Of a DNA stretch of 64,000 nucleotides, positions 1 through 64,000 are shown piece by piece (positions within the stretch are counted from its first letter, which is position 1; each line of letters begins with the position of its first letter). The stretch lies in contig DAOURK010000003.1 of the NCBI GenBank assembly GCA_030625085.1, positions 1-64,000 on the forward strand, in the 5' to 3' direction. The stretch comes from Pseudomonadota bacterium (lineage in GTDB: Bacteria > SZUA-182 > DTGQ01). Below the pieces are notes generated by a model. That model saw nothing but the letters and a program-made list of their open reading frames with translations. It was not told the origin of the DNA and did not search any database. Position numbers and translations under genes: made by a program.

Positions 1-367
1 AACCACCAATTTTGTTGCCATAGTCGGAAACCAAAGGATTTTTGGAAGGGACTGTGATAGAGAAGGCTGGCACATGCATCCATTTCACGATCCGGATTCT
101 CATACTTTTACTCCAAAAGGAATAAAAGAGATGTCCCTAACCCACAAACCACGCAGTAAGGGGTTAAATATATAGAATATCTTAATTTTGTAGTAAGAGC
201 ATAAGGAGAAACCGAATAAAAACCAAACCCTAACCAAAGGAGATTTCCTTATGCTCCATTTAAAGATAAAGGATTTATCTTGGCTTTTCCAGCCCAAGCA
301 TCATCGGCTTTGCCCAACAGTGCATCTTGCGCGATCTGGGGCACAGTATATCTCTCCAATAAATCGG

Positions 368-407
368 TATTTACCGAAAATGCTGGTTTTGGCATTTTCG
401 GTAAATA
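368..407. repeat. Perfect 16-bp inverted repeat with 8-nt loop
   Basis: TATTTACCGAAAATGC-tggttttg-GCATTTTCGGTAAATA. Confidence 0.8.
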
Positions 408-464
408 GGCTGCTTGGGAATGCCCAACCTCCGCGTAAATCACTATTAAGCGGATTTGCCAATC

Positions 465-985
465 CTAAAGAGTTACGAAAGGTGGGTCAAGATGTATATC
501 ATGCCTTGAGGAGGGGGAAAGTTTTCTGTCCTGCTCAGCCATTTTTTGGGCTAATCGATAAGCTTGCTCTTGTTTGTTCTGGGGGAGTTTGGCCAACTCT
601 CCGGCAGAAACATAATCCAATTTTATGACTCGAGGCATAAGTGTAGTATTTAAATTTTTGGATATGTATATAATGGCTAATCCAGGATCGGTCTTTGCCA
701 AAGTAGCCGGCTGCTTTTTGTTGCGACCAGCCCTTTTCTTCTACGAGAAGTTTTATTCTGCCGGCCAGCGCTGATACTGAGAGTCTTTTGCCGTGCATGG
801 TATTGAGTTTGGCCGCCAGGGCCAGGGTCTCGTCCCAATCGATATCCTTTATTTCTGCCTCGATCTCCATGTCCCCTCGCCTTTTGGTTGCTTCCAGGCG
901 GTGAACGTATTACTGGATGGTTCCTTTTTTGGCTGCAAGGAAGATATTCTGGCCTTTGGCAATCCCGGCAGTGGAAAGGCGCACT
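465..985 (-). pseudogene. Decayed ParB/HTH-like DNA-binding protein
   Basis: Two overlapping minus-strand frames read as one protein: ...LNTMHGKRLSVSALAGRIKLLVEEKGWSQQKAAGYFGKDRSWISHYI (535..870), continued in another frame by NTTLMPRVIKLDYVSAGELAKLPQNKQEQAYRLAQKMAEQD (465..701). Upstream of 870 the frame reads LAAKKGTIQ*YVHRLEATKRRGD, with an in-frame stop. Confidence 0.55.
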
Positions 986-1716
986 AGTTATGTGCAATTG
1001 GACAGGAGTTGGTCTATACAGACCACAGAGTCTACTTCAGTGATTGCAGCCTTTTGGGAGAGCATTTTCAAGGGCTCAATGACAACACCTCCATAAACAT
1101 AGATTACGGTTATTATAATTGAAGCGGGGTATCCCCCAAAAATCGACCTTCGTCGACTATTGCCTGCGCTAAAAGAGTAACAAAGAGTATTTAATTTTGT
1201 TTATTATTGTTTTATATAGAGATGCCAACCGGAAAAATTTGCACTAAATTGTAGCTTCTATTAATAATTTATTAACCTATTACCCCTACATTTTAATTTT
1301 AAATTCTGTCGAACTTACTTTAATATAAACTATTTCAGATAATATTATCTTTAAAAATCAATATGGCACAGTAATTGCTAAGCTTATAACTCATAGTCAC
1401 CTGATTTCTGACAACCAAATCTCTGAGTGCAAGTGTGCGGGATCCGGAATCCACGTTGTTCCTCCAAAGATTGATGACCATTAATCCCAACATTTTGAAA
1501 AATATAAAGCATATTCAAAAATCATATAATTGGAATAAGATGTATTATTGCCCATTTAGAATAAATTTCTGCAAATAGCTATTATTTTTTTGGAAGACTA
1601 TAAATATCCGCCCGGAAACACCAAGTTCAAAGGTAATTGAATCCTAATGGCAAATGGCAATTGATAAATATTAAAGATATTTTCTCAATCAGGAAGGGCG
1701 GTTTGGGGAAAAGATA

Positions 1717-2724
1717 ATGCCCGATACCCGTAAAGCTTTTTGTGACGATTCTTCAGGCTTCTGGCTCGACCGGCCCACGTTTATCACTGGGGCCACCGGC
1801 CTGTTGGGGGGCTGGCTTGTAAAGCGCCTTTTAGATGCCGGCGCTGATGTAATCTGTTTAATAAGGGATTGGGTACCGCAGTGTGAGCTTATCCATAACA
1901 AATTGATAGAAAAGGTTAAAGTCATCCGGGGGGATGTGCGTGATCAATCATTGATTGAAAGGATATTAGGGGAATATGAGATTGAGACCGTCTTTCATCT
2001 TGCAGCCCAAACTATTGTCACTATCGCTAATCGCAACCCGATATCCACCTTTGAAAGTAATATCCGGGGGACATGGGCCCTTTTAGAGGCTTGCCGCCAT
2101 AGCTCAACTGTTAAACAAGTTATTATCGCCTCCTCGGACAAGGCTTATGGTGACCAGGGCAATCTCCCCTATAATGAGAAAATGCCTTTGCAGGGGCAGC
2201 ATCCCTATGATGTGAGCAAATCTTGTGCAGATTTGCTTGCCCATAGCTATGCAAAAACTTATGGTCTACCTATAGCCATTACACGATGCGGCAACTTTTA
2301 TGGAGGTGGCGATCTGAACTGGAACCGTATTATTCCCGGCACAATCCGATCTGTTCTGCGTGATCAATGCCCTGTCATTCGATCAAATGGAAGTAATGTG
2401 CGAGATTATTTTTATGTTGAGGATGGAGTGGCGGCATACATGCTGCTGGCTGAGTGCCTTTCAATTCGGCAAGGGTTGTGCGGTGAGGCGTTTAACTTTT
2501 CTAACGAGTTACAAATAACCGTTTTCGAACTGGTGGAAAGAGTTTTAAAATTAATGGGATCTAATTTAAAACCAAAAATTAAAAATGAAGCCGCCAATGA
2601 AATCCGTCATCAATGCCTCAGTTCAGCAAAAGCTCGTGATTTGCTGGGATGGAAACCTCTTTTCGATCTTGACCATGGTTTAGAAAAGACAATTTCTTGG
2701 TATAAGGAGTTTTTGGGCTTATGA
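1717..2724 (+). CDS. rfbG: NAD-dependent epimerase/dehydratase, CDP-glucose 4,6-dehydratase-like
   Basis: Rossmann motif [15 protein letters not shown] (YxxxK), and position next to rfbH- and rfbF-like genes. Confidence 0.8.
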
Positions 2725-4094
2725 ACACTAAGGCTAAAGGGCTTCGTACGCAAATTCTGGATTTAGTTGCCAAGTATTATGAATTAAATTTCACCCCTGA
2801 CGATTTTATTCCCGGAAAGACCAATGTGCCGATTTCCGGACGAGTTTTTGATGCCGCAGAACTCCAATATTTGGTCGACTCCTCATTAGACTTCTGGTTG
2901 ACCACCGGCCGTTTTGCCAATCAGTTTGAGAAAAAATTCAGCCGGCTATTTGGGCTCCGACATGCGATTTTGACCAATTCAGGCTCCTCTGCAAATCTGC
3001 TTGCTTTATCTTGTTTGACCTCTCCATCTCTTGGGGAAAAAAGATTGCTCCCGGGTGATGAAATAATTACAGTAGCCGCAGGATTTCCCACCACCATAAA
3101 TCCAATAATTCAAAACCGGCTTACACCTGTTTTTGTAGACATTACGCTCCCAACTTACAATATTGATGTTAGTCAATTGGAATCAGCGCTCAGTAAACGG
3201 ACACGGGCAGTAATATTGGCCCATACCTTGGGTAATCCCTTTGATTTATCATCTGTTATGGATTTTGCCAGGCAACATAACCTATGGATGATTGAAGATT
3301 GCTGTGATGCCCTTGGCTCGACTTACCGGGGCCGCCAGGTAGGCGCCTTTGGCGACCTGGCCACAATGAGTTTTTACCCGGCCCATCATATAACAATGGG
3401 AGAAGGGGGTTGTGTTCTTACGAATCAAACTTTTCTAAAGAAACTTGTAACATCCTTCCGTGATTGGGGAAGAGATTGCTGGTGTGAAACAGGGGAAGAT
3501 AATACTTGCGGCTGTCGATTTGATTGGCAACTGGGATCTTTGCCTTATGGATATGATCATAAATATACTTACTCACACATAGGCTACAACTTAAAAATAA
3601 CAGACATGCAAGCTGCTGTTGGATTGGCTCAATTAACTAAATTGCCTCATTTTATAAAAGCCAGAAAGCAAAATTTTACTCTTCTTTATAAAGGGCTGAA
3701 AGATTTAGAAGAATTTTTCATCATGCCCCAGGCAACACCGGGGTCAGATCCAAGCTGGTTTGGCTTTCCCTTAGCTTTACGCCCCGGGACATCACTTACA
3801 CGAGATCAAGTAATCCGTTTTCTTGAAGCCCACAAGATCAGCACTCGCCCTCTCTTTGGCGGCAATTTGATTCGTCAACCAGCCTATCAAAATATTTGTT
3901 GCCGAATTGTAGGAGATTTAAGATATTCTGATTTTGTGGCAAATCATGCTTTTTGGGTCGGCGTGTACCCGGGACTATCTATAGACCAAATAAATTATGT
4001 GATTGAAATCTTTCATGAACTGATTAAAACCAAAAAAGATTCACAAAAATTACAACCCTTAGAATTAGGGGGATTAAAAGGAGCGAGGTTATGA
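2721..4094 (+). CDS. rfbH: CDP-6-deoxy-4-ketohexose 3-dehydrase (E1/RfbH), DegT/DnrJ family
   Basis: DegT fold with [14 protein letters not shown] (His replacing the PLP lysine, as in E1-type dehydrases) and a Cys-rich segment [14 protein letters not shown] consistent with the E1 Fe-S site. Confidence 0.88.
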
Positions 4095-4885
4095 ATAAAG
4101 ATGTCCCTGTGGTGATTTTCTGCGGGGGGGCCGGGACACGGCTTCGCGAAGAGACCGAGTTCAAACCCAAGCCTATGGTTACGATTGGTAATCGACCAAT
4201 TTTGTGGCACATAATGAAAATCTATGCTCATTACGGTTTTAAAAAATTCATTCTTTGCTTGGGATACAAACGTGAAATGATCAAAGAGTACTTTTATCAT
4301 TATGAGATTGTGCATAATGACGTGATCATTACTTTAGGTCGCAACAGTAATTTTCAAATCTTCAATGGCCATGATGAAGAGGATTGGCAGATAATCTTAA
4401 GCGATACCGGCGACAATGCTTATAAAGGCGCTCGATTAAAACGAATTCAAAAATACATCGGAAGTGATGAGTTAATGGTTACCTATGGTGATGGAGTAAC
4501 GGACATAGATATTAATAATCTTTTAACATTCCATAGGGCACATGGGAAAATCGCCACAGTTACCGGAGTGCGTCCTAAATTTTTAAGATTTGCTGAGCTT
4601 GAGACTCGAAGCGACCATGTAACCAAATTTACTGAAAAACCGCAAAATAATGGAAACTATATAAACGGCGGGTTTTTCGTATTTAAACGAAAAATTTTTG
4701 ATTACTTAGAAGATAGAGATAACTGTGACCTAGAAGTTGGCACCCTAGAAGAAATCTCTAAGGCGGGTGAATTGATGATATATAAACATGACAAATTCTG
4801 GGCTTGCATGGATACCTTAAGAGATGTTGAGTATCTAAATAATCTTTGGAATAGTCGTCAGGCAGCCTGGAAAATTTGGCAGTAA
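4091..4885 (+). CDS. rfbF: Glucose-1-phosphate cytidylyltransferase
   Basis: N-terminal [39 protein letters not shown]; overlaps rfbH by 4 bp. Confidence 0.9.
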
Positions 4886-6432
4886 TTCTTCAGGCAAAGG
4901 ACTATCAAATGGAAGAAAAAAATAGCGCCTTTAAGAAACTTTTTATTATGGAAATGGCTAATAACCATATGGGGAGCGTTGAGCATGGATTAAAAATTAT
5001 TAGAGACTTCCATAGGGTTTGTAAAAATTTTGACTTTCAATTCGGCTTCAAACTTCAGTACAGGAATTTGGATACATTTATCCATCCGGATTTTCAGGGA
5101 AGGCAAGATATAAAATTTATTAAACGTTTTTCAGAGACCAGATTGAAGGCGGATGAATTCAGAATATTAAAGGATGAGATAAAAAAGCTCGGCTTTATCT
5201 CGATTTGTACCCCATTTAATGAAAAGTCAGTTGATTTAATTGAAAAACATGATTTTGATATTATCAAGGTGGCCAGTTGCTCCTTCACCGATTGGCCCTT
5301 GCTGGAAAGAATAGCCTTAACTGACAAGCGTATTATAGCCTCAACAGCCAGCGCATCCATAGAGAACATAGATAAAGTGGTGATGTTTTTGGAGCACAGA
5401 GGTAAACAGTTTTGTTTAATGCATTGTGTGGCTGAATATCCAACCAAGAAAAGTAATCTACAGTTAAATCAAATCGATTTACTCAAAAAGAAATATCCCA
5501 CTATCGGGATAGGATTTTCCACTCATGAAAGCCCGGATGATCTTGATATTATAAAAGCAGCCATAGCAAAAGGGGCACAAGTTTTTGAAAAACATGTAGG
5601 AGTAGGTGATACATTAAATGCCTATTCAGCTACACCTGAGCAATTTCAAGAATGGCTAAATTCAGCTAAAGAAGCTTTTGATATGTGTGGAACCGTCGGG
5701 GACAGACCAAAGCCTTCTGAAATGGAAAAAGAAAGTCTTAGAGCTTTAAGCAGGGCGGTATTTGCTAAAAAGCCTATAATGAAGAAGGAAAGATTAGACC
5801 TGTCAAATCTTTTTTTTGCCATCCCCGGTGTGGAAGGGCAGATTTTAGCCGGCGATATATCCAAGTACACCGAATTTACTGCTACAGTCAATATTGAAAC
5901 AAATAACCCAATAATGTCACACGATGTCTTGCGAAGAGATATTCGGTCACAAGTTGTCGGTATTATAAAGGAAGTTAAGGATTTACTCCTTTCCAGTCGA
6001 CTGGCTATTCCGAATAAACTGGATTTTGAGTTATCTCATCATTATGGCATTGATAACTTTCATAAATTTGGAGCAACTATCCTTAATTGCATAAATAGAG
6101 AATACTGTAAAAAATTGATTATCCTGGTTCCCGGCCAAAGTCATCCTACCCACTTTCACAAATTAAAGGAAGAAACCTTCCATGTTCTGTTTGGTGATCT
6201 CAATTTAGAATTGAATGGAACGGCGGGAGAATATAATCCCGGTAATTTTATCACTATAGAGAGAGGAACAAAACATTCTTTTGGAACAAGGAGCGGTGTT
6301 GTTTTTGAAGAAATATCAACTACACATTATAAAAGCGATTCTTATTATGATGACCCTAAAATAGAGGAAAATAAAAAAAGGAAAACCGAATTAACCTATT
6401 GGTCAGACTGGTTGGAGGCGGGAATAAGATAG
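4876..6432 (+). CDS. NeuB-family sialic/nonulosonic acid synthase with C-terminal cupin domain
   Basis: NeuB-like N-terminal part (MEMANNHMGSVEHGLKII; GIGFSTHESPDDLDIIKAAIAKGAQVFEKHV), SAF-like region, then cupin PGQSHPTHFHKLKEETFHVLFGDLNLELNG...RGTKHSFGT. Confidence 0.82.
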   Translation: MAVILQAKDYQMEEKNSAFKKLFIMEMANNHMGSVEHGLKIIRDFHRVCKNFDFQFGFKLQYRNLDTFIHPDFQGRQDIKFIKRFSETRLKADEFRILKDEIKKLGFISICTPFNEKSVDLIEKHDFDIIKVASCSFTDWPLLERIALTDKRIIASTASASIENIDKVVMFLEHRGKQFCLMHCVAEYPTKKSNLQLNQIDLLKKKYPTIGIGFSTHESPDDLDIIKAAIAKGAQVFEKHVGVGDTLNAYSATPEQFQEWLNSAKEAFDMCGTVGDRPKPSEMEKESLRALSRAVFAKKPIMKKERLDLSNLFFAIPGVEGQILAGDISKYTEFTATVNIETNNPIMSHDVLRRDIRSQVVGIIKEVKDLLLSSRLAIPNKLDFELSHHYGIDNFHKFGATILNCINREYCKKLIILVPGQSHPTHFHKLKEETFHVLFGDLNLELNGTAGEYNPGNFITIERGTKHSFGTRSGVVFEEISTTHYKSDSYYDDPKIEENKKRKTELTYWSDWLEAGIR

Positions 6433-7008
6433 ATGATAACCATTGCCTGGGATGTGGATGATGTTCTTAATGACCTTATGCGTCTTTGGTTCGTGCGGGA
6501 ATGGTTGCCTTATAATAGAGACTCTTCACTTACCTGTGAAGATATTGTTGAAAATCCTCCTCATCAATTACTTGGCCTGAGCGAGGTTGAATATCTCAGC
6601 TCATTAGATAATTTTCGCCTTTCTAAAGTTGCTCAACAGATGCAGCCGGTACCTGAGGTGTTTTCCTGGTTTAAAGAATATGGCGGGCGCTTCAGGCATA
6701 TTGCTCTTACAGCGAGATCCCTTCAAACTGTTCCTACTGCCTCAAGTTGGGTTTTTCAATACTTTGGGTGCTGGATAAGATCATTTCATTTTATTCCAGC
6801 CAAGCGTAAAGGCCAGTCTATTCCCGAATATGATCAGACTAAAGGTGATTTTCTCCGTTGGTTTGGAAAAGTTGATATCTTAATTGATGACAGCGATTTG
6901 AACATCAACTTAGCCAAGGCTGAAGGGATAAAGGGTATTTTGATGCCCCGCCCTTGGAACGGGGAAAGAAAAGTGCCCATCTGTGAAATACTGAAGGAAT
7001 TGAGATAA
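6433..7008 (+). CDS. HAD-like hydrolase, 5'-nucleotidase (NT5C)-like
   Basis: DVDDVLND, ALTAR and DILIDDSDLNI motifs; starts immediately after the NeuB stop codon. Confidence 0.6.
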   Translation: MITIAWDVDDVLNDLMRLWFVREWLPYNRDSSLTCEDIVENPPHQLLGLSEVEYLSSLDNFRLSKVAQQMQPVPEVFSWFKEYGGRFRHIALTARSLQTVPTASSWVFQYFGCWIRSFHFIPAKRKGQSIPEYDQTKGDFLRWFGKVDILIDDSDLNINLAKAEGIKGILMPRPWNGERKVPICEILKELR

Positions 7009-7078
7009 TGAAAAATTATCCTGCCAATCCTGTTATCCTGTCTAAAAATTTTTATTTTGGTGATGGAGGAGTAAGGAG

Positions 7079-8884
7079 TTGATAAAGCTTTCAGATTATG
7101 TGATGAAATTTATTGCCGGCCTTGGTGTCAGGCATGTGTTTATGCTGCCTGGCGGGGGGTGCATGCATCTTATAGATTCCTTGGGGACAAACCCAAACAT
7201 TGAGTATGTATGTAACCTTCATGAACAGGCTTCTGCAATTGCAGCGGAGGCTTATGGGCAATACCATAATAAAATTGGTGTCGCCCTTGTCACCACCGGA
7301 CCCGGAGGCACAAATGCAATCACAGGAGTTGCCGGGGCATGGATCGATTCCACTCCTTGCCTGATCATTTCCGGCCAGGTAAAACGGGCCGACATGATTG
7401 CAGATCGTGGTGTAAGGCAGATGGGCGTGCAAGAGGTGGATATTGTTTCTATGGTTAAACCCATTACTAAATATGCCGTGACCATTCTTGATCCCAACTC
7501 AATAAGTTATCATTTGGAAAAAGCAATTTATTTGGCTAAAACAGGCCGCCCCGGCCCGGTTTGGATTGATATTCCTTTGGATGTCCAGGCAAGTATGATC
7601 GATGAAGAAAATATTCAAAGGTTCGACGCAGCCGAGGTGAAAATTCCTCCTGATCGAGGACCGGTTCATGAACAAATCACTGAGACCATAAGGCTCCTTA
7701 ATCAGGCTGATAGACCGGTGATCTTGGCTGGTAATGGCATCCGAATAGCTAAAGCCGAACAAGAGTTCCTCCAGCTTGTTGAATTACTGGGGGTCCCTGT
7801 CCTTACCACTTGGAAGGCCATAGATCTTTTACCAGAAGAGCATAACTACTTTTTTGGACGGCCGGGTTCAATTGGTCAACGAGGAGCAAATTTCATCCAA
7901 CAAAATTCTGATTGGCTGCTCACTATCGGGGCGAGACTTGACCTTGCCCAGACTGGGTATAACCACATGAACTTTGCCCGGGGGGCAAATAAGGTGATAG
8001 TTGATATTGATCCCGCTGAAATCAATAAAATGGAAATGCCTATCAATGTGCCGGTGTGTGCAGATGCAAAAAAATTTATTCGGGAATTTATTTACCAAAG
8101 AGAGCATATCAAAGATAAAGACCGCTTTGAATGGTTAGCACAGTGTAGAAACTGGAAAACGAAATACCCGGTTGTCCTTCAGGAATATTTGGATCAAAAG
8201 GATTATGTGAATACCTATGCCTTAATTGAAGTATTATCATATGAGATGACCAATGATGATATTTTGGTTCCGGGTAGCGCCGGGGCAAGCAGTGAAATTA
8301 CCATGCAAGCCTTTAAAGTGAAACAGGGGCAGCGCATTCTCAATAGCCCCGGCCTAGGGGCTATGGGTTTTGGATTGTCGGCGAGTATAGGCGCCTGCCT
8401 GGCCGGCAACAAAAAACGAACCATTTGTATTAATGGTGATGGCGGATTTCAGTTGAATATGCAAGAACTAGAGACGGTTAAGCGTTTGGATCTGCCTATT
8501 AAATTTTTTATCTTAAATAACCAGGGGTATGCTTCTATTCGAGCAACACAAAGAAATTATTTTAATGGAAGATACGTTGGGAGTGAGCAATCAAGCAGGT
8601 TAACATTCCCTGATATGCTGAAAATAGCTGATGCCTATGGTATCCCTTCAATTCGTATTGCTCATCAGCGAGAGCTTTTAAGCAAGGTCAGGGAGGTTTT
8701 CGCCTTACCTGGTCCGGTAATATGTGAGGTTATGGTAATACCTGACCAACCAACAGCGCCAAGGATGTCCGCTATGAAACGCGCTGATGGATCAATGGTT
8801 TCAAAACCATTGGAAGATTTATGGCCTTATTTAGATAGAGAAGAATTTAAAACAAATATGATGGTAAACCCTATAGAAGAATAA
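7079..8884 (+). CDS. ThDP-binding enzyme, acetolactate synthase-like (candidate YerE-type)
   Basis: HEQAS near the N-terminus, GDGGFQLNMQELETVKRLDLPIKFFILNNQGY ThDP motif; TTG start preceded by GGAGGAGTAAGGAG. Confidence 0.85.
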   Translation: MIKLSDYVMKFIAGLGVRHVFMLPGGGCMHLIDSLGTNPNIEYVCNLHEQASAIAAEAYGQYHNKIGVALVTTGPGGTNAITGVAGAWIDSTPCLIISGQVKRADMIADRGVRQMGVQEVDIVSMVKPITKYAVTILDPNSISYHLEKAIYLAKTGRPGPVWIDIPLDVQASMIDEENIQRFDAAEVKIPPDRGPVHEQITETIRLLNQADRPVILAGNGIRIAKAEQEFLQLVELLGVPVLTTWKAIDLLPEEHNYFFGRPGSIGQRGANFIQQNSDWLLTIGARLDLAQTGYNHMNFARGANKVIVDIDPAEINKMEMPINVPVCADAKKFIREFIYQREHIKDKDRFEWLAQCRNWKTKYPVVLQEYLDQKDYVNTYALIEVLSYEMTNDDILVPGSAGASSEITMQAFKVKQGQRILNSPGLGAMGFGLSASIGACLAGNKKRTICINGDGGFQLNMQELETVKRLDLPIKFFILNNQGYASIRATQRNYFNGRYVGSEQSSRLTFPDMLKIADAYGIPSIRIAHQRELLSKVREVFALPGPVICEVMVIPDQPTAPRMSAMKRADGSMVSKPLEDLWPYLDREEFKTNMMVNPIEE

Positions 8885-8893
8885 GATCGTGAA

Positions 8894-9766
8894 ATGAAAA
8901 TATTAATAACCGGGGGAAATGGGTTTATTGCCAGAAGTTTATTTGAACAACTGAATAAAGAATACAGTGTGTTTTCTCTTAATAGAAACGATCTTAACCT
9001 TTTGGATTATTTAAGGGTTTTCGATTATATCAAGAACAGCCAATTTGATGTAATAATACACACGGCTACCTATGACGCAACGCCAAAATTTTCTACCAAA
9101 AATCCATTAAAGGTCCTGGAAAATAATTTAAAAATGTTTTTTAATCTAGCCAGGTGTAAAGGTTATTTTAATAAGATGATTTATTTTGGTTCGGGTGCAG
9201 AGTTTGGCCGTGAAAATTGGATACCTAAAATGAAAGAAGATTACTTTGATCAACATGTTCCCATAGATCAATATGGTTTTTCAAAATATTTAATGACTAA
9301 ACATACGCAATTAAACAGTAATATATACAACCTTAGACTTTTCGGGGTATTTGGTAAATACGATGATTGGCGATACCGTTTTCTTCCAAATGTTTGCTGT
9401 AGAGCAGTCTTTAACCTGCCCATTATGATTAACCAAAATAATTCCTTTGATTATTTGGACATTGATGACTTAATAAAAATTGTTACATGGTTCATCAAGA
9501 ATAACCCCAAGAAGAAGGCATATAATGTCTGTACAGGTAAAGTTAATAATTTTAAAAGTTTAGCTAAAAAAGTTAGTGAAATATCATCCAAAAATTTGGA
9601 CCTTATCATTAAAACTGAAGGCCCTGGGATAGAGTACAGTGGAGACAATTCATTACTTTTGAAGGAATTAAAAAATTTTGAGTTTACTCCAATTGATGTA
9701 TCAATTAACAATTTATATGAATGGTATGATGAAAATAAACACACCATTGAAAAAGATCAATTGTAA
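8894..9766 (+). CDS. NAD-dependent epimerase/dehydratase (SDR), sugar reductase candidate
   Basis: GGNGFIA nucleotide-binding motif and YGFSKY. Confidence 0.78.
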   Translation: MKILITGGNGFIARSLFEQLNKEYSVFSLNRNDLNLLDYLRVFDYIKNSQFDVIIHTATYDATPKFSTKNPLKVLENNLKMFFNLARCKGYFNKMIYFGSGAEFGRENWIPKMKEDYFDQHVPIDQYGFSKYLMTKHTQLNSNIYNLRLFGVFGKYDDWRYRFLPNVCCRAVFNLPIMINQNNSFDYLDIDDLIKIVTWFIKNNPKKKAYNVCTGKVNNFKSLAKKVSEISSKNLDLIIKTEGPGIEYSGDNSLLLKELKNFEFTPIDVSINNLYEWYDENKHTIEKDQL

Positions 9767-9853
9767 TTGCAAATTGTAAATTTTACTCAAAATACCACCT
9801 GATTTTGAGTAGTTAGATCATTTGTAAAATTTATTTCAAAAAGGAAGAATAAA

Positions 9854-11593
9854 ATGAATATTTTATTTATTTTTCCCCTCAACGAGCCATATAACAATAT
9901 AATAAATGCCAACAAAACTGCTTGGAAATCTAAACTAAATATTCATAAAAATATAAAAAAATTAGATTGTGCCTACCCAACCGGATTATTATCTATATCC
10001 ACTTATATCAAAAAACATCATCCGGACATTAATATCAAAATCCTAGATTGTAATGCCGTTATGAATCAGGTTGCCCAAAGAAAAAATGAACGCTTTGAAA
10101 ATTTTGAGAAGTATAGGTTTGCAGATTTTTTAAAAGAGGCCTTATCATTAATTGATGGATTTATTCCGGACATTATAGGAATCTCAACGCTTTTCTGCAG
10201 TAATTATCAGGATTTAAAACCATTAACATCTTTTTTAAAAAAAAGATACCAGGAAAGCTTAACTGTTTGCGGCGGTCATCTGGCGTCATCTTGTTATGAC
10301 CGTATATATGAAGATGATTTTAAAATTGATGCAATAGCCTTTGGAGAAGGCGAAATACCATTCCTTGAGCTTGTAAAAGCTATTTTGTCCAGCAGAAAAG
10401 AAGAATATTTATCTCAGAGTCCATATTGGATAACAAAAGAAAAGAGCAAGTCCGAAATAGAATTTATTCCTCAAAATAAAGTAATTGTTGATTTAGATGA
10501 AATCCCTCCCTTTGATCTTAGTATGCTGCTATTTCCGGAAGCATATTTTAATTCGACTAGATATTTTTTTGTTATAGATTCGCAGGAAGATCAAAAAGAA
10601 ATATTTATTTTTTCAACAAGAGGGTGTCCTTTTCATTGCGTTTTTTGTGCATCACAGGCGGTACATGGACACAAAATAAGGACTTATAGTATTGATAGAA
10701 TAAAAAATGACATTTTATACTATTATGAAAAATATAATATAACTCGATTTGTTTTTTATGATGATCATTTTTTAATTAACAAGGATAAGGCGATCGAAAT
10801 ACTGGATTTTATTTCAGAAAAGAATTTTATCGCTGAAATACCTACACCCGCTTTTTTTTCGATCGATGCGGATATTGCTGCAGCAATGAAGCGTGCAGGT
10901 ATTAAAGAAGTCAATATTACCATTGAAAGCGGAAATGAAAATACTTTAAAAAAAATTATGCATAAACCGGGAAACTTAAAAAAGGCGGAGGAAGCTGTAG
11001 ATTTTCTTCACCAAGAAGGCATTATTGCAGTTTCGAATATTTTGATTGGTTTACCTGGAGAAACAAAAGAATCTATTGATAAGGGTTTGGAGTACTTGTT
11101 GACAACAAGTAGTAATTGGTTCCAGTGTTTTGTTGCTGCACCTCTTCCAGGAAGTGAACTGTATAAAATCTGCGAGAAAAATGGATACCTTGTAACCAAT
11201 TACGACCTATCAACAATGGATTATAAAAAATGTTTAGTGAGGACCAAAGATTTTACATCGGAATATATTGAAAAAAAGGTGTATGAGATGAATTTAACCC
11301 TTAATTTTGTGCACAATTACGACATTCGAAAGGGAAATTATACTATTGCACTAAAGCTTTTTGAAAGGATAGTCAATTCTGTAATAGATACACACGCTTT
11401 TGCCTATTATTTTGCCGCCAAATGTTGCAGGATGTTGCATTGCAATGAAAAATACAAAATTTATAAAGCAAAATACCAAGAAATGATAGAAAAATATCCA
11501 TTTTGGAGAGAATATGCAAATCAATTTCATTTAGAAGAGCTTGATGCTCTTAAGGAAGAGAATACTCATCCATATCAAACGGCTTTATTATGA
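9854..11593 (+). CDS. B12-binding-domain radical SAM protein
   Basis: N-terminal B12-binding-like region, then STRGCPFHCVFCASQ (CxxxCxxC) and radical SAM TIM-barrel motifs. Confidence 0.85.
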   Translation: MNILFIFPLNEPYNNIINANKTAWKSKLNIHKNIKKLDCAYPTGLLSISTYIKKHHPDINIKILDCNAVMNQVAQRKNERFENFEKYRFADFLKEALSLIDGFIPDIIGISTLFCSNYQDLKPLTSFLKKRYQESLTVCGGHLASSCYDRIYEDDFKIDAIAFGEGEIPFLELVKAILSSRKEEYLSQSPYWITKEKSKSEIEFIPQNKVIVDLDEIPPFDLSMLLFPEAYFNSTRYFFVIDSQEDQKEIFIFSTRGCPFHCVFCASQAVHGHKIRTYSIDRIKNDILYYYEKYNITRFVFYDDHFLINKDKAIEILDFISEKNFIAEIPTPAFFSIDADIAAAMKRAGIKEVNITIESGNENTLKKIMHKPGNLKKAEEAVDFLHQEGIIAVSNILIGLPGETKESIDKGLEYLLTTSSNWFQCFVAAPLPGSELYKICEKNGYLVTNYDLSTMDYKKCLVRTKDFTSEYIEKKVYEMNLTLNFVHNYDIRKGNYTIALKLFERIVNSVIDTHAFAYYFAAKCCRMLHCNEKYKIYKAKYQEMIEKYPFWREYANQFHLEELDALKEENTHPYQTALL

Positions 11594-12081
11594 ATATACA
11601 TGATGCAATCGAATTTTTGGGAAAACAGATTTCAAACCCTTTAGTAGGATTACCTGAAGAGTTGTTTTTCTTCATTAGCCGAATTACTCCAATGGTAAAT
11701 GTTGATCTCCTTATAAAAGATGAAAATGAACGGATACTTTTATCATGGAGGGATGATTCATTTCATGATGCAGGCTGGCATATTCCTGGTGGTATTGTAC
11801 GTTTTAAGGAAAAACTAGAAGAAAGAGTCCTGAAAGTTGCAGAAACAGAAATTGGTACTGTAGTCGAATATGATCCTGTTCCAATTACGATCAACCAGAT
11901 TATCTGCGAGCATAATACCAGAGGACATTTTATCTCAATCTTATATAGATGCTTTCTTTCTAGTAAATACATTCCTGAAAATATAGGGTTATCAAATAAA
12001 GATCAAGGTTATCTTATGTGGCACAATTCTTGTCCTGTAAACCTAATAAAAGTGCACGAAATATACAGAGAGTATATGTAG
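11590..12081 (+). CDS. Nudix hydrolase, GDP-mannose mannosyl hydrolase-like
   Basis: WHIPGGIVRFKEKLEERVLKVAETEIG resembles the modified Nudix box of Gmm proteins. Confidence 0.75.
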   Translation: MNIHDAIEFLGKQISNPLVGLPEELFFFISRITPMVNVDLLIKDENERILLSWRDDSFHDAGWHIPGGIVRFKEKLEERVLKVAETEIGTVVEYDPVPITINQIICEHNTRGHFISILYRCFLSSKYIPENIGLSNKDQGYLMWHNSCPVNLIKVHEIYREYM

Positions 12082-12126
12082 TGTAGTAGCTTACAAAATA
12101 AGATAAAGAATTTTAAGGAATATTTT

Positions 12127-13263
12127 ATGCCAATCGATAGGTGTAGGGTTTGTAATCATACATTTTTCAAGGAACCATTGTTACGATACGAGAATATGCC
12201 AAGGGCTGCTCAATTTTTGCCGGACGCAGAGTCGTTTGAAAGGGATACAGGGGTTGATCTGGAAATCTATCAATGTTCCGGTTGTGGATTGGTACAGCTA
12301 AATACTGATCCAGTATCTTATTATAAAAAAGTTATACGCGCCGCTGCTTTTTCAGAGGAAATGAAAGATTTTCGAAGAAGTCAATTCGGCAGCTTCATAC
12401 AAAAATTTTCCCTCAAAAGTAAAAAAGTCCTTGAGGTCGGCTGTGGCAGTGGAGAGTTCCTGTCCATTATGCAGCGCCTTGGTGTAAAGGCTTATGGATT
12501 GGAGCATTCTGAAGAATCGGTGAGGCAGTGTGTCAAAAATGGCCTAAAGGTTTCCAAAGGATTTGTTGAAAGCAGTAATGCTAGGTTAAACCATGCGCCA
12601 TTTGATGCCTTTTATATATTGAATTTTCTTGAACACCTCCCTGACCCGAAGGCAACTCTTAAAGGAATAGGTAACAATTTAACAGATGACGCTGTAGGAA
12701 TTGTCGAGGTGCCGAACTTTGATATGATTTTACGAAACAACCTTTTCTCTGAATTTATAGGTGATCATCTATTGTATTTTACCAAGGGGACTTTGAGTAC
12801 GACATTGAGGCAAAACGGCTTTGAAATTATTGACTGTACCGAAGTGTGGCAGGATTACATAATTTCTGCAGTTGTAAAGAAAAGGGAAAAGCTGAACATA
12901 TCCCATTTTTATGCTTATCAGAGAAAACTCAAAGATGAAATCGAAGAATATCTCCATCCTTTTAAGGATAAAAAAGTAGCCATATGGGGTGCCGGACATC
13001 AAGCACTGGCCATTATTTCTTTATTAAATTTAGCTGACAGAATTAAGTATGTCGTTGACTCCGCAACATTTAAACAGGGTAAATATACACCAGCCACACA
13101 TGTGCCCATTGTTTCACCTGACATTCTTGAATCAGACCCGGTAGATGCCGTAGTTGTTATGGCGGCGAGTTACTCCGGTGAAATAGCAAAAATTATACGA
13201 CAGAAGTTTGATAGAAATATAAAGGTTTCTATATTGAGAGATTTTGGATTGGAAGTTGTTTGA
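12127..13263 (+). CDS. Sugar C-methyltransferase family protein (zinc-binding N-terminus, SAM domain, C-terminal domain)
   Basis: CRVCNH...CSGCGLVQL; VLEVGCGSGEFLSIM; C-terminal KVAIWGAGHQALAIISLL. Confidence 0.82.
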   Translation: MPIDRCRVCNHTFFKEPLLRYENMPRAAQFLPDAESFERDTGVDLEIYQCSGCGLVQLNTDPVSYYKKVIRAAAFSEEMKDFRRSQFGSFIQKFSLKSKKVLEVGCGSGEFLSIMQRLGVKAYGLEHSEESVRQCVKNGLKVSKGFVESSNARLNHAPFDAFYILNFLEHLPDPKATLKGIGNNLTDDAVGIVEVPNFDMILRNNLFSEFIGDHLLYFTKGTLSTTLRQNGFEIIDCTEVWQDYIISAVVKKREKLNISHFYAYQRKLKDEIEEYLHPFKDKKVAIWGAGHQALAIISLLNLADRIKYVVDSATFKQGKYTPATHVPIVSPDILESDPVDAVVVMAASYSGEIAKIIRQKFDRNIKVSILRDFGLEVV

Positions 13264-13402
13264 CTGGCACATATGAAGCAATAATCCACGTTTATAAGAG
13301 GTATAGAAAATTTATATGATTTAAAAGCCTTATTTGATACATAGTTTATTCAGAAGACAATTTTATTAAATAGAAAATCAATTTATTAAAGGTGAGATTA
13401 TT

Positions 13403-14476
13403 ATGTCAAGGCAACAAGGGCATTTAAAATCAGATGAAACAAAAAAAAGGAACTTACTAAAAAAAGAAAAACCCTATGTCTATGAAAAAATTATGCGATT
13501 TGATGAAAAGGTTAACAGTGGAGAGAGCATAGCCATACTGCAGTTTCAATACGATTATACCTGTAATTTTAAATGTAAACATTGTTCAGTAAAGAGATTC
13601 CAAGGGAAAAAGAAAGGAAGATTCTTTACAATTAATGATGTAAAGGAACTTTCACGCCAAGCTGATGAAATGGGGCTTGCGCATATTGTCATCACAGGCG
13701 GCGAGCCATTAATATTCCCGGATTTTGATGATATCGTCAGGGCTATAGACCCTCAAAAATTTTACATAACTTCGGATACTAATGGATGGTTCTTGGATGC
13801 AGAAAGAGCAAAGCATTTAAAAAGTATAGGAGTTGATAAAATTCAGCTCAGTCTTGATAGCCTTTTAGCGACTGAGCATGATGAATTCAGGCAAAAAACG
13901 GGGGCCCATGAAAGGGCCGTAAGAGCTATTGATGCAGCTTTGGATGCTGGATTGAATATTATTATACAAACGGTAGTTACCAAGCAAAGAGTGAAATCAA
14001 AAGAGTTCATTGATTTTTTAGAATTTGGGAAGAGAAAAGGAATAGGGGTATTTGTGACTTATGCAAAGCCTGTTGGACCTTGGGAGGGAAATTTTGATGT
14101 TCTTGTCAATAAAGATGATATGGGTTATGTAAGAGAACTCGAGAAAAAGTATGAGGTGTTTACACACTTGACCCCGGCGTATGGTCTTGATTTAGGCTGC
14201 ATAGCAGTTAAAAGAATGGTGTCTATCACAAAGTATGGCGATGTAATGCCGTGTCCATATATTCATACTTCTATTGGTAACTTTTTTAAAGAGCCATTAA
14301 AAGACATTATTGAAAAAGGTATGAAGATTAAATATTTTCGTAAATATATCAATACTTGTCTTATTGCAGAAGATAGAAAATTTATTAATGACTATGTGGT
14401 AAAAATCTATGGTAAAGAACTTCCGGTCCCTTATTCTGAAATATTTAAGGATGAGGACAATACCCTGTTGCCTTAA
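13403..14476 (+). CDS. Radical SAM/SPASM-like protein
   Basis: YDYTCNFKCKHCSV, VITGGEPL; C-terminal GCIAVKRMVSITKYGDVMPCPYI. Confidence 0.85.
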   Translation: MSRQQGHLKSDETKKRNLLKKEKPYVYEKIMRFDEKVNSGESIAILQFQYDYTCNFKCKHCSVKRFQGKKKGRFFTINDVKELSRQADEMGLAHIVITGGEPLIFPDFDDIVRAIDPQKFYITSDTNGWFLDAERAKHLKSIGVDKIQLSLDSLLATEHDEFRQKTGAHERAVRAIDAALDAGLNIIIQTVVTKQRVKSKEFIDFLEFGKRKGIGVFVTYAKPVGPWEGNFDVLVNKDDMGYVRELEKKYEVFTHLTPAYGLDLGCIAVKRMVSITKYGDVMPCPYIHTSIGNFFKEPLKDIIEKGMKIKYFRKYINTCLIAEDRKFINDYVVKIYGKELPVPYSEIFKDEDNTLLP

Positions 14477-14488
14477 GGGGGGACAAAA

Positions 14489-15577
14489 ATGAAAAAAGCT
14501 GCCAATAGCCATGCCTTTGTTAAGGATTTGATAAGCGTTATAGTCCCTGTATTCAATAGTCAAAAATATCTTCGTCTGTGCATTAAAAGTATTATCAAGC
14601 AAAGTTATAACAATATTGAAGTGATACTCATCAATGATGGTTCAACTGATAATAGTGGTGAACTGTGCGATGGATATGCTCTTAGTGACAACAGAATCAG
14701 AGTGATACACACCCAAAACAGGGGGCCGGCAGCAGCAAGAAATACGGGCATAGAGCATTCAAAAGGAAGTTCCTTGTTTTTTGTTGATGCTGATGATTCC
14801 ATCGAGATTAACGCCTTAAAACTGTTAGTTGAAAAGTATAACCAACACAAAGCGGACATAATAATAGGGGATTTTATCAAAATTAAAGATAAAACCTCTG
14901 ATTCCGGGCATGGCGCTGTTTTTTCCAGCAGTAAATTTTTAACCAAACAAGATATTATAGCCTATACAAGATGTTATTTAAGAAAACCCAATAGGTTCCC
15001 ACTATTTGTTTATTCTTGGGGAAGATTGTTTAAATCGTCAATCATAAAGAAAAATAATATTTTCTTTAATACTGATTTGCGTACATTTGAAGATGTGGCT
15101 TTTAATTTTGATTATCTAAATTATGCAAATAACCTATTTTTTATAAACGAACCCATCTATAACCACTTAATTCATGATAATAATTATGCATCAACAAGCA
15201 TGATGATATTCAATAATCCCAAAATTTTGTTTGGATACAACCAAGCTCTCGCCAATATAACCGTTTTTCTGAAAAATTGTAGTTCTGATTCCGACATAAA
15301 AAAAGAAGTTGGACATGCATACGTTTGTTACACGATAATCCAGTTAGTCCGTACTTGTGGACAGATTAATACTACTGTTAAAAAAAAGATTTATGCTCTT
15401 ATCAGGGAGATAATTAATGATTCAAATTTCAGAGATAATTTACAATTTTACTCTCCAACCAAAGGTGACAGTAGAATTCTGCCTATCCTAATGAAATTAA
15501 AACTCGTTTGGCCGATTATTTCGGTCTGTAAGTATAAAGCCCATAAAAGATATAGAAAAAGATACGCCGCCAGATGA
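14489..15577 (+). CDS. Glycosyltransferase family 2
   Basis: ISVIVPVFNSQKYLRLCIKSIIKQSYNNIEVILINDGSTDNS, FFVDADDSIE. Confidence 0.88.
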   Translation: MKKAANSHAFVKDLISVIVPVFNSQKYLRLCIKSIIKQSYNNIEVILINDGSTDNSGELCDGYALSDNRIRVIHTQNRGPAAARNTGIEHSKGSSLFFVDADDSIEINALKLLVEKYNQHKADIIIGDFIKIKDKTSDSGHGAVFSSSKFLTKQDIIAYTRCYLRKPNRFPLFVYSWGRLFKSSIIKKNNIFFNTDLRTFEDVAFNFDYLNYANNLFFINEPIYNHLIHDNNYASTSMMIFNNPKILFGYNQALANITVFLKNCSSDSDIKKEVGHAYVCYTIIQLVRTCGQINTTVKKKIYALIREIINDSNFRDNLQFYSPTKGDSRILPILMKLKLVWPIISVCKYKAHKRYRKRYAAR

Positions 15578-16818
15578 TCTCTATTGAAAATTCATTAAAA
15601 CAAGAAACCATTGAAAAAATTAAGAGAGAAGGAATTCCGGTAATAATATTTGGTGCTGGAATTGTCGGGGAAGCGTTATTTCATATTTGTTGCAATGTCG
15701 GAATTAAAGTCGAAGGTTTTTGCGACAATAATATCAATAAAACAAAATCTTCTATGTTTAACCTTGAAGTAATCCATACGCTGCATTTAAAAAGGAAATA
15801 TAAGGATGCCATTTTTTTAATATCTGCTGCCGACATAATAGACGTTGTTGATCAATTACATGTCTTAGGATACTCCAAATGGTATGCCGTCAATTTATTA
15901 TTAAAAGACTTTGATGTGTCTCAATATCCCTTCAGTGCCCCAACTGGCTTTGTGGAATTTGCAGTTGGTACATGCCTTTTATGTCATGATGGTTATTTAA
16001 ATCCTGATAAACTTTTTTTAAGAAGTGTAGATATTATTATTACCGAACGTTGTTCTTTAAAATGCAAAGATTGCTCTAACCTTATGCAGTATTACCAAAA
16101 ACCGATAAATTGTACTTACCAAGAATTGATGCAAGCCATAGATGGGTTTTGTGCTTTAATAGATGAAGTTAATGAATTTCGAGTTATTGGCGGAGAGCCA
16201 TTTATGAATAAAGAAATTCATTTAATTATAAAGAGACTGATTGATGAACCTAAAGTGCGCAAAATCGTGATTTACACAAATGGAACAATTGTTCCTAAAG
16301 AAGTTCAAATTGAATATTTAAAGAGCAGCAAGGTATTGATCTTTATTACAGACTATGGCGTGCTTTCAAGAAAACTAAACCTTCTAACTCAAATATTGCA
16401 ACAGAATTATATATCTTTTTATGCACGAAAAGCTCAAGGATGGACTGATTGCGCTAAAATAATGAGGCATGATCGTAATATTGAACAACAAAAAAAAATA
16501 TTTGAAAATTGCTGCGCTAAAAATACTTTTACTTTATCAAAAGGCAAACTGTATATATGCCCTTTTTCTGCAAATGCAGACAGACTCCAGGCGGTTCCGG
16601 GTTTTGAGAATGATTATATAGATCTCTTTCAATCCCCGCGAGGGGCCATGGATATTTATGAGATGAAAAAGAAAATCAGAACTTTTCTTTTAGAGAAAGA
16701 TTTCCTTGAAACATGTGATTACTGCAATGGAAGGTCATTTTATGCCCCTGAGATAACACCGGCCATTCAAACAGAAAATCCTTTAGAATATGAGCAGTGC
16801 TATTTAAATAGCCGGTAG
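15574..16818 (+). CDS. Radical SAM protein with N-terminal Rossmann-like domain
   Basis: IIFGAGIVGEALFHICCNVGIKVEGFCDNN; ITERCSLKCKDCSNLM; RVIGGEPFMN. Confidence 0.8.
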   Translation: MISIENSLKQETIEKIKREGIPVIIFGAGIVGEALFHICCNVGIKVEGFCDNNINKTKSSMFNLEVIHTLHLKRKYKDAIFLISAADIIDVVDQLHVLGYSKWYAVNLLLKDFDVSQYPFSAPTGFVEFAVGTCLLCHDGYLNPDKLFLRSVDIIITERCSLKCKDCSNLMQYYQKPINCTYQELMQAIDGFCALIDEVNEFRVIGGEPFMNKEIHLIIKRLIDEPKVRKIVIYTNGTIVPKEVQIEYLKSSKVLIFITDYGVLSRKLNLLTQILQQNYISFYARKAQGWTDCAKIMRHDRNIEQQKKIFENCCAKNTFTLSKGKLYICPFSANADRLQAVPGFENDYIDLFQSPRGAMDIYEMKKKIRTFLLEKDFLETCDYCNGRSFYAPEITPAIQTENPLEYEQCYLNSR

Positions 16819-16869
16819 AAAGAAGTTTCACCCTTACGTAATTAGAATTTTAACTCTAAACTGTCGGTG

Positions 16870-19800
16870 TTATCGCGTGGCCAGGAAATTTTGTAAAGCC
16901 TCCAGGTTTTGCGTGGCATCCTGGTTTGCGGGCTCAATCTCCAGTACGCGATGGTAAAAATCCTCAGCATCATCGAATTTTTTTAAGGCAACAAAGATGT
17001 GCCCTGTGATCAAAAGGGTTTCAACATCATCCGGATTTGCCGCCAGTATATTTACATAGATTCGAAGCGCTTCCTCTGCCCTCCCCGATTCAACGTATAA
17101 AAAGTCCGCCAGGTTTTTCCGGAAAATTATATTTTCAGGTTCAATCTGCACGGCTTGCCGGTAGTAATTTAAGGCTTTCTCTTTATCTCCCGTGTTATAG
17201 TGCAAAACACCCAGGTCGTTATGGGCCAGGGCAAAATCAGGGAATGAATTTGCGAGATTTTCAAATTTACTGATAGCTTCTTCAGGTTTGATGGCGCCAA
17301 TCATATTATGGATGCCGCGGTATATTTCATCCGGAGATTCCGGTTTCAAATCAGCACGTTCATTGGGCCCCTGAACATCTTTCGCCTTTTTATCAAGTTT
17401 TTTCTTTCCCTGAAGAGAATAATCTTTTCCCTTATACGCCGGTATATCGGTTTTTTGTTCGTCTATCCTGCTGCGGACTTCAAGGGCGGCCTTCAGGATT
17501 TTGTCATCTATACCGAAGTTGATCATGGCCTTCTGAATTTCCTGCAATGCCCCCTCATTTTTGCCCTGTTGTATCAATAGATCGATCAAAAGGAGGGCAA
17601 TCCTTTTGTGAAACGGATAGAGCGATTTTGCCTCCCGGAATACCCTTTCAGCCCTTTCAAACTCTTTCAGTTTGGTAATCGCCGAGTGATAGATTGTTGC
17701 CATATCTTTTGCCGCCGGAGTGAGGATAAATCCCTTTTCCATGCAGTTCAATGCTTTTTCCTTTTGTCCGTCAACCCACCTGAGAACCCCGATGTACGTA
17801 TATGGCTCGCCAAATCCCGGATCAACCTCCATGGCCCTGCCAAAGAATTTTTCCGCATCGACGGCATGACCCCTCCTGTAAGCAATGATTCCCTTCAGAT
17901 TGAGAGCCGATGAAGACTTGCTATCCAGTAAAAGGGCGCTGTCCGCGCATTGCGCGGCCTCCTCATACAGCTCCAACCCTTGCTTGCAATACCCTGTCAG
18001 CACAATGGTTCTCGCGTTGTCTCCTATATCTCGGGGGATGGAGTTGATGGCCTCAAGGGCGTCCTTGAAGCGACCGGAATTGATTAACATCCCGGCCAAA
18101 CAGTGATATATTGCCTTTTCATCCGGGCAATACTTTAGCCCGTCGATAAGCCGCACTACGGCCTTGTCAATGTCCTCCCTATGGCAGAGCTTTTTCGCAT
18201 CCTCTATTGCATTTAGGACTGCAAGTCTTTTCCCGTCATGGCTCTTTGTATCTATACCACTCCATTTATGATTAAAGGACCTCCTGCTCGATTTTGGATA
18301 ATGGTCGCCGCATAATACGAATACATCACCGGCAATGATGTTATTGTATCCTGCCAAGGCTGCGCGAAGACAATAGTCATCAGACTCGCTGTCCTGCTCA
18401 AGCTCTTCGTCGAAGAGGCCTGTTTTTCCCGCGAGGCTGCGGCGAAAAAGCATGCAGAAGCCCGCTGTGTGCCGTGAGGGTATGCGCCGGTAGAGCTTTC
18501 TTTCACGAAATACCCCAGCGTATTTTTCGAGTTGATCAATTTTAATATGATCAGAGCCGGGCACATATTGAATGCCAACCGCCTTGTTATCTGTCATGGG
18601 GCCGACGATACCAACATCGTCTGTGCTGTTAATGCATCGCAGCATGCCCTCTAACCATCCGTCCGCAACAAGCACATGGTCTCGCATAAGGACAATGTAT
18701 TCCCCGGAAGATGCCTCCATCCCCATATTAAAGCATTCGCCCTGCCCGGCTTCCTTTCCGGTCTTGATCACACTATAGTTCGATTTTTCTTTTTCTGTTT
18801 GTCTTATCCATTCCACTGTGCCGTCCTTGCTGCCGTTGTCAATAAATATTACCTCATGGGCCACGGGGGTGTGCTTCCTTATGTTCTCGATACATTTCTT
18901 AAAATGTATGGTATGAGCGGATAAAGGTATAATAATACTGACGGTGGCAGGGTTGCATTTTTTCTTGAACAGAACCTTGGAACTGTCCCCACTCTTGGTT
19001 TTGAGCTGTTCATAATGCGCTACGACTTCCTGTACTTCGGTATTGCCGGGCTGTTTCAAATTTGCCAGGCGAACCACAAACTCGGCGCGTTTTAAATCAC
19101 CCTGTCCGAGAAAAAGTCCGGAGAGGAATATCAAAGACTGAATGTGGTGCGGATCTATCCGGAGCGCGTGCTCGACTTGTTTTATCGCTTCAACCGTCTG
19201 ATTATTTTCCTTGGCAATGCAGGCGAGCTGATACAGGGATTCGACAAAGGTAGGATCTTTGATCAAATCGTCCTCGTAAATGGCGATCGCTTCCGCATAT
19301 TTTTTTTCTTGAACTAATTGTTCCGGCAGGGGATGGGTATCATAGGGATGATTAATGCACGGTACGTCAGAATCTACGATGATGTCGTTGGCTTTGGCGA
19401 TAAAATAGCCTTCTCCGCGTACGCGTCGCTGCAGGAACCAGAACAGATCCTCATCATTTCCGCTTTGTCCCAGGCCCTTTATCAAAGGCCGGATGAGTTT
19501 GCTATTGATCACACAGAGAGACAGATCTGCATACTGAATGATCTCGACGTTTTTCCCCTTCTTTGTTTTGTGTGCATGGGTGGAGGGGGCGTAGTTGCCG
19601 ATGGGGACCATAACCGCAACATCCGGGTAACAGAGCGCTGTGTCAATAAGCGCCCGGAGTTTTTCAGGAGAAGGGACAAGGCGTTTATCGACGAGAACGA
19701 TGAAATCATAATCTCCCTTCATGATCGTTTCAATCAGCCGGGTTTTTGTCAAATTGCCGCCAATGGTAACAACTTCCCCTTGACAGGAATCCGCCAAGGC

Positions 19801-22800
19801 CGCATACCGGTTTAGTCGGTCCGCTGTTTCAGATACGCCGGTATTGTTTTCGGCAATACATATCCTGGGGGGCCGCATAATTGTATTCTCGGCAATGGGG
19901 ATATGATCGTCCGGCCCGTAAGGTTTTAAGGTGAGCTCTCCGTGCTGTCCGACTGCCACGCGGTCGTTTTGCCGCAGCTTTTGCAGATATTTTTTTTTGT
20001 TAATATTCTGGGCGGGCCCGAACAGGTCGGGTCGGTATTTGCTGACCGTAACACTGCCGAAGTGGTGGATAAAGACATCATTGGCCACAACCGACTTGTA
20101 TCCTGCCAGGCGAAACCGCAGAGAAAAATCGTCATCACTGAAACCATAACCGCCGTCTCTGCCATTGGTGGGAAGATCAGGGTCCCACCCGCCGATCCGA
20201 TTGAAAATTGATTTTTTTATAATCACAGCCATGCCGACAATACGGTCATGGACAAAATTTTTTCCTTGATGTTCCTTGCTCCATCCGGCAGCAAATGTCT
20301 GGTATGCCTCAAGGGTATCATATCCAGACTGCATAGCCTGGGGGCCGCTTACATTGTTTGAACGTGGCCCTACAATTCCTATGTCGGGAGCAGATTCAAT
20401 TTGAGTGATAAAATTTTTAAGCCAGCCATCATGCACCAGGACGTCATTGCAGACACCGACACAATATTTTCCTCGTGCAAGTGAGAAAACATAATTGGCG
20501 TTTGCCTCTACGACCCGGTTCTGATAATATCTGATGACACGGGTATGGGGATGAAAAGCGCTAACAGATTCAAAATACTCAAACGTGCCGTCTGTTGAGC
20601 CATTGTCCATAAGCAACAATTCATACGGGCCCTCGGTGTAATGCAGGATGCTCTCAACACACTTCCTCGTGTACTGTAGCTGGTTATATGCCCCAACAAT
20701 AATACTGGCATTAATCTTTTCGCTGTCTTCCCGGCCAATCGATGGCAAAGCTGCATCATCAGCCGAAAGATCTCCCGCGGAACTTGATGAAGCTAATTGT
20801 ACAAAAGGTGACGGTGTGACCTGCGGCAGAGGCGAGGCAACAGCGTTAAATCCGATGTGCTTAAATATATCAACAAGCCTGTGTGTCCACGTGTGCTCGG
20901 CAAGTGTTCGCTCATATCCGCGCCGGGCAATTTCTTCCCGTTCACCTTCATGGGCAAGATAATACCTTGATTTGTCAATCAGTTCCTCTAATGAGGAGGC
21001 AATTACCACCTCCTTGTCAGGTTCATAGTACTCTTCAAGGTTGTCCACAGGAGTTGTGACTAAAAATCCATGACATCCGGGCACTTCAAAATTTCGCCTT
21101 CTTATTGGCTGCGTGGTGATGGCGGATGAATTACCGAGATTAAGATTGATCCTGGATTGATTAAAAATCCTCACCATATCATAAAAGGGGATATACGAGT
21201 CTTCATTCCAACCGGCCCCGAATACATCAACAGGTAAACCGCTTTGTCTTATCTTCTCAATAAGTTCTAAACGATTGCCCTTTCCCGCGCCGACAAAGCT
21301 TACGTCCCTTGCCCCGGGAGCCGGTGTCGGCTGGTAGGTGAACGGGTTGAAGGCCCACTGGCTCTTGATGATTTTTGGGCCGAAACCGGCTCCGTGATAT
21401 TTGCCGGCGGCTTTGTGTGAGGTCGTGATGATATGGTCGGCACAGGTCGCCCATAGTAGTGCGTAATCATCAAAGCGCAGATGGTCATCATTCATCCAGA
21501 TGATTGTTTGTGTGTCAGTGTGATCAGTTATAGATTTTAAGCTTTCATGAAGAATATCAGCCTGCAGATCGGAAGGACTGTACAAGAGCAAATCAGGCTG
21601 TTCTTGGCGGACGATCTCCACCAGGCGGTCCGACATGCCCGCAACCCCACGCTGCTGAGCCTCCGTGGCATAATCAAAAAATTGCACCTCTACGTTCTCA
21701 AAGTGGTGCAGAGCATTAAATATATTCCACCACCCGTAGTCATATCCTCTTCGCGCATTGCCGGAGGAAAATTTGACGCCTGCAGCCAATACCTTTATTG
21801 ACGGTTTCTTTCCGATCAGGAAGGACTTATGGTCTCGCTCTGCAGCATCGACAGGCCTCCGTGCATTTGAGTCCAGTCGCTCATTGATGATTTTTCCGTT
21901 TCCCGGCACGGGCGGCTTTGCTTTCGATAAATGCTTCCAGGTCCACATCACTGGCACGCTTATGAACTTCCAGTTCCTTGCCGTAGGTGGAACGGCTTTC
22001 CCTTTGGTCCATGTCTTGTCGCCGGCAAATAACATCTCCGGCGATTTTGATGAAGCTGCGGCGCACAGTGCCGCCAGTGAATCATAGAAGGGGAATGATG
22101 AATATTTTCGCAGATTTCCACCAGTGACCCATGCGTCAATGGCAGCAACATGCCGCTCGTAATCTTTATATGACATGCACCGAAGGTACTTGTCTAGTTC
22201 CCCGAGGTTGTCAAATTGCCGGAAATCAATAAAACAATTTTCAGGAATATACTTCTCGATGTTTGAGGCGCCGAGATAAATCGGGATTGTCCTGGTTTCA
22301 AAGCAATCGAGGATTTTTTCGGTAATATAGCCGGCAGAGAGGACCGGATGATTGGTGTTTTCAAAACAGAGGTTGTATCGATATTGCTTCTGCACAGATA
22401 ATTTTCGGCCTTCCGGGATCGCACCGCGGTAATTGGACAGGGGGAAAGGCGGTGTGCCGTATACATCGAAGGGGATGTCCGAGTTTTTGGAAAACCACTC
22501 TGCAACCTCAATGCGCTTTGAATAGAGCTCGCCGGGAACATGGGACCGCTTGTTGCCGCTGATCATGCAGATGGCATTCTTGCGGCATGGCAGAGGATAA
22601 AGCAATTCGCGCTGACTTTGCCGATCCGTTACCGGTTCCTCTTTTAATCCGGCGCGGGGGAAGAGTATTTTATGGAATTTATTGTCCCGCCCAATCAGCG
22701 CATCAAATAAACCAAATACATGGTCAAAGTGTTTCCAGATACCCTCATCAAATTCACCCGGCAGCACAACAGCCGGCTCCAGCATGAGCAAGATGTTTAA

Positions 22801-24345
22801 ACCCGGGAGCCTGCCTCTGTAACTGAAGGCATTGTGATATACATAATGATCACACCCCTCTATTGGAAAACAAGACCAAATAATCGAGACATTCCCGCGA
22901 TAAAAGGCCTTAATATCATTCTGAGGCAAATGTCCGTAAACAATATTTATGGTGAGCTTTTTTTCACCACCTGCATGCGGGAGTACAGTCCGCAAATTAT
23001 ACTTCAGTTCAAGACTGGCAAGATCCTCTCGTATACGGCCATCAAGAGTAGAGCAGAATTCTTTGCTGACGAAAATACCATTTGTGCCATTATCAAATAC
23101 CAGGATATAATCATGCTGCTGTAAAAACTTTATGATATCGTCGCCCCCCACATTAATCTCCACAATTATCAATGCCGGTCGAAAGCGAGCCCAGTCATTG
23201 CTTTCCAGTACGGCAAGATCATACCCTTCTGCATCAACGGACATAAAATCAATCGTTATCCCCCCAAGGTGCGATTCAAAGATGTCAACTAATCTTACAA
23301 CAGGAGTTGGTTCTTCTGAGACTAAGGTTGCGCCATAAAGTTTGCCCGCCTGAAGGGCGGCCTGCTTATTGAAGGAAGAGAGGGTATCTGCCGACATCCG
23401 ATAAAATGTCATGGTCCCCGGTGCGGGGCCAACGCCAACCTTCAGGTTGATATCACGATCTCTCTTTGCGCAGAGTCCGGCATGAAGGTTCGGTTCCGGT
23501 TCAACATTAATACCCCGCCAACCCCTGCCATAAAACAGCTTGGTGTTGCTGAAAATATCGGGGTCATTTGCTCCGACGTCCACATAAAAACCATCACGCC
23601 TATGGGAGAACAAGGCATCAATAACTAAATCCTCCCTGTATTGACTATATGTTGCCAAAGATGAGTTTGGCCCTATTTTGGCAACCAACAGCTCATTTTC
23701 CAAAACGAATTCAATATCATCTAATGCGTGCCCCCCCTTCACCCGCCAGCGAACATCCATCTCCCAAGAATCCTCAGAAGGAGTTACCGGATCGATCCAT
23801 AAGGCATCATATTTTTTCGATAAAAGCTGATTAAAATCTTTTAATTTACCTGGCGGTATCCCAAGATATCTTGTAGGTGTGTCATCGGGCTCGACTTCGC
23901 ATTGAATTTCACGAATCTTCCCCTTTTGAATCAACTCAGTGAGTGTTTTTAGTACTGTCAGATCTATGCCCTGCAAGTCTGTTATCAACGTATCAATTTC
24001 CTGAATATTGTTACTGATACAAAAATCATAAAGATTTATTGTAGGTACTTTTATCTTTTTTTGCGCAGTAAGCAAACCACTTTTCATATGGCCAAACTCA
24101 GGATTTGGGCTCCCGAGAGAAGAAGCCGCAGTCCAATTCGTTGTAATAGTAAACTCAACTTCTTCCCCGCTCTTTTCCATCAATGCACCATAAATAAATT
24201 TGACATTGAGGTCATTTTGATAAAATTTTTCGGCTTGTTCAATTTTATCAGGATTGGCATCAAAACCATAACACAGGTCATAATACGGCCTGATACGATT
24301 AAAATTAACCAAATTATGAATTCCGCAATAAAATAATGTCTTCAT
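16870..24345 (-). CDS. Giant multidomain protein: two FkbM-like methyltransferase regions, GT10-like, CgeB-like, GT2 domains and TPRs
   Basis: 2491-aa ORF. FkbM-like YVDVGANDPDIFSNTKLFYGRGWRGINVEPEP; GT10-like CFENTNHPVLSAGYITEKILDCFETRTIPIYLGA; CgeB-like segment from PSIKVLAAGVKFSSG; GT2 SIIVGAYNQLQYTRKCVESIL and SIIIPLSAHTIHFKKCIENI; C-terminal TPRs (ALNYYRQAVQIEPENIIFRKNLADFLY). Confidence 0.88.
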   Translation of the reverse strand: MKTLFYCGIHNLVNFNRIRPYYDLCYGFDANPDKIEQAEKFYQNDLNVKFIYGALMEKSGEEVEFTITTNWTAASSLGSPNPEFGHMKSGLLTAQKKIKVPTINLYDFCISNNIQEIDTLITDLQGIDLTVLKTLTELIQKGKIREIQCEVEPDDTPTRYLGIPPGKLKDFNQLLSKKYDALWIDPVTPSEDSWEMDVRWRVKGGHALDDIEFVLENELLVAKIGPNSSLATYSQYREDLVIDALFSHRRDGFYVDVGANDPDIFSNTKLFYGRGWRGINVEPEPNLHAGLCAKRDRDINLKVGVGPAPGTMTFYRMSADTLSSFNKQAALQAGKLYGATLVSEEPTPVVRLVDIFESHLGGITIDFMSVDAEGYDLAVLESNDWARFRPALIIVEINVGGDDIIKFLQQHDYILVFDNGTNGIFVSKEFCSTLDGRIREDLASLELKYNLRTVLPHAGGEKKLTINIVYGHLPQNDIKAFYRGNVSIIWSCFPIEGCDHYVYHNAFSYRGRLPGLNILLMLEPAVVLPGEFDEGIWKHFDHVFGLFDALIGRDNKFHKILFPRAGLKEEPVTDRQSQRELLYPLPCRKNAICMISGNKRSHVPGELYSKRIEVAEWFSKNSDIPFDVYGTPPFPLSNYRGAIPEGRKLSVQKQYRYNLCFENTNHPVLSAGYITEKILDCFETRTIPIYLGASNIEKYIPENCFIDFRQFDNLGELDKYLRCMSYKDYERHVAAIDAWVTGGNLRKYSSFPFYDSLAALCAAASSKSPEMLFAGDKTWTKGKAVPPTARNWKFISVPVMWTWKHLSKAKPPVPGNGKIINERLDSNARRPVDAAERDHKSFLIGKKPSIKVLAAGVKFSSGNARRGYDYGWWNIFNALHHFENVEVQFFDYATEAQQRGVAGMSDRLVEIVRQEQPDLLLYSPSDLQADILHESLKSITDHTDTQTIIWMNDDHLRFDDYALLWATCADHIITTSHKAAGKYHGAGFGPKIIKSQWAFNPFTYQPTPAPGARDVSFVGAGKGNRLELIEKIRQSGLPVDVFGAGWNEDSYIPFYDMVRIFNQSRINLNLGNSSAITTQPIRRRNFEVPGCHGFLVTTPVDNLEEYYEPDKEVVIASSLEELIDKSRYYLAHEGEREEIARRGYERTLAEHTWTHRLVDIFKHIGFNAVASPLPQVTPSPFVQLASSSSAGDLSADDAALPSIGREDSEKINASIIVGAYNQLQYTRKCVESILHYTEGPYELLLMDNGSTDGTFEYFESVSAFHPHTRVIRYYQNRVVEANANYVFSLARGKYCVGVCNDVLVHDGWLKNFITQIESAPDIGIVGPRSNNVSGPQAMQSGYDTLEAYQTFAAGWSKEHQGKNFVHDRIVGMAVIIKKSIFNRIGGWDPDLPTNGRDGGYGFSDDDFSLRFRLAGYKSVVANDVFIHHFGSVTVSKYRPDLFGPAQNINKKKYLQKLRQNDRVAVGQHGELTLKPYGPDDHIPIAENTIMRPPRICIAENNTGVSETADRLNRYAALADSCQGEVVTIGGNLTKTRLIETIMKGDYDFIVLVDKRLVPSPEKLRALIDTALCYPDVAVMVPIGNYAPSTHAHKTKKGKNVEIIQYADLSLCVINSKLIRPLIKGLGQSGNDEDLFWFLQRRVRGEGYFIAKANDIIVDSDVPCINHPYDTHPLPEQLVQEKKYAEAIAIYEDDLIKDPTFVESLYQLACIAKENNQTVEAIKQVEHALRIDPHHIQSLIFLSGLFLGQGDLKRAEFVVRLANLKQPGNTEVQEVVAHYEQLKTKSGDSSKVLFKKKCNPATVSIIIPLSAHTIHFKKCIENIRKHTPVAHEVIFIDNGSKDGTVEWIRQTEKEKSNYSVIKTGKEAGQGECFNMGMEASSGEYIVLMRDHVLVADGWLEGMLRCINSTDDVGIVGPMTDNKAVGIQYVPGSDHIKIDQLEKYAGVFRERKLYRRIPSRHTAGFCMLFRRSLAGKTGLFDEELEQDSESDDYCLRAALAGYNNIIAGDVFVLCGDHYPKSSRRSFNHKWSGIDTKSHDGKRLAVLNAIEDAKKLCHREDIDKAVVRLIDGLKYCPDEKAIYHCLAGMLINSGRFKDALEAINSIPRDIGDNARTIVLTGYCKQGLELYEEAAQCADSALLLDSKSSSALNLKGIIAYRRGHAVDAEKFFGRAMEVDPGFGEPYTYIGVLRWVDGQKEKALNCMEKGFILTPAAKDMATIYHSAITKLKEFERAERVFREAKSLYPFHKRIALLLIDLLIQQGKNEGALQEIQKAMINFGIDDKILKAALEVRSRIDEQKTDIPAYKGKDYSLQGKKKLDKKAKDVQGPNERADLKPESPDEIYRGIHNMIGAIKPEEAISKFENLANSFPDFALAHNDLGVLHYNTGDKEKALNYYRQAVQIEPENIIFRKNLADFLYVESGRAEEALRIYVNILAANPDDVETLLITGHIFVALKKFDDAEDFYHRVLEIEPANQDATQNLEALQNFLATR

Positions 24346-24458
24346 GGAATCTGATTATCTCTCCTTGCATATTAAAATTTACATCAAACACAATTAGATC
24401 CATTTTTCTATTTTCTATGATTTTTAAAATATAGATTTTCGGATATTAAATTTTATCC

Positions 24459-24483
24459 TGTAGCGCAGGGCTAAAGCCCTGCG
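24459..24483. repeat. Palindromic intergenic repeat (copy 1)
   Basis: TGTAGCGCAGGGCTAAAGCCCTGCG, containing CGCAGGGCT-AA-AGCCCTGCG; related copy at 45693. Confidence 0.7.
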
Positions 24484-24631
24484 TCCTTCTGTTTGAATAT
24501 GGATTGTGAAATTATTTTTTTGAAAATCTATAGCGGGGCTATTTATCTTTAACTCAGGGGTTGAATCAATTTCTGTATGATGCCGCCCTCCTCTATGCGG
24601 TATTATCCATCAGGGACTATATTACACTTTG

Positions 24632-25006
24632 TTATGCCGGGCCCCCCAGACCGGCGGCAAGGTTAAGATTAATGTTGATGATCGCTTGCAGTTTTTCAGG
24701 GGCCGGGTAAGTCATAGCTTCAAAAATACGCCCGTCAATAAATATGCTCAGGTTGAGTATGTCCTCTTTCAGTTTTTGAGGGAGTGGATTATCGGGCTTT
24801 ATCAGCTCTGATTGAAAGAGACTCCATATCTTCTGGTTATATTTAAGCGCTTCATCCAATTTTGTATTTCGGTCTTCATCATCCCAGTTGTTTTGGCAAT
24901 GCTTTAGTTTTAAAGCCGCCTTGGTGAGAACCGACGACTCTAATTCACGTCCGGTCATGGTAATCTTTTGAGTGGTTTTATATGCTTCTAATTGAGCTGA
25001 GTGCAT
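24632..25006 (-). CDS. flaF: FlaF-family flagellar regulator
   Basis: Resembles the FlaF family: AYKTTQKITMTGRELESSVLTKAALKL ... LPQKLKEDILNLSIFIDGRIFEAM; next to flagellin. Confidence 0.78.
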   Translation of the reverse strand: MHSAQLEAYKTTQKITMTGRELESSVLTKAALKLKHCQNNWDDEDRNTKLDEALKYNQKIWSLFQSELIKPDNPLPQKLKEDILNLSIFIDGRIFEAMTYPAPEKLQAIININLNLAAGLGGPA

Positions 25007-25341
25007 TTTTAATCTCCTCCGATTAAAAATCTATTGAGAACTTACCCTAACCCGGACAAGCCGGAACCAAAAAGGTTTTAAAATTTTCTATCATAAAAAA
25101 CACGAAACTCAGAACTAAGCGCTTAATGAATTATAGACATTCAGATAATTAATTACAAAAATATTCTCTCGAAATCCTCAACTTTAAAAGGATTGACCAC
25201 AATAAAAAATAGTAATTAATTATTTGAAAAACTATAGACTAATGCATTGCTGAATCGTTTAAACGGACCACCCTTCCCTACCCTCCCATCGAGGGAGGAG
25301 GACTGAATAAAAGCCGGTTGCACGGAATTTACAGTAATTGT

Positions 25342-26217
25342 TTATCTCAATAATGCTGTTAATTGTGACTGCTTTTCCGTTATGCCCCTGATTACTTCTA
25401 TAGTCAGGGCCTGTCTCAGTTCCACGCTCTTGATCTGCGCGGCAACCTCGTTCATGTCGGCATTTTTAATCTTTTCCGCTCGATTTCTATGAAAATTAGC
25501 TGTCCTGGTATTATGTGCCTGCCAACGGGCAATGCCGAACGCGTCAAATGCCAGTCCGGCGCGTTTTTGTTCGAGAGTATCCTTTGCCGTCCGAAGATTG
25601 GCGGCGGCATCGGCGATCTCGGCATCGGTTGGCTCCTCCGGCAGTTCCGGAATATCCAGGCCCTCGGGCCCCGTATGGACTTGTCGGCTATGGATGGTTT
25701 TCCTGACGCCGTTTTCGCCGACCATTACCTCCCAATCGCCTGCGCCGGGAACAACAGAAGGGTCCGCCATGATTTTTTTCGCATCTTCTTCCGGGGGGGG
25801 GATGGTCAACTGGTCGATTTGTTTCCGGAAGGCGCTAAAACCCTTCAATAATTCAGCCCTTTCCGGGCTGTCCGGAGGGAAGGGGGGATAATTTTTTATA
25901 ATCCTGTCCAATTGACTTTTCATCTTTTCAAGATAATCGTCGATTGTGCCCATTGTTGTATCCGCTATCCTGATATTCATGGCAACCATGTTAATACCGG
26001 AGTTTATAGCCTGGAGACGGTTAAAAGCCGAATGACTGTTGCTCGCCGCTGCCCATGCGGAAGGATTGTCTTTGGATGAGTTGATTTTTTTCCCGGTGCT
26101 CAGCCTTTGGGTCAGTGAATCCATTGTCTTGTTGAGACCTTTAAGATTGAAGAGAGCCTGATTTATCCCAATCTTAATGCTTGGCATATCTTCTCCTTTC
26201 ATGAAGAGTATACACAT
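25342..26217 (-). CDS. Flagellin-like protein, atypical middle region
   Basis: Flagellin N-terminus (LNKTMDSLTQRLSTGKKINSSKDNPSAWAAA) and C-terminus (ADMNEVAAQIKSVELRQALTIEVIRGI). Confidence 0.83.
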   Translation of the reverse strand: MCILFMKGEDMPSIKIGINQALFNLKGLNKTMDSLTQRLSTGKKINSSKDNPSAWAAASNSHSAFNRLQAINSGINMVAMNIRIADTTMGTIDDYLEKMKSQLDRIIKNYPPFPPDSPERAELLKGFSAFRKQIDQLTIPPPEEDAKKIMADPSVVPGAGDWEVMVGENGVRKTIHSRQVHTGPEGLDIPELPEEPTDAEIADAAANLRTAKDTLEQKRAGLAFDAFGIARWQAHNTRTANFHRNRAEKIKNADMNEVAAQIKSVELRQALTIEVIRGITEKQSQLTALLR

Positions 26218-26535
26218 GAAGACATAACATTATTATCTATCTTCACACCCTAATTTCATGCCAACCAAAGCAACACTTATATATATTATCGGAATATTTA
26301 AAAATATCTTTAAGGTATTTTTAAAAATGCAGATATGCTGCAAGATTATCCATAATCTTTTGGGGTCGAAATAGGTATATATGCGGCTCCAGGTGGCTTG
26401 AGGCACAATTTTCGGGGCGCCCCGAATTTTTTTTTACGATTTAGTGAATTTTGACTGAAGTTTTAAAAGGATTGTCCGATAGAAAAAGCAGAGGCTGAAA
26501 AAATCAAGGTTAAAGGCTGAAAAATTAAAATCCGG

Positions 26536-26704
26536 AAGGAGGTGAAAAAAATAAGCACCTGATAAAAAAAAGTGATGAAAAAAGATTGAAAAAACCGCCG
26601 ATGAAATCGGCCGAGCACAAAATCGGTAAAGTACAAAAACATTACCGGTAAGAATTACCGGTAAGAATTACCGAAAACAAAATTCCTAGAAAAGGAGAAT
26701 CAGC
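26536..26704 (+). promoter_or_regulatory. A-rich structured leader of the plus-strand flagellin
   Basis: AAGGAGGTGA at 26536-26545, AGGTG/CACCT inverted pair (26540-26544/26556-26560), GCCGATGAAATCGGC hairpin, and 13-bp tandem repeats at 26641-26673. Confidence 0.4.
26641..26673. repeat. Tandem repeat, 13-bp unit, about 2.5 copies
   Basis: ATTACCGGTAAGA ATTACCGGTAAGA ATTACCG. Confidence 0.85.
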
Positions 26705-27814
26705 ATGGCTAACAACATCACATTATCCACCGGAATGCGCTCCAACTTAATGAGCCTTCAGTCGACATTAGATCTTCTTAACCAAACACAGAATCGCCTG
26801 TCAACAGGGTTAAAAGTCAATACCGCTCTTGATGATCCGACCGCCTACTTTACAGCCCTGACACTTACAACACGTGCCAGTAACATTAATTCACTCAAGG
26901 ACGAAATGGGCCAGGCTATTCAAACAATAAAAGCCGCGGACATAGGCATCACAGCAATTAGCGACTTAGTCGATCAGGCAAAAGGTATTGCGAAGAAAGC
27001 GCAGGCAGTTGTGATCGTCAACGACAAACAGTACGTTACTTTAAACACCGTCGCGGCAGATGATGTAATTACCATCGGGGGCGCAATTCTTACGGCAGTT
27101 GCTGGGACTGCGACTGCCACCCAATTCAGCATCGACGGTACCGATGCGGAGGACGCGGCAGCCTTAGCGGCCGCAATAAACAGTGCAAGTATGTCAGTAG
27201 GGGGTGGGGCCGTAACCGCCGATAATGAGGGTGTCAAGGTATACATCGAGGCTGCGGGCGTCGATTTAACAACCGGCAGTATTGTAGCCGCTGGTACAAT
27301 GGTCGAATCAGATATAATATCTGTCGCCAATGAAATGGCCACCCTTCAAGGCTCTTACAACGAGATGTTGGACCAGATTGATCATATGGTAATAGACGCG
27401 GGCTACAAGGGTAAAAACCTTCTCAACAGTGACAATCTTGAGGTAAACTTCGAAGGGGATCGTAAGATTACTATTGAGGGGTTCTCGGCAAGGGTTGCCG
27501 GTTTAGAGCTCACAGACGCTGACTGGACCTCGACCGCCGATCAAGACGGCAATCTCTCTGAGATCGAAGATGCTCTTACCACGCTGGGGGGCGAGGCATC
27601 AAAGATGGCCTCGAATCTGGGTATCATCACCACACGTGAAAAATTTTCAACTAACATAGTAAACCTCCTTACCGAAGGCGCCGATAAACTTACACTCGCC
27701 GACATGAACGAAGAAGGAGCGAACATGTTGGCGCTCCAAACCAAACAGGCCCTTGCGGCAACAGCGCTGAGCATGTCTGCTCAGGCGGCCCAGTCGGTGT
27801 TGAGGTTGTTCTGA
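26705..27814 (+). CDS. Flagellin
   Basis: ITLSTGMRSNLMSLQSTLDLLNQTQNRLSTGLKVNTALDDPTAYFTA ... LADMNEEGANMLALQTKQALAATALSMSAQAAQSVLRLF. Confidence 0.93.
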   Translation: MANNITLSTGMRSNLMSLQSTLDLLNQTQNRLSTGLKVNTALDDPTAYFTALTLTTRASNINSLKDEMGQAIQTIKAADIGITAISDLVDQAKGIAKKAQAVVIVNDKQYVTLNTVAADDVITIGGAILTAVAGTATATQFSIDGTDAEDAAALAAAINSASMSVGGGAVTADNEGVKVYIEAAGVDLTTGSIVAAGTMVESDIISVANEMATLQGSYNEMLDQIDHMVIDAGYKGKNLLNSDNLEVNFEGDRKITIEGFSARVAGLELTDADWTSTADQDGNLSEIEDALTTLGGEASKMASNLGIITTREKFSTNIVNLLTEGADKLTLADMNEEGANMLALQTKQALAATALSMSAQAAQSVLRLF

Positions 27815-27837
27815 TAAACAAGATCAAGTAATGGATC

Positions 27838-27867
27838 AAAATGGGGGGGCTTGCCCCCCCATTTTTT
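27838..27867 (+). terminator. Rho-independent terminator after flagellin
   Basis: AAAATGGGGGGGC-TT-GCCCCCCCATTTT followed by a T tract. Confidence 0.9.
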
Positions 27868-28057
27868 CCAACTATCCAACTAACAAGCACCGGCCCCATG
27901 AATATAAATAACAGACGGATAAAACCCCCGATACAGCACATTTCAGACGATGGAGGCAAGCAAAAGCGACTCCTCTTATCCGCAATTCCAATTCTTCAAA
28001 TAAAAGGTGTGTAAAGGTATGATTAATCAAAAGAAGACAAAAAGAGCATAAGAGAAA

Positions 28058-28477
28058 ATGTCATTGAAAATATCATTAAAACCGCACGAAAGATTAATTA
28101 TCGGCGGCGCTGTAATTGTAAATGCAAAGACCGGGTGTGATCTGATCGTTGAAAATAATGTCCCCATACTCCGCGAAAAAGATATCATGGCCGTAAAGGG
28201 GGCCGATTCACCATGCCGGAGGATTTATTTTGTCATACAGCTTATGTATGTGGATGGTAAAAATCTGACTGAACATCATAAAACCTACTGGGAATTGGTA
28301 AAGGACGTGATGGGTGCGGCCCCGAGCACCCGCGGATTAATTATTGAGATCAGCGAATATGTCCTGCACAACAAGTATTATCAGGCGCTGAAACTAACCC
28401 GCGGATTGATCGATTACGAGCAGGAGGCCGTCAGTAAGGCCGGCAAGGCGGCGGCAAGATCGCCGGGCTCTGTTTAA
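28058..28477 (+). CDS. flbT: FlbT-family flagellin mRNA regulator
   Basis: LKISLKPHERLIIGGAVIVNAKTGCDLIVENNVPILREKDIM...RRIYFVIQLMYVDG matches the FlbT pattern. Confidence 0.83.
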   Translation: MSLKISLKPHERLIIGGAVIVNAKTGCDLIVENNVPILREKDIMAVKGADSPCRRIYFVIQLMYVDGKNLTEHHKTYWELVKDVMGAAPSTRGLIIEISEYVLHNKYYQALKLTRGLIDYEQEAVSKAGKAAARSPGSV

Positions 28478-31316
28478 GGCATTCATCCAGGAGCCTTCCG
28501 GTCTCATCATTTCCTTTCCCGCTTTCGATAAGAGCTTCAAGCGCCCGTACGGCAGGACCTGTTTTCCCGAGAGCAACCAACCTTTTGCAGAGTATGTGCA
28601 GGGTATCAGCAATGATGAAGCCTTTTTTGAAGAGCGCCTTATAGAATATAACCGCTTTGTCTTTTTGTCCAGCGATGCCGTATGCCGCGGCAAGGAGCAA
28701 TGATGCGGGAGGATATTCGACGGCCCGCTCAAGCAGAGGCTCAAGTTCTGAAATGACTTTCTTATAATCTCCGACGAGAAGCTCGCTGTAGGTATAATTC
28801 AGCAGGGCCTCCTTCATGGTCGGATCAATCTCCATCGCTCTTTTCGAGGCAAGCAGGGCCTTTTCGTATTGTTCAGTCTGCAGACAGCAATATCCCAGGT
28901 CGAAGAAAAATCTCGCGGCAGGTTTCTCTCCGGTAAGATCTATCGCCCTTTTCCATAACGCAATGGCCTCCTCAAACCTTTTAAGCTCCTGTGCCTGGAT
29001 TGCAAGCTCAGAAAGTGACTTGACGTCATCCGGGCGCTCTTTGAGCTTCTTTCTGCCCAGAAGATAGTATCTTTCTCCCTTTGAAATGAGTTTGCCGGTG
29101 CTCATTTTGCCGTAGTGGTGGACAATAATCCGGCACTGTTTGATCTTGATGCCGGCCGTGATTATCGATGACTCAACAGTTTCATGCACATGCCCTTCAA
29201 ACCGTATGCGGCCGTCATTGGGGAAAAGCCTTACCTTCACACTGGGGAACCAGCCCGTGCCGGTCTCCTCAAGCGGGTATTCGCCTTTATTGGGGACCCA
29301 TCCCAACGACTTGATACCGCGGACATAATTCCTCGTGGCGATGTTATAGGCGGCGGGGTTGGAACACTTTTTCAGGATAATGCTTTTCAGCAGAGGATAG
29401 TCCCGGGAAGATATCACCTCATCAGCATCGAGGACGAATATCCAGTCCCCTGAAGCCTTGCTGAGAGAGAAGTTGCGGGCCCCGGAAAAATCATCCGTCC
29501 AGGGAAGCCCGAATACCCCGGCGCCGAAGGCCGCGGCAATATCTCTTGTTCTGTCCGCAGAGCCGGTATCAACCACTATCATCTCATCGGCCACGGGTTG
29601 AGCGCTCATGAGGCATTTTGCTATATGGTTTTCTTCATTCTTTACGATCATACAGACAGACAGGGTCCCGGACTTTTTTGATTTGTCTGTGCCCTCCCTG
29701 GCGCCTATTCTTTTCCTGATCTCAAGCGCGGCGGCCAGCATGCCGTCGTCTGTGCCGAAGGAAATCATGGCCCGTTCGATCTCCTGCATGGCGATTTCAT
29801 TTTTGCCCTGCCGTATGAGGATATCTATCAAAAGAAAGGCGATTCTTTTATTCAAGGGATAAGATGCCTTTGCCTCTCGGAACCTTTGTTCGGCCCTTTC
29901 GAGGTCACCCACTGAGGTGATTGCGGAGTGATAGATGGATACAATGTCCGCGATCGTGGGGGACAGGATAAATCCTTTTTCCAGCAGGTTTACGGCATCT
30001 TCCCTGTCCCCTTGATCCCATTTCAGGATGCCGAGATTTGTATATGGTTCTCCATAACCGGGATCGCATTTGACTGCCTTTCTAAAATGATCGTCTGCGC
30101 TGTTTTTGTCCCCCTTTTTATAGGCCAATATCCCTTTTAGATTGAGGGCCGATGCGCAACCCGCATTTAACGATAGAGCTTGATCGGCATGATCGCCCGC
30201 TTCAGCATAAAGCCCCATGCCTTCTTTGCCATAACCTGCCAACGCATGCCGCCTCGCCTCTTTCTTTCCCTCTTCGGGCATGGACTTCAGGGCATCCATG
30301 GCATCATTGAAGCGTTTAGAGTCGATCAACATCTCGGCCAGACGATAGTAAATTGCCTTATCATCCGGGGAGTATTTTATGCCGTCGATAATCGTGGGAA
30401 TAGCCTGATCAATCTGCTGCCGCTGGTAAAATTTCTCGGCCGACTCAAGTTTGTTTAAGACGGCAAGTTTTTTCCCGTGTGGACTTGAAACATCTATGTT
30501 GCGCCATTTTTCATCAAAAATTTTCTTGTCCTTCCCTATAGATGAATTGCAATGTATTTTGTTTCCGATAAAACTTACGCTGCCGTAATGATGGATAAAT
30601 ACATCCCCGGCAATAAAGTTCCTGTATCCCTCCAAGGTCGCTCTGAGACAGAAATCATCGTCCTCGAAGTTGCCCGAGCCAAAACTCTCGTCAAGCAAGC
30701 CGATTTTTTCCGCCAGTTCACGCTTAAAAAGCATGCAAAATCCGGCTATTTTCCTGGAAGGTATACGACGGTATCGATTTATTTCTCTGAATGTGCGAGC
30801 ATATTCATCCAGGAGGTTCATTGAGGCATAATTGGCGTTTGCTACTTTCTGTGGTCCGCTGATGTTATTAGTCATGGGGCCAACAATGCCGGCATCAGAA
30901 GTATTGCTCAAACATTCAAGCATTCCTGAGAGCCATCCCTCTGAAACAACCACGTTATTATTCAAAAGGAGGATGTACTCACCTGATGATTTAAGTATCC
31001 CTTGGTTGCAACCCTTAGCAAAACCAAGGTTCTTCGTGTTCTCAATTAATCGGTAATTAGAATTTTCCTTGATAATCCGCCTCAACCACTTGACCGTTCC
31101 ATCGGTAGACCCATTGTCTACAAACACAATTTGATGCGGTTCGGGGGTGTGCCTTCTAATGCTTTTAATGCATTCCTTCGTATATTTAAGCTGGTTGAAG
31201 GTGAGAATTGCCATGGAGACAAGCCCGTTGACAGGTCCCTTTTCCTCAAATAAAACTTCAGGCATTGCTCCCATTATTTTTTTCTCCGTGGCGCCTCCGG
31301 CGCAGCCGATTTTCAA
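28431..31316 (-). CDS. GT2-TPR-GT2-TPR glycosyltransferase
   Basis: SMAILTFNQLKYTKECIKSIRRHTPEPHQIVFVDNGSTDGT; second GT2 LSVCMIVKNEENHIAKCLMSAQPVADEMIVVDTGS; TPRs. Confidence 0.88.
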   Translation of the reverse strand: MKIGCAGGATEKKIMGAMPEVLFEEKGPVNGLVSMAILTFNQLKYTKECIKSIRRHTPEPHQIVFVDNGSTDGTVKWLRRIIKENSNYRLIENTKNLGFAKGCNQGILKSSGEYILLLNNNVVVSEGWLSGMLECLSNTSDAGIVGPMTNNISGPQKVANANYASMNLLDEYARTFREINRYRRIPSRKIAGFCMLFKRELAEKIGLLDESFGSGNFEDDDFCLRATLEGYRNFIAGDVFIHHYGSVSFIGNKIHCNSSIGKDKKIFDEKWRNIDVSSPHGKKLAVLNKLESAEKFYQRQQIDQAIPTIIDGIKYSPDDKAIYYRLAEMLIDSKRFNDAMDALKSMPEEGKKEARRHALAGYGKEGMGLYAEAGDHADQALSLNAGCASALNLKGILAYKKGDKNSADDHFRKAVKCDPGYGEPYTNLGILKWDQGDREDAVNLLEKGFILSPTIADIVSIYHSAITSVGDLERAEQRFREAKASYPLNKRIAFLLIDILIRQGKNEIAMQEIERAMISFGTDDGMLAAALEIRKRIGAREGTDKSKKSGTLSVCMIVKNEENHIAKCLMSAQPVADEMIVVDTGSADRTRDIAAAFGAGVFGLPWTDDFSGARNFSLSKASGDWIFVLDADEVISSRDYPLLKSIILKKCSNPAAYNIATRNYVRGIKSLGWVPNKGEYPLEETGTGWFPSVKVRLFPNDGRIRFEGHVHETVESSIITAGIKIKQCRIIVHHYGKMSTGKLISKGERYYLLGRKKLKERPDDVKSLSELAIQAQELKRFEEAIALWKRAIDLTGEKPAARFFFDLGYCCLQTEQYEKALLASKRAMEIDPTMKEALLNYTYSELLVGDYKKVISELEPLLERAVEYPPASLLLAAAYGIAGQKDKAVIFYKALFKKGFIIADTLHILCKRLVALGKTGPAVRALEALIESGKGNDETGRLLDECLKQSPAILPPPCRPY

Positions 31317-31534
31317 TAGTGGTTTTGCCGGGGGCCCATTTTTTTCAATACAATATTATACGAACTCAGATGCATTAGTTATCTCCTTGTATAATACTAT
31401 TTCAGAGATAATGAACTATCATAGAAAAAAAATGCTTGAGGGAAATTCAAGTTGGATTACACTGGTTTTCTTATCGGTATTACAATGAAATACTTCGGTG
31501 TTTAGGTATTAAACACCTTCCCATTCTCTTCCTA

Positions 31535-31630
31535 CTAAACGCTCATGAAAAGCTTTTTTTACCCCCGAGGATGAAAAATTTAACTTTTTCAGTAAAGTCT
31601 ATTTTTCAAAATGCGTTTTCATGGTAAAAA
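31535..31630 (+). repeat. Dispersed ~95-bp intergenic repeat, copy A
   Basis: taaacgctcat...cccccgaggatgaaaaa...ttttcagtaaagt.tatttttc.aaatgc.ttttcatggtaaaaa; shared with 41579-41674. Confidence 0.85.
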
Positions 31631-31927
31631 AAAGGATAAAAATAAATAATGCTATTTATATTTTTCTTAATGTTGATTGATTTGTATAGTTCATAGGGAG
31701 AAAAATGAAGATAAAAGCAAAAAAAAGATTTTGCCAACAGCGCCGCCCAAATGGCGTTTTCCAGACAAAAACGAAGAAAGAACCAAATATTGCCGAAAAA
31801 GTGTATGAATCCTTTTTTTGTTTCTTTTCTGACTAAACTATCTTAATTTTAACCAAGGGCATTCATTTTCATATTTTAAAATAGGTAATAAAGACCCAAA
31901 ATCATCCCCGAGAAGAGGTAAATTTAT

Positions 31928-32950
31928 ATGATAAGAAAGGAAGTTGTCAAGGTTTTGCCAAATGAGACCTTTCAGGAATCGGAAATTTTCCCCCTTTTAT
32001 ATTCCATCATCAATTCCAAGATAGATACCATATATAATCTCGATAATTTTTTACAACTTATTGTAGATGCCGGGGCTAAAATTGTTTCGGCCCGAAATTC
32101 TTCATTAGTAATTTTTAATGAAAACATAGATTCTTTTCTTTCCGAGTCAACAAAACAGAAAAAAGAAGAAGAATTTTCTCCTTTTCGTAATGTGCTTAGG
32201 TCGGAATCTCATATAACTATTCCTTTAAAACTTCGAGAAGTGAAAGATCCCTTTGGCTATCTGCGGGTTGAGGGCAAATTGGATCAGGAGGATCAACAGA
32301 AGTTCGATTCCAAGGATTTATTTTTACTTCTTCTTTTAAGTCGCCAGGCTACTCTGAAAATCGAAAATGATTTTTTGTATAAAAGTGTGCATCGAAACTT
32401 GACCAATACTTTGGGTATTATGGTTAATATGTTGGAATCCAGAAATAAGTATATACATTCTCACTCACAAAGGGTTACTGAGTTAGCTCTGGACATTGCT
32501 GAAAAACTTTCTCTTGATCAAAAAGAGAGGGATGCCTTGTCTTTAGCCGGCTTATTGCATGATATCGGAAAAATCGGGATTCCCGATTCCATTTTGGATA
32601 AAAAGGATCCTTTGAGTATGGATGAGTTTGATGTGATTAAGAAACATCCCGTGGTTGGGGAAGATATGATTCGACCTTTGGAATTTTTAACCCTGGAAAA
32701 ATCGATTATTCGTCACCACCATGAAAGGCTTGACGGAAGCGGATATCCCGATGGATTGCAAAGCGAAGAAATACCAATGTGCACCAAAATTATTGCCGTG
32801 GCTGACTGTTTTGATGCTATGACCTCTAATCGACCTTACCGAAAAGCTAAATCATCTTTGGACAGCATAAAAGAATTAGAGTCTTTGGCAGATGAAAAAT
32901 ATGACAAAGATGTTGTATATGTATTAAAAAAGAGTTTTCTTTCCCATTAG
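31928..32950 (+). CDS. HD-GYP domain protein (putative c-di-GMP phosphodiesterase)
   Basis: GLLHDIGKIGIPDSIL ... RHHHERLDGSGYPDGL ... IIAVADCFDAMTSNRPYR. Confidence 0.92.
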   Translation: MIRKEVVKVLPNETFQESEIFPLLYSIINSKIDTIYNLDNFLQLIVDAGAKIVSARNSSLVIFNENIDSFLSESTKQKKEEEFSPFRNVLRSESHITIPLKLREVKDPFGYLRVEGKLDQEDQQKFDSKDLFLLLLLSRQATLKIENDFLYKSVHRNLTNTLGIMVNMLESRNKYIHSHSQRVTELALDIAEKLSLDQKERDALSLAGLLHDIGKIGIPDSILDKKDPLSMDEFDVIKKHPVVGEDMIRPLEFLTLEKSIIRHHHERLDGSGYPDGLQSEEIPMCTKIIAVADCFDAMTSNRPYRKAKSSLDSIKELESLADEKYDKDVVYVLKKSFLSH

Positions 32951-32962
32951 GGGTAAAGATAG

Positions 32963-33595
32963 ATGCGCGAAGATAAAGAGAGGAGAAATTTTTTGCCGCC
33001 TAAGTCATCCTCCGAAAGAAGAAAATATTATAGAATCACAGACACCACGGCTATTGAGTATCAAATTATGTCCGCCAAAGAGTATGAAGCGGAAAGAAAG
33101 GTTTTTCGGGATCAGGTGAGCGGCATACGAAATCTTAAGAACAAATATGCCAATTTCGTGCCCAATGAGTTGGATGTGGAAAATTTTAAAGGTGGAGACG
33201 TTGATACTCTTCGCGGATTGTTGAAACTTATCATTAATATTAATGAAAAAATAGATCTCATAATATCATATATAGAGAAAAAAGAGGATTCGAGTATATA
33301 TCAAAAAAATCCGGAAAGAATTACCTTGAGTGCAGGGGGAATCAGTTTTTTTATTTCTAAACCTATTCCTGCCGGCACCTATCTAAAGCTGAGGATGCTT
33401 TTACCCCAAAGCCCAAAAATTTTGATGACAACTTTGGGCAAGGTTGTCCGGATAACACCTCAAGATGCAGAGGGAATAAAAATGTTTGAGGTGGGAGTTG
33501 ACTTTTTGGATATTCATGAAGATGATCAGGAAGCAATCATAAAATATATCTTTATGCGACAGCGCGATATGTTGCGAAAGCAAGGTGAACGATAA
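32963..33595 (+). CDS. PilZ-like domain protein
   Basis: SERRKYYRITDTTAIEYQ and ITLSAGGISFF; follows the HD-GYP gene. Confidence 0.65.
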   Translation: MREDKERRNFLPPKSSSERRKYYRITDTTAIEYQIMSAKEYEAERKVFRDQVSGIRNLKNKYANFVPNELDVENFKGGDVDTLRGLLKLIININEKIDLIISYIEKKEDSSIYQKNPERITLSAGGISFFISKPIPAGTYLKLRMLLPQSPKILMTTLGKVVRITPQDAEGIKMFEVGVDFLDIHEDDQEAIIKYIFMRQRDMLRKQGER

Positions 33596-33639
33596 GCCGG
33601 CAGCACATAAAGATGAATAACTATATCTGCTGAGTTTTG

Positions 33640-34002
33640 TTATTTCTTGATAATCTGATTGTTTTTATCTACGTTTATTTTAATAGGGGAAAAATTTTGA
33701 CATTCTTTATCCTCTATAAGAGCAAAGGCGGCAATGATAATTAAATCGCCGGGTTCGGCCAATCTTGCTGCAGCCCCATAAAGAACAATCTTTCCTGAGT
33801 TCGGGGCCTCTTGAATGGTATAGGTTTCAAATCGTTTTGCATTATTGATATTGTAAATTTGGACCTGTTCCCCCTCTAGAATATTAGCTTCTTTGAGAAT
33901 AGTTATATCCACCCCAATACTTCCCTCATAGTGCAGGCAGGTATCTGTAACCGTGGCTCGGTGAATCTTTGATGTTAACATCATTCTTTGCATAGTATTC
34001 AC
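33640..34002 (-). CDS. panD: Aspartate 1-decarboxylase
   Basis: MQRMMLTSKIHRATVTDTCLHYEGSIGVD, with the GS self-cleavage site. Confidence 0.95.
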   Translation of the reverse strand: MNTMQRMMLTSKIHRATVTDTCLHYEGSIGVDITILKEANILEGEQVQIYNINNAKRFETYTIQEAPNSGKIVLYGAAARLAEPGDLIIIAAFALIEDKECQNFSPIKINVDKNNQIIKK

Positions 34003-34017
34003 TCCTTAGAGGCAAAT

Positions 34018-34857
34018 TTATAAAAAGCAATTGTCAATAAGTCTCGTTTTACCAATGTGTACAGCCATAGCCAACAGGGCCCTATCCTCGATATACTCAA
34101 TGTCTTGAAGGGTTTCGGGGTGGCATATCCGGATGTATTCAGGGCGAGCCATAGGTTCGGCGGATATGATATCCCGAATGGCTGAGATGATTTTTGAACA
34201 TTGGGTTATCCCTTCTTCTTTCATTTGCTTGGCTCGGCATAGGGAATTATAAAGGCAATGGGCGGCCTTTCTTTCCCTTTCATTCAAATAGGCATTTCTG
34301 GAACTCATAGCCAGGCCATCTTTTTGTCTTACAATTGGTAACCCTTTGATTTGAACTTCCATATTGAGGTCTGCAACCATTTTATTGATAACTATCAACT
34401 GCTGATAATCTTTTTGTCCAAAATAGGCAATATCAGGCTTGACAATATGAAAGAGTTTACATACGACAGTGGTAACGCCCTGAAAGTGCCCAATTCGAAA
34501 TCGGCCGCATAAATTTTCAGACAATCCCGGCACAGCAACCTGCGTTTGGTAGCCTCCGGGATAAATGTGTTCGGCATCCGGAATAAAGAGGATATCTACG
34601 CCGGATTTACCGGCTAATTGGCTATCATGTGTTAGATCACGCGGATAGGTATTAAAATCGTCATGGGCCCCAAATTGAAGAGGATTTACAAAAATACTCA
34701 CCACTAAGGTTTGGCACTCCCGGCGGGCAGCTTCAATGAGTGACAGATGCCCCGCGTGGAGAAAACCCATAGTCGGAACAAATCCAATACTTTTCCCCTC
34801 TTTTTTTAATGTATTGGCTGTTTTTTGCATCTGAGAAATATCTTTTATTATTTCCAT
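34018..34857 (-). CDS. panC: Pantothenate synthetase
   Basis: GFVPTMGFLHAGHLSLIEAARREC...FVNPLQFGAHDDFNTYPR. Confidence 0.97.
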   Translation of the reverse strand: MEIIKDISQMQKTANTLKKEGKSIGFVPTMGFLHAGHLSLIEAARRECQTLVVSIFVNPLQFGAHDDFNTYPRDLTHDSQLAGKSGVDILFIPDAEHIYPGGYQTQVAVPGLSENLCGRFRIGHFQGVTTVVCKLFHIVKPDIAYFGQKDYQQLIVINKMVADLNMEVQIKGLPIVRQKDGLAMSSRNAYLNERERKAAHCLYNSLCRAKQMKEEGITQCSKIISAIRDIISAEPMARPEYIRICHPETLQDIEYIEDRALLAMAVHIGKTRLIDNCFL

Positions 34858-35002
34858 ATCCTATCCTTAGTTCTCAACGAATCCTCAAAACTATCAGCAA
34901 TTTGTATCATAGCCTCTATTCGAACGAACGTTGCAAAATGTTTTTTCGAATAGCATAGAAATTTTCATTTTTTTAGCACAGGATAAAAAAAAGAATCTAA
35001 TA

Positions 35003-35029
35003 AATCCTGTTAATCCTGTTAATCCTGTC
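35003..35029. repeat. AATCCTGTT tandem intergenic repeat
   Basis: AATCCTGTTAATCCTGTTAATCCTGTC; related sequences at 7017-7045 and 52598-52620. Confidence 0.85.
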
Positions 35030-35038
35030 TAATTTAAT

Positions 35039-35845
35039 TTAGTAAGTATATTCCTTTGATGGAAATTTCCCCTCAAGGACCTCTTGTTTGTAAGAATTTA
35101 TAGCCGACAGCATCAAGGGATATAATGAAGCATATTGTTTGACAAATTTAGGTTTCGGGAATTCCGAAAGTCCCAGTAAATCATGAGTAACCAATACCTG
35201 TCCATCACAGTGGGGGCCGGCTCCGATCCCAAGTGTGGGAATGGATAATTGCCGGGTAATTTTTTGAGCCAAATTACCAGGGACCCCTTCCAGCACCAAG
35301 GCAAATATACCCATCTCCTCCAGTCGTTTGGCTCCTTCAATAAGAATATCTGCGCTTCCTGCATCTTTCCCTTGGACCTTGAACCCCCCCATTTGGTGCA
35401 CCATTTGAGGAGTTAAGCCGATGTGCCCCATAACAGCAATACCTGCTTCCACAATAGATTGAATGGTTTTAAGGATGGGCTCTGTGGCCCCTTCCAGCTT
35501 AACTGCTTCGGCACCGCCATTTTTAATAAAACGTCCTGCATTCTTAATGGCATTTTTGCTATCCACATTGAATGATAAAAAGGGCATATCTCCCACAATT
35601 AATCCTCGCCTGCAGCCTTTTTTAACTGCCCGCGTGTGATGAAGCATCTCTTTCATGGTCACAGGAAGAGTATTTTCATACCCGAGCATTACCATACCCA
35701 GCGAATCCCCTACCAGCAAAATATCAATACCTGCTTTATCCAAAAGAAGCGCTGTTGGGTAATCATAAGCCGTTAACATGGTTATTTTACACCCTTCCTG
35801 CTTCATCTTTCTTAAAAAAGGAATGGTTATCTTATTAACAGACAT
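35039..35845 (-). CDS. panB: 3-methyl-2-oxobutanoate hydroxymethyltransferase
   Basis: MLTAYDYPTALLLDKAGIDILLVGDSLGMVMLGYENTLPVT. Confidence 0.97.
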   Translation of the reverse strand: MSVNKITIPFLRKMKQEGCKITMLTAYDYPTALLLDKAGIDILLVGDSLGMVMLGYENTLPVTMKEMLHHTRAVKKGCRRGLIVGDMPFLSFNVDSKNAIKNAGRFIKNGGAEAVKLEGATEPILKTIQSIVEAGIAVMGHIGLTPQMVHQMGGFKVQGKDAGSADILIEGAKRLEEMGIFALVLEGVPGNLAQKITRQLSIPTLGIGAGPHCDGQVLVTHDLLGLSEFPKPKFVKQYASLYPLMLSAINSYKQEVLEGKFPSKEYTY

Positions 35846-36377
35846 ATTCTATATTTCTAACCCCCTTTCGGTCCCGGCAGGTGGAAAAAAGTTCTTTAAT
35901 TGTCCTGGATAACCTTGGGTGTTGGAGATTTGGGGCAATTTGGGCTAAAGGACGAAGAACAAAGTTTCGTGCGTGTAAAAGGGGATGGGGAATGTGAAGA
36001 TCAGCTTTAAGGACTTGCTCATTGTCGTAAAGGAGGATATCTATGTCAATGCTCCTGGGCCCCCGGGTAAATTTTTTATTTTTTCCAAGAGCTTTTTCTA
36101 TTTGCTGAGTCTTGTGTAAAAGTTCTCTTGGAGTAAAGTTTGTCCGGATTTTTACAACCAGATTGATAAACCAGTTTTGTTTTTCATAACCGAAAGGTTC
36201 AGTTTCATAAAAAGAGGACCGCTCCATTACCATGATAGATGGTGATTGATGAAGCAGGTAAATGGCTTGATAGCATTTTAAAATTGGAGATTCTCGATTG
36301 GCCCCTAACCCAAGATAAGCTTGCCGCCAAACTCTGCTTTCCTTGTTCCCCGTACTTTTTTCTCTCATAACGCTCAA
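35835..36377 (-). CDS. folK: HPPK (2-amino-4-hydroxy-6-hydroxymethyldihydropteridine pyrophosphokinase)
   Basis: YLGLGANRESP; GPRSIDIDILLYDN; HPLLHARNFVLRPLAQIAP. Confidence 0.95.
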   Translation of the reverse strand: MSVMREKSTGNKESRVWRQAYLGLGANRESPILKCYQAIYLLHQSPSIMVMERSSFYETEPFGYEKQNWFINLVVKIRTNFTPRELLHKTQQIEKALGKNKKFTRGPRSIDIDILLYDNEQVLKADLHIPHPLLHARNFVLRPLAQIAPNLQHPRLSRTIKELFSTCRDRKGVRNIEYVC

Positions 36378-36384
36378 ATTACCC

Positions 36385-37587
36385 CTACAGCACTTTTTTC
36401 ATTCGCTCCACAACCTCTGAGATCCTTTCTTTGGGAATGGTCAAGGCCATGCGGATAAATCCCTTTCCATACTCGCCAAACCCTGTTCCAGGGGTGCAAA
36501 TGATACCGGCTTCCTGTAATAATCGCCTTGTGAAGACTTCGGAGGTAAATCCTTCGGGAACCTGAATCCATAGATAAAAGGTTGCCAGAGGTTTTGTTAT
36601 CTTCAGTCCAAGGGATTGCAGCCCTTGGCAGAGGAGATCTCTTCGCTCTTGATATATATTTTTCATTTGCCGCACACATTCTTGATCTGCGGTCAAAGCC
36701 TCAATACCGGCTATCTGTATGGCCTGAAAAATTCCGGAGTCAATATTGGTTTTAACCTTGCCCAGGCCGGCAATGATTTGAGGATTACCAACGGCAAAGC
36801 CGATACGCCAGCCGGTCATGTTATAGGTTTTCGAGAGAGAATGAAATTCAATGCCTATCTGCTTAGCCCCTTCTACTTGCAGCAGGCTTGGCGCTTGATA
36901 GCCGTCGTAAGTCATCTCGGAATAGGCGGCATCATGGCAAACAATAATATTGTATTTTTGCGCAAAATCAACTACTTTCTGAAAAAATTTCAAGTCCGCT
37001 GTAGCCGCTGTTGGATTATTCGGATAATTAATAAACAGAAGTTTTGCCTTTTCCAAAACCTCAGGATCAGAAATTGTATCCAAATCCGGGAGAAATTGAT
37101 TTTTTAAAAGCAAGGGCATATTATAGATGCGTCCCCCGGCCAGAGTGGTGCCGGCCTGATAAACAGGGTAGCCCGGATTGGGAACAAGGCAAATATCTCC
37201 CGGATTTAAAAAAGCAAGAGGTATATGGGCTATCCCCTCTTTTGATCCAATGAGGGAAAGAACTTCGCTTTCAGGATCAAGACTTACGTGAAATCTTGTT
37301 TTGTAATATCTGGCGACAGCTTCTCTGAAGGACTTCATTCCTTGATATGAAGGATAGCGATGATTTGCACTGTCTTTTAAGGCCTGTTTCATTTTTTCTT
37401 GGATGTGGCCGGGAGTTGGTAAATCCGGATCTCCAACTCCAAGATCAATGATGTCTATTCCTTTTTTTATAGCTTCTGTCTTTAAAGCATCAATTTCAGC
37501 AAATAAATAGGGGGGAAGTTGATTTAATCTTTCAGCAATAGAAATATTCATATGGTTAATGTCCTTTTTTTTTGACGGTATCTTCAA
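36385..37587 (-). CDS. dapL: LL-diaminopimelate aminotransferase-like class I/II aminotransferase
   Basis: IDIIDLGVGDPDLPTPGHI; GSKEGIAHIPLAFLNPGD; SLSKTYNMTGWRIGFAVGN. Confidence 0.85.
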   Translation of the reverse strand: MKIPSKKKDINHMNISIAERLNQLPPYLFAEIDALKTEAIKKGIDIIDLGVGDPDLPTPGHIQEKMKQALKDSANHRYPSYQGMKSFREAVARYYKTRFHVSLDPESEVLSLIGSKEGIAHIPLAFLNPGDICLVPNPGYPVYQAGTTLAGGRIYNMPLLLKNQFLPDLDTISDPEVLEKAKLLFINYPNNPTAATADLKFFQKVVDFAQKYNIIVCHDAAYSEMTYDGYQAPSLLQVEGAKQIGIEFHSLSKTYNMTGWRIGFAVGNPQIIAGLGKVKTNIDSGIFQAIQIAGIEALTADQECVRQMKNIYQERRDLLCQGLQSLGLKITKPLATFYLWIQVPEGFTSEVFTRRLLQEAGIICTPGTGFGEYGKGFIRMALTIPKERISEVVERMKKVL

Positions 37588-37669
37588 TTAACTCATCAGT
37601 AGCTGATGAATGAGTTAACAATTATCAGGAACCGGAAAAGACCTATAATTCTGAGTGTTTTGGGAAAGA

Positions 37670-39607
37670 CTATATAAAAGGATTTGGTTTTCCTTCTGTT
37701 TTTATCGGCAGGGTAATAGTAAAGGTAGTTCCTTCATTCACTTTGCTTTGAACCTGAATTGACCCCTCATTTTCTTCAATAATGGCCTTGACAACATATA
37801 AACCCAGTCCATTCCCTTTTTCATTATTTCGGGTAGTGAAACAATATTCAAATATCTTGCTCAAATTCTTTTCAGGGATACCAACGCCAACATCACTAAT
37901 AGCAATGAACACTTCGTTATGAGTATCTGTATTTTTTTTCATGCTGGTTTTCAGGGTTAGCGTCCCTTCGGTTGGCATAGCTTTGACGGCATTGGTGATA
38001 AGATTTACAAAGGCCTGAACCAATTCTTTGCTTTTGCCTGTAATGTGGGGCAGGTTGGGGTCAAGATCTTTAAGAAGTTCCAGGTGATGCAAGGGAGTCT
38101 GAAAATGAGCAAACTCTATAGACTTCTCCAGTAATTCATTAATATTCATCAGGCTGACCTGTGAAGAAGGTCTGGAATACCATAATACTTTTTTGACTAG
38201 GTTAGCGATTCGATCCACATCTTCTTCCACCTTAAAGAGATGTTCTGAAATTTCACTATAACCAATTTTTTCTGTTTTATTAACCATAAGCTCGGCATAA
38301 GCTAATATGGATGATAATGGGTTATTAATATCATGAGCCATGCCCGCAGCCATAGTGCCTAAAGAAGCCATCTTTTGCATATGAATGATTTGGTCCTGAA
38401 GATCGCGCTTTTCAGATAAATCCCTGGCAATACATGATAAACCAAATACATTATTATCAGAATTATCAGAGTCCTTGATCCAGGATAAACTCATGGTCAC
38501 CGGAATTTCTTTTCCCTCCCGATTAATCATGGACATTTCCAGATTTTTAACGGAACTGCTTTCTTTTACCCATTCGAATAAGTGAGCCATCTGATCATGC
38601 AGAGACTGAGGTACGAGAATACCCCATTTTTTGCCTATGGCTTCTTCGGCAGAGTATCCGGAAATAATTTCCGCCCCCCTGTTATACGTAACAATAGTTC
38701 CGCTTAAGTCAAAGCTGATGATGGCATCAGGAGAATTTTCCACCAGATTGCTCAGATACCTTTGGGTTTTGCATAGTTCTTGTTGCAGGGTAAGCCTTTG
38801 GGTAATGTCATCTACGAGAATGACAGCGCCGCGTATTTGTCCATTTTTTCGAATGGGTGAAATCTTATAAGCGCAATAGATATTTTCACCTAATGGATTA
38901 AGCCCTTGAATATGCCCAAGTTCTGTAGTTTCTCCGTTTTGAACCACCTGGCAGATACGCTGATACAGGTTATCCTCACGTAAAATGGGGATCAGAGAGA
39001 AAATATTTTGTCCGATAGCATCTTTCTCAACAATTCCAGTCAAATTTTGAATTTTTTTATTCCAACTGGTAATGCTAAACTGGGAATCAATAGTAAAAAT
39101 TCCAACATTAATATCTTCAAGGATACTGTTATGAAAATCTACCAATTCTTGAAATTGTTGGGTTTTCAGAGATAAATTTTGGTTGGCGTCAACCAGTTCC
39201 TGACAAATCATTTTATTGCGAATCTTGATGTAACGAACTTTCAAGGCATTATCTATGGTAGTCAGAAATTTGCAGTCATCAAAGGGTTCAATGATATAAT
39301 CGTCTACATTATTATGGATAATATTACGAATACGAGCTTCATTTTCTTTATTGATAATACAGATAATAAAGGTATCTTCATAATCCCTATGAAGATTTTC
39401 CAGAAGGCTCGGGTCATCCATTTGAGGGATAGAATAGCTCAATAAAAGAAGTTCCGGCGGATCTTTTTTAATATGCTCGATTATCTCTTCTCGCTTGGAA
39501 GCGGTTATAACATGGTAATTATTTTGGGTTAAGATATTCGAAAGCTTATGTAACGATTGAGGATCATTTTCAGCAATGAGTATTTTTTCCCGCATAGTGT
39601 CAACCAC
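37670..39607 (-). CDS. Sensor histidine kinase (receiver-like - PAS - PAS - HisKA - HATPase)
   Basis: GMAHDINNPLSSILAYAEL H-box; GNGLGLYVVKAIIEENEG; N-terminal receiver-like domain. Confidence 0.92.
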   Translation of the reverse strand: MVDTMREKILIAENDPQSLHKLSNILTQNNYHVITASKREEIIEHIKKDPPELLLLSYSIPQMDDPSLLENLHRDYEDTFIICIINKENEARIRNIIHNNVDDYIIEPFDDCKFLTTIDNALKVRYIKIRNKMICQELVDANQNLSLKTQQFQELVDFHNSILEDINVGIFTIDSQFSITSWNKKIQNLTGIVEKDAIGQNIFSLIPILREDNLYQRICQVVQNGETTELGHIQGLNPLGENIYCAYKISPIRKNGQIRGAVILVDDITQRLTLQQELCKTQRYLSNLVENSPDAIISFDLSGTIVTYNRGAEIISGYSAEEAIGKKWGILVPQSLHDQMAHLFEWVKESSSVKNLEMSMINREGKEIPVTMSLSWIKDSDNSDNNVFGLSCIARDLSEKRDLQDQIIHMQKMASLGTMAAGMAHDINNPLSSILAYAELMVNKTEKIGYSEISEHLFKVEEDVDRIANLVKKVLWYSRPSSQVSLMNINELLEKSIEFAHFQTPLHHLELLKDLDPNLPHITGKSKELVQAFVNLITNAVKAMPTEGTLTLKTSMKKNTDTHNEVFIAISDVGVGIPEKNLSKIFEYCFTTRNNEKGNGLGLYVVKAIIEENEGSIQVQSKVNEGTTFTITLPIKTEGKPNPFI

Positions 39608-39688
39608 GTCTCTTCTCTATAAATTTTTTGCCCTTTAATGTATATTCAGCGAAGGCATAAGTTACTTTTTTTAGATCTTTAGCTTGTT

Positions 39689-40558
39689 TTAGGGGATCAC
39701 TTTGGATAAAGGATATTCTACTATCCCGGTAGCGCCGCCTTTTTTTAATTCCGGAATAATGTCACGCACAACCTTTTCATCAATGATAACTTCCAGGGCT
39801 ACCCAATCTTTATCCGCCAGATTCGATATGGTGGGAGTGTGCATGGCCGGCAAGAGGGCTACGATACTTTCCAGGTCTTTTTGGGCAATATTCATTTTTA
39901 AACCGACTTTTTTTTCTGCCCGCAAAGATCCCTTTAATAAACAGGCCAAGTTCTCAATTTTTTCTCTTTTCCAATCATGTTGCCAAGCCTTTTTGTTGGC
40001 CACGAGTCGAGTGGTAGATTGCATTAATGTTTCAATAATGCGAAGGTTGTTTTTTTTCAGGGTGCTGCCGGTCTCAGTTAATTCAACAATAGCATCAGCT
40101 AAGGTGGGGGCTTTTATTTCTGTAGCTCCCCAGGAAAATAAAACCTCAACATTGATGCCGGCTTTTTTGAAATAGTTTTTGGTAAAATTAACGAGTTCCG
40201 TAGAAATTCTTTTTCCTTCCAGGTCTTTTATACTATGAAACTCAGAGTCATTAGGAACCGCTAACACCCATTTTACCGGGGCCAACCCCTCTTTCGCATA
40301 AATTAATTCGGTAACTTCATGCACATCTGCGTTTTGCTCCATAATCCAATCTTTACCAGTCAAACCAATATCCAGCACACCATTTTCAACATAAATCGGC
40401 ATTTCTTGAGCCCTGATAAGCATAGCTTCCATCTGGTAATCGTCAATTGTCGGGTAGTATGACCTGCGACTGACCGAGATGTGGTAACCGGCTTTTCGGA
40501 AAAGAGCAATGGTGGATTCTTGTAAACTTCCTTTGGGTATACCTATTCTTAATTTCAT
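39689..40558 (-). CDS. hisG: ATP phosphoribosyltransferase, long form
   Basis: [52 protein letters not shown]. Confidence 0.95.
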
Positions 40559-40562
40559 TCTC

Positions 40563-41570
40563 TCACCTTCGTTTTTGATATTTATATACAGCTTTATTAT
40601 GTTCTTTTAAAGTGCGGGAAAAATGGTGTGTTCCGTCATTTTTTGAGACAAAATAGCAATAATCTTTTTTGGCGGGATAGAGCGCCGCCCGGATGGACTC
40701 TTCACCGGGATTAGCAATTGGTCCGGGAGGAAGACCATAGTTGCGATACGTATTATAGGGCGAATCGATCAAAAGGTGTTTTTTGGTTAGATTGCCATTA
40801 AAATTTTTTAGGGAATAAATTATCGTTGGATCGCATTGTAAGCGAATACCCTGTTGCAGCCGATTGTGATAAACTGCGGAAACCACAAATTTTTCTTCCC
40901 TTTTAGAGGTCTCTTTTTCAATTAAAGAGGCCAGCGTGACTATCTGATGAAGGGTAAAATCCATATCCCGGCACCTTTTTTTCCACTCCGGCCGAATAAT
41001 ACTCTTAAATCGCTGAACCATAGTGGTAATAATCGATTTTTCACTCAAACCCTTACTGAAATGATAGGTATCAGGATAAAGATAGCCTTCTAAGGTGTTC
41101 GCCTGAAGGCCAAATTCTTTTGTCATGTTTTGATCGCCGGCAAGTGCTATAAATTTTTCTCTATTCGCCAAACCCTGATCAGCTAAAAGCCCCGCAATTT
41201 GCCAAATAATAAACCCTTCGGGAATGGTCACCTTATGACACAGAATTTTTCCCTGCTCAAGGGTATGGAGAAGTTGAAGCATATTTATAGATGAAGTCAG
41301 TTGGTATTCTCCGGCCTTGATGATCATTCCCCATCGAATTTTGGTCAATAGCTTGAATAACCAAATGTTTTTGATTATTTTTTCTTTTTTTAAAAGAGAA
41401 GAAATCTCGTTAATAGTCATTCCTTTCGGGATTTCAATAATTTTTTCTTCGGGGTTATTAAATATCGGTAAATTTAAAGTAATGTATATATGAGTAACAA
41501 ATAAAGCTAATATTGTCAAGAGAATAAAGGATACAACACCTCTACTTACTTGCCCTTTATCATATTTCAT
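40563..41570 (-). CDS. mltG: Endolytic transglycosylase MltG (YceG-like)
   Basis: [67 protein letters not shown]. Confidence 0.96.
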
Positions 41571-41578
41571 CGTCTAAG

Positions 41579-41674
41579 TAAACGCTCATAAACAAATTGT
41601 TCACCCCCCGAGGATGAAAAACCCAATTTTTTCAGTAAAGTATATTTTTCCAAATGCATTTTCATGGTAAAAAC
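41579..41674 (+). repeat. Dispersed ~95-bp intergenic repeat, copy B
   Basis: taaacgctcat...ccccccgaggatgaaaaa...tttttcagtaaagtatatttttccaaatgcattttcatggtaaaaac; matches 31535-31630. Confidence 0.85.
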
Positions 41675-42034
41675 ATAATTTATTGGAGAGTATTTATATT
41701 GTATTTATGTGGTTTCCTATGTGCTCAATACATCATCCCCTGCCCCTCCATTGAGAATGTGGGATAAACTCCAGCAGGGATCTAATGTAAGGTAAATCTT
41801 GACGTTTATGGCTAAATTATATCTAAGTTTTATTATTAAATCAATAGATGTACAATTTTTCCGGCCCTGACGCACATCTTTATCCCTGAAATATTGGCTG
41901 TCAATGACCTATGATTAAAAAGTTTGCGAAATTTTTTTTACTGATTACCTGCCAACCCTTGATATAATAGCAGCTAAAATTCATGCGTCATAGCTGCAAT
42001 TTTTCCAGCAATTTTTATCGCGTTTGCTTCGTTA

Positions 42035-42090
42035 AGAAGCTTTACAAAAAGTCTCCCTATATCGCTTCAGCGAACATTTTGCCAACTTTC
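42035..42090. repeat. Dispersed intergenic repeat related to 62451-62515
   Basis: aagctttacaaaaagtctccctatatcgcttcagcgaacattttgccaactt versus cagctttacaaaaagcctccctatatcgcttcaacgaatatttgccaactt. Confidence 0.85.
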
Positions 42091-42310
42091 ATTTTAATCG
42101 GGGCTATAATGAGAATTGCCGGGTTGACAAGCTTATATGTAGCCGATATGATATCGTTACGTTATAAATTATTTTACAAAAACTTAGGGTGAAAGTTATT
42201 TTAAAAGCATAGGAATTTTCATTTTATTTATGTGGTTTCCCAGCCGATCATTAATTCGTAATTAAAAATTATCTTAAAATAGCGAGATTATTGGTTCAAG
42301 GAGAATCTCT

Positions 42311-43606
42311 ATGGGAAGGAAAACAGAAAATTCGGGACAACTGTTTCAAGAGGCACAAAGGTATATCCCCGGGGGAGTTAATAGCCCTGTTCGAGCTTTC
42401 AACGCTGTGGGCGGCAAGCCTGCTTTTATTGACAGGGCCATTGGATCAAAGGTTTATGATCTTGATAATAATGAATATATTGACTACGTATGCTCCTGGG
42501 GTCCTCTGATTTTAGGACATGCTCGTCCTGAGATTGTCTCTGCGATTCAATCTGCGGCAGAGAAAGGTTTGAGTTTTGGCGCTTCCACCAAAGGGGAAGT
42601 GGAAATGGCCAAACAGATTTGCCGGATGCTGCCTTCCATGGATCAAGTTCGTTTAGTCAACTCAGGAACAGAAGCTACTATGAGCGCCATTCGATTGGCC
42701 AGGGGGTATAAGGGCCGCGATAAAATTATTAAATTTGAAGGGTGTTATCATGGACATGTAGACAGTTTACTCGTAAAGGCAGGTTCGGGAGCCACTACGC
42801 TGGGTATCCCAACCAGCGGCGGTATCCCCAAAAGTTTGGCCCAACATACCATTGCCCTGCCCTTCAATGATATTAATCAGGTACGTCGAGTTCTTCAGGA
42901 CCATAGCCGGGAAATTGCCTGTATCATCGTAGAGCCTATTCCTGCCAATATGGGAGTAATTCTCCCGCGAAAAAATTTTTTAGAAAATTTGCGGGAATTG
43001 ACGGAACGCCATGACATTGTTCTTATTTTTGATGAGGTTATTACCGGATTTCGCGTTGCTCAAGGCGGGGCTCAAGGGTTATATAATATCAAACCTGATT
43101 TGACGTGCTTAGGGAAAATTATTGGTGGCGGTCTGCCGATAGGCGCCTTTGGAGGGAAAAAAGAAATTATGCAATATCTTTCTCCCCTGGGGCCGGTTTA
43201 TCAAGCAGGTACCTTGTCCGGCAATCCTTTGGGGGTAAGCGCGGGCTTAAAGACCTTGCAGATCCTTTCGAACCAAAATATATATAAAGAACTAAAATCA
43301 AAAGCCGACAAATTAACTGAAGGCCTTCTTGCAGTTGCAAAATCTGCAGGAATACGAGTTACCCTTAACCGGATAGAATCTATGTTTACCCTTTTCTTTA
43401 CCGGGAAAAATGTGGTTGATTATACCTCTGCCCTTAATTCGGACCAAGAACTGTTTGCTCGCTATTTTCAAGGGATGTTGGAAGAGGGAATTTATTTGCC
43501 TCCATCTCAGTTTGAAGCAAATTTTGTTTCCACTGCTCATACAGATGAAGATATTGAACGAACTATTGTTGCCGCTCAAAAGGTGTTTAATAAATTAAGA
43601 GCATAG
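42311..43606 (+). CDS. hemL: Glutamate-1-semialdehyde 2,1-aminomutase
   Basis: YIPGGVNSPVRAFNAVGG; NSGTEATMSAIRLARGYKGRDKIIKFEGCYHGH; LGKIIGGGLPIGAFGG. Confidence 0.97.
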   Translation: MGRKTENSGQLFQEAQRYIPGGVNSPVRAFNAVGGKPAFIDRAIGSKVYDLDNNEYIDYVCSWGPLILGHARPEIVSAIQSAAEKGLSFGASTKGEVEMAKQICRMLPSMDQVRLVNSGTEATMSAIRLARGYKGRDKIIKFEGCYHGHVDSLLVKAGSGATTLGIPTSGGIPKSLAQHTIALPFNDINQVRRVLQDHSREIACIIVEPIPANMGVILPRKNFLENLRELTERHDIVLIFDEVITGFRVAQGGAQGLYNIKPDLTCLGKIIGGGLPIGAFGGKKEIMQYLSPLGPVYQAGTLSGNPLGVSAGLKTLQILSNQNIYKELKSKADKLTEGLLAVAKSAGIRVTLNRIESMFTLFFTGKNVVDYTSALNSDQELFARYFQGMLEEGIYLPPSQFEANFVSTAHTDEDIERTIVAAQKVFNKLRA

Positions 43607-43640
43607 ACACAAATTCCTGGATATTGAGAGCAGGAATACT

Positions 43641-44465
43641 GTGCTAAAGAAGTTACTGAAAAATAAATTGACCATTATGGGTCTCATAATTATTGGGACA
43701 TTGTTAGGCACAGCCCTACTCGCCCCGGTTATTGCCCCTTATCCTCCAACCCGGATAAATTTAGCCCATCGTTTGACCAAACCCAACAGGCAGCATATTT
43801 TAGGGCGGGATAGTCTCGGCCGTGATATTTTAAGTCGAATTATTTATGGGAGCCGGATATCAATATACGTTGGTTTTGTCACCATCGGTGTCTCCGCCCT
43901 TCTAGGTTTTTTTTTTGGCGCTATTGCCGGATTATATGGGGGGTGGGTTGATGAATTGATTATGCGCATAGTGGACATTTTGCTGGCCTTCCCGGGCATT
44001 TTACTGGCCATTGCCTTAATGGCCGTATTGGGCCCAAGTTTGAATAATGTAATTTTAACGCTTTGCCTCATTGGTTGGGTCGGATACGCTCGATTAGTTC
44101 GTGGGCAAATTCTTTTTTTACGAGAAACGGAATTTATTTTAGCTGCCAAAGCCCTTGGTATTAGTTCTTTTCGTATTATTTTTTGCCACCTTCTCCCCAA
44201 TATTTTAGGCCCGCTTATTGTTCAGGCCACCTTTGGTGTGGCCGGCAGTATCGTGGCTGAGGCGGGTTTGAGTTTTTTGGGATTAGGAGTCCAACCTCCC
44301 ACTCCCAGTTGGGGCGCTATGCTGAATGAGGGAAGATCAGTTATCTTACAGGCCCCGCATTTGACTACTTTTCCAGGGCTGGCTATTATGCTGGTCGTTT
44401 TAGGCTTTAATTTTGTTGGTGATGGTTTGCGAGATGCGGTAGATCCAAAATTAAAAATATTTTAG
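43641..44465 (+). CDS. ABC transporter permease, DppC/OppC-like
   Basis: HILGRDSLGRDILSRIIYGSRISI; AEAGLSFLGLGVQPPTPSWGAMLNEGR; multiple hydrophobic segments. Confidence 0.93.
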   Translation: MLKKLLKNKLTIMGLIIIGTLLGTALLAPVIAPYPPTRINLAHRLTKPNRQHILGRDSLGRDILSRIIYGSRISIYVGFVTIGVSALLGFFFGAIAGLYGGWVDELIMRIVDILLAFPGILLAIALMAVLGPSLNNVILTLCLIGWVGYARLVRGQILFLRETEFILAAKALGISSFRIIFCHLLPNILGPLIVQATFGVAGSIVAEAGLSFLGLGVQPPTPSWGAMLNEGRSVILQAPHLTTFPGLAIMLVVLGFNFVGDGLRDAVDPKLKIF

Positions 44466-44545
44466 TATCTTAATCATAAATCCCGTGTTTTTTGTGGTAG
44501 AAAATTTTTAAAACCTTTTTGGTTCCGCTTTGGTCAGGTTAGGGA

Positions 44546-45571
44546 ATGAAAATACATAATTTAGCGCTCAGAAAAAAAATCGGTAGTATGTTAATGTTTG
44601 GGTTCTGCGGGACCGAATTGAATGATTCAATCTATGAGCTCATTGGGGAGCAGAAAATTGGCGGCGTTATTCTTTTTTCAGAAAATATCGTTGACCAAAA
44701 ACAGCTTCGGCAATTGTGTCAGGACTTGCAGAGGGTACATAAAGAGCAGGGAGGTGATGACCCATTATTCATTTCTGTCGATCAGGAGGGCGGCGGCATC
44801 TCACGCATTCCCTGGTTGAAGGATACGTATCCTGACCCTATTTTTCTGGCTGATGAAGGATCTCCCAAAAAAGCATTTGATTTTGGATATGGGTTAGGGA
44901 GGGAATTAGCAAGCTTGGGCATTAATGTAAATTTGGCTCCTGTGCTGGATGTTTTATCCAATCAGGAAAATACGTTATTGGCTCGTAGATGTTTGGGCGC
45001 TGATGCGCAAAAGGTGGCCGCCCTGGGCCAAGAGTTGATTCACGGGTTTCATCTTGGCGGGGTTTTAGCTGTAGGTAAACACTTTCCAGGCCATGGGGAT
45101 GTGACGGCTGATTCACATTACAAACTTCCGGTTTCCCACTGTACCTTAGAATTACTTGAGAAACGAGAATTTATTCCCTTTATCCGGGCCATCCATTCAG
45201 GATTGGAGGTAATGATGACCGCCCATGTTAAATATACACAGCTTGATTTGGAGTATCCGGCTACGTTGTCAAAGAAAATCATCCGGAATATAATGCGCAA
45301 TCAATTAGGGTTTAAGGGATTAATCATGACTGATGATCTGCTCATGAAGGCCATTACAAATAATTATTCATTAGAGGAAGCCGCACTTTTGGCTGTTAAG
45401 GCAGGGGTAGATATTTTGCTTGTCTGTCATAATCCGGATCAACAAAGAAGAGTCCGGCAAGCTCTTCTGGATAATTATCACGACCCTGAACTGAAAGTGA
45501 ATATTGATTTAGCAAGCCAAAGAATTTGTAAATTCAAAGATAAATGGCAGAAAGGCCTTTTAGGGTGTTAA
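44546..45571 (+). CDS. nagZ: Beta-N-acetylhexosaminidase, GH3
   Basis: FISVDQEGGGISRI; VGKHFPGHGDVTADSHYKLP; GLIMTDDLLMKAI. Confidence 0.93.
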   Translation: MKIHNLALRKKIGSMLMFGFCGTELNDSIYELIGEQKIGGVILFSENIVDQKQLRQLCQDLQRVHKEQGGDDPLFISVDQEGGGISRIPWLKDTYPDPIFLADEGSPKKAFDFGYGLGRELASLGINVNLAPVLDVLSNQENTLLARRCLGADAQKVAALGQELIHGFHLGGVLAVGKHFPGHGDVTADSHYKLPVSHCTLELLEKREFIPFIRAIHSGLEVMMTAHVKYTQLDLEYPATLSKKIIRNIMRNQLGFKGLIMTDDLLMKAITNNYSLEEAALLAVKAGVDILLVCHNPDQQRRVRQALLDNYHDPELKVNIDLASQRICKFKDKWQKGLLGC

Positions 45572-45692
45572 CGCTTAAACTTCACTGAGAGGATTTACAT
45601 AAGGCCATAGAGTTATCCTATAGCTTTTAGCGAGCATTTTTATATATACAAGGGCTTCAGCCTTGCAAGAAATATTTTTTGTGGGGGATTCG

Positions 45693-45716
45693 GCAGGGCT
45701 AAAGCCCTGCGCTACA
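45693..45716. repeat. Palindromic intergenic repeat (copy 2)
   Basis: GCAGGGCTAAAGCCCTGCGCTACA, inverted relative to 24459-24483. Confidence 0.7.
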
Positions 45717-46044
45717 GTGAGCATTGTAAAGCCGGGGTCCGGGGCATTTGCTGGAAATCATTTGCTCTAAAGGGATTTTTGTGATATTTTGTCGGTTTAT
45801 TAATTTTTATATTTTTCATCATTTTGGGTGATGAAAAGTTTTTTCGCTTGAATTGAAATTTTTGATGAGACTTTTTACAAATTCATCATGCTTGACATGG
45901 CTAAAGGCAAAGCAGTTTTATACACCCACCCCGGAGGACATAAAACTTACAAAGAAAACAGATAAACTCTGTGGCCTTTGCGTTCTCTGCGGTGAATCTT
46001 ACTGTGTCGAGTATATTAAAAAGTTATAGCGGAGCTGATTTAAT

Positions 46045-47139
46045 ATGTTTGTACCAATGCTCGATCTGGTTGGAGAATATAACAGATTAAGCGAGCCGAT
46101 TCAAAAAGCTATTCACAAGGTCCTGGAATCAGGAAAGTTCATTCTTGGGCCCAATGTAGAAGCCGTGGAATATGAAATAGCTGCTTATTGTAAAACACGA
46201 TATGCGGTTGGTGTTGCCTCAGGGACAGAAGCTTTGCATCTTGGCCTGATTGCTGCGGGTGTAGGAAAGGGAGATGAAGTCATTACCACTCCCTTTACTT
46301 TTATTGCTACAGCCGAAGTTATTTCTCACATAGGGGCTCAGCCTGTTTTTGTAGATATCAATCCCAAGACCTATACTATTGATCCGGCTCAAATCCAAAA
46401 GAAAATTTCAAAGCGCACCAAGGCCATCCTTCCGGTCCACCTCTATGGGCACCCTGCAGATATGGACATCATTCTTACATTGGCCCAAGAAAATGAATTG
46501 AAGGTTGTGGAAGATTGCGCTCAAGCTATAGGTGCAGAATATAAAGGGAAAAAGGTTGGTTCCCTGGGGAATGCAGGATGTTTGAGTTTTTCCCCCGGCC
46601 GGAATCTTGGGTGCTATGGAGATGGGGGCATGATAATAACCAATGATGAGGAAATTTATACGAAAGTGAAAAGGCTTCGCGTTCATGGCAGTGATCAAAA
46701 ATATCAGCATTTGGTATTGGGATTTAATAGCCGGCTTGATGAATTGCAAGCAGCTATCTTACGAGTGAAATTCCGAGAAATTGATCAAGGCCGTAAATTG
46801 CGGATTAAGAATGCCGGCAAATATAATCGTCGTCTTAAGGGAAAGCTTAGTACTCCCTATAAGGAAAAGAGTGCCCTCCATGTTTATAATCAGTATACTA
46901 TTCGCGTTAAAAATAGATCAAAAATTCAGAACGGCTTAAAAGCAATGGGCGTGGCCACGGCTGTTCACTATCCGATTCCTTTGCATCAACAGGAGGTATA
47001 TCAACATCTGAACTATGCAGATACAGAGTTGCCTGAAAGTTCAATTGCCGGTAAGGAGGTTTTATCTCTCCCTATTTTCCCTGCCATGACCTCAGAACAA
47101 ATTAATTACGTGTGTCAATGTTTGGAGGAGTTGTTATAG
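46045..47139 (+). CDS. DegT/DnrJ/EryC1 family protein with atypical PLP site
   Basis: GVASGTEALHLGLIAAGVGKGDEVITTPFTFIATAE; EDCAQAIGAEYKGKKVGSLG; SFSPGRNLGCYGDGG, with R where the family has K. Confidence 0.92.
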   Translation: MFVPMLDLVGEYNRLSEPIQKAIHKVLESGKFILGPNVEAVEYEIAAYCKTRYAVGVASGTEALHLGLIAAGVGKGDEVITTPFTFIATAEVISHIGAQPVFVDINPKTYTIDPAQIQKKISKRTKAILPVHLYGHPADMDIILTLAQENELKVVEDCAQAIGAEYKGKKVGSLGNAGCLSFSPGRNLGCYGDGGMIITNDEEIYTKVKRLRVHGSDQKYQHLVLGFNSRLDELQAAILRVKFREIDQGRKLRIKNAGKYNRRLKGKLSTPYKEKSALHVYNQYTIRVKNRSKIQNGLKAMGVATAVHYPIPLHQQEVYQHLNYADTELPESSIAGKEVLSLPIFPAMTSEQINYVCQCLEELL

Positions 47140-48290
47140 CAGCTCTAGCTCCGACCACTATTCTTATCGTTGCAGGTGAGGCTTCCGGAGATTTACACGG
47201 AGGTAATCTTGCCAGAGAGATCTTAGCTCTGCGTCATCACATTCGGATTTCCGGCGTCGGGGGATCTCAAATGAAAAAAGCAGGGGTATGCCTTCTCCAG
47301 AGCGTTGACGATATGGCTGTGGTTGGTATTTCTGAGGTTTTATTCCATTGGCACGTTATTCGGCAAACCTTCCGGACCCTTGCTCAATTCATCAAAACAG
47401 AACATCCGGATCTGGTGATTCTTATTGATTATCCTGATTTTAATCTTCGTTTGGCGAAAATAGCCAAAAAAGAGGGAATTAAGGTTTTATATTACATTAG
47501 CCCGCAAATATGGGCCTGGCGAAGCTGGCGAATAAAAACTATTGTCCGGAATGTAGATACTATGCTGGTGGTCCTTCCCTTTGAACGTGCTTTTTATGAG
47601 AAATCGGGCCTCGATGTGCGATTTATTGGCCATCCCCTGGTAGACAGTGTTGAGCCTAAATTCAACAAGGATGATGCTTATAGTCAATTTAAAATTGATC
47701 CGGGAAGGCCGGTTATAGGGATTTTACCGGGCAGCCGTCACGGCGAAATCCGCCATATCTTACCACAGATGATGGGGGCGGTAAAAAAAATTGTTCAAAA
47801 CAGACCCGATACACAATTTGTTATGGCTTTAGCACCCACTATTCACTATGCTGAAATTGAGCCCTACCTCCTAGAATTAAAAGATTCGGCGCAGATTCAT
47901 TGTCTTAAGGATTGTACTTATGATATTATCCATCTTTCCGATCTGGTTTTGGTCTGTTCCGGTACAGCGACTTTGGAGATAGCCTTATTAAATACCCCGA
48001 TGATTCTTGTCTATAGAGTATCTCCATTGAGCTATATATTGGGGAAACTTTTGATTCGGGTCCCCTCTATTGGTTTGGTTAATTTAGTGGCGGGGAAAAA
48101 GATCGTCCCGGAATTAGTTCAATACCGGGCTAATCCCAAAGAAATTGCTTCATTAGCAGAAAAAATTTTGGAGAACTCGCAAAAGCAGAAAATTATGCGT
48201 GAAGAATTGGTAAAGGTCAGACAAAAGCTGGGATCTGCGGGGAGTTCAAAAAGGGCGGCAACTATCGCTTTGGAGATGCTGGACAGGTGA
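47112..48290 (+). CDS. lpxB: Lipid-A-disaccharide synthase
   Basis: VAGEASGDLHGGNLAREI; YYISPQIWAWRSWRIKTI; GILPGSRHGEIRHILPQM. Overlaps the upstream gene. Confidence 0.95.
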   Translation: MSMFGGVVIAALAPTTILIVAGEASGDLHGGNLAREILALRHHIRISGVGGSQMKKAGVCLLQSVDDMAVVGISEVLFHWHVIRQTFRTLAQFIKTEHPDLVILIDYPDFNLRLAKIAKKEGIKVLYYISPQIWAWRSWRIKTIVRNVDTMLVVLPFERAFYEKSGLDVRFIGHPLVDSVEPKFNKDDAYSQFKIDPGRPVIGILPGSRHGEIRHILPQMMGAVKKIVQNRPDTQFVMALAPTIHYAEIEPYLLELKDSAQIHCLKDCTYDIIHLSDLVLVCSGTATLEIALLNTPMILVYRVSPLSYILGKLLIRVPSIGLVNLVAGKKIVPELVQYRANPKEIASLAEKILENSQKQKIMREELVKVRQKLGSAGSSKRAATIALEMLDR

Positions 48291-48997
48291 TCCGGAAAAA
48301 AGAGAATTATTGGAAACAAAAGAGCAAAAAATGGAAGCGAAAATTATTTAATCTGGAGTTGTTTCCTTTTTTAGGTTTTTTGTTTATTCGGATTTTGGGC
48401 CTGACTATACGAAAAAAATGGATCGGTTTGGAAAGGCTTCAAAATTTTCGCCAAAAGGGCCAATTTGTAATTTTTGTTTTCTGGCATGGCCGTTTGTTAA
48501 TGATGCCCTTTGTTAACCAGGGCCGAAGGACTGGAATCTTGAGTGGTCATCACGTGGATGCTGAAATTAGCGTCAGGATTTATCGATATTTTGGTTATTA
48601 TTCAATTCGGGGCTCTACCTCTCGTGGTGGAATGGCTGCTTTGCGTAAATTGAGCAAAGAGATTAACAAGGGGTCCGATGCGGGCCTTGCTCCTGATGGG
48701 CCTCGCGGCCCACGATACCGAGCACAAGGAGGAGCAGTTCTTCTTTCTCGCCTGACCGGCTGTCCTCTGATTCCAATAACATTTGGTACTTCAAAGGGAA
48801 AATTTTTTCGAAGCTGGGATCGATTTTTAATTCCCTATCCTTTTTCCCAAGTTGTTTATATCATCGGTGATCCGATTTGGGTTGGTAAAGAAGAAAGCCG
48901 GGAGGATCTGAGGGAAAAACAGCAGTTGTTGGAAGAGGAGTTAAATAAAATCACCAGAAGAGCGGATGAACATTTTTTAACAAAAGGAACAGGTTGA
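48287..48997 (+). CDS. Lysophospholipid acyltransferase family protein (DUF374-like)
   Basis: VFWHGRLLMMPF; STSRGGMAALRKL; GLAPDGPRGPRYRAQGGAVLLSRLTGCPLIPI. Confidence 0.88.
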   Translation: MIRKKENYWKQKSKKWKRKLFNLELFPFLGFLFIRILGLTIRKKWIGLERLQNFRQKGQFVIFVFWHGRLLMMPFVNQGRRTGILSGHHVDAEISVRIYRYFGYYSIRGSTSRGGMAALRKLSKEINKGSDAGLAPDGPRGPRYRAQGGAVLLSRLTGCPLIPITFGTSKGKFFRSWDRFLIPYPFSQVVYIIGDPIWVGKEESREDLREKQQLLEEELNKITRRADEHFLTKGTG

Positions 48998-50337
48998 TGA
49001 ATCAGCAAAGGGGGGGATCAAATAATGAGGCTATTTATTGGCTTTATGATCCCTTATTATTTGGATTTTGTCTTGCTCAATTACCACTTTTTTTAAGCGA
49101 ATATTTTACTACCAATAAGTACCGGGAAGATTTTAGGCAGCGATTTGGTTGTTATTCCCCTGAGGTGAGACACCAATTTTGTCCGGGCAAAACAGCTTGG
49201 GTTCATGCGGTTTCTGTTGGTGAAGTGGTAGCTGCCACCCCGGTAATTAAGGAACTAATGGCACTGCATCCTGAACTTTTATTTAACATTTCTACGGTTA
49301 CCAGGACCGGCCGGGAAATGGTGGGAAAATCTTTTCATTCACTGAATAAGAGTCTTTTTCTCCCTTTTGATTTCCATTTTATTACCGAACGGGTTATGGA
49401 GCAAATGTATCCCCGTTTTCTTTTATTAACGGAAACAGAGATTTGGCCGAATTTAATTCGATCCGCATCCAGACGTAATATCCCGGTTATGATTATGAAC
49501 GGTCGTATTTCTTCACGCTCCTATAAACACTATTTTCTGGTAAAGGGATTGCTTCGTTCGGTTTTATCCCGGTTCAGCGTTTTTGCCATGCAGTCAGGCC
49601 GGGATGCAGACCGCATTATCAGCCTTGGCGCAGACCCAAGGCGAGTTTTTGTTACTGGAAATTGTAAATTTGATCAGGCAAAGACAATAATTTCGAAAAG
49701 CGAACAGGATCAACTCGCCGTAAGGCTCGGTCTTTCCCCGAAAACTTTGGTTTTGATGGCCGGTAGTACCCACAAAGGAGAAGAGAAGCTGATTATTGAG
49801 ACATATAAGAGGTTGCTTAAGCATTTTCAAAACCTGGTGCTGTTCATTGCTCCTCGCTATTTACCTGAAATTCCGGATATTGTAGTCAAATGCAATCAAG
49901 AGGGGCTTTTTTCAGAAAGAAAAAGCCGACTTTGGGAGGGTAAATCTCAAAAAGCTTCGGCCAACCAAGCTGGACGGGTGATTATTTTGGATACTATAGG
50001 GGAATTGTCTAAAATGTACAGCTTGGCTACTCTTGTTTTTGTTGGTGGGAGCCTGGTGCCGGTCGGAGGACATAACCTGCTGGAGCCTGCTATGTATGGA
50101 AAACCCGTTGTATTCGGGTCTCATCTAGATAATTTTCGGGAAATTTCTCGATTGTTGAAAGAGCATGGTGGGGGCTTTGAGGTGAAAGATAAGAAGGAAT
50201 TAGAGCATAGATTTAAAAGCCTTTTGCAGGACAGGGATTTGAGGAGAATATCCGGAGAGGCGGCTTTTCGGGCAGTAGAAGAAAACCGTGGCGCCACTTG
50301 CAAAACTCTGGAACTTATTGAAACTCACTTATTATGA
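48994..50337 (+). CDS. waaA: 3-deoxy-D-manno-octulosonic-acid (Kdo) transferase
   Basis: WVHAVSVGEVVAATPVIKEL; TETEIWPNLIRSASRRNIPVMIMNGRIS; FVGGSLVPVGGHNLLEPAMYGKPVVFG. ATG at 48997 is an alternative start. Confidence 0.96.
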   Translation: MMNQQRGGSNNEAIYWLYDPLLFGFCLAQLPLFLSEYFTTNKYREDFRQRFGCYSPEVRHQFCPGKTAWVHAVSVGEVVAATPVIKELMALHPELLFNISTVTRTGREMVGKSFHSLNKSLFLPFDFHFITERVMEQMYPRFLLLTETEIWPNLIRSASRRNIPVMIMNGRISSRSYKHYFLVKGLLRSVLSRFSVFAMQSGRDADRIISLGADPRRVFVTGNCKFDQAKTIISKSEQDQLAVRLGLSPKTLVLMAGSTHKGEEKLIIETYKRLLKHFQNLVLFIAPRYLPEIPDIVVKCNQEGLFSERKSRLWEGKSQKASANQAGRVIILDTIGELSKMYSLATLVFVGGSLVPVGGHNLLEPAMYGKPVVFGSHLDNFREISRLLKEHGGGFEVKDKKELEHRFKSLLQDRDLRRISGEAAFRAVEENRGATCKTLELIETHLL

Positions 50338-50512
50338 AACTCACATATCCGCTATGACCACATTCATAGGCTGATGTAAAATGAGATAATTATTTTTTCA
50401 TCACACAAAGACACAAAGAGCACAAAGAATACAAGAATACAAAAAAAGGTTTTCTCGGACAGTCTCCTAGCGAAAGGATAAGTAAAAGAGGTGAGGCGGG
50501 GGTAATTTTTAC

Positions 50513-51631
50513 GTGAATGCGAGCCTTAGGCCACGAGGTAATACATTGAGAAAATGGCTTCAGGAGCTTATTGAAACAAAAAAGTATTCATGGCTGCATA
50601 AGATATTTCTATCGCCTCTTTTTGGCCTTTCCCTGATATATCTACTCATTGGGCGATGCCGTGAGATGGCGTATGAATATGGTCTATTAGGGAAAGCTGT
50701 GCTCCCTTGCCGGGTTATATGTGTAGGTAACATTACTGTAGGCGGAACCGGGAAAACTCCAACAGTGGAATTAGTGTGCCGAACTTTGCTGCAGAAGGGA
50801 GTGAGGGTCGGTATTATCAGTCGGGGATATGGAAGACGAACATCGACGAAATCAGGTGGGGATACCTTCGTTGTTTCTGATGGGGGGAAAATTTTTGCAT
50901 CTGCGCAAGTGGCTGGAGATGAGCCGGTTATGTTAGCTAAAAGGTTGGCCCATGTTCCGGTTATTATAGGGAAAAATCGGTATCAGGCAGGCCTTAAGGC
51001 TTTTAAAAAATTTAATGTACAAGCGGTCATTATGGATGATGGGTTTCAGCATTTGCAATTAGCGAGGGACCTTAATATAGTGGTGTTAGATGGACAAAGT
51101 CCTTTTGGCAACGGGTATGCTTTGCCTGTGGGCAGATTGCGTGAATCACCCCGGGCGCTGAAACGAGCGGATATAATTTTATTGACCAAGATTACCGATA
51201 ATGAACAAAAAAATCGGGTAGTACAAAAGATTAGAAAATACAATCAAACAGCTCCAGTGGTGATCGGCCGGCATAAACCAAGAGATGTTATCTCACTTAA
51301 AGGAGATAGACTTTTGGCGCTAGAGGCCTTGCGGGGAAAAACCATTATAGCTCTCTCCGGGATCGGTGACCCATCATATTTTTTAACTACCCTGATGGAA
51401 TTGGGAGCCAAGGTCACAGCACATATGGCCTTTCCCGATCATCATTGGTATTCGATGGAGGAAATCCGACATGTTGAGCACAAGGTTTCTTCCGGGAAAA
51501 GCTGGGGTATTGTAACCACGGAAAAGGATGCGGCCCGTATTTCTCATGTGCCTCGGTGTCCGGTCTGGATTCTCCGTATTGATATGGTGTTGATGGAGGG
51601 AGAGCAGTTATGGGAAAAAGCCTTGGGATAG
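50513..51631 (+). CDS. lpxK: Tetraacyldisaccharide 4'-kinase
   Basis: VGNITVGGTGKTPTVELV; ISRGYGRR; MDDGFQHLQLARDLNIVVLD. Confidence 0.96.
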   Translation: MNASLRPRGNTLRKWLQELIETKKYSWLHKIFLSPLFGLSLIYLLIGRCREMAYEYGLLGKAVLPCRVICVGNITVGGTGKTPTVELVCRTLLQKGVRVGIISRGYGRRTSTKSGGDTFVVSDGGKIFASAQVAGDEPVMLAKRLAHVPVIIGKNRYQAGLKAFKKFNVQAVIMDDGFQHLQLARDLNIVVLDGQSPFGNGYALPVGRLRESPRALKRADIILLTKITDNEQKNRVVQKIRKYNQTAPVVIGRHKPRDVISLKGDRLLALEALRGKTIIALSGIGDPSYFLTTLMELGAKVTAHMAFPDHHWYSMEEIRHVEHKVSSGKSWGIVTTEKDAARISHVPRCPVWILRIDMVLMEGEQLWEKALG

Positions 51632-52587
51632 GGGAAAAGTACTTAGACCTTTGCTTATACTCGATAGCCATTAGCCTGATAAAATTCTTTTATTTATTTC
51701 CCTTTTCTTTTGCTTGTAGAGTGGGTGAACTTTTAGGGATGGCTTGGTTTTATCTTTATCGACGGCATCGAGTAATTACCCTGGAAAATTTGGAAAAGGC
51801 CTTTGGTCAAAAATTTTCAAGAACCCAACGAGTTTCTTTGGCCAAAAAAACCTATCAGAATTTTGGCCGGATCTTTATGGAATGTATTTTTCTTCCCCGG
51901 TTTACTGCTGAAAACATTAGGAAATTCGTCTCGATCACAGGCATTGAGAATCTTCATGAGGCGGATAAGCAGGGAAAGGGGCTATTTTTTATAACCGCTC
52001 ATTTTGGTAACTGGGAATTACTGGCTGTTGCTTTAGCGTATTATGGATTTTTTTTGTCAGAGGTGGCCAGGCCCTTACCTTTCCCTTCGCTTGATAAGTT
52101 ATTAGAAGGTCACCGGACCCAATGCGGTAATCGTGTTATTGCGAGAAAGGGCGCGGTGAAAGGAATTTTAAAATGTTTGCATAAAAGGGAAAGGGTTGGT
52201 ATTCTTCTGGATCAGAATGCTTACGGCAGGGGAGCGGTATTTGTTGATTTTTTTGGTCTTCCGGCCTCTACCCTTCCGATTGTAGCAGCTCTCAGTCAAA
52301 AAACCGGTGCTCCGGTTGTGCCTGTTTTTATGGTGCCCAGAAAAAAGAGCAAGGGATATATTATTGAAGTTGGAAAAATGATAGATTTGATTAAGAGCGG
52401 TGATAAGGAAAAAGACATTATTTTTAATACTGCTCGGTATACTCATGTCATTGAGGAATATATTCGAAAATACCCCCATTACTGGTTTTGGATGCTGCGA
52501 AGATGGAAAACTCGTCCTAACACACAATTACAGCAATGGGGGAAAATCCGACAAATGCGGGAACCCTCTTCCTTCAATATATCATAG
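51610..52587 (+). CDS. Lipid A biosynthesis acyltransferase (LpxL/HtrB-like)
   Basis: ITAHFGNWELLAVALAYYG; ILLDQNAYGRGAVFVDFFGLPASTLPI; YIRKYPHYWFWMLRRWKTRP. Confidence 0.93.
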   Translation: MGKSLGIGEKYLDLCLYSIAISLIKFFYLFPFSFACRVGELLGMAWFYLYRRHRVITLENLEKAFGQKFSRTQRVSLAKKTYQNFGRIFMECIFLPRFTAENIRKFVSITGIENLHEADKQGKGLFFITAHFGNWELLAVALAYYGFFLSEVARPLPFPSLDKLLEGHRTQCGNRVIARKGAVKGILKCLHKRERVGILLDQNAYGRGAVFVDFFGLPASTLPIVAALSQKTGAPVVPVFMVPRKKSKGYIIEVGKMIDLIKSGDKEKDIIFNTARYTHVIEEYIRKYPHYWFWMLRRWKTRPNTQLQQWGKIRQMREPSSFNIS

Positions 52588-52727
52588 TGCTTTTTTTAGA
52601 CAGGATTAACAGGATAAAATGAAAAATTCAGATCCCTCTCTTTGAAATGACAACAAGAGACTTTTCGGACAAATTTTTGGGGAAAAAGGAATTCATTGAA
52701 GGATATTAATTATTTTGGAGAAAAAAA

Positions 52728-54272
52728 ATGAAAGTGGTTACCGCCAAGCAAATGCAAGCCCTGGACAAATTTGCGATTGAGGAAATCGGCATTCCCGGGG
52801 TAGTTTTAATGGAGAACGCCGGTCGCCAGGTTGTGGCTAAAATGCTTCACTCCTTTCCAAATTTAAGGAATCAAAGAGTGAATATCATATGCGGCAAAGG
52901 GAATAATGGGGGCGACGGGTTTGTGGTGGCCAGATGTCTATCAGCCATGGAGGTTGATGTACGGCTTTTTTTATTGGCTAAAACCGAGTCATTGTCTGGT
53001 GATGCCAAAACTAATTGCCAGATTTGTCAAAAACTAAACCTTCCGGTAGCAGAAATTCTCTCCTCAGAAGAACTAAAAAAGTATATAAGTCTTATATTGG
53101 AAGCGGATATTTTTGTTGACGCCATTTTTGGCACGGGTCTTACTCCGCCGGTGCGAGGAATGGCTTCTGAAGTAATAGAATTGCTCAATAAGGCGAAAAA
53201 AGCCATTGTCTCAATCGACATCCCCTCCGGCTTAAGCGCTGACTCTGCTCACCCCCATGGGCCGCACATCACTGCCTCCCTGACGGTCACTTTTGCTTTG
53301 CCCAAGGTGGCTCATGTGCTTCCGCCGGCCTGTCTGGAAGTGGGGCAGTTAGAAATTGTGGATATCGGCATTCCAAAAGAGGTTATTGAACAGGGGGATA
53401 TTAAGGTCGAAATGATTGAGCAGGCTTTTATTCGGGAATGTTTGCCTGCCCGCTCCCCTGACACGCACAAGGGGACTTATGGCCATTTATTTATCTTAGC
53501 CGGCTCCCCCGGGAAAACCGGGGCTGCCTATCTGACTGCTCAGGCAGCAGCTCGTGTTGGGGCGGGTTTGATCACTCTGGGTATTCCGGAAAGCCTCAAC
53601 AGTATTATGGAGGGTAAGCTTACTGAAGGCATGACCATCCCTTTACCCGAAACAGATGTTCATACCTTCTCGATTAAAGCAAAAAAAACCATTGCCCAAC
53701 TGTTACCTCGTTTTTCTGCCTTGGCTGTGGGGCCGGGTATTTCCACACACCCGGAGGTAAAGGAGCTTATTTTATGGATTATTCAGCAGGCTGAAATCCC
53801 CATAATATTAGATGCTGACGGGATCAATGCCTTGGCCGGTCAAGCTCATGTCCTAAAAGAGGCTAAGCAGCCTATTATCTTAACGCCACATCCCAAAGAA
53901 CTTTCCGGATTGCTGGAAATCGATATGTCCTCAATTCTCCAGAATCGGTTGGCAGTGGCCCGGAAGAGTGCCATAGATTTACATTGTCATCTTTTACTCA
54001 AAGGATATCGATCCCTGGCGGCTGATCCCGCAGGAAGGGTTTTTATTAATCCCACGGGTAACGCCGGCATGGCTGCTGGTGGGACAGGGGATGTTTTAAC
54101 AGGGATAATCGGGGGGCTTTTAGCCCAAGGCTTTTCACAAGAAAAAGCCTTACAGGCAGGCGCATATATACATGGGTTGGTTGGTGATAAGGTTCGTCAA
54201 CAAAAAGGAGAATATGGACTTTTGGCCACAGATCTTATTGATAACCTGCCGGTAACCATTAAACAGTTGTGA
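52728..54272 (+). CDS. nnr: Bifunctional NAD(P)H-hydrate epimerase/dehydratase
   Basis: MENAGRQVVAKM; GKGNNGGDGFVVARCL; C-terminal NPTGNAGMAAGGTGDVLTGIIGGLLAQG. Confidence 0.96.
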   Translation: MKVVTAKQMQALDKFAIEEIGIPGVVLMENAGRQVVAKMLHSFPNLRNQRVNIICGKGNNGGDGFVVARCLSAMEVDVRLFLLAKTESLSGDAKTNCQICQKLNLPVAEILSSEELKKYISLILEADIFVDAIFGTGLTPPVRGMASEVIELLNKAKKAIVSIDIPSGLSADSAHPHGPHITASLTVTFALPKVAHVLPPACLEVGQLEIVDIGIPKEVIEQGDIKVEMIEQAFIRECLPARSPDTHKGTYGHLFILAGSPGKTGAAYLTAQAAARVGAGLITLGIPESLNSIMEGKLTEGMTIPLPETDVHTFSIKAKKTIAQLLPRFSALAVGPGISTHPEVKELILWIIQQAEIPIILDADGINALAGQAHVLKEAKQPIILTPHPKELSGLLEIDMSSILQNRLAVARKSAIDLHCHLLLKGYRSLAADPAGRVFINPTGNAGMAAGGTGDVLTGIIGGLLAQGFSQEKALQAGAYIHGLVGDKVRQQKGEYGLLATDLIDNLPVTIKQL

Positions 54273-56634
54273 TGGCTTTATGTAATGCCTGGCTGAGGTT
54301 TTCTATTTTGTATGGTTTGCAGATAACATCTTTAAATCCGTATTGTCTGAATTCGGACATAAGGGGATCATGAGAGTAGCCACTTGAAACAATTGCTTTA
54401 ACCTCGGGATCTATCTCTAATAATTTTTTCATGGTCTTTTTCCCTCCCATCCCTCCCGGCACGGTTAAATCCATAATCACCGCTCTATAAGGGAGCTGCA
54501 TTTTTTTGGCGTTTTTATAAAGGTCAATCATTTCGTCGCCATCCTTGGCTAATTTTACTTCATATCCGAGGTGATTAAGCATCTGCCGGGCCATGTCTCT
54601 AACGCTTTTTTCATCATCCATAAATAAAATTTTTCCTTGACCGAAATAGAGTTGGTTTTTTTCATCTGATATGGTCTGGATTTTTTCTTGAGAGGCGGGA
54701 AGATAGATAAAGAAAGTTGTTCCAACTCCCAGCTTGGATTCTACAGTAATATGTCCACCATGTTTTTTAATAATCGAATAGGTGGTTGCCAATCCCAAAC
54801 CGCTCCCTTTCTGTTTGGTAGTGAAATAGGGATCAAAAATTTTCCGAAGATGATTTTTCCGAATGCCTGTCCCCTGATCTTTAATGCTTATTTTGATGTA
54901 TTTTTTTTCTTTTATGAGAGGCAAGGTATCTTCCGGATCAAGACTTACTTCTTCAGCGATTACCTTAATTATCCCCCCTTCAGGCATGGATTGATTGGCA
55001 TTGATTATCAAATTATTGACAACCTGGCTTATCTGCCCTTCATCTATTTCGACCGGACAAAGATCATGGGGCACAGAAAATTCGCATCTGACATTGGAGC
55101 CCCTTAAGGCAAACCTGGCTGTGTCTTTCAGCAATTCTGAGATGGGAAGAATTTTGGTGATTGGCGCACACCCTTTGGAAAAGGTGAGTAATTGCTGGGT
55201 CAAATCCCTGGCCTGATGAGTTGATTTTTCCGTTTCACTTAATAATCCAAAAGCCTTTTCTTCTGGTTTCATATAGAGCTTGGCTAAGGAAAGATTGCCT
55301 ATAATGGCCGTTAAAATATTATTAAAATCATGGGCAATACCGCCGGCCAAGATTCCGATTGATTCAATTTTTTCGATTTTTTGCATTTCATCTTCAACCT
55401 TTTTCCGTTCTGTGACATCCCGTACAATGGCCATTATAGCAGGGTTCTTTTGATATCGGATCATCCCAACAGATAATTCCACATCTCTAGTAGCTTCATT
55501 TTTATTTTTTATTTTTATTTCATAAGCAGAAGGGGCATTTTTTTTGCCCCTCAAGCCCACGGCATATCTTTGGCTGATTAGCTCCTTGTATTCAGGGGCC
55601 ACTATATCCAAAAGGGGTTTGCCCACTATTTCTTCCTTGGTATAACCACAAATTTCGGACGCTGTCTGGTTAATAAAGGTAAAAACTCCATCCTGCACAA
55701 TAACTACGCCATCCTTGGCTTGCTCTACCAGTGTTGAGTATTTTACTTCTGATTCCTTTAGGGCTGCTTCAGTGCCCTTATGTTCGTTGATTTCCTTCTG
55801 CAACTGTTCATTGGCAAATAAAAGATCATTTGTTCTCTCATCCACCAATGCCTCAAGATGATTGCGGTATTGCTGCAATTCTTCTATGATTTGTTTGTTT
55901 TTGGTGATGTCAACCATAACCTGGACAGCACCCTGGAAATTGCCGGTCTCATTCAGGACAGGATATGAGCATAAGCGGAACCAATGATCATTCATTGGCA
56001 GATCAAAAGTCTCACTTCGGCCGGTTTCCTTGAGACGGCCAAAGCAGGACCCCTCCGGATCAGTAGTATGGCCGACAAGTTCGCCCGGAGTTCGACCAAT
56101 AATTTCATTGAATGGTTTGTTGAGAAGGTTCATCATGGCCCGGTTGCATTGAAGGATTTTTCCTTGCCGGTCCAACAGGCAAACACCCTCAATGATGGCA
56201 TCGAAGGTGGTCTGCCATTGCCGGGATGAAGCTAAGGCCTTCATTTCTGCCTGGTACATACGGAGCAAGGTTTTTACCGTGCCGATTAATACAACCGGTT
56301 CTACCGGATGCGTCAGGTAGCTGTCCGCCTCACTTTCCAGTTCCTTCATCTCGGATTGGCCGTCAATATAAGACGCTGATAAATAAAGAACTGGAATGTT
56401 TGTAGTAACAGGATTAGACTTAATACACCGACAGACCTCAAATCCACTGATATCCGGGAGATGGAGGTCGAGGATTACCAGGGCGGGATTTTTGGCAGCC
56501 ATTTTTAAAGCTTCTTGGCCGCTGTCCGTCTCTTTGACTTCAAAACCCGCCTGTCGAAGTATCCGGCTGATAGTGCCCCGATGGTCATTATTATTATTTA
56601 CATTTAAAATGGGAGCCTTAAGTACGTTAAACAT
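54259..56634 (-). CDS. Hybrid sensor histidine kinase (REC-PAS-PAS-HisKA-HATPase-REC)
   Basis: GGIAHDFNNILTAIIGNLSLA; GSGLGLATTYSIIKKHGGHI; C-terminal REC ILFMDDEKSVRDMA...AVIMDLTVPGGMGG...CKPY. Confidence 0.94.
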   Translation of the reverse strand: MFNVLKAPILNVNNNNDHRGTISRILRQAGFEVKETDSGQEALKMAAKNPALVILDLHLPDISGFEVCRCIKSNPVTTNIPVLYLSASYIDGQSEMKELESEADSYLTHPVEPVVLIGTVKTLLRMYQAEMKALASSRQWQTTFDAIIEGVCLLDRQGKILQCNRAMMNLLNKPFNEIIGRTPGELVGHTTDPEGSCFGRLKETGRSETFDLPMNDHWFRLCSYPVLNETGNFQGAVQVMVDITKNKQIIEELQQYRNHLEALVDERTNDLLFANEQLQKEINEHKGTEAALKESEVKYSTLVEQAKDGVVIVQDGVFTFINQTASEICGYTKEEIVGKPLLDIVAPEYKELISQRYAVGLRGKKNAPSAYEIKIKNKNEATRDVELSVGMIRYQKNPAIMAIVRDVTERKKVEDEMQKIEKIESIGILAGGIAHDFNNILTAIIGNLSLAKLYMKPEEKAFGLLSETEKSTHQARDLTQQLLTFSKGCAPITKILPISELLKDTARFALRGSNVRCEFSVPHDLCPVEIDEGQISQVVNNLIINANQSMPEGGIIKVIAEEVSLDPEDTLPLIKEKKYIKISIKDQGTGIRKNHLRKIFDPYFTTKQKGSGLGLATTYSIIKKHGGHITVESKLGVGTTFFIYLPASQEKIQTISDEKNQLYFGQGKILFMDDEKSVRDMARQMLNHLGYEVKLAKDGDEMIDLYKNAKKMQLPYRAVIMDLTVPGGMGGKKTMKKLLEIDPEVKAIVSSGYSHDPLMSEFRQYGFKDVICKPYKIENLSQALHKAITTV

Positions 56635-57041
56635 TTGTCTTACGTCCCACCCCCCTTACGTCATTTAACTAATTTTATCTATCAGCACTTTTATGCTTGG
56701 CAAGGCCATAAATTGTGATTATGAAAAAATGCTAATTAAACCACAGAGCACGCAGAGTTCAGTAATAAGATTTAAAAGTCTGTGCTCTCTGCGGTGAGAT
56801 TTAAAAGCCTAATTTGTATTCTTGCAGAGTATAATTTTGACCTAAGGTGGTGGTTACTATGATGGTTAATATAATAAATCTAAAATTTTACCCGCCGCTG
56901 ATTTATTATATACTTTTTAATGTATTTAATTCAAGAAAAAAAATAATATTTTAATTATTTATATTTAACTAAAAATATCTAGAAGTATTTTTAGTACTTT
57001 AGTACTAATGGAGTTTTTTAAGATTTTTTTTCGGGTTTTAC

Positions 57042-57300
57042 TTTTTTTATCCTCACACAGAGCCACAAAGATCACAAAGATCACAAAGAATTATGCTTTA
57101 TATTAAGGATAATGAATTCGTAAAAAGTTATTTTTTCAAAATTTGGATTACATAAATTCAATAAGTTATGTTGTGCGAAGTCCCCAATTTTGGACTTTTT
57201 ACAAGACCAAAAGGATGATGCCGTTTACCCTTTCTTTGTGGCTCTATGTTTTTGTGTGAAAAGTACTTAGCGAAGCGAATTTTTGTCAACGTTTCTCTCC
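57042..57300. repeat. Composite intergenic repeat, member 1
   Basis: Contains tatcctcacacagagccacaaagatcacaaag...attatgctttat and gcgaagcgaatttttgtcaacgttt, both reverse-complement related to 62330-62604. Confidence 0.7.
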
Positions 57301-57442
57301 TTTTTATAATGTGAATTGCGGGTTAGTATAGATTGCTTATTGACAGGTGAAAGAAAATTTTTATAGAATGGCCTGTTTATGATAGTAAACTGATAATAGC
57401 GATTTTTGTGATGGTACACTAATCTTTAAAAGAGGGGAAATT

Positions 57443-58480
57443 ATGGAATGGCCGGATTTAAATATCAAAAGAGGGGAAAAAAAACGCTCTGACCAGGGAG
57501 CAGGGGGCCCTCCTGAATTTCGATTGCCATCTTTGGAGAACCTCCCTTCACACTTAATCTTTTTTGTGTTGGCCGGGATTTTTTTAATTTGGCTGGCTAC
57601 AGGCTTTTTCACTGTCGGACCGGATGAAGTGGGGGTGATTCAAAGGTTTGGTAAAGTAACTGAAATTAAGTCCCCCGGCTTACATTACCATTTTCCAATA
57701 CCCATCGAAAAGGTAGAACGTCCCAAAATTAAGGAAATCAAACGATTGGAGATTGGCTTCAGGACTATAGACCCCGGACCACCGGCTCGATACAGAGAAA
57801 TTCCTCTCGAAGCCTTAATGCTGACCGGTGATGAGAATATCGTTAATATGAAATTTATTGTGCAATATCAAATTCAAGACCCCCGGTTTTATTTATTTAA
57901 TATTCGAAATCAGGAGAAGACTATCCGGGATGCAGCAGAATCCGCCCTACGCGAAGTAATCGGTAAAAATAAAATAGAAGATATTTTGACTGTTGGAAAG
58001 TATCAGGTTCAGCAGGAAACTCAAAAGCTGTTACAGTCAATACTGGACCTTTATGAAAGCGGTTTAAAAGTTGCCACCGTGGAATTGCAGGATGTTCATC
58101 CCCCGGATGAGGTGATGGATGCTTTTAAAGATGTAGCCAGCGCTAAAGAAGATAAAAATAAATTGATTAATCAGGCCTATGGTTATCGCAATGACGAGCT
58201 GCCGAAAGCTCGAGGCGAAGCGGCCGGCATAAAGGCGGATGCCGAGGCCTCGCGTGATGAAATTGTACGATATGCTGAAGGGGATACCAGCCGTTTTCTT
58301 CAAAACTATGCAGAATATAAAAAGGCCAAAGAAATTACTCGGAGGCGGTTGTATATTGAAACCATGGAAGAAGTATTACCCAAGGTTCAAAAGTATATTC
58401 TGGAAAAGTCCGGGGATCGATTAATTGAGGTCCTGCCCCTTGGACAAGGTATTCTTGGCGGTTTAGGGGAAACTAGATAA
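57443..58480 (+). CDS. hflK: FtsH-protease modulator HflK
   Basis: VGPDEVGVIQRFGKVTEIKSPGLHYHFPIPIEKVERPKIKEIKRLEIGFR; QDVHPPDEVMDAFKDVASAKEDKNKLINQA. Confidence 0.96.
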   Translation: MEWPDLNIKRGEKKRSDQGAGGPPEFRLPSLENLPSHLIFFVLAGIFLIWLATGFFTVGPDEVGVIQRFGKVTEIKSPGLHYHFPIPIEKVERPKIKEIKRLEIGFRTIDPGPPARYREIPLEALMLTGDENIVNMKFIVQYQIQDPRFYLFNIRNQEKTIRDAAESALREVIGKNKIEDILTVGKYQVQQETQKLLQSILDLYESGLKVATVELQDVHPPDEVMDAFKDVASAKEDKNKLINQAYGYRNDELPKARGEAAGIKADAEASRDEIVRYAEGDTSRFLQNYAEYKKAKEITRRRLYIETMEEVLPKVQKYILEKSGDRLIEVLPLGQGILGGLGETR

Positions 58481-58516
58481 AAACATTTCCGAAATAGTAC
58501 AGGAGGCAGTATTCTT

Positions 58517-59404
58517 ATGGAGAAACAAAAAATTGTGGTTATTGGCATTATCATCTTGCTGGTAATCATTATAGGGTTACCGCAAGTTTTTTTTATTTTG
58601 GATGAAACGGAGCAGGCGGTAGTGGTCCAAATGGGGGAACCTGTAAAGGTAATTACTATGCCTGGATTAAACGTAAAAAAACCTTTTATTCAAAATGTGC
58701 TAAAATTCGAAAAGCGATTACTTGAATATGACTCTGCACCTGCAGAAATTTTGACCAAAGATAAGAAAAATTTAGTTTTGGATAATTATTGTCGATGGAG
58801 AATTGCCGACGTGCTTAAATTTCTCGAATCCGTGGGCACGGAAATAAAAGCACAGGCTCGATTAGACGATATTGTCTATGCAGAATTGCGAGTTCAACTG
58901 GGGCTTAACAATCTGGTGGAGGTTATTTCAAGTGTTCGTGAAACCATGATGAAGAAAGTCACTGAAGCCTCAAATCAAAAAGCGCAAAGGTATGGTATTG
59001 AAATCCTGGATGTTCGTATCAAAAGGGCTGATCTTCCACCGGAAAATGAAAAACATGTTTTCGGGAGAATGATAGCGGAAAGGGAAAGAGAAGCCAAAAA
59101 GTATCGCTCAGAGGGAGAGGAAGAAGCCCTTAAAATTAGAGCCGGTACAGACAAGGAAATAAAGATTATTCTCGCTGAGGTTTATAAAGAAGCCCAGCAG
59201 ATACGAGGTGAGGGAGATGCCAAGGCTGTAAAAATTTATGCTGATGCCTATAACCTTGATCCGGATTTTTATTATTTCACCAGAACATTAGAAGCCTATA
59301 AAAAATCCTTGCCGCAAAATACGAGCTTTGTTTCTTCAGCAGATAATGAATTTTTTGAATACTTGAAAGGCAGCTATGGAAACCGAGAGCAAAAACAAGA
59401 ATAA
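58517..59404 (+). CDS. hflC: FtsH-protease modulator HflC
   Basis: FILDETEQAVVVQMGEPVKVITMPGLNVKKPF; GIEILDVRIKRADLPPENEKHVFGRMIAERERE. Confidence 0.96.
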   Translation: MEKQKIVVIGIIILLVIIIGLPQVFFILDETEQAVVVQMGEPVKVITMPGLNVKKPFIQNVLKFEKRLLEYDSAPAEILTKDKKNLVLDNYCRWRIADVLKFLESVGTEIKAQARLDDIVYAELRVQLGLNNLVEVISSVRETMMKKVTEASNQKAQRYGIEILDVRIKRADLPPENEKHVFGRMIAEREREAKKYRSEGEEEALKIRAGTDKEIKIILAEVYKEAQQIRGEGDAKAVKIYADAYNLDPDFYYFTRTLEAYKKSLPQNTSFVSSADNEFFEYLKGSYGNREQKQE

Positions 59405-60509
59405 TCAAAACCGTGCTTTTTCTCAAGATTTTTCCTATCAGGAGGCAGGCGTTAATATTACCAAGGAAGAAAAATCACTCAAAATTTTTTTGAACTATAT
59501 TACCAAGACCTTCCCCTTTATCTCCCAGGGGCCTGGACAAGTCTTGAGTTCAATGGGCTATTTCGCCAACATCATCAAAATTACCGAGGCTTTATTTTTA
59601 GCTGTATCTGCGGATGGGGTAGGAACTAAGGTCCTTATTGCTCAGATGATGAATAAGTATGATACTGTAGGTATTGATTGTATAGCCATGAATGTCAATG
59701 ACATTATCTGTGTTGGGGCAAAACCTATTTCTTTTTTAAATTACCTTGCTCTTCAGGACCCAAAGGAAGATTTACTCGAGCAATTGGGACAAGGATTCCT
59801 GGAGGGGGCCAGGCAAGCCGGTGTTGCCATCCCCGGTGGGGAAACTGCACAGGTAAGAGACTTGATACAGGGGGTTCGGCCTGGGTATGGATTCGATGTG
59901 GCCGGCGTGGGAATCGGTATTGTAGAGCAAAATCGGATAATCGAGGGCCAAGATTTGGCAGATGGGGATATCATTGTTGGTCTGGCCAGCAGCGGCCTTC
60001 ATAGTAACGGGTATTCCTTGGTCAGGCGTGTTTTCTTTGACCAGGGAATTTTTCAGGTAGACAGTTTTGTTCCTGAATTAGATAAAGTTTTAGGCGAAGA
60101 ATTACTTACACCGACTACTATTTATGTGCCGGTTATTAATGAGTTATTATCAAAAAATTTACGAATTAAAGCGCTTATTAATATTACCGGAGATGGATTA
60201 CTTAATCTTTTGCGCACAAAAACAAGCGCTATTTTTACTATTACTTCTTTGTTCGACCCTCCGCCAATTTTTCCCTTAATTCAGGAGAAGGGGAAGATAA
60301 GCGATGAGGAGATGTTTAGAGTGTTTAATATGGGAATCGGTTTTTGTCTTATTGTTCATCCTGATGATGTTGTATCAGTTAAGAATGTCTGTAACCAATT
60401 TGGCGTCTTAAGCGCGCAGATTGGGCATGTTACACCCTCGTCTGAAAAAATGGTACATGTTATCCCTAAACAACTTAAGGGGATCGGCAGAGCCTTTTAT
60501 AAGGCCTAG
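59376..60509 (+). CDS. purM: Phosphoribosylformylglycinamidine cyclo-ligase
   Basis: SADGVGTKVLIAQMMNKYDTVGIDCIAMNVNDIICVGAKPISFLNYLAL; GGETAQV; GLASSGLHSNGYSLVRRVF. Confidence 0.93.
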   Translation: METESKNKNNQNRAFSQDFSYQEAGVNITKEEKSLKIFLNYITKTFPFISQGPGQVLSSMGYFANIIKITEALFLAVSADGVGTKVLIAQMMNKYDTVGIDCIAMNVNDIICVGAKPISFLNYLALQDPKEDLLEQLGQGFLEGARQAGVAIPGGETAQVRDLIQGVRPGYGFDVAGVGIGIVEQNRIIEGQDLADGDIIVGLASSGLHSNGYSLVRRVFFDQGIFQVDSFVPELDKVLGEELLTPTTIYVPVINELLSKNLRIKALINITGDGLLNLLRTKTSAIFTITSLFDPPPIFPLIQEKGKISDEEMFRVFNMGIGFCLIVHPDDVVSVKNVCNQFGVLSAQIGHVTPSSEKMVHVIPKQLKGIGRAFYKA

Positions 60510-60527
60510 GAGTTTGTCCGAAAAAAT

Positions 60528-60619
60528 CTCTTTTTGTCATTTCGAGGAGTGAAACGACGAGAAATCTTATAACCAAACGTTAAAAGATTTCTCACATTCG
60601 TTCGAAATGACAAAAAGTG
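60528..60619. repeat. Long imperfect inverted repeat after purM
   Basis: ctctttttgtcatttcgagg...gagaaatctta / taaaagatttctc...cgaaatgacaaaaagtg. Confidence 0.85.
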
Positions 60620-61073
60620 TAAACTGGAAAATGAAGGATGCCTAATAGCATAGGAATTTTTATTTTTTTATACGGCTTGTCGAATTCGTAATTCGTAATT
60701 TAAACTCAATCTTCACCTGATCATACCAATCTTTTCATTTCCTATTATCCCAAATTTCATCCAATAATAATTTATCATCAGTGCGAGTATAGCAAGCAAT
60801 CTCTGATTATAAATGCCAAGGCGCTTTGTTCTCCGCAATGACATTTTTCATCGTTTGAACGTAGCTTGGTATTACCTCATTTTAATTACAGATTAATTAC
60901 AGAAATATCTGAGCGCAATCAATTTAAAAATCCCGATAGAAATTTAAAGGTAACCAAATCCTTTTTATTTTGAATCAGTCCCTTTTTTTCACACAAGGAG
61001 AAAAAGGCAGGGGTAAAAATGAATTGGAAATGGTAAAAATAGAATAAAATAATGAATGTTAAAGGAGTAAATA

Positions 61074-61814
61074 ATGAAAACAAAAATTCGGCCGTGGGTG
61101 AAAGGTTTTTTTATCCTGGTCTTAATTTTATTATCATATGTGATGCTTATAGCCAAAACCTGTCAGGCAAGAGAAGACTATGATTTAATTGGTTTTATGA
61201 ATGAATGTCAAAAGATGTCTACCGACCCGGGTATAATAGCGATAGTTCAATGGATCCCTGACGAATGGTGGCAACTGACTTTGGAAAGGGCTGAGGTACC
61301 TGAGGAGCGGATCAAAGAAGTTCTGGAACTTTTTGAACCCTATACCGCCTTTATTGTGATCCATGGCAAAATATCTTCATTGGGACTTCCCTCTTTTAGT
61401 TCAGAAGTAAATATTAGGCAGCATCTTTTACTTATAGATGAAGCCGATGAGTTTTACAGGCCTATTGAGGATGAAAATATTTCGTCTGGTGTTCGGAATG
61501 CGATTATCATGATCAAACCAATATTTTCAAATATGCTTGGACGTATGGGCGAAAATATGAATTTTTTCTTTTTTACCAGTAAAACTAAAAAAGGTGAGAA
61601 AATATGTCAAGCCAAGAAAAAAGGTTCGTTTTCCATTTGTTTTAAAGATATGCTCGAGGTAGAGGACCAAGTTTTTAAATGGACACTGCCGCTGAATTCA
61701 TTAGTTCCCTTTACATTGTGCTCTAAATGTACAAAAGAGTTGAAGGGGGTATGGAGCTATTGCCCATGGTGTGGGACTCCCCTCGGTTCAACAGAAAGGC
61801 AGGTAAAAAAATAA
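61074..61814 (+). CDS. Hypothetical protein with N-terminal signal/anchor segment and C-terminal zinc-ribbon motif
   Basis: Hydrophobic GFFILVLILLSYVMLIAKTCQA; C-terminal LCSKCTKELKGVWSYCPWCG. Confidence 0.8.
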   Translation: MKTKIRPWVKGFFILVLILLSYVMLIAKTCQAREDYDLIGFMNECQKMSTDPGIIAIVQWIPDEWWQLTLERAEVPEERIKEVLELFEPYTAFIVIHGKISSLGLPSFSSEVNIRQHLLLIDEADEFYRPIEDENISSGVRNAIIMIKPIFSNMLGRMGENMNFFFFTSKTKKGEKICQAKKKGSFSICFKDMLEVEDQVFKWTLPLNSLVPFTLCSKCTKELKGVWSYCPWCGTPLGSTERQVKK

Positions 61815-61828
61815 AGATCAATACACGA

Positions 61829-62116
61829 TTAAATGCCCATATTACTCAAGATATCGATTACTTGTTTTAAAGCTAAGGCAAGCTTGGGATGTGATTTTTC
61901 AAAGTAATGAATAGCGGCTGTTAATTGGTTGATAAGCGTATGGTGCTGCTCCGCTCCATATCCATCGGATTTATTGAGAAGCTGTTGAATATCATTTTTA
62001 ACTGTATAAAGGAGTTCACTGGTACTTTTATTTACCGAATGACTCTTTTCAAGCTCTTTATGCAATTGTTCCAGCATTTGGTGAAACTTTTTTTCTTCCA
62101 TAAGCAAAATCCTCAT
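61829..62116 (-). CDS. Small DUF4404-like protein
   Basis: FHQMLEQLHKELEKS...LINQLTAAIHYFEKSHPKLALALKQVIDILSNMGI resembles the DUF4404 pattern. Confidence 0.6.
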   Translation of the reverse strand: MRILLMEEKKFHQMLEQLHKELEKSHSVNKSTSELLYTVKNDIQQLLNKSDGYGAEQHHTLINQLTAAIHYFEKSHPKLALALKQVIDILSNMGI

Positions 62117-62329
62117 TTATGACTCTGTTGATTTAGTCCAAAATTGTGTGTTTTTTGCGAAAAGAGCACTCATAACATTTTGTTTTTATTAAAGTACAAT
62201 TTCGGCAATTTTATAAAATCATAGTAAATCAGCGGAGTCATTTATTAATATTATAATAATATTATTTAGCCATAAATTCAAGATGCTTCCAAATATTTAC
62301 CGCAATTCCCCTTACTTAGGCCCTTTAGG

Positions 62330-62604
62330 TGAATAAACGTTGGCAAAAATTCGCTTCGCTAGACGGCCGTCTTTTTTAAGCTTCTAAGCTTGCCAAAGCT
62401 AAATTGCCGAACTCGCTTCGCACAGACAGCGGCAATTTTTTCATTTTTGTTTCGCTAAGCAGCTTTACAAAAAGCCTCCCTATATCGCTTCAACGAATAT
62501 TTGCCAACTTCACTATATAGATTATAGAAAGAGTAAATGGAATCATCTTTAACAATAAAGCATAATCCTTTGTGACCTTTGCCCTCTGTGTGAGGATAAA
62601 GACT
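62330..62604. repeat. Composite intergenic repeat, member 2
   Basis: Shares inverted modules with 57042-57300 and a module with 42035-42090. Confidence 0.7.
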
Positions 62605-63583
62605 ATGATCCCTTAAAGCTCTTTAAGGCCTCTTCAACAATCAAGTGATAGAAGCCGTGATAGCGAGGAGAAAAATGAAAGGCAATCAATTTTTTGGCCC
62701 CAGCATCTCGAGCCAGCATACCTGCTTGATAAGCTGTCAAATGATAACGCTGAGCTGCGAGCTGGCAATCTTTTTCCAGAAAGGCCGCTTCACAGAAAAA
62801 ATAATCCGCTCCTTGGGCTAAAGCTAAAATTTTTTCTCGGTTGCCTGCATTATATACACTGTCAACTACATATACTATTTTTTGCCCATTGGAGACAGTG
62901 AGGATGGATTTAAGTTGAGATAAAGGCATAGGACCTGAGGGAATAATAATACACGTATCTTCAGTCTTTTCGGCTCGGACAGCTTCTTTCAGGTCTTTGA
63001 GCCAAGGCCCTACAGGCAGCCCCATTTTTTCCAGTTTTACCTTGTTTATATTAATGTGTTTTTTTTCCTTGAGGCAAAAAGCCAGGCAAGGGGTACCATG
63101 ATCCAAACAAACAGATTTTATTTGAAAGGATAAGGTGTCTAGCAAAAACTCTTCTTTGGGTAAACTCTCGGGAGGTCGAGAGGCCCTGAAACCTTCTTTG
63201 CAAGGGAAAATACTTCGCACGAGATGATCAGCATGTACCTCTGTTACCTCAAAGCTGAGTTCAGTTTTATAATTGCCAACCAGGTTCCAGGTATATCCCT
63301 GTAGTTTACCGGAAATATTCTTTATAATTCCTGGTGGGCCAAAGACACGAATATATTTTTCTCTTCCCAGTAAAATTCGTAAAAGATAATCAAAACCGTA
63401 GAAGTGGTCCATATGAGTATGAGAGATAAAAATATCCGTCAAGCGAAGGAGGTTTTTAGGTGATATGGTAGAGATATTTCCCAAATCAAAAAGAATTGCT
63501 CTGCGGTCAAAAAGAAAATCGATATATAAAGCCGGGTCTCCGCTGACCTTATTAACCAAATGGGGATGAAAGATTGGTTTCAT
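62603..63583 (-). CDS. Metallo-beta-lactamase-fold, ribonuclease Z-like
   Basis: IFISHTHMDHFYGFDYLLRILLG; YFFCEAAFLEKD; LIAFHFSPRYHG. Confidence 0.85.
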   Translation of the reverse strand: MKPIFHPHLVNKVSGDPALYIDFLFDRRAILFDLGNISTISPKNLLRLTDIFISHTHMDHFYGFDYLLRILLGREKYIRVFGPPGIIKNISGKLQGYTWNLVGNYKTELSFEVTEVHADHLVRSIFPCKEGFRASRPPESLPKEEFLLDTLSFQIKSVCLDHGTPCLAFCLKEKKHININKVKLEKMGLPVGPWLKDLKEAVRAEKTEDTCIIIPSGPMPLSQLKSILTVSNGQKIVYVVDSVYNAGNREKILALAQGADYFFCEAAFLEKDCQLAAQRYHLTAYQAGMLARDAGAKKLIAFHFSPRYHGFYHLIVEEALKSFKGS

Positions 63584-63823
63584 GATGCACTAATTTCCTT
63601 ACCAAAGTTGGTTTGAAAGGTAATGTGAAAGGCTTAATAAAACCGATATATATGAAGATCGAATATTAAATTAATTATCAGAATACATTAATTGATCGAT
63701 TTTGTCATCTAAAAATAGCCATTTAGAGTTGGCCAATCCGAGAAAATCTTGACAAAGAGCAAAGAAATTGATATATATAAGTCCATGTTTTTTTTCTCAT
63801 AATTCATCTCAGGGAGAAAGTCG

Positions 63824-64000
63824 ATGCATAAAAAAGATTATCTATTTACTTCCGAATCTGTCACTGAGGGACATCCTGATAAGATAGCGGATCAGATATC
63901 TGATGCGGTCCTTGATTTTATCTTATCCAAGGACCCGAGAGGGAGAGTAGCCTGCGAAACAATGGTGACTACCGGATTGGCGTTTGTGGCCGGGGAAATC
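63824..64000 (+). CDS. metK: S-adenosylmethionine synthetase, truncated by window end
   Basis: ATG at 63824: [51 protein letters not shown], after agggag. Confidence 0.95.

Follow-up and report, generated by a model that had tools for sequence, protein, structure and literature searches.

The window analysed in this work is a stretch of 64,000 nucleotides from a Pseudomonadota bacterium (contig DAOURK010000003.1). Its positions 1717–16818 span a sugar cluster composed of the following genes (L numbers designate related loci):

1717–2724 (+): RfbG-like NDP-sugar 4,6-dehydratase (SDR); 57% identity to the copy in L005, 40% to that in L006
2721–4094 (+): RfbH (E1, CDP-4-keto-6-deoxyglucose 3-dehydrase type); 54–61% identity in L005, L006, L007, L032, L097 and L106
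4091–4885 (+): RfbF, glucose-1-phosphate cytidylyltransferase; copies 39–47% identical in L006, L007, L009 and L010
4876–6432 (+): NeuB/SpsE-type PEP-condensing synthase with a fused cupin domain (PF03102 and PF07883; nearest PDB entry 3g8r)
6433–7008 (+): HAD-like phosphatase (DVDDVLND motif recognised by eye; 50% identical copy beside YerE in L006)
7079–8884 (+): YerE-like ThDP lyase, putatively forming a C-C bond on a 4-keto sugar (GDGx24N motif; best PDB match 8rph)
8894–9766 (+): NAD-dependent epimerase/reductase (PF01370; homologues in L008, L111 and L113)
9854–11593 (+): rSAM1, B12-binding radical SAM enzyme (PF04055 and PF02310)
11590–12081 (+): Gmm-like Nudix protein; copies 41–64% identical in L005, L006, L010, L097, L098, L106, L111 and L113
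12127–13263 (+): TylC3/NovU-like sugar C-methyltransferase (PF13489 and PF08484); 51–57% identity in L096, L097, L098 and L106
13403–14476 (+): rSAM2, MoaA/SPASM-like radical SAM enzyme with a 3-Cys auxiliary site (PF04055 and PF13186)
14489–15577 (+): GT2 glycosyltransferase, partner of rSAM3 (PF00535, 6.5e-39)
15574–16818 (+): rSAM3, Rossmann domain and Twitch radical SAM domain, with an extra invariant C314 (PF04055; fold match SpeY)

An initial annotation had pointed out the ORFs beginning at 9854, 13403 and 15574 as three radical SAM (rSAM) proteins of different architecture, and our analysis bears out both statements. All three match PF04055 above the cut-off of 29.5 bits (rSAM1 82.5, rSAM2 93 and rSAM3 35.5 bits), and their CxxxCxxC cysteines (C258/C262/C265, C54/C58/C61 and C160/C164/C167, respectively) are invariant in every relative aligned, which places them in the radical SAM superfamily. 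In addition, rSAM1 possesses a B12-binding domain (PF02310, 38.4 bits versus a cut-off of 32.1), rSAM2 matches the SPASM profile (PF13186, 27.8 bits versus 21.5), and in rSAM3 an N-terminal Rossmann-like domain with a GxGxxG motif precedes the Twitch radical SAM domain. Profile matches also agree with the earlier description of the interleaved genes as a Gmm-like Nudix protein, a TylC3/NovU-like C-methyltransferase and a GT2; the best family for the Nudix protein is GDP-mannose mannosyl hydrolase (2.2e-8, below that family's cut-off). A Pfam search with the HAD-like phosphatase gave no match.

Sugar-building genes

The protein encoded at 2721–4094 bears the hallmarks of the RfbH family, in which a histidine replaces the PLP lysine and a set of cysteines binds a [2Fe-2S] cluster: a histidine occupies the PLP-Lys position ([11 protein letters not shown]; PAHHIT) and the cysteine set is visible in the translation ([17 protein letters not shown], [15 protein letters not shown]). 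The usual partner of RfbH, the E3 reductase, was not found in the window. The ThDP lyase has YerE-like proteins as its closest relatives and matches PDB entry 8rph, which we take to be JanthE, with 451 bits, as compared to 297 bits for acetolactate synthase; its GDGx24N motif falls within the pattern GDG(X)24-27N, and the RfbFGH genes lie in the same cluster, at 1717–4885. Its predicted reaction is a carboligation at the C4 ketone of CDP-3,6-dideoxy-4-ketoglucose.

The combination of RfbFGH with a YerE-like ThDP lyase is shared with the YerE, ErwE and MMAR_2332 pathways, which lead to yersiniose, erwiniose and caryophyllose (PMC12247030); here, in contrast, the lyase is adjoined by the NeuB-cupin protein and accompanied by two or three rSAM enzymes. 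NeuB-cupin and YerE co-occur (11/13 versus 10/386 genomes), and they adjoin in eight of the 11 Pseudomonadota genomes that have both. The YerE-like enzyme ErwE favours long hydroxylated alpha-keto acids (PMC12247030). In locus L008 an HpaI-type aldolase is encoded beside YerE, an alternative source of a keto acid.

Radical SAM enzymes and the GT2 partner

rSAM1 combines a B12-binding domain with the rSAM core, the composition of cobalamin-dependent rSAM methyltransferases, and matched profiles of the HpnJ, BchE and PhpK/Sden_1168 types. It scores, however, far under every cut-off of the characterised NCBIfam equivalogs (best NF038361, 144.7 bits versus 575) and belongs to a distinct family with an invariant C524. 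Its full-length homologues (33–38% identity) directly adjoin rSAM3 in L038–L040 and are found with YerE in L099, L101 and L111. C-methylation is a possible candidate for its reaction.

rSAM2 has three auxiliary cysteines only (C266, C284 and C319), instead of the seven that define the SPASM domain. MoaA, which also has three, is the closest PDB relative of its core (1.9e-25), in a MoaA-like SPASM/Twitch group that includes BlsE and PqqE; unlike these proteins, rSAM2 was found in the sampled genomes only with the pair of NeuB-cupin and YerE, and it reaches no NCBIfam equivalog cut-off. It is present in 8/11 sampled Pseudomonadota genomes with both of these genes and in 0/66 others (about four lineages), and it tracks the pair rather than YerE alone (8/11 versus 0/10 genomes). 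The predicted structure of rSAM2 (pLDDT 59) was too poor for use.

The GT2 reading frame runs 4 bp into that of rSAM3 (ATGA), so that the two are probably translationally coupled. A GT2 adjoins or is fused to relatives of rSAM3 in 17 of the 18 long-form loci, L032 being a natural fusion of a full-length GT2 with a full-length rSAM3, and the identity matrices of the two families correlate (Mantel r = 0.93, p = 5e-5; in the thinned set r = 0.75, p = 1e-4). Synteny, co-evolution and natural fusion show that the GT2 and rSAM3 are paired.

The best PDB fold match of the predicted rSAM3 structure (pLDDT 82) is SpeY, a Twitch rSAM dehydrogenase, and sequence profiles concur, although the resemblance is remote, with 17% identity and a TM of 0.5 when scaled to the query length. 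SpeY, BtrN, HygY and NeoN are Twitch or related rSAM enzymes of aminocyclitol antibiotic pathways, whose substrates are sugar or cyclitol alcohols. They share with rSAM3 the fold, the CxxxCxxC core and the four Twitch cysteines, which in the rSAM3 family (C313, C329, C381 and C384) are present in 27/27 members. rSAM3 differs from them in having an additional Rossmann domain at the N-terminus, an invariant CC motif and a GT2 dedicated to it, and in its location in surface-glycan rather than antibiotic clusters. To our knowledge, nearly all rSAM enzymes known to edit sugars come from antibiotic pathways. Because its nearest solved fold is that of a sugar-alcohol dehydrogenase, rSAM3 most likely acts on a sugar and not on a peptide.

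C314 is found in 18/18 long-form members and in 0/9 outliers, where the position is variable, and is replaced by Lys in SpeY. In NeoN the hydrogen donor is Cys249 (PMC10991966). The extra invariant cysteine suggests epimerase rather than dehydrogenase chemistry in rSAM3, even though the residue at position 314 might be structural. Alternatively, rSAM3 could act as a sugar-alcohol dehydrogenase like SpeY or BtrN, which would leave the sugar with a keto group and use C314 only to support the auxiliary cluster. We regard such an activity as rather unlikely. In its favour, the nearest solved fold belongs to a dehydrogenase and not to an epimerase, the Twitch cluster that would accept the second electron is fully conserved, and the SDR epimerase/reductase of the cluster could reduce the ketone. 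The distribution of the cysteine described above, on the other hand, is what one would expect if it donated a hydrogen.

Co-conservation, proposed pathway and rival explanations

By the terms of the initial annotation, its reading would fall if the three rSAM families showed no co-conservation in related genomes, either mutually or with sugar genes. Such co-conservation was found: the families recur with one another and with rfbFGH, YerE, NeuB-cupin, Nudix, C-methyltransferase and GT2. Among the distant genomes in which they do so are an archaeon, a Patescibacterium, SAR11 and other Pseudomonadota. Among nine genomes sampled from the bacterium's own phylum, no other has the three rSAM families. 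Some loci with rSAM2 and YerE lack rSAM1 and rSAM3 (e.g. L096, with a distant rSAM1 relative only), hence these enzymes are in part modules that can replace one another, and not components of one fixed pathway. The co-recurring genes are probably a real, undescribed means of reshaping surface sugars.

We consider the chances even that the cluster builds an unusual branched deoxy-sugar reshaped by radical chemistry. Its product is probably a C4-branched higher sugar comparable to erwiniose or caryophyllose. By analogy to known families, RfbF, RfbG and RfbH would make CDP-4-keto-3,6-dideoxyglucose, while NeuB-cupin would join PEP to an aldose or aldose phosphate and so form a long alpha-keto acid, from which the HAD-like protein may remove the phosphate. 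The YerE-like lyase would then decarboxylate the keto acid and graft the acyl unit onto C4 of the CDP-sugar, yielding a higher-carbon C4-branched sugar. The C-methyltransferase, the epimerase/reductase and rSAM1/rSAM2 could tailor this sugar, the Nudix protein could clear wrong CDP-sugars, and the GT2 would transfer the sugar. rSAM3 is predicted to abstract a hydrogen from one of the sugar carbons, either in the donor or in the newly formed glycoside, and C314, beside the Twitch cluster, would give a hydrogen back from the opposite face, resulting in inversion (epimerisation), the role that a single Cys plays in NeoN and HygY. More tentatively, and with odds that we put somewhat below even, these elements may constitute one undescribed glycan pathway shared across domains, in which a keto acid made by NeuB-cupin is joined by YerE-like C-C grafting to a CDP-deoxysugar, the GT2-rSAM pair inverts or oxidises a sugar carbon during transfer, and rSAM1 and rSAM2 remodel the new carbon skeleton.

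The step from NeuB-cupin to the lyase has a competitor in which the two enzymes work independently, YerE using pyruvate for a yersiniose-type sugar and NeuB-cupin making a separate nonulosonic acid. The NeuB-cupin product could be a nonulosonate, a sugar used in its own right. YpYerE prefers pyruvate (PMC12247030) and 10 sampled genomes have YerE without NeuB-cupin. Given that the two genes adjoin in most genomes with both, that rSAM2 accompanies the pair and not YerE alone, and that the cupin fusion is unlike ordinary NeuB synthases, which end in a SAF domain, we find independent action rather unlikely. Still less probable is that at least one rSAM enzyme acts on a protein or peptide, be it RiPP-like or a glycosylated flagellin. 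Peptide maturases do occur among the profile matches of rSAM2, and a flagellin is encoded at 26705–27814, but the best structural relatives work on small molecules and sugars. A RiPP cassette was rejected, as no precursor gene is present and the gaps between genes (at most 139 bp in 8894–16818) leave no space for a short one. The initial annotation had proposed radical chemistry on a sugar or on a glycosylated protein; its sugar alternative is favoured by the rSAM3 fold, while a flagellin-specific pathway is not supported: blastp with the flagellins of the window found none in the related loci, and relatives occur in SAR11, Patescibacteria and an archaeon.

Finally, unrelated rSAM genes might have been collected by coincidence in a variable glycan island, such islands being mosaic. 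As the genome (4.94 Mb) has 67 PF04055 matches, with ~0.15 equally tight triplets expected by chance genome-wide (a rough estimate), physical clustering taken alone is only mildly unusual and weak proof; the evidence is co-conservation. Families and partners alike reappear in different phyla, rSAM2 is restricted in the sample to genomes with the pair, and GT2 and rSAM3 co-evolve and are fused in one locus. These findings make coincidence very improbable, and chance clustering was dropped as a sufficient explanation.

In the open-access literature we found no account of rSAM enzymes with O-antigen, polysaccharide, flagellin glycosylation or branched-chain sugars, and no paper describing NeuB-cupin beside a YerE-like lyase or rSAM enzymes in such clusters. 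Beyond the initial annotation, our analysis adds the YerE/NeuB-cupin logic of higher-carbon branched sugars, the GT2-rSAM3 pair and C314 as a candidate catalytic cysteine. The pairing of PEP synthase and ThDP lyase suggests in concrete and testable form how branched sugars with long chains could be made, and gives a candidate source for the keto-acid donor in YerE-like clusters. If our reading of the GT2-rSAM pair, conserved from archaea to SAR11, is true, radical sugar chemistry would extend to the surface glycans of microbes common in the environment. It would account for some of the branched or epimerised sugars that lack an assignment, and would provide new biocatalysts for C-C bond formation and epimerisation. 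No link could be drawn to bradyrhizose as a product, for which the biosynthesis paper gives an eleven-gene cluster and names no ThDP or rSAM gene. A phage origin was also rejected: phage records gave no match, and two viral_contigs entries with rSAM3 resemble ordinary sugar clusters.

Gene content of the cluster

The initial annotation placed three radical SAM genes among genes for a Nudix protein, a C-methyltransferase and a GT2; all six were confirmed where it had put them, within a one-strand gene run (1717-16818).

Gene order in the run and features beyond it
1717-4885, rfbG, rfbH, rfbF
4876-6432, NeuB-cupin
6433-7008, HAD-like ORF
7079-8884, YerE-like ThDP enzyme
then an SDR epimerase
9854-11593, rSAM1 (B12-binding)
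then Nudix and C-methyltransferase
13403-14476, rSAM2
then GT2
15574-16818, rSAM3 (Rossmann and Twitch domains)
16870-24345, minus strand, 2491-residue protein
25342-26217, second Flagellin_N protein
26705-27814, flagellin-like gene
28431-31316, 961-residue GT2-TPR protein

Since the genome has 67 PF04055 matches and, by a rough estimate, ~0.15 equally tight radical SAM triplets are expected by chance, the proximity of the three genes is by itself weak evidence. The HAD-like protein, which has no match in Pfam or NCBIfam profile searches, is 50% identical to a gene adjoining YerE in the Patescibacterium locus L006. The 2491-residue protein, whose minus-strand gene immediately follows rSAM3, combines FkbM methyltransferase, GT10-like, GT1-like, two GT2 and TPR domains. 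The genes at 25342-31316 suggest flagellin glycosylation near the cluster; the proposed link with flagellin was not sustained, as this context was not found in related loci.

Co-conservation of radical SAM and sugar genes

A single scan covering 84,980 species turned up rSAM3 relatives at 14 loci. Their hosts range from a Methanoperedens archaeon (rSAM3 identity 70%) and a Patescibacterium (65%) to Marinimicrobia, Rhodocyclaceae, SAR11, Ferrithrix, Lachnospiraceae and Burkholderiales. The gene is rare: it occurs in 5/399, 5/300 and 1/380 genomes of three sampled phyla, each sample counting its own central genome, and in 0/8 other genomes of the window's phylum. Co-conservation of the radical SAM families with each other and with sugar genes is seen in L005, L006, L010 and L038-L040. 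The archaeal locus (L005) contains rSAM3, rSAM2 (72%), GT2 (66%), Nudix (64%), NeuB-cupin (64%), YerE (66%), rfbH (61%), rfbG (57%) and a C-methyltransferase (34%); L006 lacks only the last and also contains rfbF and the HAD-like gene. The SAR11 locus (L010) contains rSAM3, rSAM2, Nudix, rfbF, rfbG and NeuB-cupin, and in three Pseudomonadota loci (L038-L040) GT2, rSAM3 and rSAM1 are consecutive, their rSAM1 being 37-38% identical over ~560 residues. The genomes G132, G140 and G192 possess all three families, YerE and NeuB-cupin, distributed over separate contigs.

Of 399 Pseudomonadota genomes, 13 have NeuB-cupin, 21 have the YerE-like enzyme and 11 have both (Fisher p = 3e-14); gene coordinates show them adjoining in 8 of these 11. 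Recurrent around them are the C-methyltransferase (51-57%), Nudix, rSAM2 (60-61%) and rSAM1 (33-36%). Of the 11 genomes that have both genes, 8 carry rSAM2 (500-660 bits), whereas none of the 10 YerE-only, two NeuB-cupin-only, one rSAM3-only and 53 control genomes does (p = 8e-9); these p-values exaggerate independence, because the rSAM2 sequences represent only about four lineages (two groups are 89-97% identical internally).

rSAM3, its GT2 partner and its possible reaction

In the window, the GT2 gene shares four bases with that of rSAM3, and a GT2 directly adjoins or is fused to long-form rSAM3 in 17 of 18 loci, the exception (L007) being a short contig. In L032 a single 628-residue ORF encodes a complete GT2, with 34% identity to that of the window over residues 14-355, which passes directly into a full-length rSAM3. 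Across the 14 loci compared, identities of the two families are correlated (Mantel r = 0.93, p = 5e-5), also after dropping the closest relatives (r = 0.75, p = 1e-4). Adjacency, fusion and correlation together are strong evidence that rSAM3 and GT2 form a functional pair.

SpeY, from spectinomycin biosynthesis, is the top PDB match both of the rSAM3 family profile (7wzv, 2e-10) and of the rSAM3 model (mean pLDDT 82; SpeY entries, 1.6e-10). The similarity of the N-terminal domain to Rex and VioB-type Rossmann domains suggests that it binds a nucleotide or nucleotide-sugar. All aligned relatives keep four Twitch cysteines, and C314 is invariant in 18/18 long-form members and variable in nine outliers. 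In NeoN, Cys249 is the hydrogen donor in epimerisation (PMC10991966), and, according to the title of a paper cited there, a single-cysteine mutation of the epimerase HygY exposes latent dehydrogenase activity. With these precedents, the invariant C314 makes rSAM3 a candidate epimerase. The alternative, that it is a dehydrogenase, agrees with SpeY being the nearest PDB entry by sequence and fold and bearing the title "Twitch Radical SAM Dehydrogenase"; SpeY, however, has Lys at the position of C314, the residue from which we infer an epimerase.

Short relatives of rSAM3 (~290-330 residues; L016, L054, L055, L058 and L059, from Bacillota-type genomes) all lack the C314 cysteine, and most lack the Rossmann domain.

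Predicted pathway and the radical SAM pool

In its sequence, RfbH shows the E1 hallmarks, His replacing Lys and iron-sulfur cysteines. The best PDB match of the ThDP enzyme is 8rph (451 bits, versus 297 for acetolactate synthase), which we take to be the YerE-like enzyme JanthE. NeuB enzymes convert PEP and an aldose into long hydroxylated keto acids, the kind that ErwE requires. A JanthE structure exists, cited without its code; YerE-like enzymes use an alpha-keto acid as donor and add its acyl unit at C4 of CDP-3,6-dideoxy-4-ketoglucose, and the requirement of ErwE is for long hydroxylated keto acids (PMC12247030). The adjacency of NeuB-cupin and YerE suggests that the former feeds the latter, to which it would supply the keto acid. 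In L008, an HpcH/HpaI-type aldolase occupies the position of NeuB-cupin beside YerE. At 3282-8608 this locus encodes YerE and, after it, the aldolase, rSAM4, an epimerase, another Rossmann and radical SAM protein and a C-methyltransferase. It represents a sister form of the pathway.

rSAM1 combines a B12-binding domain with invariant C258, C262, C265 and C524. rSAM2 has six cysteines in all, none of which varies among nine relatives. Three form the SAM-cluster triad and the other three are auxiliary; in the latter it resembles MoaA, whose auxiliary cluster is held by three cysteines and has an open iron site. A fourth family, rSAM4 (SPASM), replaces others at some loci, so that the clusters seem to take two or three radical SAM enzymes from a small pool. 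Another multi-radical-SAM cluster among glycan genes is found on Brachyspira hyodysenteriae plasmid pBHWA1 (L061, 7246-16105), with an rSAM3-like gene and five tandem rSAM4/SPASM-family genes.
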